From Zygnema cylindricum (taxonomy: Eukaryota; Streptophyta; Zygnematophyceae; Zygnematales; Zygnemataceae): a stretch of DNA of 64,000 nucleotides. The stretch lies in assembly GCA_037447655.1 (NCBI GenBank), contig JBBHKE010002144.1, forward strand, positions 1 through 64,000. The letters are read 5' to 3'. Below are positions 1 to 64,000 of the stretch, in pieces. The notes beneath the pieces were generated by a model. The model was given only the letters and a program-made list of their open reading frames with translations, was not told the DNA's origin and searched no databases. The position numbers and the translations under genes were made by a program. Numbering within the stretch: the stretch's first letter is position 1; every line of letters starts with the position of its first letter.

Positions 1-57
1 ATATCCATACTCGAGCCGCCCGTAATAAATGGGTACGGACCCGCCAGTCTCAACATC

Positions 58-129
58 GAGCTGGTGGCATAGTGGTAGTGCGTTCGCAGCTGAAGTGAAA
101 GGTCCCAGGTTCGAACCCTGGCCGGCTCA
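58..129 (+). tRNA. tRNA-like cloverleaf, anticodon position reads CTG; probable tRNA-derived sequence
   Basis: The stretch folds as a full cloverleaf. Acceptor GAGCTGG (58-64) pairs with CCGGCTC (122-128), D-stem GCAT with GTGC, anticodon stem TTCGC with GTGAA, and T-stem CCAGG with CCTGG around TTCGAAC. A TTTT run at 131-134 could end Pol III transcription. The anticodon loop is AGCTGAA, so position 33 is G where nearly all tRNAs have U. That argues for a tRNA-derived repeat or a pseudogene rather than a decoding tRNA. If it were decoded, the anticodon would be CTG (Gln). Confidence 0.45.
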
Positions 130-293
130 ATTTTCCCAAGTGTGGGACATGCCGAATCCCGGATTTCTAGGAAATATAACATAGTAGGTATCAGAAATAT
201 GGATTAAAAAGAGAGTCGTCAGTTCAGAGTTGAAATGGCCAGTGACGTGGGTGGTTTTTGTTAGATTTTAGACCGAATTAGAGGGATTAGGAC

Positions 294-799
294 CACAGTT
301 CGAAAGTAGGCGTTTTTATGGTAGGTCTTTGGTAGGCGTACAAAACTTGGCACAAAAATCGCGTAGAGTAGGCATACTGTATGTGTGTGCGTTTGTGCAC
401 ACCCTTGTACGAACGTACGAAGCTAACGTGTGATCATAGTACAACGCACGCCGCTGGACGAATTATTTCAGCAAACTGACACAGGGTAGGATGAGTTGTG
501 TTATGGGCTTTTCATGTGATCTTCTTAGATCGCTACTTTGATAAGCGACCGTCCGATCGTCCAACTCTGACGGTTTAGATAAAAAATACCTCAAAACTCA
601 CAGTTTCTTTTTTCTTGTCAAAATGTTTTTCAAAATTTAGATGTGGCGCTTAATTCTCTATCGATCGATTTGCAACTCAACCCTGATACTATTTTTTTCA
701 TTTTGCGACTAATACAATATGGGTCTTAAAGTCATATTGTATGTTTTTCATACAATAGACATATTGTATGGGCCTACTTTCACCTACTTTTGAACTATA
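294..799. mobile_element. hAT-type MITE, complete copy with 8-bp target duplication
   Basis: Terminal inverted repeats CACAGTTCGAAAGTAGGCG and CACCTACTTTTGAACTATA flank 506 bp without coding capacity. The 8-bp direct repeat ATTAGGAC lies on both sides (286-293 and 800-807), which fits hAT target duplications. The right half holds several ATACAATATG palindromes. Related copies lie at 20236, 22208, 43083, 56427 and 56970. Confidence 0.8.
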
Positions 800-807
800 A
801 TTAGGAC

Positions 808-1918
808 GGAGTAAACAGCAGGCGAATCTGTGGCTTACAGTTAAGTGAATTGACGTTCTTTATCAACGACACTGAAATAGGGTCTTTTTAGAAATTAAGA
901 ACCTGTAAAATCACACTATCAACATTAAAAACAATTGTCTTATTATTAACATCATCTAATGGTGAAGTTCCATCAGAAAATTTGTAATTTGTACAACCAA
1001 CATTACGATTTTGAACAATACTACATCGCGAAGAGCTTGTAAATCACTTGTTTTCCATTGAATGGTACCACGTAAATTAAGATTGTATATTAAAAACCGT
1101 CAAAGATTTTCCACCCCGACCAATTTTAACTTCAAATCTTCATTTGTGTACCATGTCGTACGGCAAAAAGTTTGTACTATATGCACACTCCTTGTCTTCT
1201 AAACTAACTTAGGTTTTAGTGCTGTTGTGCATCTAGTCAAAAATTAACTCGATAAAATCATTACCGATAATTATCAATTATGGAAAGGTGAAGGGTCTCG
1301 GTGTATCGCTCCGCAACTAATAAATATTTTGTCTCTGATAATTGTAGAAAGTATTGTAAATTATAGCATAATAATTAAAACTATATTGTACTATGTATTT
1401 TACATTTTGTAGTGTGGTATGCCACTTATGACAACAAGTTTGGTATTTTTGTGCATAACTCCCGTACAACTATACGGTTTGAAGCGTACAGTTATCGCTG
1501 ATAATTATATGGTTAGATGTTTATCGGTAATTCTTCACGATATATCGTTTTTTCATTGAGATAATAATGCTACCGATATACCGTACCAAAATATCAATTG
1601 TCAGTAGGTCAAAACAAAATACTTGTTGGTTATCCGCAAATAGTTACTAATACACAACACTAGTTTTTAGGATTTTCATTTTCTTCGCATGAGGAAATAA
1701 CGTTGCGAAGAAGAGTGCGATGGAAGACAGTTGCCAAAAATAGTGTGATGAAAGAGCGTTACGAAATCACTTTTGGATTTTCGGTTAGATTTTAGAAAGG
1801 TACATATCATATGCAAATTTTGAGTCCATTGTGACATGTATCGTTATTATCCCACGTGTCCTCCCTCTTCGATTTTTGAGGAAGTGGGTCGTAAATTACA
1901 AAAATAAAGTTTTAGGGT
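808..1918. other. Non-coding, AT-rich; holds a dispersed repeat at about 1230-1620
   Basis: No open frame with a recognisable product is seen. Roughly 1230-1620 is related to 28290-28650: both run through a cGATAAtTATcG-rich start, a TATAGCATAATA-like core, a 'gtatgCCAtgt' segment and a final block of ATATCG palindromes. The family is unidentified and I could not define its ends. Confidence 0.5.
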
Positions 1919-2567
1919 ATTATAAACAACACGGCTGCACAGATGTTGATGATTTTTTGTGCGACGACCACTAAGCATGGTTGTTAAAAATGTGAGAAAT
2001 TTCAATCTGTCGCTTCAAAACCAAAAAAGTCGGCAAAAATCTTTAAAAGTAAAGAAAGAGTTGAAAATGTTGATACGTATTAGCAAAAAGTGGGATGGAA
2101 AAAACGATGGAGGTACAAAATGATAAATAAACAAAAAGATGACATTTATATACTACAAAAGCAAAATACTATATTTAAAGGAACACAAGCAGACCTCCAT
2201 TCACTTTAAAGTTGGCTGGTATTTGGAAGCAATATGCTTTCGTACCAATCCATACTGATTTTTATATTTTTTTTTTGTCTTTTCAACATTTTTACCCAAG
2301 TTTTGTAGAGATTCTTTAAGCTTCCACACGTCAACGTTGAACGTCCAATATTTTGTGTTTTGGCATCCGCAACACAATCTTTTAATCCATCGAGTTTCTG
2401 TCGCCTAGTGTCTTGAAAGAGTACACAAGCCAAAATTGAACGTGTTCAATTGGTATACGTGGAAAAGTAAGACCCAATCCACGATAGACGAGAGATGATG
2501 ACCTTACAAGTGTTTAGGCTATGTGCCTTCAAAGAGGGTGGATTCAAATCTACGAAAAGCTATAAAA
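1919..2567. repeat. Duplicated block A (copy at 10359-11006)
   Basis: This block matches 10359-11006 at roughly nine bases in ten by eye, starting from the shared ATTATAAACAAC. In the second copy it directly abuts the end of a copia LTR. The flank there, ATTAT, is what a 5-bp copia target duplication would leave. No gene is supported in it. Confidence 0.75.
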
Positions 2568-3012
2568 AACTGTTTGCTAAATGATAACATATGACTCTCT
2601 TTTTGTTATCCATTGACCCTCGAAGAAAGGAATTTGGGTTTTAAAAAATTACAGCAAAGTTTTTATAATGATATAATATGCACATCAACATACTATTTAG
2701 TTAAACTACTAAACTTGGTACGCTCACACCGATGTTACATTAAATTTTGTGTTTTAATAATCTTAAAGGATTTTCACCATCTAAACATAAGCCTACATGA
2801 TCGTGACCACAATAAACCGCATAGGCTAAAGGCACCAACGTAGCACAACTTTGTAGAACAATCGTCAAAACACTACTTCCATTAATTTTGTCTGTACCAT
2901 CATTAACAATGCCTAATGGACAAAAGGCCCGAGGGGGTTTAAAGTTGAAAAAGGTAATTTTTTTTCTATTTCTTAATTTTATCCAGTTATTGAAAAGAAT
3001 GGATGCAACCAT
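2568..3012. other. Segment present only in the first copy of the duplicated locus
   Basis: About 445 bp separate blocks A and C here, while in the second copy the blocks join directly at about 11007-11011. It is either an insertion in this copy or a deletion in the other. I see no terminal repeats, target duplication or convincing reading frame. Confidence 0.6.
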
Positions 3013-4015
3013 GGCTGACTGGTACGAGGAAGTGGTAAAAGGCAGAGTGACAATAGTCACCTTTCCCAAAAATGAAGGATGAACATCGATTTGATCTTAA
3101 GTTCTTCATAGTCCGTAGCAGTCCGCCTTATCCAGCAAGTCGTAGAAGAATCGTTACGGATATATGGTTTGATAATGTAATAAAGAGAACACATGGAAAT
3201 GTCGTTTAACAGAATGAAGTCACAAGGAGTGAACATTGAACGGGGTGGACATACAAAACACATAGAACATGTTGTGTAAGGTATGATGGACGATCGTCCA
3301 TTTGTTATCACATACATCATACGGCTCACAAATGACCCTTTAAGCAGTTTGCGCAAAGGCGTCAATTATTAACACGTGGTAACATACTATAAGATGTCGG
3401 AAGAGACGCAAGACAAAATCACGGCGTTGAATGCGATTGGTGGCAGGTTGAGAGTGCAGTCGTACAATACTCGTACAAAAAGTATGGCGACTTTCAACGC
3501 GTACAGTACCTTTTGTGCAACACAGTGTTCTAATTGATAGATGGTTTTAGTTGATGACAATTGTGAGTAGGTTTATAAGACGTAGAAAAATTTTATCCGA
3601 CACTTTCTGAGAGAGCTCCTGTAGAAGAAGCTACCTTTTAACAACCATATTTAACTGCTTAGGTTGACAATTTTGGAAGATCTCTTTTATGTTGGACTCA
3701 AGGGAGTCTTGTCTTCACAAGGGTGAAATTATATTGAGTTAGTGCTTACCACGGTGGTTGAAGTTCTTATGTGAATTAGCTTATGAAAGAGCTATCTTAG
3801 TGGAAATCTTTGAGATGTGCATTATGTGAGAATATGTAGTCCACATAACTTCATGTTATATGCCCACCATCATGGGTCCCCATTTTTGATGGGATATGTT
3901 TCATTTACTGGGAGACAATGATAGAATGTGATTTATTTGAGAAGCAACTTTGGGGTGTAGTCTCATGAGCTGTGAGAAGTCCTCCACCTGGTTTTGGAGG
4001 AGCTCAATTTCTAGA
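3013..4015. repeat. Duplicated block C (copy at 11011-12013)
   Basis: The block matches 11011-12013. The part from about 3020 to 3690 reads as essentially identical, whereas 3700-4015 differs at many positions. It ends in CTAGA (4011-4015), the 5-bp sequence that flanks the solo LTR of the second copy on both sides. A 102-codon minus-strand frame at 3057-3365 is repeated unchanged at 11055-11363, but it has no recognisable domain and its conservation follows from the duplication. Confidence 0.75.
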
Positions 4016-5019
4016 TGCAATTGTATGTCCTCCATTGGACCACAGAATATAGGAAGCCTCTAGATAGTATTTAACTAACCCACATTAAGCCACAACCACT
4101 GTGCCCAAGAAGGCAAACTGAAAATTTGACTGCACCTCTGTGTAGCCTGAACTCCCCTGAGTCCGTAGCAAAAAAAATCACTGAAAACGGCCAACCAGCC
4201 GATTAGTTATGAGCCGGCAAAAATGCCAATTTATACAAGGCTCTCTTAGAGAGAGAGGTGTCTATCTACCAAAATTTCCTTAGTCCTAAATCTCTCTCAC
4301 AGCCCCTATCTACTAAAGTACGAACTAATCATATTACTGTAAAGTACAGAAAGGTACTACGGTCGATGTCCTTTTTGTACGGCCGGTGTACGACAAGGCT
4401 ACTGAGTGGACGCGTGTCATTTTTCCACTCGTTCGTATATTCTCCAGAATTCTCGCGACCGAATGTCATCTTTCCACGCGGCGCCACGTCATGCCACGTC
4501 CATAAAATCCAAAGTGACCATTCCGCGATCTCGGCGATGACGTGCGCCGTCGGATTAAATCCGACATTAAATGTCGACCGTTTAAAACAAATGTCCGTTT
4601 CATTTGTTTCGTGCGAAATGACGTTCGCACTAAACCTTAACAAGTTCTATGTTCGTTTCGTCCATATTTCAATTAAATCATTTTAGTGTAATACAATAGT
4701 TTAAATATAAATGAAACCCTATATCATGTAACGGACTTCTACGAAAGACTGGTTAGAGCTAACGGCTACGCCGCGCTCTACCGGTCGGGGGTTCGAGTCC
4801 TGCCGGACTCAACCTTTTGTTGAGAGTGACTTAAGTCACTCTTTAGTCCTTCCTATTGAGCTGAGGCAGCCATGGCTCCATCGCTCTCTCTCTTCTTCAG
4901 TGACACAACAAGTATGGGGAAAAGAGAGAAAAGATGGAGGCAGGCTGCCATCATTTTCTATATATGTTTCCTCTAATTTATTTTAGACCTAAAAAATACA
5001 AAAACTACTTATTTCAACA
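4016..5019 (-). mobile_element. Copia element 1, 3' LTR (minus orientation)
   Basis: On the minus strand the LTR runs from TGTTGAAATAAG to AATTGCA, so it has TG...CA termini, and is about 1,004 bp. The purine tract AAGGGGAG precedes it. It resembles the solo LTR at 12014-13021 more than the element's own 5' LTR at 9347-10358, for example in the CCATGGCTCCATCG stretch near 4870. Confidence 0.85.
4749..4811 (+). other. tRNA-like module inside copia LTR (antisense to the element)
   Basis: GGTTAGAGC (D-arm-like) is followed by CTACGCC and a B-box GGTTCGAGTCC at 4790-4800, then CTTTT at about 4812. The 5' half of a cloverleaf is not convincing, so this is tRNA-like rather than a tRNA gene. The same module occurs in the two other LTRs of this family. 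Confidence 0.5.
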
Positions 5020-5033
5020 CTCCCCTTATTTTT
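5020..5033 (-). other. Polypurine tract of copia element 1
   Basis: On the minus strand AAATAAGGGGAG lies directly before the TGTTG start of the 3' LTR. This is the usual place for plus-strand priming of reverse transcription. Confidence 0.75.
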
Positions 5034-8000
5034 TAGTCTATTTTTAATTTTTCTTTTAATCCACTTTTTTCCCTACAGTATTTTAACTTTGGTGAGGGCA
5101 CAGGTTTGGTCATCATGTCCGCTACCATTTCCTCATCAGATCTATATACAAGATTCACTATTTTATTCTCAACTTTTTCTCTTACAAAACTTAATCTTAT
5201 GTCCATATGTTTAGCCTTAAAATGATGTTTTGGATTGGCTGCAATTGCTATGGCCGCTTGATTATCACAAAACACTTCATGCACTCCCTCCTTCATATAC
5301 CCCAGTTCTTGCAGCAAGGACTTGACCCACATCAACTCTTTCACAGCAGAACAAGAGACCATGTACTCAGCCTCCATAGTGGACTGAGCAACCACCTTTT
5401 GTTGCTTACTGCTCCAACAGCATGCACCTTCCCCAACATACAACACATACCCAGAAGTTCATCGTCTCATAGGTGCGTCCCTATATCTGGCATCACTCCA
5501 AGTAGTGATGTCAGTGTGCTCCCCTCCCAAATGCAACCATAACTCTCTAGTTCCTACCAAATATCTCATGACTCTCTTGGCTGCCTCCCCATCCCTCTTC
5601 CTAGGATCATTAAGACTCCTACTGAGTACTCCAACTGCTGCTGCTATGTCCAGCCAGGTATAATTCATAAAATATAGTAAACTTCCTACGACGTGTCTAT
5701 AAGGGATAGTCTTCATAAATTCTCTCTCTTCTGTACCAATTTGATCATCTAAGATCATCATTCCTCCTTCTACACTCCCATCACTTACTTTTTTCAAGTC
5801 CATGGGAGTGGTACAAATGTTAGCATTTTCCATCTAGAATTTCTCAAACATATTACCTATTGCTTCTTTCTGAGTAAGTCTGATAATCTTCTTCCCCCTA
5901 TCTCTCTCCATCTGAATCCCCAATATATATTTTGCTTCCCCTAAATCTTTCATATCAAATCTGCTTCTAAGATGTGTCTTTAACTTATTGATCTTTTCCA
6001 AGGATTTACTCAACACAAGCAGATCATCCACATAAATTGCAATAAAAATGACACCATTCTCATCTTCAAACATATAGATAGAATGGTCAGAGCTGATACG
6101 GATATGTCCCAGACTGGTAAGAAACTCATCTTGTTTCTTATTCCACTGTCGGGGAGCCTGCTTTAGTCCATATAAAGACTGTATGAGCCTGCAGACTTTG
6201 CTCTCTTCTCCTTCTTCCACGAACCCCTCGAGTTGTCTCATGAAAATTTCTTCCTTTAACTCACCATTAATAAACGCAGTCTTAATGTCCATATGGTGTA
6301 TTTCCATGTCTTATGCTGCTGCCAGGCTGTGTAGAATCCTTACTGATGGGAACCGAACAACTGGAGCAAAGGTCTCCTCATAGTCAATCCCCTCCTTATA
6401 GGTGAACCCCTTCGCTACCAATCGAGCCTTATATCTTTCAATGGTATTATCTGGGTTCAGTTTTAGTTTAAATACCCAATAGGTTTTCTGTCTGGAGGAC
6501 AATCTGCTAGTTTCCAAGTATTTGCTTCCATGATAGAAGCCATCTCATCATTTATATCTCTAATCCATCTTTCTTTCTCTGGACTATTCACTGCCTCTAA
6601 GTAAGACTGAGGCTCATCCGGGTGAGATAGCTTAGTTACCTTATGGGCAGCTTGTTTTTCCTGTATCCTTTTGCTGCTCCTTCTTCCTCCCTCAAACTCC
6701 GAAGCTGGAATGGATAGAAGTCTTGGATTTCTTCTCACTGTTTCATCGGCTCCCCTGTCCATGGAAACTGGTTCTTGTCCCGCTTCTTCTATCTCCTCGA
6801 AGTCCATAGGAGTATGTGAGGTTTCCTGTGAGTCTCTTATATCTTGGATCTCCCCTGAATCTGTAATCACGGTGTCACCCATGTCCCTTTCGGGAACGAC
6901 CGAGTTTTCCTCACTTTCGGACTCAAATCTAATCCTTATCTTCTTTGTATATTTGAAGGGGTCAAATGACTTCCCTTCATCCATGACAACTAAGTGTTTG
7001 ACCAGAATGATATCTTTCTCTGCTAAGTCATACACTCTATATCCCTTAACATCCTCATCATTTCCCACAAAGTATCCAGGTTTTCCCTTAGCATCTAGTT
7101 TCCAATTTTTCCTTTCCGGTCAAGACTGTAAACTTGGCTACCAAATACTTTAAGGTGTGAGATATCTGGTTTCCTTCCAACCCATCTCTCATAAGGTGTC
7201 ACTCCATTTACAGCTGAGGTAAGGACTCTATTCTTAATATAGTTGGCACAGTTCATTGCCTCTGCCCAAAATCTTTTTCCTATTTTCTTGTCTGCCAACA
7301 TACTGCATGCACTATCTCCTAGTGTTCTATTCAACCTCTCAGCTACCCCATTTTGTTGCGGGTTATATGGTACATTTTTCTGGTGTTACACTCCCCCATC
7401 TCTTAGATATTCCTCAAACTGGTAGAGGTATATTCCCCCCCATTATCACTCCTTATCCTCTTAATAGGGGTTTCATGCAACTTCTCACTCCATGCTTTAT
7501 ATTCTTTGAAGTAAGTTGATGCTTCAGACTTTTTTTTTTGAAAGTAGACTCTAGAGTATCTAGACGAATCATCAGTTATTGTCATCATAAACCTCTTTCC
7601 TACAACTGAAGGTACTTTTGCAGGTCCCCAAATATCTGTGTGGACCAAACCTAACACTTTCTCACCTCTATATATGGCGGCTTTGGGAAAGGGAAGTCTG
7701 TGAGCCTTACCTTGAGCACAACCACTACAATCATCCATCATTTCATTATCCCCATACTAAATTCCATCTACTACTCAAGCTTTTTCATTTCCCTTAACTT
7801 ATCCAAATGCACATGCCCCAACCGCTTATGCCAAATCATCACCTTAGGAACACCAACAGAGTAAGCATTCTTCTTTTCATTACTCAAGTTAAGCCTAAAC
7901 ATTCCTTGGCTACCCTTACTTCTGTGAAGTAAACTTCATCCCCATACTTAGCTGTAAAGACTCCCTTTCTAGTGAAAGTATCAAACTCTTTGTCATCTAA

Positions 8001-8440
8001 CACAGATGTAGAGAAAAGATTTTTACTCAGCTAAGGAATGTAAAGTACATTTGAGAATGTAAGTATAGAAGTCTTACCCTCCACTTAGACTTTCAGATCT
8101 ACTGATCCCAATAGATCTGTAGTAACCACTCTCCCATCCCCATACTCTATCTCTACAGTAAGAATCTTTCTTAACTTAGTGAAGAGTTGTTTATCACGAC
8201 ACATATCCGTGGATGCACCTGAGTCGATGATCCATCCTTCTTGTGGAGCTTCCCGGATTGCTCCAAGGGCACACTTCTGCCTTCGAGGAATATCCTTCTC
8301 CTCCAGACTCTCGTCAAAAAGAAGTTCCCCATCCTCCTCAGAGGACTCGTCCTCGGTTTCTCCTGACACTTTTGTAACCACAAGTGCCTTTTTCTTCCCT
8401 CCGGAAGAACCCCCTCCACGGTTCTCTTGGAGCCTCAGCT
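5033..8440 (-). pseudogene. Copia element 1 pol (protease-integrase-RT-RNase H), decayed
   Basis: Read on the minus strand, the domains come in Ty1/copia order. The aspartic protease motif WIIDSGASTDMC is near 8230. An integrase region follows with HTDIWGPAKVPS and DNGGEYTS (7741-7403) and MNRTL (7334). The reverse transcriptase includes GLKQAPRQWN and the YVDD catalytic motif near 6023-6034. RNase H contains STMEAEYM and the end motif ADMMTKP (5446-5033). The frame is broken by many stops and frameshifts, for instance a stop at about 5831-5833 and breaks between 7741, 7334 and 7068. The element cannot encode a full polyprotein. It is probably an old insertion now present only as a template for recombination. 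Confidence 0.9.
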
Positions 8441-9366
8441 CTGATAGCTTCACACAATCTGCAATAAAGTGTCCCGGCTTTTTGCAATAATGACAAAGAC
8501 CCTTTGGGGGCTCTGTCCCCCAGAATGATCTCTCTCCCCTCTATAAGGTTTTTTCGGGTCCTTCCCCCATCGGTCCCCTCCTGCTGTTGAGCTTGAATGC
8601 TCTTTCCTCCTCTCCTAATCTCCATTGTGTTTTCCAGCACAAGTATCATCCTGACTAATGTGTTCCATTTCCATGAACTATCAGGCATTCGTTGTACTCG
8701 GTACACTATGTTTTTGAACTCATCTGGTAATTTCATGATAAGGGTGTTAACTTTCATATTCATTGTACCTGTCCACCCGACACTTTCCATTTCCATATAC
8801 AAACAAGATAGATCATTACAGTAATCTAACATCTTTCCTCCTTTGTATGTGTAACTCAATAGCTTTTGCTTAGCCAACTGGAGCTCTTGAATATTTCCAG
8901 CTCTATAAATCTCCACCAAACTCTCCCACAACTCCTCGGCCTTGTAAATGTGAAGATGAGGAGTGGCCAAACCTTGAGTGAGGTGCCTCAGAATGAAGTT
9001 CTTGGCAGCCATGTTTACATCCTCCCACATTTGAGTATCGTTCTCCACGGTCTTCATGGTCGCCACTCCCGATTCTGTGGCAATAGGAGTGAGGGGTATC
9101 CCCTTCTCTTTCCCCTTTTCGAACATACTGCTATCCCCATCATCTGCCTCCTCCGCTGAAGCAACCGTTGTTGCAGTAAACCTTACTCCCCCAAATCTTG
9201 GTGGAGTTCCCGAAGGTGGACGTGTCAGTTGTCCACTAACGATGCCCCAGTATCGTTTTTCACAAAAAGCTCCCATCATCATGGCTTCCCAATATATGAA
9301 CCCAGATCCATTGAAGGTGGGAACCCTAGAGGGTGGGCCCATAACCTGCAATTCTGTGTCCTCCAT
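8440..9366 (-). pseudogene. Copia element 1 gag with CCHC zinc knuckle
   Basis: The frame opens with ATG at 9366-9364, which lies 20 nt inside the 5' LTR, and starts MEDTELQVMGPPSRV. The second ATG (codon 9) lies within the primer-binding site. A typical copia gag body follows. A nucleocapsid knuckle CHYCKKPGHFIADC (C-X2-C-X4-H-X4-C) is at about 8455-8496, but in another frame, so a frameshift lies near 8510. Gag would package the element RNA in a cytoplasmic particle. Its conserved start is shared with copia element 2. Confidence 0.85.
9332..9346 (-). other. Primer-binding site for a half tRNA-iMet primer
   Basis: Minus strand GGTTATGGGCCCACC directly follows the LTR end ...GAATTGCA. It is complementary over 15 nt to the anticodon arm of plant initiator tRNA-Met (GGUGGGCCCAUAACC), not to the 3' CCA end. 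Drosophila copia and yeast Ty5 are the known precedents for priming from a half tRNA cut in the anticodon loop. Here the site also codes for gag residues V-M-G-P. Confidence 0.75.
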
Positions 9367-10358
9367 TGGACCATAGAATACAGGAAAGCCTCTAGATAGT
9401 ATTTAACTAACCCACTTCAAGCCACAACCACTGCTGCCCAAGAAGGCAAACTGACAATTTGACTTCACGTTTGTGTAGCCTGGACTCCCCTGAGTCTGTT
9501 GCAAAAAGAATCACTGAAAACGGCCAACCAGCTGATTAGTTATGAGCCGGCAAAAATGCCAATTTATACAAAGCTCTCTTAGAGAGAGAGAGAGGTATGT
9601 ATCTACCAAAATTTCCTAAGTCCTAAATCTCTCTCACAACCCCTATCTACTAAAGTACGAACCAATCATATTACTGTAAAGTACAGAAAGGTACTACGGC
9701 CGATGTCCTTTCTGTACGGCCGGTGTACGGCAAGGCTACTGAGTGGACGCGTGTCATTCTTCCACTCGTTCGTATATTCTCCGGAATCTCGCGACCGAAT
9801 GTCATCCTTCCACGCGGCGCCACGTCATGCCACGTCCATAAAATCCAAAGTGACCATTCCGCGATCTCGGCGATGACGTGCGCCGTCGGATTAAATCCGA
9901 CATTAAATGTCGACCGTTCAAAACAAATGTCCGTTTCATTTGTTTCGTGCGAGATAATGTTCGCACTATATATTACTTAGTTCTATGTTTTTTCATTTGT
10001 CATTCCGTTAATCGGACTTAGGATAAAAAAATAGTTTAAATAAACATCCCACCCTATGTTGTTAACGAACTCCTATGACAGACCGGTTAGAGCTGACGGC
10101 TACGCCTCGCTCTGCCGGTAGGAGGTTCGAGTCCTGCGGGACTCAACCTTCTGTTGAGAGTAACATAAGTCACTCTTTAGTCCTGCCTGCTGAACTAGGA
10201 AAGCCAGAGCTCAGCCACCTTCTCTATCTTTCAATGACTACAACAAGTATGGTGGCTAGAGAGAGGAGGTGGAGGCAGGCTGTTCGCCTTTATTTTTTCC
10301 TATTTTTACCGATCTATTTAGGCCTAGAAAATACCCTATAAACCAAGTAATTTCAACA
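9347..10358 (-). mobile_element. Copia element 1, 5' LTR (minus orientation)
   Basis: The LTR is about 1,012 bp with TG...CA termini (minus strand TGTTGAAATTACTTGG... to GAATTGCA). It is a different subtype from the LTRs at 4016 and 12014, most clearly near 10190-10330. On its outer side it joins ATTATAAACAAC of block A'. Confidence 0.85.
10081..10146 (+). other. tRNA-like module inside copia 5' LTR
   Basis: This is the same module as at 4749-4811, with GGTTAGAGC, the anticodon-loop-like CTACGCC and the B-box GGTTCGAGTCC at 10124-10134. The putative anticodon stem GACGG/TCGCT pairs better here than in the other two copies. Confidence 0.5.
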
Positions 10359-12013
10359 ATTATAAACAACACGGCTACACAGATGTTGATGATTTTTTGT
10401 GTGACGAACACCAAGCATGGTTGTTAAAAATGTGAGAAATTGCAATCCGTCGCTTCAAAACCAAAAAAGGCGGCAAAAATCTTCAAAAGTAAACAAAGAG
10501 TTGAAAATGTTGATACTTATTAGCAAAAAGTGGGAATGAAAAAAAAAATGGAGGTAAAAAATGATAAATAAACAAAAAGATGACATTTAAATACTACAAA
10601 AGCAAAAGAATATATTTAAAGGAACAAAAGCGGACCTCCATTAACTTTAAAGTTAGCTGGTATTAAGAAGCAATATGTTTTGGTACAAATCCATACTGAT
10701 TTTTTTATTTTATTTTCGTTTTTTTAACATTTTTAACCAAGATTTATGGAGATTGTTCAAGCTTCCATACGTCAACGTTGAATGTCCAATATTTTGTGTT
10801 TTGGCATCCGCAACACAATCTTTTAATCCATCGAGTTTGTGACGCCTAGTGTCTTGAAAGAGTACACAAGCCAAAATTGAACATATTCAATTAGTATACA
10901 TCGAAAAGTAAGACCCAATCCACGATAGACGAGGGATGATGACCTTACAAGTGTTTAGGCTATGTGCCTTCAAAGAGGGTGGATTGAAATCTACGAAAAG
11001 CCATAAAAGTGGTTGACTGGTACGAGGAAGTGGTAAAAGGCAGAGTGACAATAGTCACCTTTCCCAAAAATGAAGGATGAACATCGATTTGATCTTAAGT
11101 TCTTCATAGTCCGTAGCAGTCCGCCTTATCCAGCAAGTCGTAGAAGAATCGTTACGGATATATGGTTTGATAATGTAATAAAGAGAACACATGGAAATGT
11201 CGTTTAACAGAATGAAGTCACAAGGAGTGAACATTGAACGGGGTGGACATACAAAACACATAGAACATGTTGTGTAAGGTATGATGGACGATCGTCCATT
11301 TGTTATCACATACATCATACGGCTCACAAATGACCCTTTAAGCAGTTTGCGCAAAGGCGTCAATTATTAACACGTGGTAACATACTATAAGATGTCGGAA
11401 GAGACGCAAGACAAAATCACGGCGTTGAATGCGATTGGTGGCAGGTTGAGAGTGCAGTCGTACAATACTCGTACAAAAAGTATGGCGACTTTCAACGCGT
11501 ACAGTACCTTTTGTGCAACACAGTGTTCTAATTGATAGATGGTTTTAGTTGATGACAATTGTGAGTAGGTTTATAAGACGTAGAAAAATTTTATCCGACA
11601 CTTTCTGAGAGAGCTCCTGTAGAAGAGGCTACCTTTTAACAACCATATTTAACTGCTTAGGTTGACAATTTTGGAAGATCTCTTTTATGTTTGACTCAAG
11701 GGAGTCTTGTCTTCACAAAGGTGAAATTATATTGAGTTAGTGCCTGCTACGATGGCAGAAGTCCTTGTGTGAATTAGCTTGTGTAAGAGCTATCCTGGTG
11801 GAAATCTTTGAGATGTACATTATGTGAGAATATGTAGTCCACATAGCTTCATGTTATAGGCCCACCATCATGGGTCCCCGTTTTTGATGGGATATGTTTC
11901 ATTTACTGGGAGCCAATGATAAAACGTGTTTTATTTGAGAAACAACTTTGGGGTATAGTCTCACGAGTTGTGAGAAGTCCTCCACCTGGTTTTGGAGGAG
12001 CTCAATTTCTAGA
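10359..12013. repeat. Duplicated blocks A' and C'
   Basis: This is the second copy of 1919-2567 plus 3013-4015, joined directly without the 445-bp segment. It lies between a copia 5' LTR and a solo LTR, so it could be mistaken for the inside of a non-autonomous LTR element. It has no primer-binding site or purine tract at the proper ends. Confidence 0.75.
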
Positions 12014-13021
12014 TGCAATTGTATGTCCTCCATTGGACCACAGAATATAGGAAGCCTCTAGATAGTATTTAACTAACCCACATTAAGCCACAACCACTGC
12101 TGCCCAAGAAGGCAAACTGACAATTTGACTGCACCCCTGTGTAGCCTGGACTCCCCTGAGTCCGTTGCAAAAAGAATCACTGAAAACGGCCAACCATCCG
12201 ATTAGTTATGAGCCTGCAAAATTGCCAATTTATACAAAGCTCTCTTAGAGAGAGAGAGAGGTATGTATCTACCAAAATTTCCTAAGTCCTAAATCTCTCT
12301 CACAACCCCTATCTACTAAAGTACGAACCAATTATATTACTGTAAAGTACAGAAAGGTACTACGGTCGATGTCCTTTCTATACGGCCGGTGTACGGCAAG
12401 GCTACTGAGTGGACGCGTGTCATTCTTCCACTCGTTCGTATATTCTCCGAAATTCTCGCGACCAAATGTCATCTTTCCACGCGGCGCCACGTCATGCCAC
12501 GTCCATAAAATCCAAAGTGACCATTCCGCGATCTCGGCGATGACGTGCGCCGTCGGATTAAATTCGACATTAAATGTCGACCGTTCAAAACAAATGTCCG
12601 TTTCATTTGTTTCGTGCGAAATGACGTTCGCACTAAACCTTAACAAGTTCTATGTTCGTTTCGTCTATATTGTAGTTAAATCATTTCAGTATGATACAGT
12701 AGTTTAAATATAAATGAAACCCTATATCATTTAACGGACTTCTACGACAGACTGGTTAGAGCTAACGGCTACGCCGCGCTCTACCGGTCGGGGGTTCGAG
12801 TCTTGCCGGACTTACCTTTTGTTGAGAGTGACTTAAGTCACTCTTTAGTCTTTCCTAGGGAGCTGAGGAAGCCATGGCTCCATCGCTCTCTCTCTTCTTC
12901 GGTGACTACAACAAGTATGGGGGAAAGAGAGAAGAGATGGAGGCAGGCTGCCATCATTTTCTCTATATGTTTCCGCTAATTTCTTTAGACCTAGAAAATA
13001 CAAAAACTACTTATTTCAACA
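12014..13021 (-). mobile_element. Solo copia LTR with 5-bp target duplication
   Basis: The LTR is about 1,008 bp with TG...CA termini and is flanked by CTAGA on both sides (12009-12013 and 13022-13026). That is the signature of one insertion reduced by LTR-LTR recombination. It also carries the tRNA-like module at about 12749-12812 with a one-base-changed B-box. Confidence 0.85.
12749..12812 (+). other. tRNA-like module inside solo copia LTR
   Basis: GGTTAGAGC, CTACGCC and GGTTCGAGTCT (12793-12803) are followed by CCTTTT. It is the third copy of the module described at 4749-4811. Confidence 0.45.
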
Positions 13022-13055
13022 CTAGATTCATCTACATTTAACAGACGGAGAACAA

Positions 13056-14196
13056 CAATGTCAGAGGAAACTGGCAATGATGGAAATACCATTATCATGC
13101 AAGGAGAAAAGGGAAAGGATAAAGTAACGCAAATGCCAACAGCTTCTGTAGAGGAAACTGGGGATGATGGAAAGACCATAGTTATGGAGGGAGAAAAGGA
13201 AAGGAGAAAGTAACGCCAATGCCAACAAGGGGCTGACGTAACGCTAATTGAACCAAAGATAGAGTAGAGTGACGACAAAATATAGGATTACAAAGGCACT
13301 GTTGCTTAACATTTTATACTAAGGAGCATCACTAGATCATTAACACTTCCACTCATTACCTTAAACTAAATCTGCTGAAATATGCTAGTGTCTTGTCAAA
13401 ATATATGGAAGTGGAACCAGTAACAACTAGTTGATTAGAAAAGAACAACATATGTTTACAAGTGAGGCAGCCTGATTAAGTTTTGCAATGATCTTGTTAC
13501 ATTGTATGTTAAGCTTATAAGTGCAGGCAAACTTAAAACTAAGAAAAAGAAGGTGAACACTCTGATCATGAATCTTCTTCAAGAGTATGAGAACATCATT
13601 AACAGAATGCACAATCTATATGATAGTCGATGGAACAAGCATACGAACGTGGGGATAATTGTGGTTAAGGAAAACACTGTAGAACTTCGAACAGGAAGCC
13701 CGAACATACATGCAATTTTGATTGGGATAGACTGGCAAAAACGTGACGAGAAGAAGCCCTGTCAAAAATATGGAGGAGGAGTAAGAGGAGGCGAACTTGA
13801 TAGACAGAGGAGGGGACCTCCGAGAGGAGGAATCTGCCACTTATGTAAAAAACGATGTAAGTTCATGGTAGACCACACTAGGTTGGAGGAGGTGAGAATC
13901 AAGGATGGCCAGGCGAATTCAGATTAGGGAGGAAATAAAAAGCTCCTCTAACCACGCAGAAGAATGGAGAACAAGAGGAAATATAAGAGACACCAGATAA
14001 GGAGTTTGAGGAGTTCCTCCTCAATGAAAAGTAGAGGAGAAAAATCAAAGAGGTTGAAACTACAATAGAGCAAAAATGTGTTTTTGGAGGCATGAAAGAA
14101 ACACTTGAGAATGGATGGATTATTGATTATGGGGCGTCCATGTACATGAAAATCAGATGGATTATTGATTCTGGGGAGTACATGTACATGAAAATC
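13056..14196 (+). pseudogene. Degenerate copia gag-protease remnant, plus strand
   Basis: Fragments follow copia order. An acidic gag segment is duplicated in tandem at about 13063-13230 (both copies read EETG-DDG-like). KVNTLIMNLLQEYENI follows at about 13551, and it aligns with KVNTLIMKLPDEFKNI of element 1. A broken zinc knuckle (CHLCKK...) lies near 13850, and WIIDYGAS near 14110 is a damaged protease motif, echoed near 14157 as WIIDSG by a short local duplication. The frame is interrupted throughout. It lies directly outside the solo LTR's target duplication and belongs to an older insertion. Confidence 0.75.
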
Positions 14197-14264
14197 AGTG
14201 GGCACCACAACCTCCCACAGAATGCATCGATACTCCTCCACTACTGAATACACCCAACAGTCGA

Positions 14265-14384
14265 ATAGGTTTAAGACTATTACAACCACCCTGGAAGGCA
14301 ATGACTCTCACTAGCCTCACCCCTATAGGTTTAAGACTATTACAACCACCTTGGTAGGCAATGACTCTCACTAGCCTCACCCCT
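14265..14384. repeat. Two-copy 60-bp tandem repeat within the degenerate LTR
   Basis: ATAGGTTTAAGACTATTACA begins each unit, at 14265 and 14325. The two units differ at only a few positions. Confidence 0.85.
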
Positions 14385-15101
14385 GTGAGGACAAGACTCC
14401 CTTAAGTCCAACGCAAAACAAAATCTCCAAATGTTTTCCCCGGAACAGTTAGTGATAACTATTCAAAGGCAAAAGATTTACACAGGTGCCCTCAAAGAGA
14501 GAAGGTGTTAAAATGTATCTAAGTCCCTATAACCCTCTCAGAGCGCCTATCTAACAAACCCATTGCCAATCACAAGACTATATCGTACTCATATAAATAA
14601 ATGAACAAGTAGTTTACAAATTTGCACCACGCCAATATCCTTTTGCCACATAAGACGCCAAAGTCTTGTCCGCTTCCCCCTTAACAACTTGTATGATGCC
14701 ACCACATATAGATCCATGGTATTTTTGGCTCAGGCCGCCAAAATATCTATTGAGGGTAATCACCGCCAATACGGGCCGTATGATTAAATGTTTAACATGT
14801 TTACGTTTGTTAAAATTGCACTGTATATAGTGTTATGTTCATTCTCTTGTTTATGTCAATTTCACGTTGCATAATGAGTTTCGTTCGAAAGTATTGTTTA
14901 TTGCATTACCGCACCGCATATGCCTATCAATTCTTTTTTATCAATTGGATAGAGATAAAGGCTACAGCGGTCTGTGCATCGCGAGACCCATGTGTATTAT
15001 CAGACCCACGATCATATCCGTGTCATTACACTTTTTTTGGTAAGGACAGCCAAGTTTTCTTTCTTCTTGTCTTTCTTACTACTTGAGAAACATTCGTGGT
15101 T

Positions 15102-15117
15102 TCTCTTTCTCTCTCTA

Positions 15118-15196
<79 letters not shown>
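15102..15196. repeat. (CT)n microsatellite
   Basis: Nearly pure CT repeats, with a few TTTCT interruptions at the left. Its open frames (LSLSLS...) are artefacts. Confidence 0.95.
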
Positions 15197-15198
<2 letters not shown>

Positions 15199-15248
15199 TC
15201 TAAGAAGCTAGAATATAAATGATAGAAATCATAATACCTTTTTTGACA

Positions 15249-15740
15249 CTCCACTTAATTCTTAGCCACTTTTGATCTCTAACACACATTGTTTTTTGCC
15301 AAAAATATTTTTTGGAGATGAGACAGATTTTGTTTTCTTGTCGGCAATCATGTGCCCATATGGTTTATAAACAAGTTCAACAATTCTGTTTTCTACTTTC
15401 TCCCTCACAAAGCTAAATCTAATATCGATATGCTTTGCTTAAAAGTGATGTTTTGGCTTGGCACCAATTACAATTGCCGCATGATTATCACATAAATCAT
15501 TGTGAATTCCACTCTTCATAAATCCTAACTCTTGTAGCAAGGATTTGACCCAGATGTGCTTAATAAATCCTTACTCTTGTAGCAAGGATTTGACCCAGAT
15601 GTAGTGATGAGATTATTATGTTTTTGTGGTCACGCCAGCTTTCATCCACTAAGTAGTCAGTGATGTTCATTCTTTTGTCGTTGATTGACTGTAGTTTCCA
15701 CAACTGCATCCCCCCAAATCGATTAGAGCTTTCACCCTTT
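15249..15740 (-). pseudogene. Degenerate copia RNase H / pol end
   Basis: On the minus strand the remnants read like the RNase H and tail of element 1: CDNHAAIVIGAKPKHHF around 15440-15500 and a tail corresponding to the ADMMTKP region near 15340. There are stops in frame. A short tandem duplication around 15512-15602 repeats 'CTCTTGTAGCAAGGATTTGA'. Upstream domains are missing, so only the 3' end of an element survives, joined to the decayed gene copy that begins near 15784. Confidence 0.7.
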
Positions 15741-15783
15741 GCATTTCTAGTCTTGCCAATATTAGTGACCTTACTGGAAACAT

Positions 15784-17340
15784 CTATTTTGATGGAAAAA
15801 TGATGTTGGTTATTTTAACATTTTCAGTGTGGCGGTTGAGAATGCATATCATAGTTTGTACTTTCAAAGTTTGAAGAATTTCTAGTTTTAAGTTATGCAA
15901 CTGTTTGAGAATGGATAGCATAGTTTGTACTTTCAAAGTTTGAAGACTTTCCAATTTGAAGTTATACAACTGTCTGCTCAACAGTTTCTCCAATGCCTCT
16001 AAGTGGTACTTAGTCTTAAGCTCACATTAATATTTTTATACGGTCATAGTGTATAAATTGTCAAATGGGACAGTAATGCCTCGTAAATTTGCCATAAGAG
16101 AAAGGTACGAGGTTGAGCTCTATCTTTCGACCTTTATTGTTTAAGATTATTAGCTCAGATGATGTGGGCCTTTCGATGGCATCAAAAAGATAGCTCAAGT
16201 ATCAACTAAATTCATCTTTACCATGATGGGGTTTCCTAGGTTGTTAGAGGCTATAGCTGACAGCTGTAACTCTTTTAGTATTTCTTGAAACATGTCAAGC
16301 GGCAAAAACTCTAATCTTCTTCAAAAAAAGGTGGCTCATATGATTTGTTTAATGTCGCCCTGACGGATAAATTTAACATTGTGTAAATGTTTTGCATAAT
16401 CACCAAAAAAAAAAATATAGCTCAACTTCAATCAGCAATAGCAACAAATTGTTCATACTACAAATGTTTCTCTGACATTCGTCAAACAAATCCAAAAGGA
16501 AACATTTTCTATGAAATACATTGAACTCTAGCACTGAATTGTTCATACTGCAAATGTTTCTCTGACATTCGTCAAACAAATCCTAAAGGAAACATTTTGT
16601 ATGAAATACATTGAACTCTAGAATTGTATCACACAACGACATATATTTCTAGAAATCCCCTACTCTGGCAAATTCTTAATTACCACAACTCAAAGATGGA
16701 TTTATTTAAAGTCAAAAGTTGGGGAAACCAGAATGTGTTTGCTTGTGGATTTAAAAAAAAATGAAAAGCACACGCATACAATGTCCTAATTTGTGAAAAC
16801 TATTTAGCAATAAAATTGTTTCTGAATGAGATAGTGAATGAGTAGATTGTCGTGTTTCAACAACGAGGATTTAAAAAGGTTTTTGGTGTAGATTCTTAAC
16901 AACAACGATCTTTTGACATCGTGAGAAATATTCCATCAAACTTCTTTTATTTACACAATCCAAAAAACTACATGTGGAGTCCAACCACTCTTTCGCAGAG
17001 CGTCGATTCTTGGATACAAACGGTAGTGATACCCTATTCGTTCGTTCAAGATGTGAGATTGCGTCGTTCGACGTCACCATTTTGGAACTATTATGGCCCA
17101 AGCCGCGATTGGTCGCGACATTGTTGGCGGAAGAAAACAGTTTGTCCTGCAAGCTGAAAGAGGGAGAAAGTCCAAAACGAGGACGATGGGGAGAGTTAAA
17201 TTACGCGAAAAAGAAGGGAAACAAAATGTAGGAACTGGAACAGAAAGAGATGGGAGGCCAAATGACGGAAAATCAGGAAGAATGTCATGGCCGACTGACA
17301 TCCGACATTTTTTGTCGTACTTTGTCATAGTTTGTCGTAC
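15784..17340 (-). pseudogene. Decayed copy of the GIL1-like gene (upstream region, exon 1, intron, part of exon 2)
   Basis: The minus strand parallels 23270-24600. Exon 1 (17152 to about 16890) keeps HLERTNRVSLPFVSKNRRS, matching HTERTNRVSAPPVSENRRT of the intact gene. The intron is recognisable, for example through CATTCACTATCTCATTCA. Exon 2 pieces near 16370-16260 read RRLEFLPLDMFQEILKEL with stops. QLHNLKLEILQTLKVQT occurs twice at 15784-15993 through a local tandem duplication. The region upstream of the start codon (17160-17340) also matches. Because the intron and upstream DNA are kept, this is a DNA-level duplicate and not a retrocopy. The coiled-coil and DUF641-like portion is absent. 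Confidence 0.8.
16451..16630. repeat. Two-copy 90-bp tandem repeat in the pseudogene intron
   Basis: GTTCATACTACAAATGTTTC at 16451 recurs at 16541 with one change, and the following 70 bases also repeat closely. Confidence 0.85.
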
Positions 17341-19109
17341 GTGTCAACCGTCAAACAACTAGCTTTCTTCTATTTTTTCCTTTTTCTGTTTTTTCCTTCA
17401 TGTTCAATGTGGACTTCCTGTTGTCGAACATAAAAGAGGATAGAGGGTATGCTTATTCACAGTTCATCCTCTCTAACCAAAATTAAAGAATTGAGGGTAT
17501 GATCCATGTGCAAATATAAGGGTATTTTTTTGCAGTTGTCTTGTAAAAATTAGCGACGTACTACGGAAGTAACATCTACACAAAAAAATATGAAAAACCA
17601 TAAGTATATTTTGCGTCATCGTCGAACTTATAATGTATCATTTGTGGTTGTCTTATGTTTTTCAACCCACGGCCACGTCGAGAAACGTCACCTGCAAACT
17701 TTTCTTTAAAACACATCGACAATGTGTTTTAAATTAAAATTTTCACGCTAACCAAATTAGAGCACATATTCGCATGTGTCAAAATTTTCAAAAATTTCAA
17801 ACGATTTCAACCGATGAGGAAAAGTACACCTTTCACTATGTTTTGTGCGTTTGCTTCTAGTACAACGATGAGAAGTACACATTTTGTTTTGTTTGTTCTT
17901 TTGCGTCCAAGGCGGATTTTTTTTGGTAGGGGTCCCAAGATTCTAATATCATTTTAAGTGAACCGAACATTCTGATGTCATTTCAAGTGGACCGAACAGT
18001 AGATGAAAAAGCAAAACACATCTTCTTTAACCATGAGAGGGCACAAAGTGGAAAGTGCTGTGTCTAGAATGTCAAGGTAAAACATGTGAAGTTACAAGCA
18101 GTTACAAAAAAAGAATGTGAGTCATCACATATTGTTGACATTATAAGCGGTCACAGGCACTGCGAACTTAGGGTTGTCGTCTATCAAGCGTTTTTTGTAA
18201 TCGCACAAACACGTTTATTGGAAGTAGTATTAAAATCACTTCTCCATTAGGCCGTGCAAATGAAGCACCGATTGTTTACGTGTTGGATTGCGATTGGAAC
18301 CTTAATAAAGAAAACTTTGAAAAGTACATAATATGAACGTCGTATCTCTACGCATGCGCGGAATTAAAAATTTGTGAAATTGTATTAAATTTTTACTTTT
18401 GTACGTGCATACTTTATCCCTATAAATTTTTTGCCATTATGTTTCAAACGCAAAGTCATTTCTGCAAAGTTAAAAAAATTTCAGAGGGATATCTTTCGGC
18501 AAACATTTTTTCGTCGCTTTCGAAAGATTTGAATACACCTTGTTAGATGGCACATGGCTTTTACCAAATGTTCAATTGTAATCGCTCGTCCGCCGTGGAT
18601 CCTATCTCTTGTTTCCAAGTGTACCAATCGACACGTCTAGTGTGTGATTGCCTCCTATTGGGACTAGTTGAGTAAACTGCCCCAAACATTAGACGGAAAA
18701 GTAAGAGCGTTTGCTTCGAAAATTTAAACTCGAACTGTCCAAATTTTTCGCCCAAAATTTGGAAGAATCTTATCGAATCTCTAATAAACATATTTTCTAT
18801 AGTAAAAAATGGTATGGGTAGTAAGGAAAGATACGTTTTCTAATAAACAACCTCACATTTTGCTTGATGGAGCCCCACCCTTATACAATCGTCACACCTA
18901 TAAGTAACAATGTCGTTGTTACACATAGGGAGACCTGAAAACCGGGTTTGGTAGGTCTTCGCTAAAATGTTAACAGTTACATGGGGCCAACTGTTTATAT
19001 CTTCTTCGGTCATGTCTTATATTTCTTGCTATACGAAAGGACTGCACTGACATTTTTACGCTTAGTACAACATTCTCTGAATTGTACACTTGTACGTTGT
19101 TTTGACTTA
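17341..19109. other. Non-coding stretch with fragments of dispersed repeats
   Basis: No gene is seen. About 17560-17800 is related, in inverted orientation, to about 40440-40620 (both contain ACACATCG-type and GCGTCATC/GATGACGC segments). About 18570-18900 shares its ends with 58620-58915: 'ATCGCTCGTC' near the start and 'AACAACCTCAC...GGAG.CCCACCC' near the end. These are probably old DNA-element fragments. Confidence 0.5.
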
Positions 19110-20054
19110 GGGTGTGTGCCCATGTAACCGAAACTTTGAAATCTTACTTTCAATTTTGGCTCAGATTTTTTGGCGTACTTTCCAAAGTGTTCCTATGTCA
19201 ATCATTACTTTCGCCTTCATTACTTCAAATATGTGACAATTGTAGACGTCTACAAAATGTGCAACGGAGTATGAATCAAAATGTAGACGACTACGAAACT
19301 TCCTAAAATTAGTAACGTCTACAAAAACGACGACGGTTGTAGACTTCGTGATTTTTGTGACTTGTATGTGTTTAGGGCTTTGTGACATAGCGAAGTCATG
19401 TTACATTTTGACGTCATCCGGACGTAGATTCTTTGCCATGGCTTCTCGGTATCTTTTTCTTATCTTTTATCATTCGATGTACCATCAAACTAAAACCAAA
19501 AAAATATCTTTCATTTGATACTATTATTGCTGCGTTTCATTTAAAGAAGAGAGAAAGAGGAGCTGTCGAGTGAGAAAGAGAGGGAGAGACGAGGAAGATG
19601 TCAACTTTTGCAAAAGATCATGATTGAAAGTGGACGTCTGAGACCCCAATGAATTTATTTCCGTACATGCTTGTCATTTTCGTACATACATGCGCGTTAC
19701 GAGCAGGGAAAAAAATAGCTTGTAGTCTCCCTTGTTCAAAAAAATTCGAATACGTTTTAAGCGTGTAATAACTTTTTTCTATTCGTCAATAGGATTTTAT
19801 TTTAACTTAAATCAGGTCGCGATTTGAATCCAGTACAAATGTGAAGATGAGCCGGCGTGATGTGTAAGTGGGTCGAAATGATAATAACCCCAAATTGACG
19901 TACTTTCCAAGCTCCAAGTTGACGCGAAATGTACTTTAGTTCTTGCCTATTTTTTGTACGGCGTATGATTTTCTCGCTTTCTGATTTCATATTTTCGTCC
20001 CATTTTCTCTTAAAACGACTGAAAAAAACCCTTTGAACGCATGGGCACACACCC
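19110..20054. mobile_element. PIF/Harbinger-like (Tourist-type) MITE with TTA target duplication
   Basis: Perfect 15-bp terminal inverted repeats, GGGTGTGTGCCCATG at 19110 and its complement ending at 20054, are flanked by TTA on both sides (19107-19109 and 20055-20057). GGG ends and a 3-bp TTA/TAA duplication are typical of PIF/Harbinger. The 945-bp interior has no transposase frame. A truncated relative ends at 40754. Confidence 0.75.
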
Positions 20055-20235
20055 TTACAAACAATAGAAAAATCGGTGAGCTGTGTATCGGCGCTGCGGG
20101 CACGGTGGGTTCACTTGACGCACACGCTTCACTTGTCGTACAAAAGTGATTGGTCGCCATTCTCGTCCAATCTTCTTTCTAGACTGCATGTAAAGCAACA
20201 AGTGCTACTTTTCTGTCTTCTCTTTAGGTTCGGAC

Positions 20236-20764
20236 CATAGTTCAAAAGTAGGTGAAAGTAGGCCCATACAATATGCCTATTGTATGCAAAACATACAATA
20301 TGCCCTTAAGACCCATATTGTATTGGTCGAAAAATGAAAAAAAATAGTTACAGGGTTGAGTTGCACATCGATCGATAGAGAATTAAACGTCATGTCTAAA
20401 TTTTGAAAAAAAATCGGACAAAAAAAATAATTTCTGTGAGTTTTGAGGTAAAACTTTTTTAAACCGTCAGATTCAGACGATCGGACGGTCGATGATCAAA
20501 GTAGCGATCTAAGAAGATCACATGAAAAGCCCATAACACAACTTACGAAAGGACTATCTGTCATATTAGCGTCTGCAAATTTGAACGTCCGCGTGTTTTA
20601 GTTTGCTAAAAAAATTCGTCCGTCGGCGTGCGCTGAACTACGATCATACGTCAGATTCGTACGTCCGTACAATAATGTCCACAGCACACACCCATACAGT
20701 ATGCCTACTCTACGCGAGTTTAGTGCCAAGTTTTGTGCACCTACCAAAGGCTTACCATAAAAAC
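20236..20764. mobile_element. hAT-type MITE, right terminal repeat missing
   Basis: It starts CATAGTTCAAAAGTAGGTG and is in reverse orientation to the copy at 294-799. The right end stops at CATAAAAAC, before the expected CCTACTTTTGAACTATG. Even so, the flanks still nearly repeat: GTTCGGAC at 20228-20235 and GCTCGGAC at 20765-20772. Confidence 0.7.
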
Positions 20765-21694
20765 GCTCGGACAGACGTAAGAAACTACCACGGCAGATAC
20801 ATCGATCCCTATTTGAATTTCCACTTTGTTATGCAACCTGCGAGAGACGGTTGTTGACTTTGGTACGCGGTTTTGACTTTAGGTCTTTGACATTCCGTGT
20901 CAAGCTGTGCGCTGTACATATGTTTGTCGTGAGGGGAATAGTCGGTTGAGAGAAAACGATTGTGTGGTCCGATTCAGCGTTTGCGTGTTTGGGCACTGAA
21001 ACTCTCCCGCTGCCGAACACGCTACCTCTCCACCCCCGTGTTGGAGACATCTTCAAAATCAAAAGGAAAATCGCAGCTAAAACAAAACACAAGAATCTAC
21101 TAAATATGGTACGGTTAAAGGTTGCGAAAAGACTTCAAAAACTAGTACAAAAGTATAAAAATTGTACAATTAATTATTTGACTTCCAACTACATACAGTT
21201 ACTAGTGCGCACTAAATGAAACTAAGAGTCAACGTGGACGCATATTGATGTTGGTGAGGATTAATAAAAAAACAAAAGTGAACCTGCCAACTCGTACCAG
21301 ATCTTCCTTTAACGCCTCTCGTCGTTGAATTTGTTACACAATCGACACCAATCAATCCTCTAACCCCCCTTTTGTCTTCTTTTAACAATCCTACGACGAC
21401 ATATTCCTCTTACACACTGGCACAATCATACGATAAACGACGTGGTCTTATTATATTTCGACGGGTTGTAGAACACGTCGACCGCGGATTTCACGTCCAT
21501 CCCAAAGACTGAATTCATTCCGGCCGGCGAGCCAGCAGTTTTGACATGGTTCTTAACCAACGATAAATATTGACCAAGTCAATCTTGGTGCGGCATAGTG
21601 TTCGACCAACCAAAACGCACTTATCACTCAAGGATAGATTCCACGAGCGACAAATGTACCACCCATTACGTCATTAATGCAGGCGGACGCGCTA
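20765..21694. other. No gene recognised
   Basis: Open frames here, such as minus 20829-21092 (87 codons with a hydrophobic start), have no supporting domain, splice pattern or homologue in the window. Confidence 0.4.
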
Positions 21695-22183
21695 CACCGT
21701 GAATCGCTATTAGCGTAATAAAAAATATAGTGTAATGAAACAATTAGCGTACTTTACGGTAAATTGTGTTTTTTCGGGTACACCATGATACTAATTTATC
21801 ATGTACTCTAATTTGTAAACTGCTTTGTAAAAAATTTCGGCACATAATATGTCTACACTAAAACATGTAAATGTACGAAATTGCTCAAATCGTACGCCGT
21901 CGCGTTTTTTTGACATCTGCGTATGCCGGAAAATATTTACGCAATTATATATTATTATATTTTCTGTACTTTTAAATTTGAAAATGTACGGAGTAGTACA
22001 GATCTGATAGTTCGTACACCACACTATTTAAAAGGGCACTAAATTACAGTTATGAACCGCATTGAGCGGGGTACCTCAAATAACGTGCAGAAACATTTAG
22101 CGTACTTTATTCTATTTGAGAATTTACCCCAAAAAAAGGGGTACCCCAATTAGCGTCATGTACGCTAATAGCGATTCACGGTG
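21695..22183. mobile_element. Mariner/Stowaway-like MITE, long form
   Basis: Inverted ends CACCGTGAATCGCTATTAGC and its complement lie within TA dinucleotides (21693-21694 and 22184-22185). TAGCGTA motifs recur inside. At 489 bp it is over twice the length of the copies at 41282, 43675 and 43945, and may hold a secondary insertion. No transposase frame is present. Confidence 0.75.
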
Positions 22184-22207
22184 TACTGCCGACGCCAACC
22201 TTTGTTC

Positions 22208-22809
22208 CATAGTTCAAAAGTAGGCGTTTTTATGGTAGGCCTTTGGTAGGCGCACAAAACTTGGCACTAAACTCGCGTAGAGCAGGCATATTGTATGGCT
22301 GTGCGTTGCGGACACTCTTGTACCATCGTACGAATATGACGTATGATCATAGTACAGCGCACGCCACCTGACGAAAGTTTTTAGCGAAGTGACACGGCGT
22401 AGGATGACATTCCGCCGGAAAGAAAACCCGGAAAAAAAAAAACGCGGACGGGCAACCTGGTTGGTCAATTTGAGGCTTTATTTAGTGTGGCATTCAAAAT
22501 TGCAGACGGTAATATGACAAATTGTCCTATCGTAAGTTGTTTTATGGGATTTTCGTGTGATCTTCTTAAGATCGCTACTTTGATCAGCTACCGTCCGATC
22601 GTCCAAATCTGACGGTTTAAATAAAAACACCTCAAAATTCACAGAAAAAATATTTTTTGTCCGAATGTTTCTCAAAATTTAGACATGCTGTTTAATTCTC
22701 TATAGATCGATGTGCAACTCAACCCTGTTAACCTTTTTTTTCATTTTTCGACCAATACAATATGGGTCTTAAGGGCATATTGTATGTTTTGCCTACAATA
22801 GGCATATTA
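22208..22809. mobile_element. hAT-type MITE, truncated at the right
   Basis: It starts CATAGTTCAAAAGTAGGCG and continues colinear with 294-780 as far as the ATACAATAGGCATAT palindrome, where the similarity stops. It carries about 110 bp of extra sequence near 22400-22510. Confidence 0.7.
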
Positions 22810-23434
22810 AATAGCTTACTACAGTACCGTGTCAGATTTGCGACGCTAATCATGATGCCACGTACTTCCACGATACCAAAAGTACAAAGAACAATAATGT
22901 TGGAAAAAAAAAGTACAAAATTTTCATTTTTTTTTGTTTTTTGTTTGACCGACCGTAACCGACCGTTTTTTTTTTTCCTGGTGAGTCAACCGACCGTAGC
23001 CGCCCGACCCCCAAAATTTGGCAACCGAATCCGTTCCGGATCCGGCGCGGGTGGTCGGTTAACAGTCGGTCACGGTTTCGGTTGACCGTTTGCGACCTCT
23101 GACCTTTGTTCCCACTTTCCACTGATCTGACGAATAACGTCGGCGCAATCCTCCACGACAAATGCGTTGACTGTTGTTCCAACTGATTCTATTCCGTACT
23201 CAGAAAATTGTATTACGCACTATCCGTTTTGTACGTCTTACGCTGTGCGTTTGTACGGTTGCCACATACGAAAAAGCACGACAAAATGCCGGATGTTAGC
23301 CGGCCATGAGTCCATTCCTAATTCTCCGTCAAACTCAGCCTCCCACCTCTGAATCCCACATTTTGTTTCCCTTCCTTCTCCCTTTATTTAGCTCTCCCCG
23401 TCGTTCTCCTCCTCGGCTGTCTCCTTTTATCAAA
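22810..23434 (+). promoter_or_regulatory. Upstream region and probable 5' UTR of the GIL1-like gene
   Basis: No separate gene is seen. The last 160 bases are pyrimidine-rich (for example CCTTCCTTCTCCC) and are conserved in the decayed copy at 17160-17340. That conservation marks them as part of the ancestral transcription unit. I cannot point to a confident TATA box or start site. Confidence 0.4.
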
Positions 23435-26331
23435 ATGTTTAATAAATTGGGTTTTCCCGCCGGGAATTCCTCGGCCAATCACGGCTCGGGCCATCATAGT
23501 TCCGAAGTGGTGACGCGGCACGACCCGACCAATCACACAGAACGAACCAATAGGGTGTCAGCGCCGCCCGTATCGGAGAATCGGCGCACTGCGGAAGAGC
23601 ATTGGAAATCCGCATTTAATTTCCTGGAAAGTGTAAATGGGAAAATTTCGAAGGAAGATTTCTTACCGTGCCAAAAGATCGTCGCAGGTATGAATCTAAC
23701 CTTTGTAAATCCTCGTAAACCCTCGTTGCTGAGACACGGCAATATGCTCATTCACTATCTCATTCAAAAACTGTTTCACTGCAGAATAGTTTTTAAAAAC
23801 GAGGAGTTTGTATGCGTGTGTTACTTCATTTTTCTTGGAATCCACAGTCTGGCAGATTCGGTTTTTCCTGGGTTTTGACTTGAAAATAAAACTATCTCTG
23901 AGTCGTGGTAACTGAATTTCTGCCAGAATTGGAGTTCTCCAGACACTCATGTCACGTTGTGCTACACTTGTTTTCTGTATACATTTTCTTTCTTTCTGGA
24001 TTTTTTTGAAGAATGTCAATGGAACATTTGCAGTTTTGGCAGGTAATTGTATGAACTATTTATTGCTATTGCTGATTAAAGTTGAACTGCTTATTTGCTT
24101 GCAGATTATGCAAAACATTTTGACGATGTGAAATTTATCCCTCAAGACGACGTTAAATCAATCCCTCAAGCCATCTTTTTTTTCAGAAGATTAGTGTTTT
24201 TGCCGCCGGGCTTTCTTCAGGAAATGCTAAACCAGTTTAAAGTGTCATCTCTATCCTTTGTCAAGCTAGGAAACCATCTTGCTAAAGAAGGCTTTCATTG
24301 GTTACTGAGCTATCCTGTTGATGACAACGAAAGGGCCACGTCATCTGGGCAACCAGCCTTACATTTCAATGGTCCAACGCTGGAGACCAACGCTCGTACC
24401 TTCCTGGAATGGCTGATTGATCAGGCATTGCAGTCACATGCTGACAGTCCGTACATTGTGACCCTGTTAAAGTTCTCATGTGAGCTTAAGAGTGAGCGCT
24501 ACACAGAGGCATTGGAGAAACGGTTGAGCAATCAGTTGCATAACCTGACGCTGGAAAGCCTTCAAGCCTTGAAAGAACAAACGGCGTTATCCATTATCGA
24601 CCGCTTCCGAAGCGGCAGCAGTTCTCCATCAAAAGAGACGTCGTCTGCGAGATCACTGGCAGACAGTTACCTTCTGTACTGTGGCGTTCGTCACAGTGAC
24701 GAATGGAAGGCCCCGCCAGGTCTTGCTTGCAATGACGCAATCCGAAGTTTCTTGGACCACCATCCGGAAGAAAGGAACAGCGGAACCCAACTGCACGAGT
24801 ATGGGGACCCTTCCAATGCCAAGAATGTGGGCACGAAAGGGGGTGGTTCGCCGATGCCAAATTCCAATTCCAGCCGGCCCGCGCCACAGGTGGGACTAAG
24901 GACTTCTGGAGACTCTGTCTGTCGGAATGAAAGATTCTGTCTGTCGAATCGATTGAAACCTGTTTTCCCTTTCAACCCCGTGCTTTTCCATTTTAGAATG
25001 TTCTTGATAATATGGCGATCCGTTGATGCTGGAGCTCATGATGAGCTGAAAATGGAAGGATTTGAAATCTGGCAAATTCTGACTGGAAATATGCGAATGC
25101 AGTTTGTACAAAGGTTAGGTTTTCTTTTTGTGGTTTTACTATTGTTATTTTCTTGTCTGAAAAATGCGATTAAATAAATGACTGTGCCACTTTAAATTAC
25201 CATGCGTTGACTCAACGCAACAGTTTTTTCACTTAGTAGTATTTCGAAATGAAGCTATTTTTGATTAACATAGGTTTCATGAAACTTCTCTTGCAGGTTC
25301 CCCTCAAATCGGATGAAGTAATCGCTTCTGAACTGAAGAAGACCAGAGAAGAACTGAAGAAGACCATAGAAGAACTGAAGAAGATCAGAGAAGAATCGAA
25401 GATGGAACACCACCATGTCCGTGAATTAGATATCCAGTTACACCAGGCAAGGTATACCATCCAAGAGCTAAAAAAAAATCAGTTTACGGCAAAAGAGCGC
25501 ATTTCCGAATTGGAAAATGACGTTCAAGCCCTTGAGACAGAACGTGCCAAGTTAAAGGAGGCAGACAGCGGCTCATATAGAGTGGATGGACCTGCTCCTG
25601 CTCATCTCACAACCGCTCTTTCTGACTTTCGAAAAGTCGTTTCCATTTTTATTCAAAGACTTTCGAAACTTTTTGAGCAGAAAGGAGTTGATTCGAACAA
25701 AATAGTCTCCCAGACACTGAATCACATAGTAAAACAAGATCGTACTGGCTTAAAGCATGTGTTGACCAGCCAAGTGGTCGACCTTATCTTTGTAAACTTT
25801 GAGAATGAGCAATTTCAAGCCGGTGGAGAGACATCCATAGATGTGATTTCTCGATGTAACGATCGTTTCAAAGAAAGCTCAGGCTTGACAAGTGACATGG
25901 CTCAGGAGATTCACAAGAAAAACCCAAAGTTTCAAGCTTTCTGTGGCGAAAAGTGGACACTTCTCCAGAGGAGTTTCATGAATAGTGGAAATGGCAGTGT
26001 TTATGATATCTCCAGTGTTATGGATGTGCTTTTTAGTGACTTTCAGAAGGTCAGTCTCTCCGCCTGGAAGATCCATCGCCTCGCGTTTTCATTCAATCCG
26101 CCTGCTTCGATTATCCGTGTGAAGGAAAATATTAGGGTAGACGACATTCAGGTGACGCTCATTCGTGCATTTGATGACGATTGGACGGAGGAGGAAAAAA
26201 AAAATGCAATTTCGGCATTCATGATCTTTCCTGGGTTCCGAATTAGAAGTAATGTCATTCCATGCCAGGTGTATCCAAAAGTGCCTAGCTCTAGAAAAGT
26301 CATTCTTGAAACTGATGTATCAACTTTGTAG
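23435..26331 (+). CDS. GIL1/IRKI-like (DUF641) coiled-coil protein with an unusual N-terminal region
   Basis: Three exons fit: 23435-23687 (donor CAG|GTATGA), 24105-24889 (acceptor TTGCAG, donor CAG|GTGGGA) and 25297-26331 (acceptor TTGCAG). The phases agree and give about 690 residues. Exon 3 starts with three near-identical ELKK-type heptad repeats and a coiled coil (about residues 353-434). A C-terminal region follows whose landmarks recall GIL1/IRKI: NPPASIIRVKENIRVDD near 615 and the ending MIFPGFRIRSNVIPCQVYP. Plant GIL1 acts in light-dependent gravitropism; IRKI interacts with a receptor kinase. Residues 1-346 match nothing I recognise. The start is chosen because the decayed copy at 17152 aligns from its own ATG. 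An alternative donor at 25114 is out of phase with exon 3. A possible alternative acceptor lies at 24186. Confidence 0.65.
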
Positions 26332-28289
26332 TCCTTTTTGTATAATCTATGGCATTCTATGACGGAGGAAATTTATGCATTATTGGGTCTTGCCCTTTTG
26401 TGTCTTCTTGCATTATAGCGTTCCTGCCTTGTTTCCTTGGCTGATGGGTTTTGTAAAGAATAGTGTTGTTACCTTCATTTTTTGGATTGTGTTTTTTCTA
26501 GATTTTTTCTGGAGCAAACGTTTCCCTTGGGATGGCATTTTTTTGTCAACTTGCATTTAAATTCTTAATTGAGTCTGGCCCATCCATGTAGACCCTGTAC
26601 TGAGATTGCAATCTGTTACTGATTTCACAGTACATTCAAATTTCAGTTTGACAATGTACGTTGGTTTTGGGGATCATAAACCAGAAAGAAATTTAGTGCC
26701 TCTGAAGTTTTAGCTTATGGGTGATTCGGTGGACCTTTAGATTTTTAAAATTTCGAGCAACTGTTGACAACTTCAGTACATTACTCAGAATAACGGAGAA
26801 TGCCTTCATCATTAACACTACGTTGCCCTTTTTACAAAAAAACCAAAAAACATAAGACTTCATATCCAAATGGTCTCGTTGGGAAAGATAAGGATGTGTT
26901 TTCACCAGAGGAAGGTGTTTAGGTGTCGTTTTAGGTCCAAATGTGGATGCCACAGGATGTGATGAATGTCTTAACTAAGAAGCTATAACTAAGACACCCA
27001 CACTATTTTGAGCAATAAGTTAGGGCAAGATCTTGAACTATGGTATTGAAAACAGTTAATTTTGACAGAAATTGTAAGTGTGACTTTTTGCCGTGGTTGC
27101 GCGATAGGATGTAAACTTATAAATAAAGTGTATATATGCATTTTATTCGAAGTTAAACAAATTATGGCAGCGGTGAGAAACTCTAGTCGATACAAAAGAA
27201 ACAATACATTTATAAAGACGCAATTCTAGTTTTGAAAAGTCTGCAATTAATGTGTCACCAATATGAACTTGAAGGCATATCAGTGACACGTTTTTTATGA
27301 ATCGGACGTTCCTAATAATTTGAAGAATTTCCATGGTTCTGATTGCTGACTCAGTATGTCGATACTGTGTAATGCTTGATTAGAGAGGACAACCACTCTT
27401 GGCCATTAGATAAACACTTTTAGTAGTAGACAGTCCTTGATGTACGTTTTGTACAGTTTTGTGAAACCGGGTTGACATTCCATTTGGTCCTTTGCTCAGT
27501 AGGAGCTCTCCAAGTGTATAAAAGTAGGACTTTTACGGTTTGCCATAAAAAAGTATTGTATCAAAATTATTTGTGGTGTTTTTGGTAATTTTGATTGAGA
27601 GTGACTCTCATATCTATTGGTTGATTTATGAGTAATTTTGCATGTTGTATCTTGATTGTATCGTCTACATAGTGGTAGAGTTTGAGACAAACTTGTTTTT
27701 TGCATGATACCTTGTGGTCATTTACAATTACCTTTCAAACTGGTATCTCTTGGGGGATTTTTGCTTGATTGCACCTGTGATGGCGGGTGGATCTACCTCT
27801 TCTAGTACTTAGGCTGTCCTACAACAATAGGATCAATACTTTGTGGAGCACCGAATCGTGCGGAGTAGTCCGGCAGGGTTTTTACAAAGACGCAACCTTA
27901 CGGTATGTTTTCACTATTATTACCCTTGTTCCTTTATTATCATCCTAGTCAGTATGGTTCTCACTGTTATCATTCTTTTTATTGTGATCCTTAAGTTATG
28001 TCCTTAAGTTAGAGTGGACAATATCAATTTCAATTAAGTTGCATGGACAGAAGATGGATGGCAACTGAGTTCCCACCTACCAAACGAACATGAAAGACAT
28101 CCTCATCATTATCGTCTCTGTCATTACCATCCTCGTTAATGTCATCCTCGCTATAATCACGATGTTTGTTATGGTTAGTATTATCATCCTCATACTAATC
28201 ATTTAGTGTACCGTAAGAGCTGACAAGATAATATCCCCACAAGCGTCAGAAAAATAGGATGGTAGATATTTAGTGTTGTGTACCGAGAA
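26332..28289. other. 3' UTR and intergenic DNA; possible remnant of an LTR-element leader near 27747
   Basis: No gene is supported. At about 27739 CTGGTATCTCTTGGGGG resembles an iMet primer-binding site, and ATGGCGGGTGGATCTACC follows at about 27780 with a frame broken by stops. This could be the leader and gag start of an eroded LTR element, but no LTR pair was found. Confidence 0.3.
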
Positions 28290-28650
28290 AAAACTTATCG
28301 CGATAAAAACCGATAACATAAATTATAAGTGATTGATCGATGTGGGATCTCGATATATCGCGCCGAAGCCAACGAATTTTTATGACGAGTAACTGTAGAA
28401 AATGTAGTATACTATATCATAATACTTTATACTATATTGTATTGTATTTTACATATGATACAGTACGGCATGCCATGTCATGGCTTCCATAAAAAAACAG
28501 TACAAGTGTACGTTCTGAACCGTATAATTATCGCCAATAAATATCGGGCCCGACATTTATCAGCAATGTATCGCGATACATCGGTTCTCTATGGCGATCA
28601 TTCCGTTGTCGACATATTAGACCAATTTATCGATTATCGATAGGTCAAAC
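28290..28650. repeat. Dispersed repeat rich in ATCG/CGAT palindromes (relative at 1230-1620)
   Basis: The order of segments matches the copy near 1230: CGATAAC start, TATATCATAATA core, GGCATGCCATG segment, ATTATCGCC and a terminal TTATCGATTATCGATAGG. The ends and class are undetermined. Confidence 0.5.
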
Positions 28651-28945
28651 AAAGGTGCATGTCAGTTGATGCACAAAATTATTAATTTCAACAATACGTT
28701 GAGCACAAAAAAAATGAAATTGTTTGCCACCCGAGAAGATAGAGCAAGATTCAACCACAAATCAATCAATATGTGAGATGGCATCCATGACTAGAGAATC
28801 TTGTGTAGATTGCAATTATTGATAGCAATATTGCATACACTAGTTATACTTTCTACATGTCTAGTTCGCCAAACCTTTTACAAAGTCAATCCCACTCTAT
28901 ACATAAGTATGATTTGTGTATTATTTTGAGTTCTCGGAATCTAAG

Positions 28946-29500
28946 TGTTGTTTTTCGTGCGACTCTAGGCAATTATTCCGATTCAGTACTTAACCAATTT
29001 CGGCCTCACGCGAAATCGAATCGTGCCTACTTTGACCAGTGATAATTAGGGTACACTATTTCGAGTGGGTTTGTGTGTCAACGCCTCTGCAGGTGCATTA
29101 TTGTAGGCGCATTATTGTAGGCTGTCAGATTAGGCACGTGGCACTTTGTCATTAGACTGCCACTTAGATTCTTTCCTTGCTCTTAGGTTTAAGTAGTTTA
29201 TTTCTTGCAAACGTAGATTCATCATTCACAGAGGCGAGGTAAAGACAAGGCTTTTTTGATAGGGACAATTTGTCCGGATTTACATTTTTTATTCTTCCTA
29301 CTTTCTATAATGGATTTTTAAAAGCCTTTCCTACCCTGTCTTGCATGTAAATGCCTATTCCTCTCTCTCTTTCCTATCTTGTTTAATTCTCTGCACTTCG
29401 TGACAAATCTGAGGTTGGACTTAAGTTTCCTCTGCAGGATTGAACATCCGTGGTCCCAAGTATCCTCTTGGTTACCCGAAATGGCCGATTCCGGTTTTCA
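28946..29500 (+). mobile_element. Copia element 2, 5' LTR
   Basis: The LTR is 555 bp, starts TGTTGTTTTTCGTGCG and ends GATTCCGGTTTTCA. The 5-bp target duplication CTAAG lies at 28941-28945 and again at 35035-35039. The last 20 nt contain the gag ATG (29481). A TGCATTATTGTAGGCG minisatellite sits near 29095. Confidence 0.9.
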
Positions 29501-32500
29501 CGTTATGGGCCCACATTCCAACCTCGATAAGTTCGAAGGCACGAATTACCAACTATGGAGATGTCGGACTGAAGCAGCCCTTGAAGAGAGCGGTTGTTTG
29601 GGTATTGTTACCCGAACGGAGCTGCGTCCTGTTCCTGCAAAAGCAAACGATATCAAAGCCGACGAGAAGAAATCAATGGCAGAATTGGATACAAAGGAGA
29701 TCAAAGCAAAAAACACTTTGATCAGAGGTTTAGCCGATGACCACCTTCGCAACGTCACTCGGTGCAAATCTTCTGCGGAAATTTGGGAGTCACTTGCGAC
29801 GACTCACAAGCTTTCAGGAATGACTGCACAAATAAAGTTGGGCAAATCATTCATGACCACTATCTACCAAGACGGCACATCGATGGAGGCTTACACCTCA
29901 CATTACGCTAATCTCTTACCCGAGGCCGACGCTGTCGGTTTCATTCTTCCCATGGACACCAAGATCACACTTCTCATGCTATCTTTGCCCGTTGAGTACA
30001 AATTCATACTCACGTGGCTTGATCGATCAGACCCCACGACTTGGAAATGGAATGAGGTTGTCGGAGCACTCTTGAAAGACGAGTTTAACACCCAAATCAT
30101 GTCCAATCGTGAGCTCAATGGAAAGAGCTCCGCGTTCGCATCTGGAAAGGGGAGATTTTCCCACAAGGAGAAAGACAAAGGAGAAAGTCAGAATCAGGAC
30201 AAGAAAGACAAAAAGTGTTTCTAATACGACAAGCCCGGACACTTCATTCTGTTTGCCGAAATTACACTTATGAGAAGCAGCACGACAAGGTTGACGAATC
30301 GAAGCTAAAAAAGGGGAAAGGAAATGGGAAGGAGATCGTTCAATCGCAAGCCATGATGGCGTCCACCCTGTCGACCAATAACAACGATTGGATGGTGGAC
30401 ACAGGGGCGTCCGAACACATGTGTTACCACCGAGAGTGGTTCTCCGAATTCAAGGAGACCGCTCCCTCCCGCATATACATGGAGGACAATCACACGCCAC
30501 TCTGCACAGAAAAAGGGAGACATCGATATCGAGGCGTTAGTAGATGGCAGATTGGTTTCCGGCACAATCAAAAATGTGCTCTATGTTCCCAGCTTCAAAC
30601 GCAACCTCTACTCTTTTTCCCAAGCTAAAGACAAGGAAATCATCCCGATCTGGCAGAAAGAAGGAAAGATAAAGTGAGAAATGGACTTATCATCGCAGAA
30701 TGGGAGAGAATGGCGGATCGCACATATCGGTTGGAGTGCAGCTCAAAACCTTGATCCTTAGCCCTCGCAGCCCGAGCTTTACTTCAATCACAAGGAGAGA
30801 ACACCAAAGAGAAAGAGGAGATCAAGGAAGATGATGTTAGAAAAGAAACTACAATCAACAAAGAGAAGTTTGACAAGCTTATACAACCAACATAAAACCA
30901 ACTCCTCTGGCACAGGCGACTCGGCCATCTGCACACCGACGGAATGAAGAAACTAATTGCAAGCAACATGGCTAACGGAATAAGTCTTACCTCTGTCAAA
31001 GATTCCAAAGAACCTTGCCACGGTTGCGAGATGGGGAAACCCCATCGTCTTCTATTTCCAAAATCCGGAGGAACGAGGGCTACTCGCCCCGCTCGAACTA
31101 ATTCATGCCGACGTATGGGGCCCAACAAGGGTGCCCTCATCTGGTCGGAGAAGATACTTAGTCACCTTTATTGATGACTTCTCCCGGATGACTCACGCGT
31201 ACCTGCTACGACACAAAAGCGAGGTGTTTGAGAAAATTAAAGCGTTCAAAGCTATGGCTGAGAAAAAGCACGATACAAAAATCAAGTCCTTAAGGAGCGA
31301 CAACGGAGGAGAATATTTGTCTCCCGAGTTTAAGAAATTCCTCACCTCAGAAGGGATCGAACACCAATTGACAGCACCGGGAACTCCGCAACAGAATGGT
31401 GTAACGGAACGTATGAACCGAACGCTGTTGGAAATGTCGCGAAGCATGATGGCCACGCACACAGTCAGCTCCGATTTTCCGGAGAAACAGTCTACAAAGC
31501 AACATACCTCAAAAATCGATGCCCAACGAGGGCGTTAGATATTTCAATCCCGTTCAAAAAGTGGCCTGGCAGACGTCCTAATCTATCACACCTCAAAAAT
31601 TTTGGTAGCAGAGCCTACGCTTTCAACCACAACAATCAAGGAGGGATGCTAGCACCTAAAGCAATTGAGGGGATTTTCGTCGGATATGACGAACAATGCA
31701 AGGCCTATCGCATTGCAAACAAGAAGACAAAACAATCACAGTTACCAGAAACGTTAAGTTTGGGGAACTCCCGCAGACTGAAGACAGTGGGAGCCACACG
31801 AAAGGAATTGACAACTCACCCTCAATGTGGTCCCTAAGTGATGAAGAAATCGAGCGTGATACCAAGGCGGCAGAGGAAGTTGAATCATAAAGTGAAGGAA
31901 AAGAAACACCCTCTCCACCAAAGACCCCTGAACTACGTGCAATGGAAGAACAACCAACCGGTAAGGAACCTATTATAGGGCAAAAAGAGGACAACACCTT
32001 GTCTCAAATCGAAATTGATGAAGAGACACCGCCAGAAAAATCTACGCTTGCTAAGCAAAGAAAGAAGGGAAAAGAGACTGGCCTCTAACCCACAACCATT
32101 GATAAAAACAGCCGATCATGACGTCCTCCCCAAAGACTTGGTGAATGGTTGGATACCTCAAAGGTCCTAAGGAGGAAGTTCCCTGGAATGGCTCACGTTG
32201 AGGAGCCCACAAGCCTCAAAGAGGCATTCTCTAGAGGAGATAGTGAAAAGTGGAAATCAGCAGTAAACGAAGAGATGGCCTCCATTATGAAGAACAACAC
32301 AAGGACTCTCGAAGACCTGCCAGAAGGAAGAAAAGCAATTGGCAATAAGTGGACATTCAAGATCTAGCAAAATGTTGATGGCACATTTGAGCGTTATGAG
32401 GCGAGACTAGTTGCAAAGGGGTATACCTCGAAGGAAGGAATCGATTACCAAGAGACTTTCGCTCCAGTCGTCAAGTTCACATCCGTTCGAGCTCTCCTTG

Positions 32501-33911
32501 CACGTGCTGCCGCCCTTGGGATGGAGGTTGAGCAGATGGACGTTAAAATTGCCTTTCTTTATGGCGAAATCGAAGAGGAACTGTATATGCAATAACCTGA
32601 GGGCTATGAAAATCCCATGGACCCAAACAAGGTTTGCAAGTTATCTAAAGCTCTTTATGGACTCAAACAATCCCCAAGGTCTTAGAATTTGAAAATTGAT
32701 CAATTGCTACAAAGCGAAGGATTCATTAGAATTCAATCTGACCACTCGGTTTATTATCATGAGGAATTGAACATCATCATTGCTATCTACGTAGACGATT
32801 TGATGATAGTTTGGGGAAATAAAAAACGATATATCAAAAATCAAAAAGATGTTATCTAATTCATTCGAATTGAAAGATGTGGGTGAGATAAAGTACGTCC
32901 TTGGAATTGAGGTGATTAGAAACAAGGAAGAGAAAACAATTCAGTTGTCACAAAGGAAATATATCAGAGAGTTACTCACCAAATTTCGATTGCAAGACGC
33001 AAATGCAGTTTCAACTCCATACGAGCTAGGAGAGAAGTGTATTGAGGAGCTCTCATAGTATCAAGATGATCCTATAGAGGCACCATATCGAGAGGCAGTG
33101 GGAGCACTCATCTACGCCATGAATTGTAACCGTCCGGATATCGCCAATGTCGTTGGGATTCTGAGCACGTTCCTGCAGCGACAAGGGAAACAACATTGGT
33201 CAGCAGCGAAAAGAGTTCTAAAATATCAGAACCATAAATTACACTCTCACACTTGGAGGAAAGCATGACAATATTGATATTCATGCATTCACAGACGCTA
33301 ACTGGGGAGGGGATTTAAGCAGCAGGAAATCAACCACCAGATACCTTTGCAATATTGGCGATGGAAGCGTGAGCTGAAGTTCAAAGCTCCAAAAGAGAGT
33401 CGCCCTCTTCACCACGGAAGCAAAATATATGGCAGCAGCCGCCACAGTGAAAGAGGTTCTATGGCTAATGGAATTCCTTAATAAACTCATATTCACACAA
33501 TCCAAGAAAACTCTAATTTACACAGATAGTGAGATTTGCCTTGCTCTGATTAAGAACCCTATCAATCATCCTAAGACGAAACACATTTCTATGAGATACC
33601 ACTTTATTAGGGATAACACTATAGCGGAAGCGGTGGCCTTCTATTACATGCCGGAAAAAGAGAACGCTGCGGACATGCTTACTAAAGCAGTCGTCACTAA
33701 CAAGTTGCTCCTATGTGCAGGAAAAGCAGGTCTAAAAGAAAGAAAGTTTTTTGAGGAGAAATTTTCTAAGTCTAAAGAGAAGGAGGAGGATATTTCTAAG
33801 TCTAAGGAAGAGGAGGAAAGTTCTAAGTCTAAGGTAAAGGAGGGAGAAATTCTTATGACTACGGAGAACAAAAAGCAAAAGATGGAAATAAACAAAAATA
33901 AGAGCGCCTAA
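29481..33911 (+). pseudogene. Copia element 2 gag-pol, interrupted by several stops
   Basis: Gag begins MADSGFHVMGPHSN (first ATG 20 nt inside the LTR) and is open to 30224. A damaged knuckle with an in-frame stop follows (near 30215). The protease motif WMVDTGASEHMC is near 30389. Integrase shows HADVWGPTRVPS near 31100, SDNGGEYLSPEF near 31295 and QQNGVTERMNRT near 31390. The reverse transcriptase includes FAPVVKFTS, GLKQSPR and YVDD at 32788-32799. RNase H contains KYMAAAATVKE and ADMLTKAV (33430-33700). The tail is a lysine/glutamate-rich SKSKEEEE repeat ending at 33911, which is unusual for the family. Stops and frameshifts near 30630, 31537, 32367, 32595 and 33057 disable it. Confidence 0.9.
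29501..29515 (+). other. Primer-binding site of copia element 2 (half tRNA-iMet type)
   Basis: CGTTATGGGCCCACA directly follows the LTR. Thirteen internal bases match the complement of the initiator tRNA-Met anticodon arm. It is in gag frame, coding V-M-G-P, as in element 1. Confidence 0.7.
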
Positions 33912-34432
33912 ATATTTTTGAGCGCTTCATTTCCGAACCTGGACGTTCGAGAGGACCACCGAAATATTCTCATGTTTACAGAAGAGGATCGCCTCCAAGC
34001 CTTATTAATTGGATGTCCGGATTTCGACCGTCGCATTAATTGGTGGGCAATTTCCGGACTTAGTCATTCGCGTGTCATCTAAGGGGTACGTCGGCGGCGG
34101 CACACTTAACGCGACTTGGTTTTTTTGACCAATCAAATTTGTGCAGGTGTTTTTTTTTTTAAATCGGTTCTGCACGCTATCGTGGCACTTACGGATTGCC
34201 ACATCTGTTTTTCAAACGGCCCTGTACAGACTAAGTTTATGAAACACGACGAAACTTGCCTTTATAGAAATGACGTCAAAGTACAAGTTGTTGCGGAAAC
34301 GTACGGCGACGATTCTATCACTCGCCGTTAGGATTTTATCGCTAAAGTCTTCGTCGCATTTCAAGGAAGGTTAGCGGTCAACTATGGTCTTAGTCAAAGC
34401 TACGGAAGAATCGACACAGAATCGAGTAGGAG
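33912..34432 (+). other. 3' untranslated part of copia element 2
   Basis: About 520 bp lie between the pol stop and the 3' LTR and hold no gene. The last bases, GAGTAGGAG, are a weak purine tract immediately before the LTR. Confidence 0.6.
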
Positions 34433-35034
34433 TGTTGTTTTTCGTGCGACTCTGGGCAATTATTCCGATTCAGTACTTAACCGATTTAGGCCTCACGCGA
34501 AATCGAATAGTGCCTACTTTGACCAGCGATATTTAGGGTACACTATTTCGAGTGGGTTTGTGTGTCAGCGCCTCTGCAAGTGCATTATTGTAGGCGCATT
34601 ATTGCAGGCTGAGGTGCATTATCGTAGGCGCATTATTGTAGGCGCATTATTGTAGGCCGTCAGATTAGGCACGTGGCACTTTGTCATTGGACTGCCACTT
34701 AGATTCTTTCCTTGCTCTTAGGTTTAAGTAGTTTGTTTCCTGCAAACGTAGATTCATCTTTCACAAAGGCGAGGAAAAGACAAGGGTTATTGATAAGGGC
34801 AATTTGTCCGGATTTACATTTTGTATTCTTCCTACTTTCTATAATGGATTTCTAAAAACCTTTCCTACCCTGTCTTGCATGTGAATTTCTATTCCTCTCT
34901 CTCTTTCCTATCTTGTTTAATTCTCTGCACTTTGTGACAAATCTGAGGTTGGAGTTGAGTTTCCTCTGCTGGATTGAACATCCGTGGTCCGAAGTATCCT
35001 CTTGGTTACCCGAAATGGCCGATTCCGGTTTTCA
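34433..35034 (+). mobile_element. Copia element 2, 3' LTR
   Basis: The LTR is 602 bp, colinear with the 5' LTR, and followed by CTAAG. The length difference is mainly extra units of the GCATTATTGTAGGC minisatellite near 34580-34650, with point differences elsewhere. Confidence 0.9.
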
Positions 35035-35056
35035 CTAAGTCTACGAATTTTTCCTG

Positions 35057-37321
35057 ATGGGCCCACCTTCACGAATTCCGGTTTTTGATGGGAGAGAATA
35101 TCTGTATTGGGCAGATCTTGTAAGGTCTTATTTTGTACAAGTGAAGCTTTTTGATGTTGTTAATGGATCTATGGTAGAAACTGATGTAAACTATGATCAA
35201 AAGAATGAGCAGGCTCTTCATTTGATAAAGTTAATGATATCTAAGGAGCTGCATATGACATACATTCAGGCTTCTAAAGCATCAGAGATTTGGGATGCTT
35301 TGAAAAAGACATATTCTAAGGCTAATGCACAACATGAGATTATAACTGCTGGGCAGATCTGGGAATATAAGTATACAGGCGGAAGCATGGCAGAATATTG
35401 CAATAAATTCAGACTTCTAGTTGCAGAAAATGCATGTTCAGGTGGTTCATTTCCTGAGTATCACCCAGCAATGATTTTAGTGAGGGGGCTTCCTAGTGAG
35501 TATAAAGGTGCCTATGATGAACTGAAAAAATTGGATAAGACACAGTGGAATCTAGCTAGAGTATGTGCTAGAAGAAGAAGCAAATCAGTTGGCATTTAAT
35601 TCTGGAAAGCCAGCTGTAGCTTACAATGCTCAGTTTCAGAGGGATAATAGATTTCAAGGAAATCAGTCCTTTCAGCAATATGAACGCTGTGTCTATTGCA
35701 ATAATAATGGTCATTTGTACAAGTTTTGTCCTTTGTATATAAAAGCGTGTGAAACAGGTTCTTACCGCAAAGCATGGAAGGTGAGAGGACCTCCATTTAC
35801 ACCGAAACCTCCGAGCAAAACCGCAGCTTTTTCAGCGGAGGAAGAGGAACCGGTGAAGGAGATGGAGAAGGAGAAATCAGAGGTTGTTAGTTTTCCTAAA
35901 ACTGACGACACCGAGTTCTTTGCAATGGCAAAGATGATGGAGGGAGAGAAAGATCTCGGGTGGATTATGGACTCCGGAAGTTCCTCCCATATGTGTTGGA
36001 ACAAATCCTATTTCAAGGATATGACACCTATCCCTACTCGTCAAATCTTTTATGCATGTGGTGCCACGGTGGAAGCTAATGCTAAGGGTAGCATAGATCT
36101 GAATTGTGAGATAGATGGCAAAGCTGTAAAAAGAACTTTGCATGATGTGTTATATGTTCCTAAATTTAAGAAAAATTTGTTTTCTACCTCAGTTGCAGAG
36201 AGTAAAGGTTTTGATGTTCTTCAGAGCAAAGGCAAAAAGATAGTAAACAAGGATGGGAGAGTAGCCTTAGTGGGAACTAGAGGCCCAAACATGTTGTATC
36301 GGATGGACTTGGTTAATAAAGTTGATTTTGTGTACTCCAGTGTCCTATCTGAAAATGTTTTGTGGCATAAAAGGCTTGGGCATGTTCATAATGAGAGGCT
36401 TGAAAAGATGGTGAAGACAAATATGATAGATGGTGTCAAGCTTGGTGAAAAGGAATCCCATGTTTGTGATGGTTGTGCTCTAGGAAAGCTTCATAAGCTT
36501 CCCCTACCACAGACTTCAGATTATCGAGCAAAGGATCTTCTCGGCCTTATCCACTCGGATGTATGGGGACCGGCCAAAGTTCCTTCTCTTGGTGGAAGAA
36601 AATACCTTGTTACCTTCATTAATGACTCTTTGGAGTCAGGGGAGGCAGATTTTATGTCCTCCATTCCTTACAGGCAGATCGTCGGAAGCCTCATCTACTT
36701 CATGAACTGTACCCGTCCTGATATTGCTGCAGCTGTTGGAGCCTTAAGCCGAAGTTTGCAAAATCCAAAGAAGTCAGATTGAGAGGCAGCAAAGAGAGTT
36801 CTTCGATATCTTGCAGGAACTCGAAACCTCCGACTCTCTCTCGATGGAGAGGAAGTAAAAATTCAGACATGGAGCGATGCGAGCTATGGAGATATGCCAA
36901 GCCGACGCTCTACTAGTGGATACATTCTCAAGATTGGAAGTGGGACATGCTGCTGGAGCAGCAAACTTCAGAAGGTGACAGCTCAGTCTACTATGGAGGC
37001 TGAGTACATGGCGGCTAGCGCAGCCGTCAAAGAGCTACTTTGGGTAAAGTCTCTCCTTCAAGAGCTTTTGTTTATGCAATCTGGACCTCAGGTAGTGTGG
37101 TGTGACAATCAGGCTGCCATTGCTATTGCATCTAACCCTAGCCATCACTTTAAGAGCAAACACATTGATATCAAGCTACACTTTGTGAGAGAGAAGGTTA
37201 TGGGAAGAGTTCTGAAACTCAGTTATTTACCAGATGAGGAGATGGTTGCTGACATGATGACTAAACCCTTGCTTGCACCTAAATTAAAGTTTTGCAGAGA
37301 GGCATGTGGCTTAAGTGGCTA
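35057..37321 (+). pseudogene. Copia element 3, internally deleted gag-protease-RNase H
   Basis: The frame starts MGPPSRIPVFDG. A frameshift near 35570 is the only break in gag. A perfect knuckle CVYCNNNGHLYKFC is near 35690 and the protease motif WIMDSGSSSHMC near 35960. The integrase zinc region follows, with LLGLIHSDVWGPAKVPS near 36540. After KYLVTFINDS, near 36630, the frame jumps directly into the late pol motif IPYRQIVGSLIYFMN. The integrase core and reverse transcriptase are therefore missing without loss of frame. A single stop at about 36781 precedes an intact RNase H (AQSTMEAEYMA, ADMMTKPL). Such a deleted copy could only move with enzymes supplied in trans. Its own 5' end is separated by the insertion of element 2. 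Confidence 0.9.
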
Positions 37322-38631
37322 GTAGAGTCTAAAGCTTTAGGGGAGTGTTGTTTTGGAAAGCTTTAGTCCTCTCTATGCCTTGATTGTGAGAGAGAGAGAG
37401 AGTTTCACGACTTAGCATATGTTTGGTTGTAAGTTCGTTTCATTACACACCAGAATTGATGTTCCACTATATCGGTAGGGAGTACACCTTTGTTTACACT
37501 CCCAAGACACAAGTCACTACAAGAAAGAAGACACTCCAGAATATCCGATTGTTTGTGCATAGATATACTTGAGGACAAAATGGCACATGGAGATTTGTCT
37601 ACGGTGCTGAATGTGATTTGTATGCGGCTGAGGGAGACCACCGACAAATGCTGGTCCGTGTGAACCACATACACGACAAACGACGTGGCATATAGAATTC
37701 TACTCCTTTGTAAAAATCAAGTTAAGTAGATTTTTGTCTTTGTGTGGTTAGTTGATTAGTAAAGGAATCTTTTTGTGTGACATACCTTGTTCGGTTTGAG
37801 CCGTAGAGCTCAGTCTACTATGGAGGCTGAGTACATGGCGGCTAGCGCAGCCGTCAAAGAGCTACTTTGGGTAAAGTCTCTCCTTCAAGAGCTTTTGTTT
37901 ATGCAATCTGGACCTCAGGTAGTGTGGTGTGACAATCAGGCTGCCATTGCTATTGCATCTAACCCTAGCCATCACTTTAAGAGCAAATACATTGATATCA
38001 AGCTACACTTTGTGAGAGAGAAGGTTATGGGAAGAGTTCTGAAACTCGGTTATTTACCAGATGAGGAGATGGTTGCTGATATGATGACTAAACCCTTGCC
38101 TGCACCTAAATTAAAGTTTTGCAAAGACGCATGTGGCTTAAGTGGCTAGCAGAGTCTAAAGCTTTAGGGGAGTGTTGTTTTGGAAAGCTTTAGTCCTCTC
38201 TATGCCTCGATTGTGTGAGAGAGAGAGTTTCACGACTTAGCATATGTTTGGTTGTAAGTTCGTTTCATTACACACCAAAATTGATGTTCCACTAGATCGG
38301 TAGGGAGTACACCTTTGTATACACTCCCAAGACACAAGTCACTACAAGAAAGAAGACACTCTAGAATATCCGATTGTTTGTGCATAGATATACTTGAGGA
38401 CAAAATGGCACATGGAGATTTGTCTACGGTGCCGAATGTGATATGTACGCGGCTGAGGGAGACCACCGACAAATGCTGGTCCGTGTGAACCACATACACG
38501 ACAAATGACGTGGCATATAGAATTCTACTCCTTTGTAAAAATCAAGTTAAGTAGATTTTTGTCTTTGTGTGGTTAGTTGATTAGTAAAGGAATCTTTTTG
38601 TGTGACGTACCTTGTTCGGTTTGAGCCGTAG
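36980..38631 (+). repeat. 827-bp tandem duplication of RNase H end plus LTR start
   Basis: GCTCAGTCTACTATGGAGGC occurs at 36981 and 37808, and GGTTTGAGCCGTAG ends both units (about 37806 and 38631). The two copies differ at few positions. The duplication yields a second, partial RNase H frame (37807-38151). Confidence 0.9.
37346..37806 (+). mobile_element. Copia family-3 LTR, first copy, truncated at the duplication junction
   Basis: It starts TGTTGTTTTGGAAAGC after the purine tract AGGGGAG. It is cut off where the second duplication unit begins. Confidence 0.75.
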
Positions 38632-38850
38632 GTACGGCTGGTATGCCTCCGTACGTTCAGCAGCATAGGCTTCAGTGTATATTAGTATGACTTAGATAAC
38701 TTTGAAGTTATGAACATTTTGTAGTCAGAAACTGTACAGCCTGTTTTTGGCATTTTCATCTGTGGATATCTCATAGATCTGTTGGCAGAATTACTTTACA
38801 TTTTGTGTGTGTTTTCATCCTGATATTATCTACTTTGTGGTAGATTTTCA
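38173..38850 (+). mobile_element. Copia family-3 LTR, second copy; right end approximate
   Basis: It has the same start (AGGGGAG|TGTTGTTTTGG) as the first copy and continues beyond 38631 into unique sequence. I place the end at TAGATTTTCA (38850) only because it ends in CA; no target duplication was found to confirm it. Confidence 0.5.
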
Positions 38851-38947
38851 GAGCTATTGTGGCACTGGTTTGGGTTTTATCAACTGTTGAAGTTGCTGTT
38901 TTTCAGACCGGTTTTTGTGAAAGTTTCTTGCTTGGTTTGGTTCCGAG

Positions 38948-40290
38948 ATGACTACACCGGCATCCTCATCGTCTTCGGTTCCGGTTGTTGTCTCAGAACA
39001 ACAGATAATACAATTGAAAGATACAAAGCTAGGTTGGTTGCTAAAGGTTATACTCAAAAAAAAGGAATAGACTATAAAGAAACCTTTGCACTCGTAGTCA
39101 GATTCCCTTCTATCAGAATCCTTTTAAGTTTAGCCGCAGCATAAGATATGGAAATACGCCACATGGATATTAAAACGGCCTTCCTACACGGAGAGTTAGA
39201 TTAAGAAATCTACATGAAGCAACCGGAAGGTTTTGTGGAAAGTGGAGAAGAAAGCAAGGTATGCAAACTGATAAAATCACTTTATGGCCTTAAACAGACC
39301 CCGCGACAATGGAACATCAAGCTGGATGAATTTCGGACCGGTTTGGGGTATATGAGAAATAGTGCAGATCACTCCATATATCTATTTGAGGATGAAAATA
39401 GAGTGATTTTTATTGCTATTTATGTGGATGATTAGTTAGTCTTAAGCAAGTCTTTAGATAAGATTAACAAACTATACAGGATCTAAGAAGCCGGTTTGAC
39501 ATGAAAGACCTTGGTGAAGCAAAGTACATTTTGGGCATTCAAATGGAGAGGGATAGAGGGAACATAATTATAAGACTCACCCAGAAGGAAGCTAATGGTA
39601 ATATGCTAGAAAAGTTTCAGATGGACAAATCAAATGGATGTACTACTCCCATGGATCTAAAGAAAATATCAGAGGGGAGGGAAGAGGGAGGAATATTGAT
39701 ATTAAATGATGAGATGGATGAGGAAGAAAAGAGGTTTATGGAAAGAATTCCATATCAGCAGATTGTTGGCAGTTTAATTTACTTTATGAACAATACTTGT
39801 CCAGACATAGTTCCAGCTGTAGGAGTCCTCAGTAGGAGTCTAAATGAGCCCAGCAAGATAGACTAGGAAACAACTAAAATGGTGATGAGATATTTGGTGG
39901 GAACAAGGGAATTGTGGTTGCATTTGGGAGGGGAGCTCACTGACATCACTACTTGGAGTGATGCCAGTTATGGGGATGTGCCTTTAAGGCGGTGTACAAT
40001 TGGATATGTGTTGCAAATTAGATCCGGTGCATTCTGTTGGAGTAGCAAAAATCAGAAAGTAGTTTCTCAGTCCACTATGGAGGCTGAGTACATGGCTTCC
40101 TGTGCTGCCACCAAAGAGTTAATGTGGGTGAAATCTCTTCTTGAAGAACTTGGGTTCATGAAGTCTGGAACCCAAAATGTTTTTTGTGATAATCAAGCTG
40201 CTATCTCTATTGCAGCTAATCCGAAACATCACTTCAAAGCTAAGCATATGGATGTTAGACTAAGCTTTGTCAACAAGAAGGTTGAAAATG
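38948..40290 (+). pseudogene. Chimeric copia fragment 4: family-3 leader joined to family-1 RT-RNase H
   Basis: An ATG at 38948 opens a serine-rich gag-like start ([15 protein letters not shown]), which near 39000 fuses to reverse transcriptase sequence [16 protein letters not shown]. From there to about 40290 the protein is much closer to element 1 than to element 3, for example MKDLGEAKYILGIQMERDRG, identical to element 1. The catalytic YVDD is at about 39420-39432 and is followed directly by a stop. RNase H (STMEAEYMAS) is nearly intact. The end breaks off at about 40290 without an LTR. Several single stops (39142, 39202, 39433, 39864) disable it. Confidence 0.8.
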
Positions 40291-40329
40291 AAATGCATCG
40301 AAACCTTGAGACCCCTGCAAAAAAAAAAT

Positions 40330-40754
40330 CCGTACCGGATGGAAACGGACAAAACTAAACAAACTGTGTACTTCTATTTGTCGTAATAAACAAAAACGAA
40401 CAAAACATAGCGAATCGTGTACACTTCCACGTTGCTTGAATTCGTTTGAATTTTTTGAACAAAAAATTACACGTGCGAATACGTGTTACTATTTGTTTAT
40501 ATAATATCCTTAATTTTAAAACACATCGGCCCTGTATTTTAAAGATAAGGTTGAAGATGACGTTTTTTGTCGTCGAAGTGGGTCGAAGAACACAAAACGA
40601 CAAGATGTAGTACATTTTAAATTCGATGATGACGCAAAATGTACTTCTCTTTTTTTCTATTTTATTGTACGGTTGAAACTTACGCGGCACGGCTCTAAGT
40701 TTTACAGGAAAACGACATAAAAAAACCCTTACTTAAGCACATAGAGACGCACCC
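40330..40754. mobile_element. Truncated Harbinger-like MITE remnant
   Basis: The right part parallels 19900-20054: GACGCAAAATGTACTT, a TTGTACGG segment, AAAAAAACCCTT and a terminal GACGCACCC followed by TTA. No matching left terminus was found. Confidence 0.45.
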
Positions 40755-41129
40755 TTAAAGGTAGACGCCGCAAAATCTAACCGACAAAAAAGTACAAATT
40801 CTGTAATTCATATAATTACTTATTTGGGGTATGGTTACATGAGAAGGTCTTTGTAATAGTACGGATAGCAAACTTTCTGTATTACAGGGCCTCGATTAAC
40901 ATCAATATCTTTTGTAAAAGAAGTTTTTACACGTGTTTGATTTGGTTCCTTAGGAGGTCGATCAAACTTAAAATCGTCAAAGATTTGAGAACCGACCATT
41001 TTCGTATGAAACCGGCCGCATGCGGGTGTACGCAAAATGTACCTCCAGATCTTCGCCGCGGACGAGAAAAACTGTTTTTTTCGGCAAGATTTTACGGTCA
41101 CCTGTCCAGGCAAGGACTTTGGAGACGTT

Positions 41130-41240
41130 TTTAAATGCCTCGAAATATCGCCGATACGATATATCGGTTAAATATCGTGATATTTAGATAATCGATATAT
41201 CGAGGCGATATATCGATTATCGGATACCTAATGTTTGGTA
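41130..41240. repeat. Cluster of ATATCG/CGATAT palindromes
   Basis: Repeated units such as GATATATCGGTTAAATATCG and AATCGATATATCGAGGCG form a locally self-complementary stretch. It resembles the ends of the repeats at 1230-1620 and 28290-28650. Confidence 0.6.
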
Positions 41241-41281
41241 CATATCGAATATCGGCAAGTGGTCTTCCATATCCAACACTA

Positions 41282-41497
41282 CACCGCCAATCGTTATTAG
41301 CGTTGTGTACGCTAATTCCGTCCTGCTTTTTTTTATATTTATTCTCAAATAGAGTTATCCACACTATTTAAAAAAACCCTAATTCCTAATTAGAAAAGAC
41401 GATTTCTTCGAAAATTTTCAATTTCCCAATTAGCGTAAACCACGCTAATTATTCGTATTCGCTAAAAAAACTTACACGCTAATAACGATTGGCGGTG
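41282..41497. mobile_element. Mariner/Stowaway-like MITE, CCGCCAATCG subtype
   Basis: Inverted ends CACCGCCAATCGTTATTAGC and complement, flanked by TA on both sides, 216 bp. It is very similar along its whole length to 43675-43891. Confidence 0.85.
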
Positions 41498-41989
41498 TAA
41501 TGTCTACTGTCTGTGACAAATCGGGTATGACGTCATCAACATATTTTTTCTAGAAGTCAACCGACGTCAACCGAAAAGGGTTGTATGTACTCTCTTAATA
41601 ACAGACAATAGCATTGTACGGAGGGGACAAACCGAACCGCAAGGTTAAACGAACCCGACGAACGAAAAGCAGAGTGACGCGTCACTTGGACCACAATTAC
41701 GCAACTGAACTTGTCGGATGGCAAACATGCGTGTCTGTGAAACCTTTGCATAACACCTAAATTGCCTTTTGTGCATTAGATTTTAGATTGTACAGTGGCA
41801 TTATCTGATTCAGGTAGAACATTAGGATTTGATTATATCTACGTACAGTACTGTACCTTATGTACGCCACTGTGTTCCTATTGGCTAACTTGTCAGCTGG
41901 TTAGCCTGTGAGTACATTAGGACGTAAAAACTTTTCTAAAAATCACCACTCTTTGGAATATGAAGTCGGTTCAGACTTTTATTGTGGAA

Positions 41990-42400
41990 CTACTGCTGGA
42001 TAGTGTGAGCAGTCGATCACCCTGTTGATGGTTTTGTATGATACGTTGTGAGGTCGCTGACCTGGAAACGGCATGTGCATGTAGGTTCGTACTGTATGCT
42101 TGTCTGTACGACCTGCTGAGACAGATCATAGTAGCCTGTCTGTGAGGTATTCTGTGGGTGGAATCATGGCTGAAGATGGCTATGAACAACATCTAGTACA
42201 ACTAACCTTTTATAATAATACATATACTAATATTAATATAATAATGCATTGGCATGAATTTTATGTCATTTTGATTTCTCAGATTTGAAGTCTTTGAATG
42301 TTTCCTGATATTTTTTTTAAGTTCCAGTTTTTTTTTAAACAAGCCCGAAAAGTCCCAGAAATTAAAGTGTCTCTAAATTCTCTTTGTTGCTTATAGGAGT
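41990..42400. repeat. Inverted repeat arm (partner at 56010-56420)
   Basis: The sequence around GGAATCATGGCTGAAGATGG recurs in reverse complement near 56260-56285. Similarity extends through an AT-rich middle to AACAAGCCCGAAAAGTCCC (56085-56105 in reverse). The arms are 14 kb apart and imperfect, so they are probably two copies of one dispersed element. Confidence 0.7.
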
Positions 42401-43082
42401 AGGATTATTGGACGCCATAATAAAAGACAAAGAGAATCAAAGCATATGGGAATTGTGTGATCGAGTGATAATTTCATCATGAGACGAGATCCTTTTATAC
42501 AAAGTATCACAATGCTAATTACTGTGGATAGTACCTGTACTACGCTACACAAAGTAGATTTGGGCGGTTACAAAATGACAAAATCTATTAGTCAAGTTGA
42601 CCAACGAAAGAAAAAGAAAGAATAAGACCAAACGTACAATTTACAAGACCGCACTTGAATAAGTGGAGTACGGTCATGTTGACTTAGGACAAAAGAGACT
42701 AAAGTGGACGACACACTAACAACTGGAATAAGGTCAAGTACACTTTAGGACAAAATAAGCTAAAGTGGACGTACTTATTCAGGAGATAAAAATATAACAT
42801 GGAATTACCATTAAATCTCCTTTCAAAACCACAAGGAGTATTTACGAAATAAAGGTAATTGAAAATTAGGAGGAAAGAGGAGGACGAACGAGGAGAAACG
42901 ATGCTGCTCAAAATGGGGGCGATGAAGAGCTTTGGTGATGTAGAGGTAATTAATAGTTCACTTCTCTGTTTTAGTTAGACTCTAAAGAGAGAGGGAGAGG
43001 ATCAAAGATACGCCATGGCTGTCGCCTTATTCAGAAGGTAGCAAACTGAAGAAGAGAGCATTTTACTAAAATGGGTGTCTCA
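42401..43082. other. Non-coding; imperfect internal duplication, possible copia LTR debris
   Basis: Two diverged copies of a 'GAATAAG...GACAAAA...CTAAAGTGGACG' segment occur at about 42655-42770. The right end (GAGAGAGGGAGAGG ... GCCATGGCTG near 43015) recalls the internal part of the copia LTRs. No gene is seen. Confidence 0.35.
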
Positions 43083-43295
43083 AACAAGTTACGATCTGAC
43101 GGTCGTTGATGAAAGTAACGATCTAAGAAGATCACATGAAAAGCCCATAACACAACTTACGATAGGACTATCGTCAGATTCGGACGATCGGACGGTCTTT
43201 GATGAAAGTAGCGATTTAAGAAGATCACATGGAAAGCTCGTAACACAACTTATGCTAAAGGCGGCCTACCAAAAAACGCCTACTTTTGAACTATG
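43083..43295. mobile_element. hAT-type MITE fragment with internal duplication
   Basis: It ends CGCCTACTTTTGAACTATG. The segment 'GATGAAAGTA.CGAT.TAAGAAGATCACATG.AAAGC' occurs twice. The same duplication is seen, in reverse, in the copy at 56970-57418, so both descend from one derived form. The left end is truncated. Confidence 0.7.
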
Positions 43296-43406
43296 GGCCA
43301 AACGATTGAACTCGTCAGAGTCGACTTTTGTAGCGCGTCACCTCGAAACTAGCATATTATGAGCGAATGGAAACCCAGACTTTCGGTTTCATAAAAAGCT
43401 ACAGTA

Positions 43407-43429
43407 CACCGTGAATCGCTATTAGCGCG
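43407..43429. mobile_element. Half of a mariner-like MITE end
   Basis: TA followed by CACCGTGAATCGCTATTAGC matches the terminal repeat of 21695-22183. No partner end follows. Confidence 0.5.
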
Positions 43430-43674
43430 CATTTTTAGTGTAAGGAAAAAGCGTTTTTTTGCGCGACAATACGTTTGGTGAGCGCATTGCGCGTCGCCAT
43501 TGTGGCTCATAACTCGCCGCGTGGCCATTACGAAAAGAAAAAACAAAAGTGCCAGAACAACAAAGTTATTTGAGCTTTCGCAGTTCAGTTATTTGCGCCG
43601 ACGCATATAGACGATATTTGTAGTTTGGACCTTTAGTGTGGCAGAGTAAGGCTAGGGTGCAACACAATACAGTA

Positions 43675-43891
43675 CACCGCCAATCGCTATTAGCGTTGTG
43701 TACGCTAATTCCGTCCCGCTTTTTATTATTATTTATTCTCAAATAGAGATATCCACACTATTTAAAAAAACCCTAATACTCAATTAGAGTAAACGATTTC
43801 TTCGAAAATTTCCAAATTCCCAATTAGCGTAAACCACGCTAATTATTTGTATACGCTAAAAAAACTTCTACGCTAATAGCGATTGGCGGTG
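43675..43891. mobile_element. Mariner/Stowaway-like MITE, CCGCCAATCG subtype
   Basis: Inverted ends CACCGCCAATCGCTATTAGC and complement, flanked by TA, 217 bp and colinear with 41282-41497. Confidence 0.85.
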
Positions 43892-43944
43892 TAGTTTGTT
43901 ATGTTTGTACGGTCTAGTTTTTGTCGTTTATGTTTGTTGTACTA

Positions 43945-44153
43945 CACCGTGAATCGTTATTAGCCTTATGTACGCTATATCGGCACCCCAAAATTTTGAC
44001 ATTAATACCTTAAACATAATAAATTACACTATTTAAGGACATGGACCATAATGGACCATAATCTGCCACGTCTCCTGGCACTAAATTAGAATGAATGACG
44101 CTATTTTTTTCTTTACACTAATAATTTCTATACGCTAATAACGATTCAAGGTG
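43945..44153. mobile_element. Mariner/Stowaway-like MITE, CCGTGAATCG subtype
   Basis: The left end CACCGTGAATCGTTATTAGC pairs with a right end that has one change (TAACGATTCAAGGTG). TA lies on both sides, 209 bp. It sits only 53 bp from the preceding MITE. Confidence 0.8.
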
Positions 44154-44782
44154 TAGATTTCTTTTCGTGCTTTTAGTCTGTTATGTTTTTTGTCTTTTAC
44201 CTTTGATGGGCATCGACTCTTTTCAGTTGCAATCATATATTTACTTTGATGGTCTACCATCGAGTTTGTGGAAATAGAATCTTCAATCTTGTTTTACGAG
44301 CGGAAAACTACAAACAATGTGGACTGCTGCTACTGTGGATTACAATCAACGCGCTTAAATCGCGACCGTTCAACCTACAACAGAACTTAAAAAGTACTAT
44401 TTTTTCCCTACACTAACAATTGCTTTGCACTACAGTACTGTAGTAGAGATTCACAAAGTAGCGTTCTATGACCCGATGGTCCCCCAACCGTTAATATGTA
44501 CTTAAGTAGCTTTTACGGTAACCTTTTTCATTACATTTTTGATTTTTTTTATAACGCGTTGTCGTAATCTTTGAGGGTGTGACATACATTGAACACTCAA
44601 AATTGACAAGCAACAAGTGAAGAAAAATTATTTAGACGATTATACAAAGGAGATACAGACAAAAAGAGTCCGAGAAAGTTCTTCATTTTTTGAAAGGACT
44701 CCCTGGGTTGATTGCTAATTTCTATCATCCTTGTGATAAAGAATGAGTTCTTTGTCACCTCTGCAAAGGGAAAATAAAAGTA
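44154..44782. other. No gene recognised; upstream flank of the HSPA12-like pseudogene
   Basis: AT-rich DNA without a convincing repeat or reading frame. It would contain the former promoter of the pseudogene, but no element stands out. Confidence 0.4.
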
Positions 44783-45906
44783 ATGTGTAATCCTTCGGCC
44801 ATGTCCGCCCAGCCTCATGGTGGACGATACGTCGTCGCTCTCGACTTTGGAACCAAGTTCTCCGGCATCGCATACTCTCGCAAGTCATTTCTTGACGATG
44901 TCGTGCTTAGCCACGATTGGCCGGCGCAGAAAGCGGCTGCGATGTCGAACTGCAAAACGCCAACTGCACATTGGTACATGCAGGACGAGCGAGGTTGTTG
45001 GGTCGCACGTGCGTGGGGCTAGCCGGCCATCGTCAGTTACACCGAAGCAACCAATGCTGCAAAATGTGACACTAGCGGTAGAACAAAGGCAGAAAAAACT
45101 GCAGGATATATTCTAAAGAGATTCAAGCTTCAATTGTCACGTGAAGGCATGCTTGATATCCAGGGCATGCTTCCTCTTTGTGTTACTGCTAACATGGCGA
45201 TTGCCGACTACTTGCGCCGCATGGGTGAGTTTGTTTTGTAAGATCTGCATAAAAGATTTGGCTCACACGTGCAAATGAAGAAGTAGTGCAATCTGGGAAG
45301 AAAAAGAGAAACCCAAAATGCGAAAATCTTACCCGAGAAGCCGAGATGACTGTCGAAGGATCTCCTCCTCTCAAAGTCATTCTGGAGCTAGAGGCGGCCT
45401 CCACATATTGTCACCACAAGCAGTTCGTCACACCGCTACAAAACGACAAAATATTGGTTTCTTGACGCGGGAGGAGGCATAGTGGACATTGTAGTTCATG
45501 AGAAGGTGGGAAATGGAGCGGAGTTGAAAGAGGTAACAAGGAGCAGTGGAGGACTGTGCGGGTCTTCTTTCCTTGATGAAACCACAAGATAAGCTGTTTA
45601 ACTAGCTTCTTGCAGCAAGATCTGGACATGATAGTAAAGTTGACGAAGCAATGGGATGAAATCAAGAGGTCATTCAGGTGAGATCGCATCGATCCTTTCA
45701 AAACTCTAAAATTTGACAGAAATCGAGGTACATGTCTTTCTTAGTTTCACATTTGAAATTCTTTTTTCTTCGTCGTGAGATAACTGTGTCTGTATGCTGA
45801 TTTACTCATGTCCCCCACGAATATCCAACTGTTTGATTCTTCTGAACAATCATAGTTTTGTTGAAAAATGGTGTTGCATTTTTATGTTGTCATTGGTGAG
45901 GATGCT
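44783..45906 (+). pseudogene. HSPA12-like (HSP70 superfamily) pseudogene, 5' part
   Basis: The frame opens MSAQPHGGRYVVALDFGTKFSGIAYSR, with the first phosphate-binding loop of the HSP70/actin ATPase fold. Out-of-frame pieces continue colinearly. MLPLCVTANMAIADYLRRM is near 45170 and AIWEEKEKPKMRK near 45285. GSPPLKVILELEAASTYC follows near 45358. LDAGGGIVDIVVHE (second phosphate loop) is near 45462, then SSGGLCGSSFLDE. At least three frameshifts separate these pieces. A GTGAGT-type junction at about 45225 and a donor at 45679 suggest introns. The HSPA12 branch has the ATPase but a divergent substrate region. The gene is cut at 45907 by the TRIM/gypsy block and resumes at 54602. Confidence 0.85.
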
Positions 45907-45911
45907 GTGGT
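45907..45911. other. Target-site duplication GTGGT (left) of the TRIM array
   Basis: GTGGT here and at 54597-54601 flank the whole inserted block. Removing the block and one copy restores an open reading frame across the join (ending GEDAVVTFEVPSK). Confidence 0.85.
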
Positions 45912-46137
45912 TGCTGAGGATCGGCGATATTCTACATATCGCATGGGCGCCAAAGGGAAAACTTTGGTTAAATGGCCAAGCCCGGGATCGAACCCGGGAC
46001 CTTGTGTTAGCCGTACACTAGCTCTACCAACTCAGCTACCTGGCCGATTGTGCATGCAAGCGCTTGAACCCGAATTTACGGCAATGAACGGCGCACTAGC
46101 GAAACCTGCATATACTGCGATACACATGTGTGAAGTC
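45912..46137 (-). mobile_element. TRIM LTR (copy d) containing a tRNA-like Pol III unit
   Basis: It is colinear with the LTRs at 54044 and 54351, from TGCTGAGGATCGGCG to GTGTGAAGTC, where a copia LTR fragment interrupts it about 25 bp before its expected outer end. The tRNA-like module (45974-46045, minus) keeps acceptor GGCCAGG pairing with CTTGGCC and a perfect B-box GGTTCGATCCC. A TTTT run follows downstream on the minus strand. Confidence 0.85.
45974..46045 (-). other. tRNA-like module of TRIM LTR d
   Basis: 72 nt with a 7-bp acceptor stem (one G-U pair), A-box TAGCTGAGTTGG, B-box GGTTCGATCCC and T-stem CCGGG/CCCGG. The anticodon stem GTGT/ACAC closes loop ACGGCTA, which lacks U33, so it is tRNA-like rather than a decoding tRNA. 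Confidence 0.75.
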
Positions 46138-46308
46138 TGTTGAAATTTATAGATTTCTAGAGTATTTTCTAAGTTTAAATATGTTTTTATAAAATGAAAG
46201 GAAAAAGGACGGACAACGTGCCTCCACCTCCGCTCTCTAGCTCCCATACTTGTTGTAGTCACTGAAGGTAAGAGAGAGAGGTTGATCCATGGCTGCCTTA
46301 GTTCAACA
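46138..46308 (+). mobile_element. Fragment of a copia LTR (start of the LTR, plus orientation)
   Basis: It starts TGTTGAAATT and runs through GCCTCCACCTCC, CCATACTTGTTGTAGTC and CCATGGCTGCCTTAG. These match, in order, the first 170 bases of the element-1 LTR family. It then changes abruptly into the truncated gypsy LTR. Confidence 0.75.
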
Positions 46309-46309
46309 G

Positions 46310-47032
46310 ACAACTATTTGTAGTAAGAGATTTCAATGCAAAATGCCTTTCCTCCAATTTGGTATTAATCGCTCAGGACCAAGATCAGCCGGAATTTCCA
46401 CAAACTTTTCCAAAGGAAAAGATGTCTACTCTCCTCTTACACTTCACTATTTATCCATCATCGCCCTGGACTCGCCAGGCCAGAGTCAACGCTCCGTTTT
46501 AACAGGCTTTTACCTGGGCCAATCATTGATCAGCAAAGACTCAGACTGACCAATGCAAAAACGTGCGAAATCTCTTACTAACTACTTAGCGCTTTACTAA
46601 CCAATCAAACGTTACGTTTCACTACGTAACATTTACGTGCAAAATTGCGCGCCAAACGAAACGCGACTTCGCACGATCGTGCATAACAAATTTCGCACGC
46701 GAAACTTCCTACGAAATTCCCTTAAGTGAAAGTGACGTTTCGTACCAAAATTTGTACGAAACGAAGTACCGTGCATACTAAACGTTTCATTAGAACTTTA
46801 TGAAACGTACGCGCGTAATTTCGGTACTAATTTGACCCTTAACCCGTTTCAATGATACCCACTTGTTATTTAGACCCCACGCTGTCACCTAAATACACCC
46901 ATCGCTATAACTTTTAAAATATAACTCCAAATAGCGTGATTCTTTTGCGGGCGTCTACCAAATTTAGTACTCTATAATCATAACACCTAAATACCCCTTT
47001 ATAAACAAGTTCGATCCGCTATTGCTGTTACA
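46310..47032 (-). mobile_element. Gypsy element 3' LTR, truncated at its outer end
   Basis: It reads as identical to 53133-53844 over about 712 bp. The outer roughly 250 bp, present in the 5' LTR, are missing, and a copia LTR fragment takes their place. The purine tract AAGGAGGGGATGA lies just before it on the minus strand (47033-47045). Confidence 0.9.
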
Positions 47033-47080
47033 TCATCCCCTCCTTATTTTTAACTGACCTCAGTTAAACACATTTAATTC

Positions 47081-50000
47081 TCAAGACGGGACTTCTATAT
47101 TATTATCCCTCCAATACCTTTGTAAAAACTCAGAATTTTTATCCTCTAAAGTCAACTCATCTTCAGGCCTTCCTAGATAATGCACTTGCCAGAATATAGT
47201 ATCACCAACCTTGAACCGTTGACCAACCCAATCTATTACCCATCTGTGGACTTCAGGTTCTATAATTATTGAGGGATCCAATTCCAGTTCTCTTTCTGTT
47301 GGTCGAAGATTCGCTGGTTTCAGTTGGCTGATGTGTATCACTGGATGAATTTTTGTTGAAGGCGGAAAATCCAATTTGGCAGCAACTGACGATATCATCT
47401 CGATTACAGTAAATGGTCCAATGTACTTAGGGGCAAATTTCCCCGTAGGATCCGATTGTCCCTCAATCTTGCACCTGTAATGAGTTGTAGAAAGCCAAAC
47501 CTTGTCACCTGTGCGTAACACCCAATCACCCCGTTTACGGTTAGCATTTAATTCTTGCCTCCTTTGTGCCTCCACTAATGAATCCCGGACAGTTTTCCAA
47601 ATTGTTTGAACGTATTCCCAAAACTCTGTTCCAGAACCCCTATTCTCTTGAGTGACCCCTGTTATTAAGTCCAATGCTTCTCTAGGTTGGTATCCGTATG
47701 CAACCTTAAATGGCGAGAATCCTGTACTAGCATGTTTACATGAATTGTATGCAAATTCCATTAATGGCAGTTTAGATTCCCATGTGTTCTGAACTCCACT
47801 GCAAACAGTCCTGAGCATTTCCTCTAGTGTACGATTCATCCTTTCTGTCTGTCCATCTGTCTGAGGATGATAAGCAGTACTCATCTTCAATTCAGTGCCT
47901 AAGTTTTGCTGCAATTCTTTCCAAAATGCAGATGTAAATTTAGAATCTCTATCACTGACTATAGACAGGGGAACTCCATGATGTCTGACCACGTTGTCAA
48001 AATATAACTTTGCAATATCTACAACTGAATGAGTAGTTTTACAAGGGATAAAGATTGCCATTTTACTGAACCTATCGACTACGACCATGATACTGTCATT
48101 TCTTCTAGATGTAGCTGGTAACCTGACAATAAAATCCATACTGACAGATTCCCATGGTTTTTCGGGGATATCTAAAGGTTTTAAGAGACCTCTAGGTTTC
48201 TGGTTACTAGGTTTACTCTGTTGGCAAGGGACACAACTTTCCACGTGTCTCGACACCTCCTTTGCCATCCCTGGCCAAAACAATCTACTCTGCAACCGAC
48301 TAAGAGTTTTATCTCGACCAAGATGTCCTAAATGCTCATGGGCTTCCTGTAAAAGTTGTTTTCTCAAGTCTCCCATTTCAGGAATGCATAACCTATCCCC
48401 TGTTCGCAAATACAGTAAACCACTTCTATTCTAAAGTTTTTGACATGCCTCTCATTCAGTGGGTCAGAATTCCCTCCCGAAATATTCTTGCAAATCACAA
48501 CAAAATAAGGATCTTTATCATAACCATATCTAACTGTATCTAAAAACAATTCATCTTGAACCATAACACTTATTTCAAAACATCTACTTAAAGGATCTGC
48601 AACTACATTTGTCTTCCCAGGAATATGTTTGACATTAAATTTGAAATATGCTAATTTTTGCATCCACCTAACCTGTCTGCCAGTCATAATCTGTGCATCA
48701 CTTAATCTTTGCAAATAAGAAAGTGCTTTATTATCACAGTGAACTGTAAATTCTTTATTATGCAAATAACATCGCCATTTCACCAATGCATGTACAATTG
48801 CAAGTAATTCTTTTTCTTGTGCTGTATAGTTCTTTTCAGCATCATTGAATTTTCTGGACTCAAAAGCAATTGGATGAAAGTGTTTGCCGACTTTTTGACT
48901 TATGACTGCACCTAGACCTTTGTCAAATGCATCTGTAGTGATCAGAACTTCAAATTCTCCAGCAGGGTCAGGATACACCAGTGTAGGGGCAGAGGTCAAC
49001 TTCCCTTTTAGTTCCTCGAATGCTCTCTCTTGATCAGCTCCCCACACAAACGTCTCTTTTTCCCGAAGTAAATCCGTCAACGGTGCAGCGATCATACTGA
49101 AGTTCTTTATAAATTTCCTGTAGTAAGTGGCCAATCCCAAAAACGATCTAACTTCTGTGACATTAGTAGGTTGTTTCCAGTTTTGGATTGCTAAAATTTT
49201 GGATGGGTCTGTTTTAACACCTTCCCCACTAACTATATGTCCCAAAAATAATTGTTCACTTTTAAGAAAACTAGATTTTGACAATTTTCCATATAATTTT
49301 CTTTCTCTTAACCTTTCCAACACTCTTTTTAAATGAATTACATGTTGTTCTTTAGATTCACTATAGACTAAAATATCGTCTATAACCACTTGGACAAACT
49401 CATCTATGTAATCTGAAAAGGTTTGGTTCATTAATCTTTGGTAAGTAGGCGGTGCATTCGTTAAGCCGAATGGCATCACGATCCATTCAAAATGACCCAC
49501 TCTAGTTCTGAAAGCAGTTTTATCAACATCCTCAATTCTAATTGGCACCTGATTAAAGCCACTACGCAGGTCAATCAATGAAAATACTTTAGCACCTTTT
49601 AAACGATCTATCAAATCAGAAATTAAAGGTAACGGATACTTATCCTTCACCGTAATCTTGTTCAGACTACGATAATCGACGCACATTCTCAACGTTCCGT
49701 CCTTCTTTTTGACGAAAAGAACTGGTGCTCCGTACGGTGATTTGCTGGGTTGAATATGTCCTTTCTCTAGGAGTTCTTTGATCTGTTTCTTTAACTCCTC
49801 TTGCTCAAAGAAACTGTGCTTATAAATTCCTGTGACAGGAGGGTTACATCCAGGTTCCAAGTTAATAACATGTTCTACATCTCGGGAAGGTGGCCTTCCT
49901 GAGGGTAAATCACTTGGAAAAACATCCCGGAATTCAAAAATCAAATCCTTAATAGTAGCATCAGGTGTATTAATGTCAGTTACAAAATCATATTTTTGTT

Positions 50001-50730
50001 TTTCAAGATTTTTAGTGGTGTCTGATTCAGGAATAACATGAATGTTAGTGTTTTCTCCCCCCCCTTCATCAGTAACTGCCTCAGTTACTAATAACAAGAA
50101 AGCATGATTTGTTTTATCTTTTAAATGCTTTTTAAATTGTTTAGCGGAAATCAAACCTTCTACTCCCAATCTGGTTATGTTATTTATATGATTCCTATGC
50201 AATTTCTTAGGAGATAATGCTTGCAAAACCTTCCAACCGTTTTCAGACTTCACTTTTAAGGTATTAATTTCCCAATTAATTTGAGGATTATGTTCTGTTA
50301 ACCAAGGCTTTCCCAGAATTAGTTCTTCACTTCCCAAATTCATTATTTCACACACAACTTTCATTTTATGACCCTGGATATCAACTTCTATCGTGTCAGT
50401 TTGTAAGTCTAATGTGGACTTATTACCATTTGCCACTTGAACATGTAAAGGCTTTTCCCTTATGACAGTAGGAATTTTATTTTCCTCTACAAACTTATGT
50501 GAAATAAAATTATGTGTGGCACCTGAATCAACCATTACTTTCAACGGCTTTCCTTCCACTAATGACTCGAATCTAATCAAACTGTGTCTGGTGTCGTCAT
50601 TACTTAGCTGTCCTAACATAGGTCTGTTGTTGAGAATTTCACCAGAAGGATTCTTTAAACTATGCAGTGTAGTGAGAATCATAATAAATTCAGCTATCCT
50701 AACTTTTCCATTCATTAATTTGCCCTCCAA
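47081..50730 (-). CDS. Gypsy pol: protease-RT-RNase H-integrase with a chromodomain-like tail
   Basis: Minus-strand pol has the protease motif VDSGATHNF (residues 67-75). The reverse transcriptase contains [12 protein letters not shown] and catalytic VIDDIL (about residue 448). RNase H has [10 protein letters not shown] and DNKALSYL, then the frame ends at 48364. Integrase continues from 48409 in another frame. It has the zinc site H24/H29/C59/C62 and catalytic D92, D153 and E189, with 35 residues between the last two. The last 60 residues (VIDWVGQRF...[17 protein letters not shown]) look like a diverged chromodomain. A single frameshift near 48430 separates RNase H from integrase; otherwise everything is intact. 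The frame is open upstream of the listed ATG and overlaps the gag end. The order PR-RT-RH-IN identifies Ty3/gypsy. Confidence 0.9.
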
Positions 50731-50780
50731 AGTTAACTCTTTAACTTCTGGATCCAGTTGACTAAACTGAGGACTTTCAG

Positions 50781-52103
50781 TTAGTCCTTTCCGTTTCCCA
50801 CCTCCTGGGCTTCCTGCTCAGCTAGATATAATGCAATATCCTCTTGGAGACCTTCATTTACATCGACTGTTTTGAGAGAACCTTTATCTGTACAGTCTTT
50901 AGCGTAATGATCTGGACCTCCACATTTGAAACAAGTGACTTTCTTTTTGGGTTTTGTGCACTCTCTACTAAAATGTCCCTCCTCTCCACAGTTATAACAG
51001 TTAATCTTTTTCAATTGTGCACACTCAAATGCTCTATGACCCCTTTTCTGACAAATAGTGCATGTGGTAATGGTAAGGTTAGACTTCTGGGCATTAATGT
51101 TTGGTTTAGGACTTTTAATGTACCCCCCTCTAATGTTAAATCTATTTCCTGCATTAACGCTATGTCCACCCCTTTGATTTCCCCTGAAGATATTTTGCCT
51201 ATTCACCAGTCCAGCATTCATTCCCTCTTCAACAAATTCCTCCTCATCCCACTGTGATACTTCATTTAAATTACCCCTGAGTGATCGAGTTTCCCGATTA
51301 TACCCCAACTGATCCTCTAATTCCAATGACTTATCTTGTAATTCCTTCAAATTATTAAAATTTTGATGTTTTAGCTCAGATTTCATTATAGGATTCAAAT
51401 AGTTCAAGAAATGCAATTTAGCCATTTCATCAGTCAAACCTATGACATGAATACTAGATGAGTCAAATTCCACAATATAATCCTTCACAGATCCAGTCTG
51501 CTTACAATTCAGCCACTTTTCTTCCATTCTAGATTTAAAAGTGACAGACAAGAAACGCGATTTGATCGCGGTTTTAAAAGTTTCCCAATCAGCATTATCA
51601 GGAATCAATTTAGACCTTCTCTGAGTATAATACCAAATCTGAGCATCGCCTTTCAGACAGTTAACAGCAAAAGAAGTGTAATCATCACGATCGCAATTTC
51701 TAGACTCCAAATAATATTCCATATGAAAAATCCAAGCATCCAACTCATCAATCTTCTTACCATCAAACGATGGTGCCTCACTAATAGACAATTTCAGATC
51801 TCTTATCTTCTTAGGTCTATCATGATCATCCTCCCTAAAACTGGCATTTCTTTTACTACTCTCACCCTTTTGGTCATTCATATTATTGTTGGTCTGAATT
51901 AAGCTAATAAGTTCATCTAATTTCTCATTTGAAACATTTCCATTTTCTTTAACAACTTTCAATTCACTTTTCAATTCGGAAATGGTTTCATCCACAGCGG
52001 TAGCATGATTATTAAATCTTTTGACCAATTTCACAGTTCGCTTCTTCAACACATTCAAAGCATTCTCCATTTCACGTTTCCATGCAGAATTTGCCATTAT
52101 CAC
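50781..52103 (-). CDS. Gypsy gag with three CCHC zinc knuckles
   Basis: This is an uninterrupted 440-codon frame. The first half has coiled-coil-like heptads. A retrotransposon capsid region follows ([27 protein letters not shown]). Near the C-terminus are three knuckles, [28 protein letters not shown] and [14 protein letters not shown], all C-X2-C-X4-H-X4-C. Most plant gypsy gags have one or two. Gag would form the cytoplasmic particle and bind the RNA. It ends ...EVGNGKD, with a slippery heptamer just before the stop. Confidence 0.9.
50793..50799 (-). promoter_or_regulatory. Candidate -1 ribosomal frameshift site GGGAAAC
   Basis: In gag frame the codons read GTG GGA AAC, so G GGA AAC fits the X XXY YYZ rule. 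The gag stop lies three codons later. The -1 frame is open from here into pol. Confidence 0.7.
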
Positions 52104-52863
52104 ACAATTAAATCAAGCAAAAGGAAAGATAGAGTATACTTTCCCAAAGAAATTTGATGCAGATTTGAAGTCCTTAGATTGCTCCAATCCAAAACTTTTC
52201 TCCTTAACAAATCCTTTGAAAAGATCAAGATCTGAGAAATTAAAAAGACATTGACAATAAGTTAGTACAAATTCAAATTTTCAATTTCCCAACATTGAAA
52301 CAGAAATGTAAGAATTTCCCCACCAATTTTGCAATAGCAAAAATTGAAAGCTCTCAAAGGTAAGATTTCACCATAAATTTTGCAACAGCAAAACTGAAAT
52401 CAATCAAAGGTAACAATTTAGGGTTTGAAAAGTTTTGAGTCATTTCTGGACTCCTTTGCTCTTGAAGAAGTAAAGTACTCCACTTTCCTTCTCCTCCATT
52501 AGCAAATTCCCCATTTCCCACTACATCAGGATCTTTTGTTCTATAATCCTCACATCCTCACCCTTCATGGCTTCAAGCCCTCCCTCTACACATGAATCAT
52601 TGCTAGGAGAAGGCAAGTTTGTTTGGCCTCTAGGTAATTGGAGTGAGCTTCGGCGGTGGCTACACTGCCCACCCCGCCTTAGTCCTTAGGACCTGAGCAC
52701 GCCCCACATCTAACCAGCGGCCGCTGGCAGTGTGATCACTCAGTTTCCCTCCAATCCCCTACCACTTCACATTGTGGTTCTACCGACACAGGTTAGAGCA
52801 CCCTCACCGGTCACGGCAATCGATATTCGAGTGAGCTAACTTCTCCCTGGTTTCTAACCAAAG
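52104..52863 (-). other. Gypsy 5' leader
   Basis: It lies between the primer-binding site and gag and contains no gene. A GC-rich stretch at about 52640-52800 (GCGGCCGCTGG) stands out from the AT-rich rest and may be structured. Confidence 0.6.
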
Positions 52864-52875
52864 CTCCGATACCAT
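52864..52875 (-). other. Gypsy primer-binding site (tRNA-iMet 3' end type)
   Basis: Minus strand TGGTATCGGAGC, two bases from the LTR end. It differs by one base from the canonical TGGTATCAGAGC. The TRIM elements nearby use the same variant. Confidence 0.85.
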
Positions 52876-52877
52876 AT

Positions 52878-53844
52878 GTAACAGGATCTCCTACCTCTCA
52901 GAAAATCCCATTACTACAAATATTCCCAACCACACATTCCACACATTGGAAATTACACATCCACATTGGACAACACTCACATAAGGATCAACTTTAAATT
53001 AGAAGAAGCTTTTGTCCACATAACATTAGCTTGGTCTCTTGCCCTCGTGGCTCAACCCTTCTTATTTAAGTGTTTTCCACTACCCTCCACTCTTAATAAT
53101 TATATCTCTTAACTACTAAAACACTATTTAGTTAGTAAGAGATTTCAATGCAAAATGCCTTTCCTCCAATTTGGTATTAATCGCTCAGGACCAAGATCAG
53201 CCGGAATTTCCACAAACTTTTCCAAAGGAAAAGATGTCTACTCTCCTCTTACACTTCACTATTTATCCATCATCGCCCTGGACTCGCCAGGCCAGAGTCA
53301 ACGCTCCGTTTTAACAGGCTTTTACCTGGGCCAATCATTGATCAGCAAAGACTCAGACTGACCAATGCAAAAACGTGCGAAATCTCTTACTAACTACTTA
53401 GCGCTTTACTAACCAATCAAACGTTACGTTTCACTACGTAACATTTACGTGCAAAATTGCGCGCCAAACGAAACGCGACTTCGCACGATCGTGCATAACA
53501 AATTTCGCACGCGAAACTTCCTACGAAATTCCCTTAAGTGAAAGTGACGTTTCGTACCAAAATTTGTACGAAACGAAGTACCGTGCATACTAAACGTTTC
53601 ATTAGAACTTTATGAAACGTACGCGCGTAATTTCGGTACTAATTTGACCCTTAACCCGTTTCAATGATACCCACTTGTTATTTAGACCCCACGCTGTCAC
53701 CTAAATACACCCATCGCTATAACTTTTAAAATATAACTCCAAATAGCGTGATTCTTTTGCGGGCGTCTACCAAATTTAGTACTCTATAATCATAACACCT
53801 AAATACCCCTTTATAAACAAGTTCGATCCGCTATTGCTGTTACA
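52878..53844 (-). mobile_element. Gypsy element 5' LTR, complete
   Basis: The LTR is 967 bp with inverted ends TGTAACAG and CTGTTACA. The outer flank is TCTAC (53845-53849), part of the TRIM LTR into which it inserted. The other copy of this duplication is lost with the truncated 3' LTR. Confidence 0.9.
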
Positions 53845-53982
53845 TCTACCAACTAAGCTACCTGGCCAATTGTGCATGCAAGCTCCTGAAACCGAATGAA
53901 CGGCAATGAACGGTGCACTAGCGGATCAGCATATACTGTGATACACATGTGTGGAGTCCGAAATGTGGATATTCCTCCAACA
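53845..53982 (-). mobile_element. TRIM LTR (copy c), interrupted by the gypsy insertion
   Basis: The 5' part (minus orientation) survives from CCAACA at 53982 to the D-arm of its tRNA-like module, where the gypsy LTR begins. Confidence 0.85.
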
Positions 53983-54043
53983 CGCCCGCTCACGATGAAC
54001 TCCATCTCGTGTGGCTTGCCGACGCCCCCTAGCTCCGATACCA
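53983..54043 (-). mobile_element. TRIM internal domain, 61 bp
   Basis: Minus strand: primer-binding site TGGTATCGGAGC (54032-54043) directly after LTR b, a short spacer GCAAGCCACACGAGATGG, and a purine stretch before the next LTR. It has no coding capacity. Confidence 0.85.
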
Positions 54044-54289
54044 TGTTGAGGATCGACGATACTCTACATATCGCATGGGCACCAAAGTGAAAAATTTAGT
54101 TAATTTCCAAGCCGGGATCGAACCCGAGACTTTGTGTCAGCCGTACACTAGCTCTACCAATTGAGCTACCCGACCGATTGTGCATGCAAGCGCTTGAAAC
54201 CGAATTTACGGCAATGAACGGTGCACTAGCGGAACCAGCATATACTGCGATACACATGTGTGGAGTCCGAAGTGGATCTTCCTCCAACG
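54044..54289 (-). mobile_element. TRIM LTR (copy b) with tRNA-like unit at 54105-54176
   Basis: 246 bp, minus strand from C(G)TTGGAGGAAG to CCTCAACA. The internal tRNA-like module has A-box TAGCTCAATTGG and B-box GGTTCGATCCC. A TTTTT run about 15 nt downstream could end Pol III transcription within the LTR. Confidence 0.85.
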
Positions 54290-54350
54290 CACCCCCTCAC
54301 GATGAACTCCATCTCGTGTGGCTTGCCAACGCCCCCTAGCTCCGATACCA
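54290..54350 (-). mobile_element. TRIM internal domain, 61 bp (second copy)
   Basis: Same as 53983-54043, with primer-binding site at 54339-54350 and GTGAGGGGGTG as the purine tract. Sharing of LTR b between two internal domains makes this a tandem array. Confidence 0.85.
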
Positions 54351-54596
54351 TGTTGAGGATCGGCGATATTCTACATATCGCATGGGCACCAAAGTGAAAA
54401 ATTTAGTTAATGGCCAAGCCGAGATCAAACCCGGGACCTTGTGTCAGCCGTACACTAGCTCTACCAACTGAGCTACCCGGCCGATTGTGCATGCAAGCGC
54501 CTGAAACCGAATTTACGGCAATGAACGGTGCACTGGCGAAACCAGCATATACTGCGATACACACGTGTGGAGTCCGAAGTGCACATTCCTCCAACA
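54351..54596 (-). mobile_element. TRIM LTR (copy a), outermost, with tRNA-like unit at 54412-54482
   Basis: 246 bp, minus strand from TGTTGGAGGAATGTGC to CGATCCTCAACA. The module has a consensus A-box TAGCTCAGTTGG and a one-base-changed B-box, followed by TTTTT at 54401-54397. It is bordered outside by the target duplication GTGGT (54597-54601). Confidence 0.9.
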
Positions 54597-54601
54597 GTGG
54601 T

Positions 54602-55335
54602 AACCTTTGAAGTTCCGAGCAAGCTTGCGACTGGAGAAGACGGGTGCGAATGAACCGGATTTTTATGTGATAGAGCTTTCGCTTGAGGACATGAGGGCAA
54701 TTTTTGACCCCGAAGTAAATAAAGTTATCGACCTTGTGAGGGCACAACTCTTAGCGGCTAAGAAATGGGAAGCCATTCTCGCAGTGGGGGGGGCTCTCAG
54801 AAAACGCATATCTCATTAAGAGACTGAAGGAGAATTTCGAAAGTACAACTGCGGTTGAACTGTTTCTGGTGCGCCCAATCCCGGTGCCGCCATCTGTCAC
54901 GGAGCAATACTACAGTTGCTGCATCCAGAAAAAAATCTTTCGAGAGTCGCACGAAAAACGTATGGAATCGCTAAATGCAGGCTCTATGAGAATGGTGATC
55001 CAGAAAGCAAACAGGTTGTCCTCCGCAACAAATGAGTTTTATGCAACAATATGTTTGAAGTATTTGTGAGAAATAGAGAAACAATCGAGACCGATTCGGT
55101 CGTAAAACGATTATTTTATCCATTGGAGGCTAGTCAAAAAAGTATGGAAATCTCAGTGTATAGTGCCGAATTGAAGTCTCCCACTTTTGTGGACGAGAGA
55201 GGAGTGGTATTGGATGGCACATTTACAGTCGACATGCGTAAGACCTGGCTTGGGAAGAAAAGGGAGGTGGAGGTCAGCATGTCTTTTGGAAAAACGTGTA
55301 TTGAAGTGACGGCGCGTGGAATCAATTTCAAATAA
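54602..55335 (+). pseudogene. HSPA12-like pseudogene, 3' part
   Basis: It resumes the frame cut at 45906. VTFEVPSKLATGED is followed, after a frameshift near 54650, by VIELSLEDMRAIFDPEVNKV and the HSP70 family feature ILAVGG. A run of eight G at about 54785-54793 shifts the frame again before LSENAYLIKRLKENF. Another shift near 55050 leads to the C-terminal piece FEVFVRNRETIETDS ... VSMSFGKTCIEVTARGINFK, ending at 55335. The order of motifs follows HSPA12-type proteins. With 44783-45906 the locus has at least six frame breaks besides the 8.7-kb insertion, so it was probably already dead, or died soon after. Confidence 0.85.
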
Positions 55336-56009
55336 GGAAAAAATTCATCGAAGTTGCCAGTAAGATTTGAGGCATGACTCTTCGACATCACATGGCAAAC
55401 TCTACTAAATGGATAACTAGTTGTAGGAAAAGGCATGTGAGAACTGTTAGTGTGCATAGAAAAGGATATAATAACTGATAGTGTGCAACATAGAAAAGCA
55501 GCCGGTTCGTTTATGCCAACTGTGCAATTGTAAACTGACAGTTTATTGCCTCGCCGTTGAATAGAAATATCAGCTTTTAGAGTAAATATAAATCAACTGT
55601 ATGAATAGATTACTTGATGGTGGATTCAATGTAATTTCTTATTTGTAATTTATTGGACCAAAGTTATTTAAATTTTATTGTTTTTGGTATTGTTGAGCAG
55701 CGACAGCCTTGTTCATGGATGGTTCTAAAATGACAAGATCTGAAGGGATGGTTGAAAATATAGATTTAATAAATAGCAATAATCACATTATGTTAATAAA
55801 TTACAATAGTTACAATTTTGGAGGTTAACATATATATATATATATTCGGAATAACACATCATACTAAAATCATCAAAACGTCAAGAAATTTTTAAATAGT
55901 ATGTCGTCAAGTACTTTTCTCTTTTATCTGCATTTTTGTATTATATTGGCTAAAGTTTCTCTTTGTTGATAGCGATGCCATCTTAAAAATTGACAAAGCA
56001 CCAAAACTG
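55336..56009. other. 3' flank of the HSPA12-like pseudogene; no gene
   Basis: AT-rich. A short (TA)n run, ATATATATATATAT, lies near 55832. 'AGTGTGCA' recurs within 55450-55490. Confidence 0.5.
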
Positions 56010-56420
56010 ATTAAACTAAATAGCTGAAGTGAATCAGTCTACAGGATGAAAGCAACAAAGAGAATTTAGTGACACTTTAATTTTTGGGACTTTTCGGGCT
56101 TGTTTAAAAAGAAACTGGAACTTAAAAAAAAAAATTAGGAAACATTCGAAGACTTCAAATTTGAGATATCAAAATGACATAAATTCATACCAAGGTATTA
56201 TTATATTTATATTATTATATGTTTTATTATAAAAGGTTAGTTAAATTAGATGTTGTTCATACCCATCTTCAGCCATGATTCCACCCTCGGAAGCACCCAC
56301 AAAATACCTCACAAACAGGCTACATGATCTGTCTTAGCAGATCGTACGGACAAGCATACAGTACAAACCTACATGCATATGCCTGTTTTCAGGTCAACAA
56401 ATGACCTCATAACGTATCAT
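56010..56420. repeat. Inverted repeat arm (partner at 41990-42400)
   Basis: Reverse-complement copy of 41990-42400, recognised by GGGACTTTTCGGGCTTGTTT and CCATCTTCAGCCATGATTCC. It ends next to a hAT-type MITE. Confidence 0.7.
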
Positions 56421-56426
56421 ACAAAA

Positions 56427-56790
56427 CATGGTTCAAAAGTAGGTGAAAGTAGGCCCATACAATATGCCTATTGTACGCAAAACATACAATATGGCCTTAA
56501 GACCCATATTGTATTGGCCGCAAAATGAAAAAGAATAGTAGCAGGGTTGAGTTGCACATCGATCGATAGAGAATTAAACGTCATGTCTAAATTTTGAAAA
56601 ACATTCGGACAAAAAAATATTTTGTTGTGAGTTTTGTGGTATTTTTTATTTAAACCATCATATTTGGACGATCGGACGGTCGCTGATCAAAGTAGCGATC
56701 TAAGAAGATCACATGGAAAGCCCATAACAAAACTTACGATAAAGGCGCCTACAAATGGCCTACAATAGAAACGCCTTCTTTTGAAGTATG
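56427..56790. mobile_element. hAT-type MITE
   Basis: Ends CATGGTTCAAAAGTAGGTG and CGCCTTCTTTTGAAGTATG enclose the family's ATACAATATG palindromes and GAAGATCACATGG block. Flanking octamers do not match, so the target duplication is lost or the ends are shifted. Confidence 0.75.
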
Positions 56791-56969
56791 AAATGTACCC
56801 TAAAAACCATAAAATCCCCTAAACCCTTAATAAACCCTAGAATGTGTTGACATATACGGACTGTACCAAATCGTACGAACACTGTACGAATGCTAAGAAA
56901 GGTACGAATTTTTTAAAATTTAAAGATTGTTTGATCCGCACTGTACGTAGTAATCGTTTGGTTACTCCC

Positions 56970-57418
56970 ATAGTTCTAAAGTAGGCGTTTTTTGGTAGGC
57001 CTTTTGTAGGCCGCCTTTAGCGTAAGTTGTGTTACGGGCTTTCCATGTGATCTTCTTAGATCGCTGCTTTCATCGGCGACCGTCCAATCGTCTGAATTTG
57101 ACGATAGTCCTATCGTAAGTTGTGTTATGGGCTTTTCATGTGATCTTCTTAGATCGTTACTTTCATCAACGACCGTCAGATCGTCCAAATCTGACGGTTT
57201 AAATAAAAAGTCGCTCAAAACTCACAGAAAAAGTTTTTTTTGTCCGATTTTTTTTTCAAATTTAGACATTTAATTCTCTTTTGATCCATGTGCAACTCAA
57301 CCCTGTTACTATTTTATTTCATTTTGCGGCCAATACAATATGGATCTTAAGGCCATATTGTATGTTTTGCATACAATAGGCATATTGTATGGGCGTACGG
57401 TCACCTACTTTTGAACTG
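56970..57418. mobile_element. hAT-type MITE with perfect 8-bp target duplication
   Basis: It begins CATAGTTCTAAAGTAGGCG and ends CACCTACTTTTGAACTG. GTTACTCC flanks it at 56962-56969 and 57419-57426. It carries the internal duplication shared with 43083-43295. Confidence 0.85.
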
Positions 57419-59653
57419 GTTACTCCGTGCGTTTTAGGGTGGACTTCCATTAGGCGTCCCAGTAATTGTACGGATTATTTTACTGAAGGGTGTGCCTTCC
57501 ATTAGGTCGCATCTGTAAACCTGCGTGGCTCATTCTGAATGGTAACACGTAGGTAAGTATTCGATGCTTAAAATCTTGAAAGAATCTTCGAATGCAATGT
57601 CAGGACGCAATATCTGTACGGGTGGAGGTAATATCTGTACCAGCGCGAAGTAATTAATGCGAAGTAATTAATGACTCGTACAGAGGGCATCAAATGTACT
57701 ACCCAAAATTTCAAAACGCAACGACAAAAAGGCGGCAGCAAACTTTGATGGTGGGAGCTTGACGGGATAACTTCGGCGGATTCCCAACCACCCTGGCGGA
57801 AGGCACATGGCCCTTGCGACGTGTACGCACATACGCGCGCGCTCATCCTGGATTCTTTTAACCTTTTCCACGCGGCCCATTTTTACACGTTCTGTATTCG
57901 AGAATTGTCCTCCCTGTGCACGGTCTTAGAAAACTGTAGGGTTGGTGACGTGGCATCACGGCTAAAAAGTATAATTGAATCTGACGGTCCTATTTTACGC
58001 CTATAAGTATGGCCAGCAACTGTTCCATTTTGAAGAAATCGAAGGAGAATGAAGACTAGCACCGCTGCTGCGGAGGTTTTAGGTCAAAGAGAGGCGTTTA
58101 GGAGAGAGCCATGGGAATATTTTAGAGAAGCTGTGTTCCCTGTTACATGATCGTACATTTCGTACATCATCGTACATTACGTACGACGTCCTTTTTACAC
58201 ATAGTACTACAAATTTTGCGTTATCAACTTGCTGCCAAAGATTCGATATGGATTAGCAAGATCGGAATAGCTGCTTACGTGTAACCAACCAACATGCGCC
58301 ACGCAAAATAAATGTCGGTTACTGACCCGACACAATGGAACGGTCGCTTCAGTAAACGAATTTTTGACGTTTACAGAGACCGCCTAATGGAACAACGCTC
58401 TAAGGTACGAATTTTATAAATGTCAAATTTGTACGTACGTACTTTATCATTGTACGAACTTTATTGTAACGGTTTTATATCCCAAAATCCATTCCCCGAA
58501 GGTCAACGGATGGCAAAGGGAGCGTCAAAGAATATTCTCGGTTAAAGATTTTTTTAGTAGCTTTTGGGATTTACATCCACTTGTCCAAATACAGATGGCT
58601 TATAACACATGTGAGGTTGTCATCGCTCGTCTATTGTGGAGCGTATCGTACTTTTACAAAGCGGACCAATAATGTCCATTTGGTGACTAGATAATAGCCA
58701 GAAATTGCATGTTGAGCAATTGCGTCGTGGATGCGAAAATGCAAAAAATTGGACGGTCAATCCGTCAATGTTTACGCCAATAAATTTGTAAAAGCTTGGC
58801 AGATCCCTAAAAAATGTGTTATTTTTAAGAAATAAAAAAACAATACGGACTGCCACGAAAACGTACGGCATCCAATGAACAACCTCACCTTTACGTTAAT
58901 GGAGGCCCACCCCAAGTGCATGTTATCGTACTTTTAAGAAGTTACGAATGGTACGTGACGTAACATTTCGTAACGAATTCGTTTCCAGTTCCATTCGTCA
59001 CAACATCATTTCGCCACGCGTCGCTCAATTGTCATTTGTCGAGGTCAACTGCCAGATCACGTCAATTGCCGGCGGTAGTTTTTGGACAATGTACAATTAC
59101 TTTTGGAAGATAGCGAGTCCAATTCAATTAATCGTGCGAAAGGATGACACGTGTTAGGTACGAGTTCGCCAGATATATTATCTCTTCAAGGAGCGCCACA
59201 CATTTCTTTATGCGACAATTTCATTGACAACCATTCGCTGATTTTCATGACAGTTACAACTGTACTATTTAACCCATAAGCGACAAATCAAGACGACTTT
59301 GTCGCTATCATCCGGACTTTAACGAGTGTATAACTATAGATATTTGCTTTTGTTTCGAAAATTTGTTCATATTTTGATGGGATGGTTACCATCTTCGTTC
59401 CTCGTAATTTGCACTCTCAATCCCAACCATTATCCGTACTATTTGCTATACTAATTTTGCCTCTATGCACCCATGCCATTAATACTCTTCTACGTTCTAA
59501 GGAATAGAATTTAGGGACATTAATAAAGTATTGTTTAATATTCTTGACGATTAACATTGTATTGTACTTTTTTGCCCCACTTGTGTGACAACCGTAACAA
59601 AATCAATATTGTGGGAGCGTGACGTGCCATTTTCAAATTTTTAATTTTGCATA
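57419..59653. other. Intergenic; possible degenerate DNA element at about 57433-58913
   Basis: GGGTGGACTTCCATTAGG at 57433 and TTAATGGAGGCCCACCC at 58896-58912 are imperfect inverted ends. TTA precedes the left one, but no TTA follows the right one. GGGTGTGCCTTCCATTAGG at 57488 is a second similar end. About 58620-58915 shares segments with 18570-18900. No gene is supported. Confidence 0.4.
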
Positions 59654-60259
59654 ATGGGAATTTTGCGGTGCTTTGTCGCTCTCGTCTTTTTCAGCTCGCT
59701 CTGGATTGGCTCAGGTAAACCTAATCGCGGTCCACACTAAATATTGACCAGAGAAACTGGGAAATATACACGGAATGGGAATTTCGGCTTATGAAAAGTG
59801 AAACTGGACGAGAAAATAATAATAAGAAAAAAATTATTTGACCATACGGAACAGGAAGAGGGTATGAAAAGTAATAAATGGTCAGAATTTTCATGGAAAT
59901 ATGTCGCAATGTCGGGTTATAAGGACTAAACAACTGAATTGAAATCGTTATTTTGTCTTTTCTGTGGTTTTTTGTCGACTCCACAGGTGCGCAGGCGTGT
60001 GCGGGTCTCCTTAGCAACTATAATTTGTTCCAAAAAACTGATTTTTTTGGAAACGGCATAGTTACATGGTCTTCGCCATCGTACGGATTGCAGGATGGAG
60101 TTAACTGGTGTATTTCTAGGTGCAATGAGGATTGTACCTGCTTAGGGTTTGTTTTTCAGCCGTACGTTAACGGGTTTTTATGTACTCTCAGAAGCCAAAT
60201 CTCAGCCTCCTCTGATTGGAAGTCATCTGACCAATGGGACGCATATGCTCGAGGGACAG
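59654..60259 (+). CDS. Secreted PAN/apple-domain protein, first two exons
   Basis: Exon 1 (59654-59714) encodes MGILRCFVALVFFSSLWIGS, a typical signal peptide, and ends in phase 1 at AG|GTAAAC. Exon 2 (59987-60259) begins after CCACAG. It completes a likely cleavage site (GAQA before CAG) and encodes a cysteine-rich domain. The domain contains WCISRCNEDCTCLGFVFQ and CTLRSQIS, the cysteine pattern of PAN/apple modules, which bind proteins or sugars outside the cell. Exon 2 ends at ACAG|GTGAGC, also in phase 1, and is 273 nt, a multiple of three. Downstream exons are not recognised. They could lie past the repeat-filled stretch that follows or beyond the window. Reading through the donor would give a short protein ending at 60393. 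Confidence 0.65.
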
Positions 60260-60399
60260 GTGAGCTGGCACCTCCTGCAATTTATTCTCTCATATCTTAT
60301 GTCAAATGTTTGATGCCCAAGATCCAGTTATTCTTGAAGTATGATGTAGATATGCCTAACAGACTGTATCTGACGTCCGATGGTGGATGGTAGTGAATT

Positions 60400-61510
60400 C
60401 TCATTATCCATTGCATATTGTTGGGTCTCGTATGTCTCATGTTTATTTCCAATGTCTAATGTTTTGTGTTCTATGTCTAGTGGGTAATGTCTAGTATTCC
60501 TCTCTAATTATGTCAAATGTTAATGTCAGATATGCGATGGACAATGTCAATGCCAATGCCCAGCACCCAATGTCCATTTTTCTATGTCTAATGGCTCAAA
60601 TCAAATGTCTAGTGTGTTAATGTCCACCAATCATTATCGAATCCAATTCTATATAAGGTTGATGTCTATTTTCTAGTCTCTGATGTCCAAACTCAATGGC
60701 CAATGTTCAATGTCCAACATCCAAAGTTCAATGCCTATGTCAAATGTTCAATGTGTGATGTCGATGTCGGATCTTTGCTTTCTAGTAAGTAGAATGCGGT
60801 TTCAATTTTAAAATAGCCTGAAATTCACTATTTCATGTCCATAGTGACGCTCTATTCACAACGTATAAAAAATAATGTTTCGTGTCTTTTACCTTATTTC
60901 CAATTTCCAAAGTCCAATGTCGTCCGATGTCCAATGCCTAGTGTCCAATCAAATATCCAGTGTCCAAATTCCGATATCCAACATCCAACATCTAGTTTTC
61001 GATGTTCAACGTCCAATCCTCCAAAGTCCAATGCCAATTTCTCACGAATAATATCCAATGTTTAATTTTCCACCTCCCAAGTCCGATGTCCAGTATTCAA
61101 TTTCCCTCATGGTCCAATGTCTAATCTTCAACGTTTAGTATTAAACATCCTGTGTGCAATGTCCAATGTCAAATATCTACTGTCTAGTATCAAGTGTACG
61201 ATGTTTAATATCGATATTTCAATGTCCAATACCGTGATTTTTTTGTTCACGTCCAGTTTCCATTTCTCAGTCCATTTCCCAAGTGTCAATGTCAAAAGTC
61301 ACGCTCTCTGCTGTCAATCTCCAACGTCCAATATCAAGTATGCGATATCCATGGTTCAATGCCCAATATCCAATGTCCAACGTCTCATTTCCAATGTCTT
61401 TTTCATTTTTAAATTTCTATTTCTAATTTAATTTCCGATTTTCGATTTTTAAATTTTAGTTTTCGATTTCCAATTCCCAAAGTCTAATATCACAATCATC
61501 CAATGTCCAT
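60400..61510. repeat. Degenerate short-period repeat, unit close to TCCAATG
   Basis: Variants such as GTCCAATGTC, GTCTAATGTC and TTCCAATTTCC recur dozens of times without strict register. They carry occasional frames (for example 61117-61431) that are artefacts of the repeat. It probably lies in an intron of the PAN-domain gene. Confidence 0.8.
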
Positions 61511-63035
61511 TTTTCTCACGAGTCCAAAATAGTGATGTATAGTGGAGGCTCTTGACTGATAACCGATATGTAGGTTTCATGGGTCTGCGGATAACCAATG
61601 TATCTCTGTTATCAGAAGTATCGGCGATACCGCAATGCATGATAGTGCCCCAACAACCAGGGGTTTTGTAGTTTTTGCAATTTCATTGTACGGATCCAAA
61701 ATTCAATTTCATTGTAAGGATCCAAAATTCAACGATACAGCCATAGCAGTTAGCATAGTCGGCGGTATTCGGGAGTTTTTGGGCGCGCTCACTAGTTTGT
61801 GTGGCGAATGGCAAATAATTCCCACAATTTTTGGGGTTTTGACCTTTATGGACCAGAATATTTCCGTTCAATGTTCAATATCTAGCTACAAATCACCAAT
61901 AAATAATTATTTGTATCGTCCACTAAAATAAATTATAATTTTATGCGAGAGGAATTCGATATTTCTGTGCCTATGGAGGTAATCTCTTCTGTCTAATATT
62001 CACATTCGAATTCAAAACGTTGACATCGTCATGAGGACCTTTTCCCCCCAACAATACTTGTAACAGCCCAGTATATGATCGACAATTGGCTATTCAATTT
62101 TCTTTTCTTTTGCTCGTTGATTTGAAGTGACAAGTAATCAACTAATTAAAAATGAACAAAATGAAAAGCATTATTCTAGTTAAATTTTGATTATACGTAA
62201 AGTACATGTAAGTATGTGTAAGGACAAAATATAAAGTTGAAGTAAAAAACAACTTTGTGCAATGAATATGTAAAGTATACGTGAAACACGTAGCGAATGT
62301 GGATACCAAAATCTACGTGTACATTAAACAACGCGCACAATATACCTACAAATTATAGAACCGTAAGGTACTTATTGTATTTTTATGTATCGCCAACAAA
62401 TCCTAAATCATATCTTTGTTCGTTAACCAATTTCAAATTACCGCTGACTCAAGAAAATTTCCCATTTGAAGCATTTCATTTGTTCTTTTGTTTTTTAATG
62501 TCAAAATTCTCTTGAAAACAGATGTTCTACTATCCAGAAACTTATTGTTTATAGCTCAAGTACTGTGCTCCGATGGTAGCTTGACAAGGCTTCTAACATG
62601 AAAACTGTCCAACCTACGTAAAATTTCTCCATGTCACACTAAAAAAAAAATTCAAACAGTAATGGAGATCTGAGCAATTCTAAGAGTTCAAGCACTGGAC
62701 GGTGTTAGAAATCAACAGTTACCGCCTCTGTGACTTAAACAAATGCCATTGAATGTTGAGATTTCCAATTTTCATCTCATTAATTCTGAAAATGTGTTAT
62801 TTTCCTAACTAGTGTGAATTGGTTAACGAGCATATAAACACTATTTTTGTGCAATTCCTGCAAAATAAATGTTTTTTCACTCCAAGTCACATTTTGTATT
62901 GGATACATTTCCAAACATAAAATAGATTATCAATACAAATAATGTCTTATTTAAAAGAAAACTAATGTGATAGCTACGTTATGTTTTTATAAGAGCTCAA
63001 TCGATCATTCAACACAAGGTCCATAAGCTTTGATC
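61511..63035. other. No gene recognised
   Basis: A two-copy 29-30-bp tandem repeat occurs at about 61679-61735 ('TTTCATTGTA.GGATCCAAAA'). An open frame at 61635-61931 has no recognisable domain. The rest is AT-rich. Confidence 0.4.
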
Positions 63036-63172
63036 TTTTTCTCCCTCTCTTTCTCTGCCTCTCTTTCCCTCTCACCTCTACCGCTCACCTCTCCCTCTTT
63101 CTCCCTCTCTACTTCCCCCTCCCCCCGCCGTCTCCCTCTCCCTCTCCCTCTCCCGCTCTTCCGTTTTCTGTG
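63036..63172. repeat. Polypyrimidine tract, CCCTCT-type
   Basis: Almost only C and T for about 130 bases, with CCCTCTCCCTCT repeats. Frames through it on either strand (Ser/Leu/Pro or Arg/Glu/Gly-rich) are artefacts. Confidence 0.9.
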
Positions 63173-64000
63173 CAGTGAGAGAGAATGTGACATCATGGAC
63201 ATCTCCACGTTCTGGACCATATTTAGTGTTTCCTTCCATTTCTTATAACGCCTGGGCGGCGGAAAACAACGGGAGTCAAGATGGGACTAATATTTTTTTA
63301 TACGATTGTAATATTTCCATTTTTTATCGCTTTTGTTGACACTTTTCTGTTATTAATCTTTATACATTTGTAAAGTTTGATCTTTTTTCTCCTCTGCTAA
63401 CATTTCCTTTGTTACAAGTTGTATACATTTGAAAATATTTCAACTTTTTTTTCTTATTTCGACATGTCATTTGATATTACTTATTTTTTTACCTGACATT
63501 CTTCTGTTTGTGATTATCTCCGTTGGTGCTTTTCTCTCGAATTTTCAAAATAACAACTTTTTTTTGGGTTCATAAAAAACTGTTTTATCATATTTGTATT
63601 TTTTTCACGTTTTTTCCCATCGACATTTTTTTTATTTCCTGTTGCTTGACATTTGTCCTGTTTCATTCATTTTTTCCGCTGCATTTTTTGTTATTTCATT
63701 GGGCAATATGTTCTTTCGGAACTTTTTCATCTTTCATTGCTTTATTTGGCCTTTCACTATCGAGAATTCGCCAATATCTTCTACGCGTTTTTTTTTTTTT
63801 AATCGTGATTCGATCAAAATGATGATACATCCGGAGTATATTTTTAACGTTGCCCATTTTCTTTTGTGTTTTTTTTTTGGTTCTTCTGATACTTCTGGAG
63901 TGTTTTTTTTTTTTTTTTTTTCTGGTTCTTCGGACAGATCCCGATGGTTTCAATAACAATGTCGGAGGACTTTGGACTCTCAGACTTTATAACAACTATT
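63173..64000. other. T-rich DNA without recognised gene
   Basis: Long T runs (for example near 63790 and 63905) and hydrophobic-looking frames that follow from the T bias. An exon of the PAN-domain gene could begin near the window end, but I cannot support one. Confidence 0.4.

Follow-up and report, generated by a model that had tools for sequence, protein, structure and literature searches.

The block at positions 45912-54596 of the window (the whole 64-kb stretch of DNA that was analysed) is very likely an aged tandem array built from a TRIM of the Helenus type. Such a TRIM is an LTR retrotransposon that is non-autonomous and has a tRNA-derived sequence in its LTR, and we propose a model of its transcription by Pol III. 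The tandem TRIM arrangement and the tRNA-type unit enclosed by the LTR are supported by features that can be read in the sequence itself, and Pol III transcription is the part that we infer from them.

Layout of the array and its insertion site

Four LTRs and two interiors are present, all on the minus strand, as are the tRNA-like modules, T-run and nested elements described below. LTR b (54351-54596; 246 bp, TGTTGG...CAACA) is complete and forms the 5' LTR of the array. It is followed by internal domain 1 (54290-54350), LTR a (54044-54289; 246 bp, starting with CG, not TG), internal domain 2 (53983-54043) and LTR d (53845-53982), which consists of U3 and the 5' half of the tRNA-like module and is cut by a nested Gypsy element. 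LTR c (45912-46137) lacks the first ~22 nt of U3, and its 3' end is intact beside the target-site duplication (TSD). A third interior, in the gap between LTRs c and d, seems to have been lost. The TSD reads GTGGT at 45907-45911 on the left and 54597-54601 on the right (strand not applicable). LTRs a and b differ at 18 of 246 positions (14 transitions; 92.7% identity), and the two 61-bp interiors at 3 of 61. The TRIM unit thus measures 246 + 61 + 246 = 553 bp, under the ~1 kb expected of a TRIM, with a short interior that holds no genes, and the tandem period is 307. The array copies look dead.

In both units, the primer-binding site (PBS) TGGTATCGGAGC abuts the LTR with no spacer (54339-54350 and 54032-54043). 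We take TGGTATCGGAGC to be a match to the 3' end of initiator tRNA-Met, with one position different. Elsewhere in the 64-kb window it occurs at one site, in the nested Gypsy element (52863-52874), and allowing one mismatch to TGGTATCAGAGC added a single further site, TGGTAGCAGAGC at 31603. The exact 12-mer occurred once across 50 mononucleotide shuffles of the window, counting both strands. A PPT-like tract, GTGAGGGGGTG in internal domain 1 and GTGAGCGGGCG in internal domain 2, is short, weak and interrupted in one unit.

Most of this layout had been given in a preliminary description of the block, and its two partial LTRs, its two 61-bp interiors with a PBS directly after an LTR and its surrounding GTGGT duplication were all recovered. 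Its "near-identical" 246-bp LTRs do share that length, but the wording was overstated, since LTRs a and b are only 92.7% identical. The purine stretch that it reported exists in both interiors, but in the weak form given above. Within 45912-54596, positions 46138-46312 are a foreign LTR end outside the TRIM.

This foreign segment is a truncated second nested insertion, the end of another LTR family that also has a copy at 9347-10358, which we read as a Copia LTR; 46138-46312 aligns with 10358-10184 at 75.6% across 176 columns (E 7.5e-29). A decayed TRIM interior was considered for the same segment (local score 25, with 3/500 shuffles as good), and this reading was dropped because the whole stretch matches the other LTR end. 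The nested Ty3/Gypsy element (46313-53844) has a complete LTR at 52877-53844 and a truncated one at 46313-47032, which are 99.6% identical across 724 columns and have the ends TGTAACA...TGTTACA. Between them lie gag (50781-52103), PR-RT-RNaseH (48364-50730) and integrase (47081-48409). Among the best 120 of 4700 matches to this element, the named ones have identities of 40-55% and belong to green plants and algae, which is not diagnostic of the host. Both of these nested LTR-element insertions came later than the array.

The joined flanks hold GEDAVVTFEVPSKL, which can be aligned without gaps to GDERVKYFDVPNKL in P0003, an Hsp70-family protein (7/14 identical, counted by eye); each of the two outer flanks also has a match to P0003, at 50% and 57%. 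Since the joined flanks align ungapped with this relative, the block entered a single site. By these alignments, the insertion target is an Hsp70-family (chaperone) gene, today a pseudogene. The right flank has five relatives in the protein database, and the sole named host is the liverwort Calypogeia fissa (2/5 rows). Searches of the flanks against Pfam in three frames each gave 0 families, and the right flank gave 0 matches to solved structures. A splice site with a restored frame at the empty site was rejected, because no AG fits the frame in the present sequence; the junction is supported by the ungapped alignment only. The window also gave a GIL1/IRKI match of 24.9 bits, below the cut-off of 27, and an NPH3-bearing relative, P0001; together with the C. 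fissa relatives, these would suggest a land plant, perhaps a bryophyte, as host.

The tRNA-like module in the LTR

The module is whole, with A and B boxes, in three of the four LTRs and represented by its 5' half in LTR d, at one fixed position within the LTR repeat. In LTR b it spans 54411-54482 (LTR nt 115-186), with A box TAGCTCAGTTGG and a mutated B box GGTTTGATCTC, and a T5 run follows 10 nt past it (54397-54401; LTR nt 196-200), which is a candidate Pol III terminator and putative end of R. The module of LTR a (54108-54172) has an intact B box GGTTCGATCCC and a damaged acceptor stem. The best preserved module is that of LTR c (45973-46045), with A box TAGCTGAGTTGG and B box GGTTCGATCCC; the T-run is T5 in LTRs a and b and T4 in c.

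We scanned positions 45700-55000 with the Rfam tRNA model, for which the gathering score is 29. Modules c (40.1 bits) and b (38.2 bits) exceed this score and module a (23.2 bits) falls below it. A gathering-threshold Rfam run over the whole 64 kb returned only c among the modules, together with a tRNA-Gln at 58-129. Likewise, c was the only module called by ARAGORN, as tRNA-Ala(GGC), which is a warning for tRNA annotators. A cloverleaf was not obtained as the minimum-energy fold of modules b and a. No 5S rRNA-derived sequence was found in the LTR: the Rfam scan of 45700-55000 to E 1 gave three matches, all tRNA. Exact-pattern scans of two collections not meant for plants gave 0 matches to the interior/PBS and 0 to the module in viral_contigs, and 0 to the module in genome_contigs.

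Between LTRs a and b, changes affect 8/72 positions of the module, 4/92 of the common U3 part (the 92-nt portion of U3 present in LTRs a, b and c), 8/114 of the whole U3 and 2/60 of U5. Between LTRs b and c, the corresponding counts are 5/73 for the module, 7/92 for the common U3 part and 5/61 for U5. In the first comparison the remaining LTR is better conserved than the module, and in the second the two are about equal. Since it is no better conserved than the remaining LTR, these copies carry no sign of selection on the module.

The preliminary description had asked whether the module might be a separate SINE insertion in some LTRs only. At this locus the one LTR without a whole module, d, is cut by the Gypsy element, and the module has no target duplication of its own; the best match between its 10-base flanks is 7, which 737/1000 shuffles equal. 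This flank comparison gives no support to an origin by SINE insertion. Self-priming by the module was rejected, as its 3' end fits the PBS complement over the first 3 bases only.

Predicted transcription and rival readings

In the proposed cycle, Pol III would initiate within the 5' LTR, at the module (LTR nt 115) or close by, and some passes would read through the first T5 (LTR nt 196-200). Such read-through would go on across U5, the PBS and the interior into the 3' LTR, pass its U3 and stop at the second T5. From the computed lengths, module and T-run together would make an R of ~86 nt, with a U3 of 114 and a U5 of 46, and the genomic RNA would measure ~393 nt. A strict terminator would block the genomic RNA because the T5 precedes the PBS; a leaky one may split transcription between an ~86-nt product and the ~393-nt genomic RNA. 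Initiator-Met tRNA would then prime minus-strand synthesis, with reverse transcriptase and integrase supplied in trans by an autonomous LTR element. The tandem units may have arisen from LTR-LTR recombination or from read-through transcripts. Counting against the overall reading are the module conservation described above, the mutated B box of b, the damaged acceptor stem of a, the non-cloverleaf folds, the T5 before the PBS and the weak PPT.

An ordinary TRIM driven by Pol II from a promoter in U3, with a captured tRNA pseudogene or SINE head as a passenger, would account for the level of module conservation in these copies, for the T5 between the module and the PBS, and for a TATA-like TATAT seen in the alignment near LTR nt 46-50. 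This reading fits less well with the full A and B boxes and the 40.1 bits of the best-preserved copy, c, with a T-run placed as a Pol III terminator would be, and with the description in PMC10886601 of Helenus LTR conservation centred on boxes A and B; we consider it rather unlikely. Another reading sees a tandemly amplified cluster of SINEs or tRNA pseudogenes that mimics LTRs, which could produce a tRNA-derived part followed by a T-run and the period of 307. However, the repeat of LTR b has TG...CA ends, the PBS follows the repeat without a spacer, 114 bp of repeat precede the tRNA-like part, and the 5-bp TSD surrounds the block and not the module. Such a cluster is disfavoured as very improbable.

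For the enzyme source of the Helenus-type TRIM, the preliminary description had pointed to the nested Gypsy element. The shared PBS variant is real, but beyond it, comparing the TRIM interior and LTR with this Gypsy gave nothing better than shuffled sequence (354/500 and 240/500 as good for the interior ends, 129/200 for the LTR). A Copia family may have been the helper for this step instead. The TRIM starts with TGTTG, like the local Copia LTRs (TGTTGAAA, TGTTGTTT) and unlike the Gypsy LTR, and Kojima 2024 (PMC10886601) describes 5-bp duplications paired with Copia in fungi and 4-bp ones with Gypsy in animals. Against a Copia helper, the two Copia families with borders read have GTTATGGGCCCAC at most one base from the LTR end, where the TRIM and Gypsy share TGGTATCGGAGC. 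The GTTATGGGCCCAC sequence presumably corresponds to another stretch of the initiator tRNA, and is only a candidate primer site because the Copia sequence there is also coding (gag V-M-G-P). We rate a Copia helper as close to evenly balanced, leaning slightly against. If the 3' end of the host initiator tRNA-Met is GCTCCGATACCA, the PBS variant common to the TRIM and Gypsy would be explained; among open-licence PMC papers, a search for the variant letters gave none on retrotransposons by title. The most specific scenario would combine a Helenus design that arose separately in plants other than lycophytes, an R of exactly module plus T-run, a leaky Pol III terminator that switches between the ~86-nt tRNA-like RNA and the ~393-nt RNA, and a Gypsy with the shared variant PBS as the enzyme source. 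As a whole, we regard it as unlikely.

Comparison with known elements

Like SINE2 elements, the array has a T-run behind an internal promoter of tRNA type. SINEs have no LTRs, PBS or 5-bp integrase-type duplications.

Tandem LTR-interior units within one TSD are also known from plant TA-TRIMs and SMARTs (Gao et al. 2016, PMC4717578). In the available text, a small-RNA sequence is described in Cassandra only, and "tRNA" occurs 0 times in the main text; the same source lists Physcomitrella as having no TRIMs found. Cassandra resembles the array in its Pol III-type LTR module, its tandem arrays of several LTRs and interiors and its PBS TGGTATCAGAGC (PMC7215508, as far as its available text goes), but its module is 5S and not tRNA-like, and an 18-bp overlap is quoted for it in PMC10886601, against the R of ~86 nt predicted here.

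The closest counterpart is Helenus (TRIMp3), a TRIM with a tRNA-like sequence in the LTR named by Kojima 2024 (PMC10886601). As described in the available text of that paper, it is a short non-autonomous LTR element with A and B boxes in the LTR, a PBS and a PPT-like tract; fungal and plant Helenus have a 5-bp TSD, as here, and the 553 bp of our unit lie within the Helenus range of 311-1263 bp. That text gives Selaginella moellendorffii as the sole plant, with an LTR of 120 and an interior of 85 bp against 246 and 61 bp here, records tandem arrays for LTR-11_DR and contains no experiment on Pol III transcription of Helenus. The initiator-Met 3'-end type of PBS with its one-base variant sets the array apart from Helenus, compared by description only.

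The preliminary description had considered a tRNA-like LTR with so short an interior unusual. This does not hold, given the 85-bp interior of the Selaginella element, and published tandem arrays likewise exist for TRIMs, for Cassandra and for one Helenus (PMC4717578, PMC7215508, PMC10886601, each as available). Because Helenus was described in 2024, the array is not a new kind of element but a further member, probably a further plant Helenus family known here from one locus. One more plant family, at a locus where a liverwort is the only named source of protein relatives, would favour a repeated origin of tRNA-promoted TRIMs, and would offer a compact test case of the way in which a retroelement transcribed by Pol III obtains full-length RNA despite carrying a terminator.

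Layout and insertion site of the array

Read along the minus strand from 54596 to 45912, the tandem TRIM (miniature LTR retrotransposon) array comprises LTR b (54351-54596), an interior, LTR a (54044-54289), a second interior, the broken LTR d (53845-53982), which adjoins a nested Ty3/Gypsy element (46313-53844, minus strand), a fragment of another LTR family, and the partial LTR c (45912-46137). The layout in the preliminary description, with 246-bp LTRs, 61-bp interiors, and GTGGT on both sides of the whole block, was found as described, and Tandem Repeats Finder, independently of the LTR comparison, gave a period of 307 bp with 2.4 copies at 53845-54596. LTRs a and b, at 246 bp each, had been called near-identical, but their alignment differs at 18/246 positions (14 of them transitions); the aligned interiors differ at 3/61.

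Judged by their matches, the outer flanks are parts of one Hsp70-family pseudogene split by the array (about 44801-45911 and 54602-55374). The left flank matches residues 1-266 of the Hsp70-family protein P0003 (PF00012) with 50% identity, and the right flank matches residues 323-569 with 57% identity. Joined minus one GTGGT, the flanks contain GEDAVVTFEVPSKL, which aligns ungapped with GDERVKYFDVPNKL of P0003 (7/14 identical); this alignment was made by eye, and the BLAST matches end on each side of the junction. Since both flanks match P0003 and the junction aligns ungapped, the array represents one insertion. The Hsp70-family gene now has stops and frame changes, and the liverwort Calypogeia fissa is the only named source among the relatives of the right flank (two of five entries).

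The LTRs of the nested Gypsy element are 99.6% identical across 724 columns, in contrast to the array LTRs, so this element is later than the array. The 175-bp end of another LTR family at 46138-46312, which separates the truncated LTR of the Gypsy element from LTR c, recurs at 10184-10358 in the window and is a second nested insertion, probably followed by a deletion.

Elsewhere in the window, a short dispersed repeat around GTTATGGGCTTTTCATGTGATCTTCTTAG occurs on both strands (501, 20529, 43143, 56720, and 57125; one copy slightly deviant), and 36980-38515 is a tandem duplication (97% identical, 711 columns). Gene fragments occupy 23306-26331. For the one at 25249-26331, the relative P0001 (62% identity) bears an NPH3 domain, and there is a weak match to the GIL1/IRKI C-terminus. 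These matches suggest a land plant as host, and with the Calypogeia fissa relatives of the flank they would fit a plant-like host, perhaps a bryophyte.

The tRNA-like module in the LTRs

In LTRs c, b, and a, the Rfam tRNA model finds matches of 40.1, 38.2, and 23.2 bits, respectively, all at equivalent positions (nt 115-186 of LTR b). The module proposed for the LTRs is thus present in these three; however, the match in a lies under the gathering score of 29, and the B box of b is mutated (GGTTTGATCTC, versus GGTTCGATCCC in c and a). The A boxes are TAGCTGAGTTGG (c), TAGCTCAGTTGG (b), and TAGCTCAATTGG (a), and the T-runs are T5 in a and b and T4 in c. A gathering-threshold Rfam run over the whole 64 kb returned c alone among the modules, plus a tRNA-Gln at 58-129; ARAGORN likewise called only c in the array. 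A separate SINE insertion with its own duplication would also place a module here, but the module lies inside the LTR repeat, and no module-specific flanking duplication was found above chance (737/1000 shuffles as good).

Changes in the module, the shared U3 part, and U5 number 8/72, 4/92, and 2/60 between a and b, 9/73, 5/92, and 7/61 between a and c, and 5/73, 7/92, and 5/61 between b and c. The opening ~22 nt of U3, which LTR c lacks, are excluded from the shared-U3 counts; over the whole of U3, a and b differ at 8/114. Nothing in these counts from the window indicates that the module is under selection, and the array copies look old and dead.

From these elements we infer a transcription model in which Pol III would start near the module and stop at the T-run, giving repeated RNA ends (R) of about 86 nt, while read-through RNA of one LTR-interior-LTR unit would reach about 393 nt. 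Since the first T5 (computed element position 196) is upstream of the primer-binding site (PBS; position 247), full-length RNA would need leaky termination there.

Primer sites and a possible helper

The nested Gypsy element had been suggested to supply enzymes to the TRIM. Both have the PBS variant TGGTATCGGAGC, whereas the two Copia families whose borders were inspected have GTTATGGGCCCAC instead, at most 1 base from the LTR end (9333-9345, minus strand; 29502-29514, plus strand). GTTATGGGCCCAC, which we take to be complementary to the initiator-Met anticodon arm, may be a primer site but is only a candidate, because the gag frame crosses it (V-M-G-P) and the sequence is thus also coding. 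The PBS difference favours Gypsy-type priming for the TRIM. On the other hand, similarity to the nested Gypsy element is at shuffle level for both the TRIM interior (354/500 and 240/500 shuffles as good) and the LTR (129/200), and the LTR ends of the two are unlike. In the relevant passages of Kojima 2024 (PMC10886601), moreover, 5-bp duplications pair with Copia (fungi) and 4-bp duplications with Gypsy (animals). A nested-Gypsy-like helper is one candidate and a Copia helper another; the common PBS variant is the part of the idea that held.

Comparison with known TRIMs

A tRNA-bearing TRIM with so short an interior had been considered unusual. This view was not sustained, since the passages on Helenus (TRIMp3) in Kojima 2024 (PMC10886601) define that kind by the same design and include one Helenus in a tandem array, and published excerpts report tandem arrays of Cassandra (PMC7215508) and of plant TRIMs in general (PMC4717578). 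Given this precedent for both design and arrangement, the array is very probably a further member of the Helenus kind. Among open-licence PMC papers from 2020 on, no Helenus/TRIMp3 literature was found beyond the original paper, in which the termination passages found concern Cassandra. Pairing of the module 3' end with the PBS was looked for in the array and none was found, which is also what Kojima states of Helenus. The only plant listed in the Helenus passages is Selaginella moellendorffii, whose element differs from the array in its LTR (120 versus 246 bp) and interior (85 versus 61 bp) but has 5-bp TSDs, like the 5-bp GTGGT of the array.
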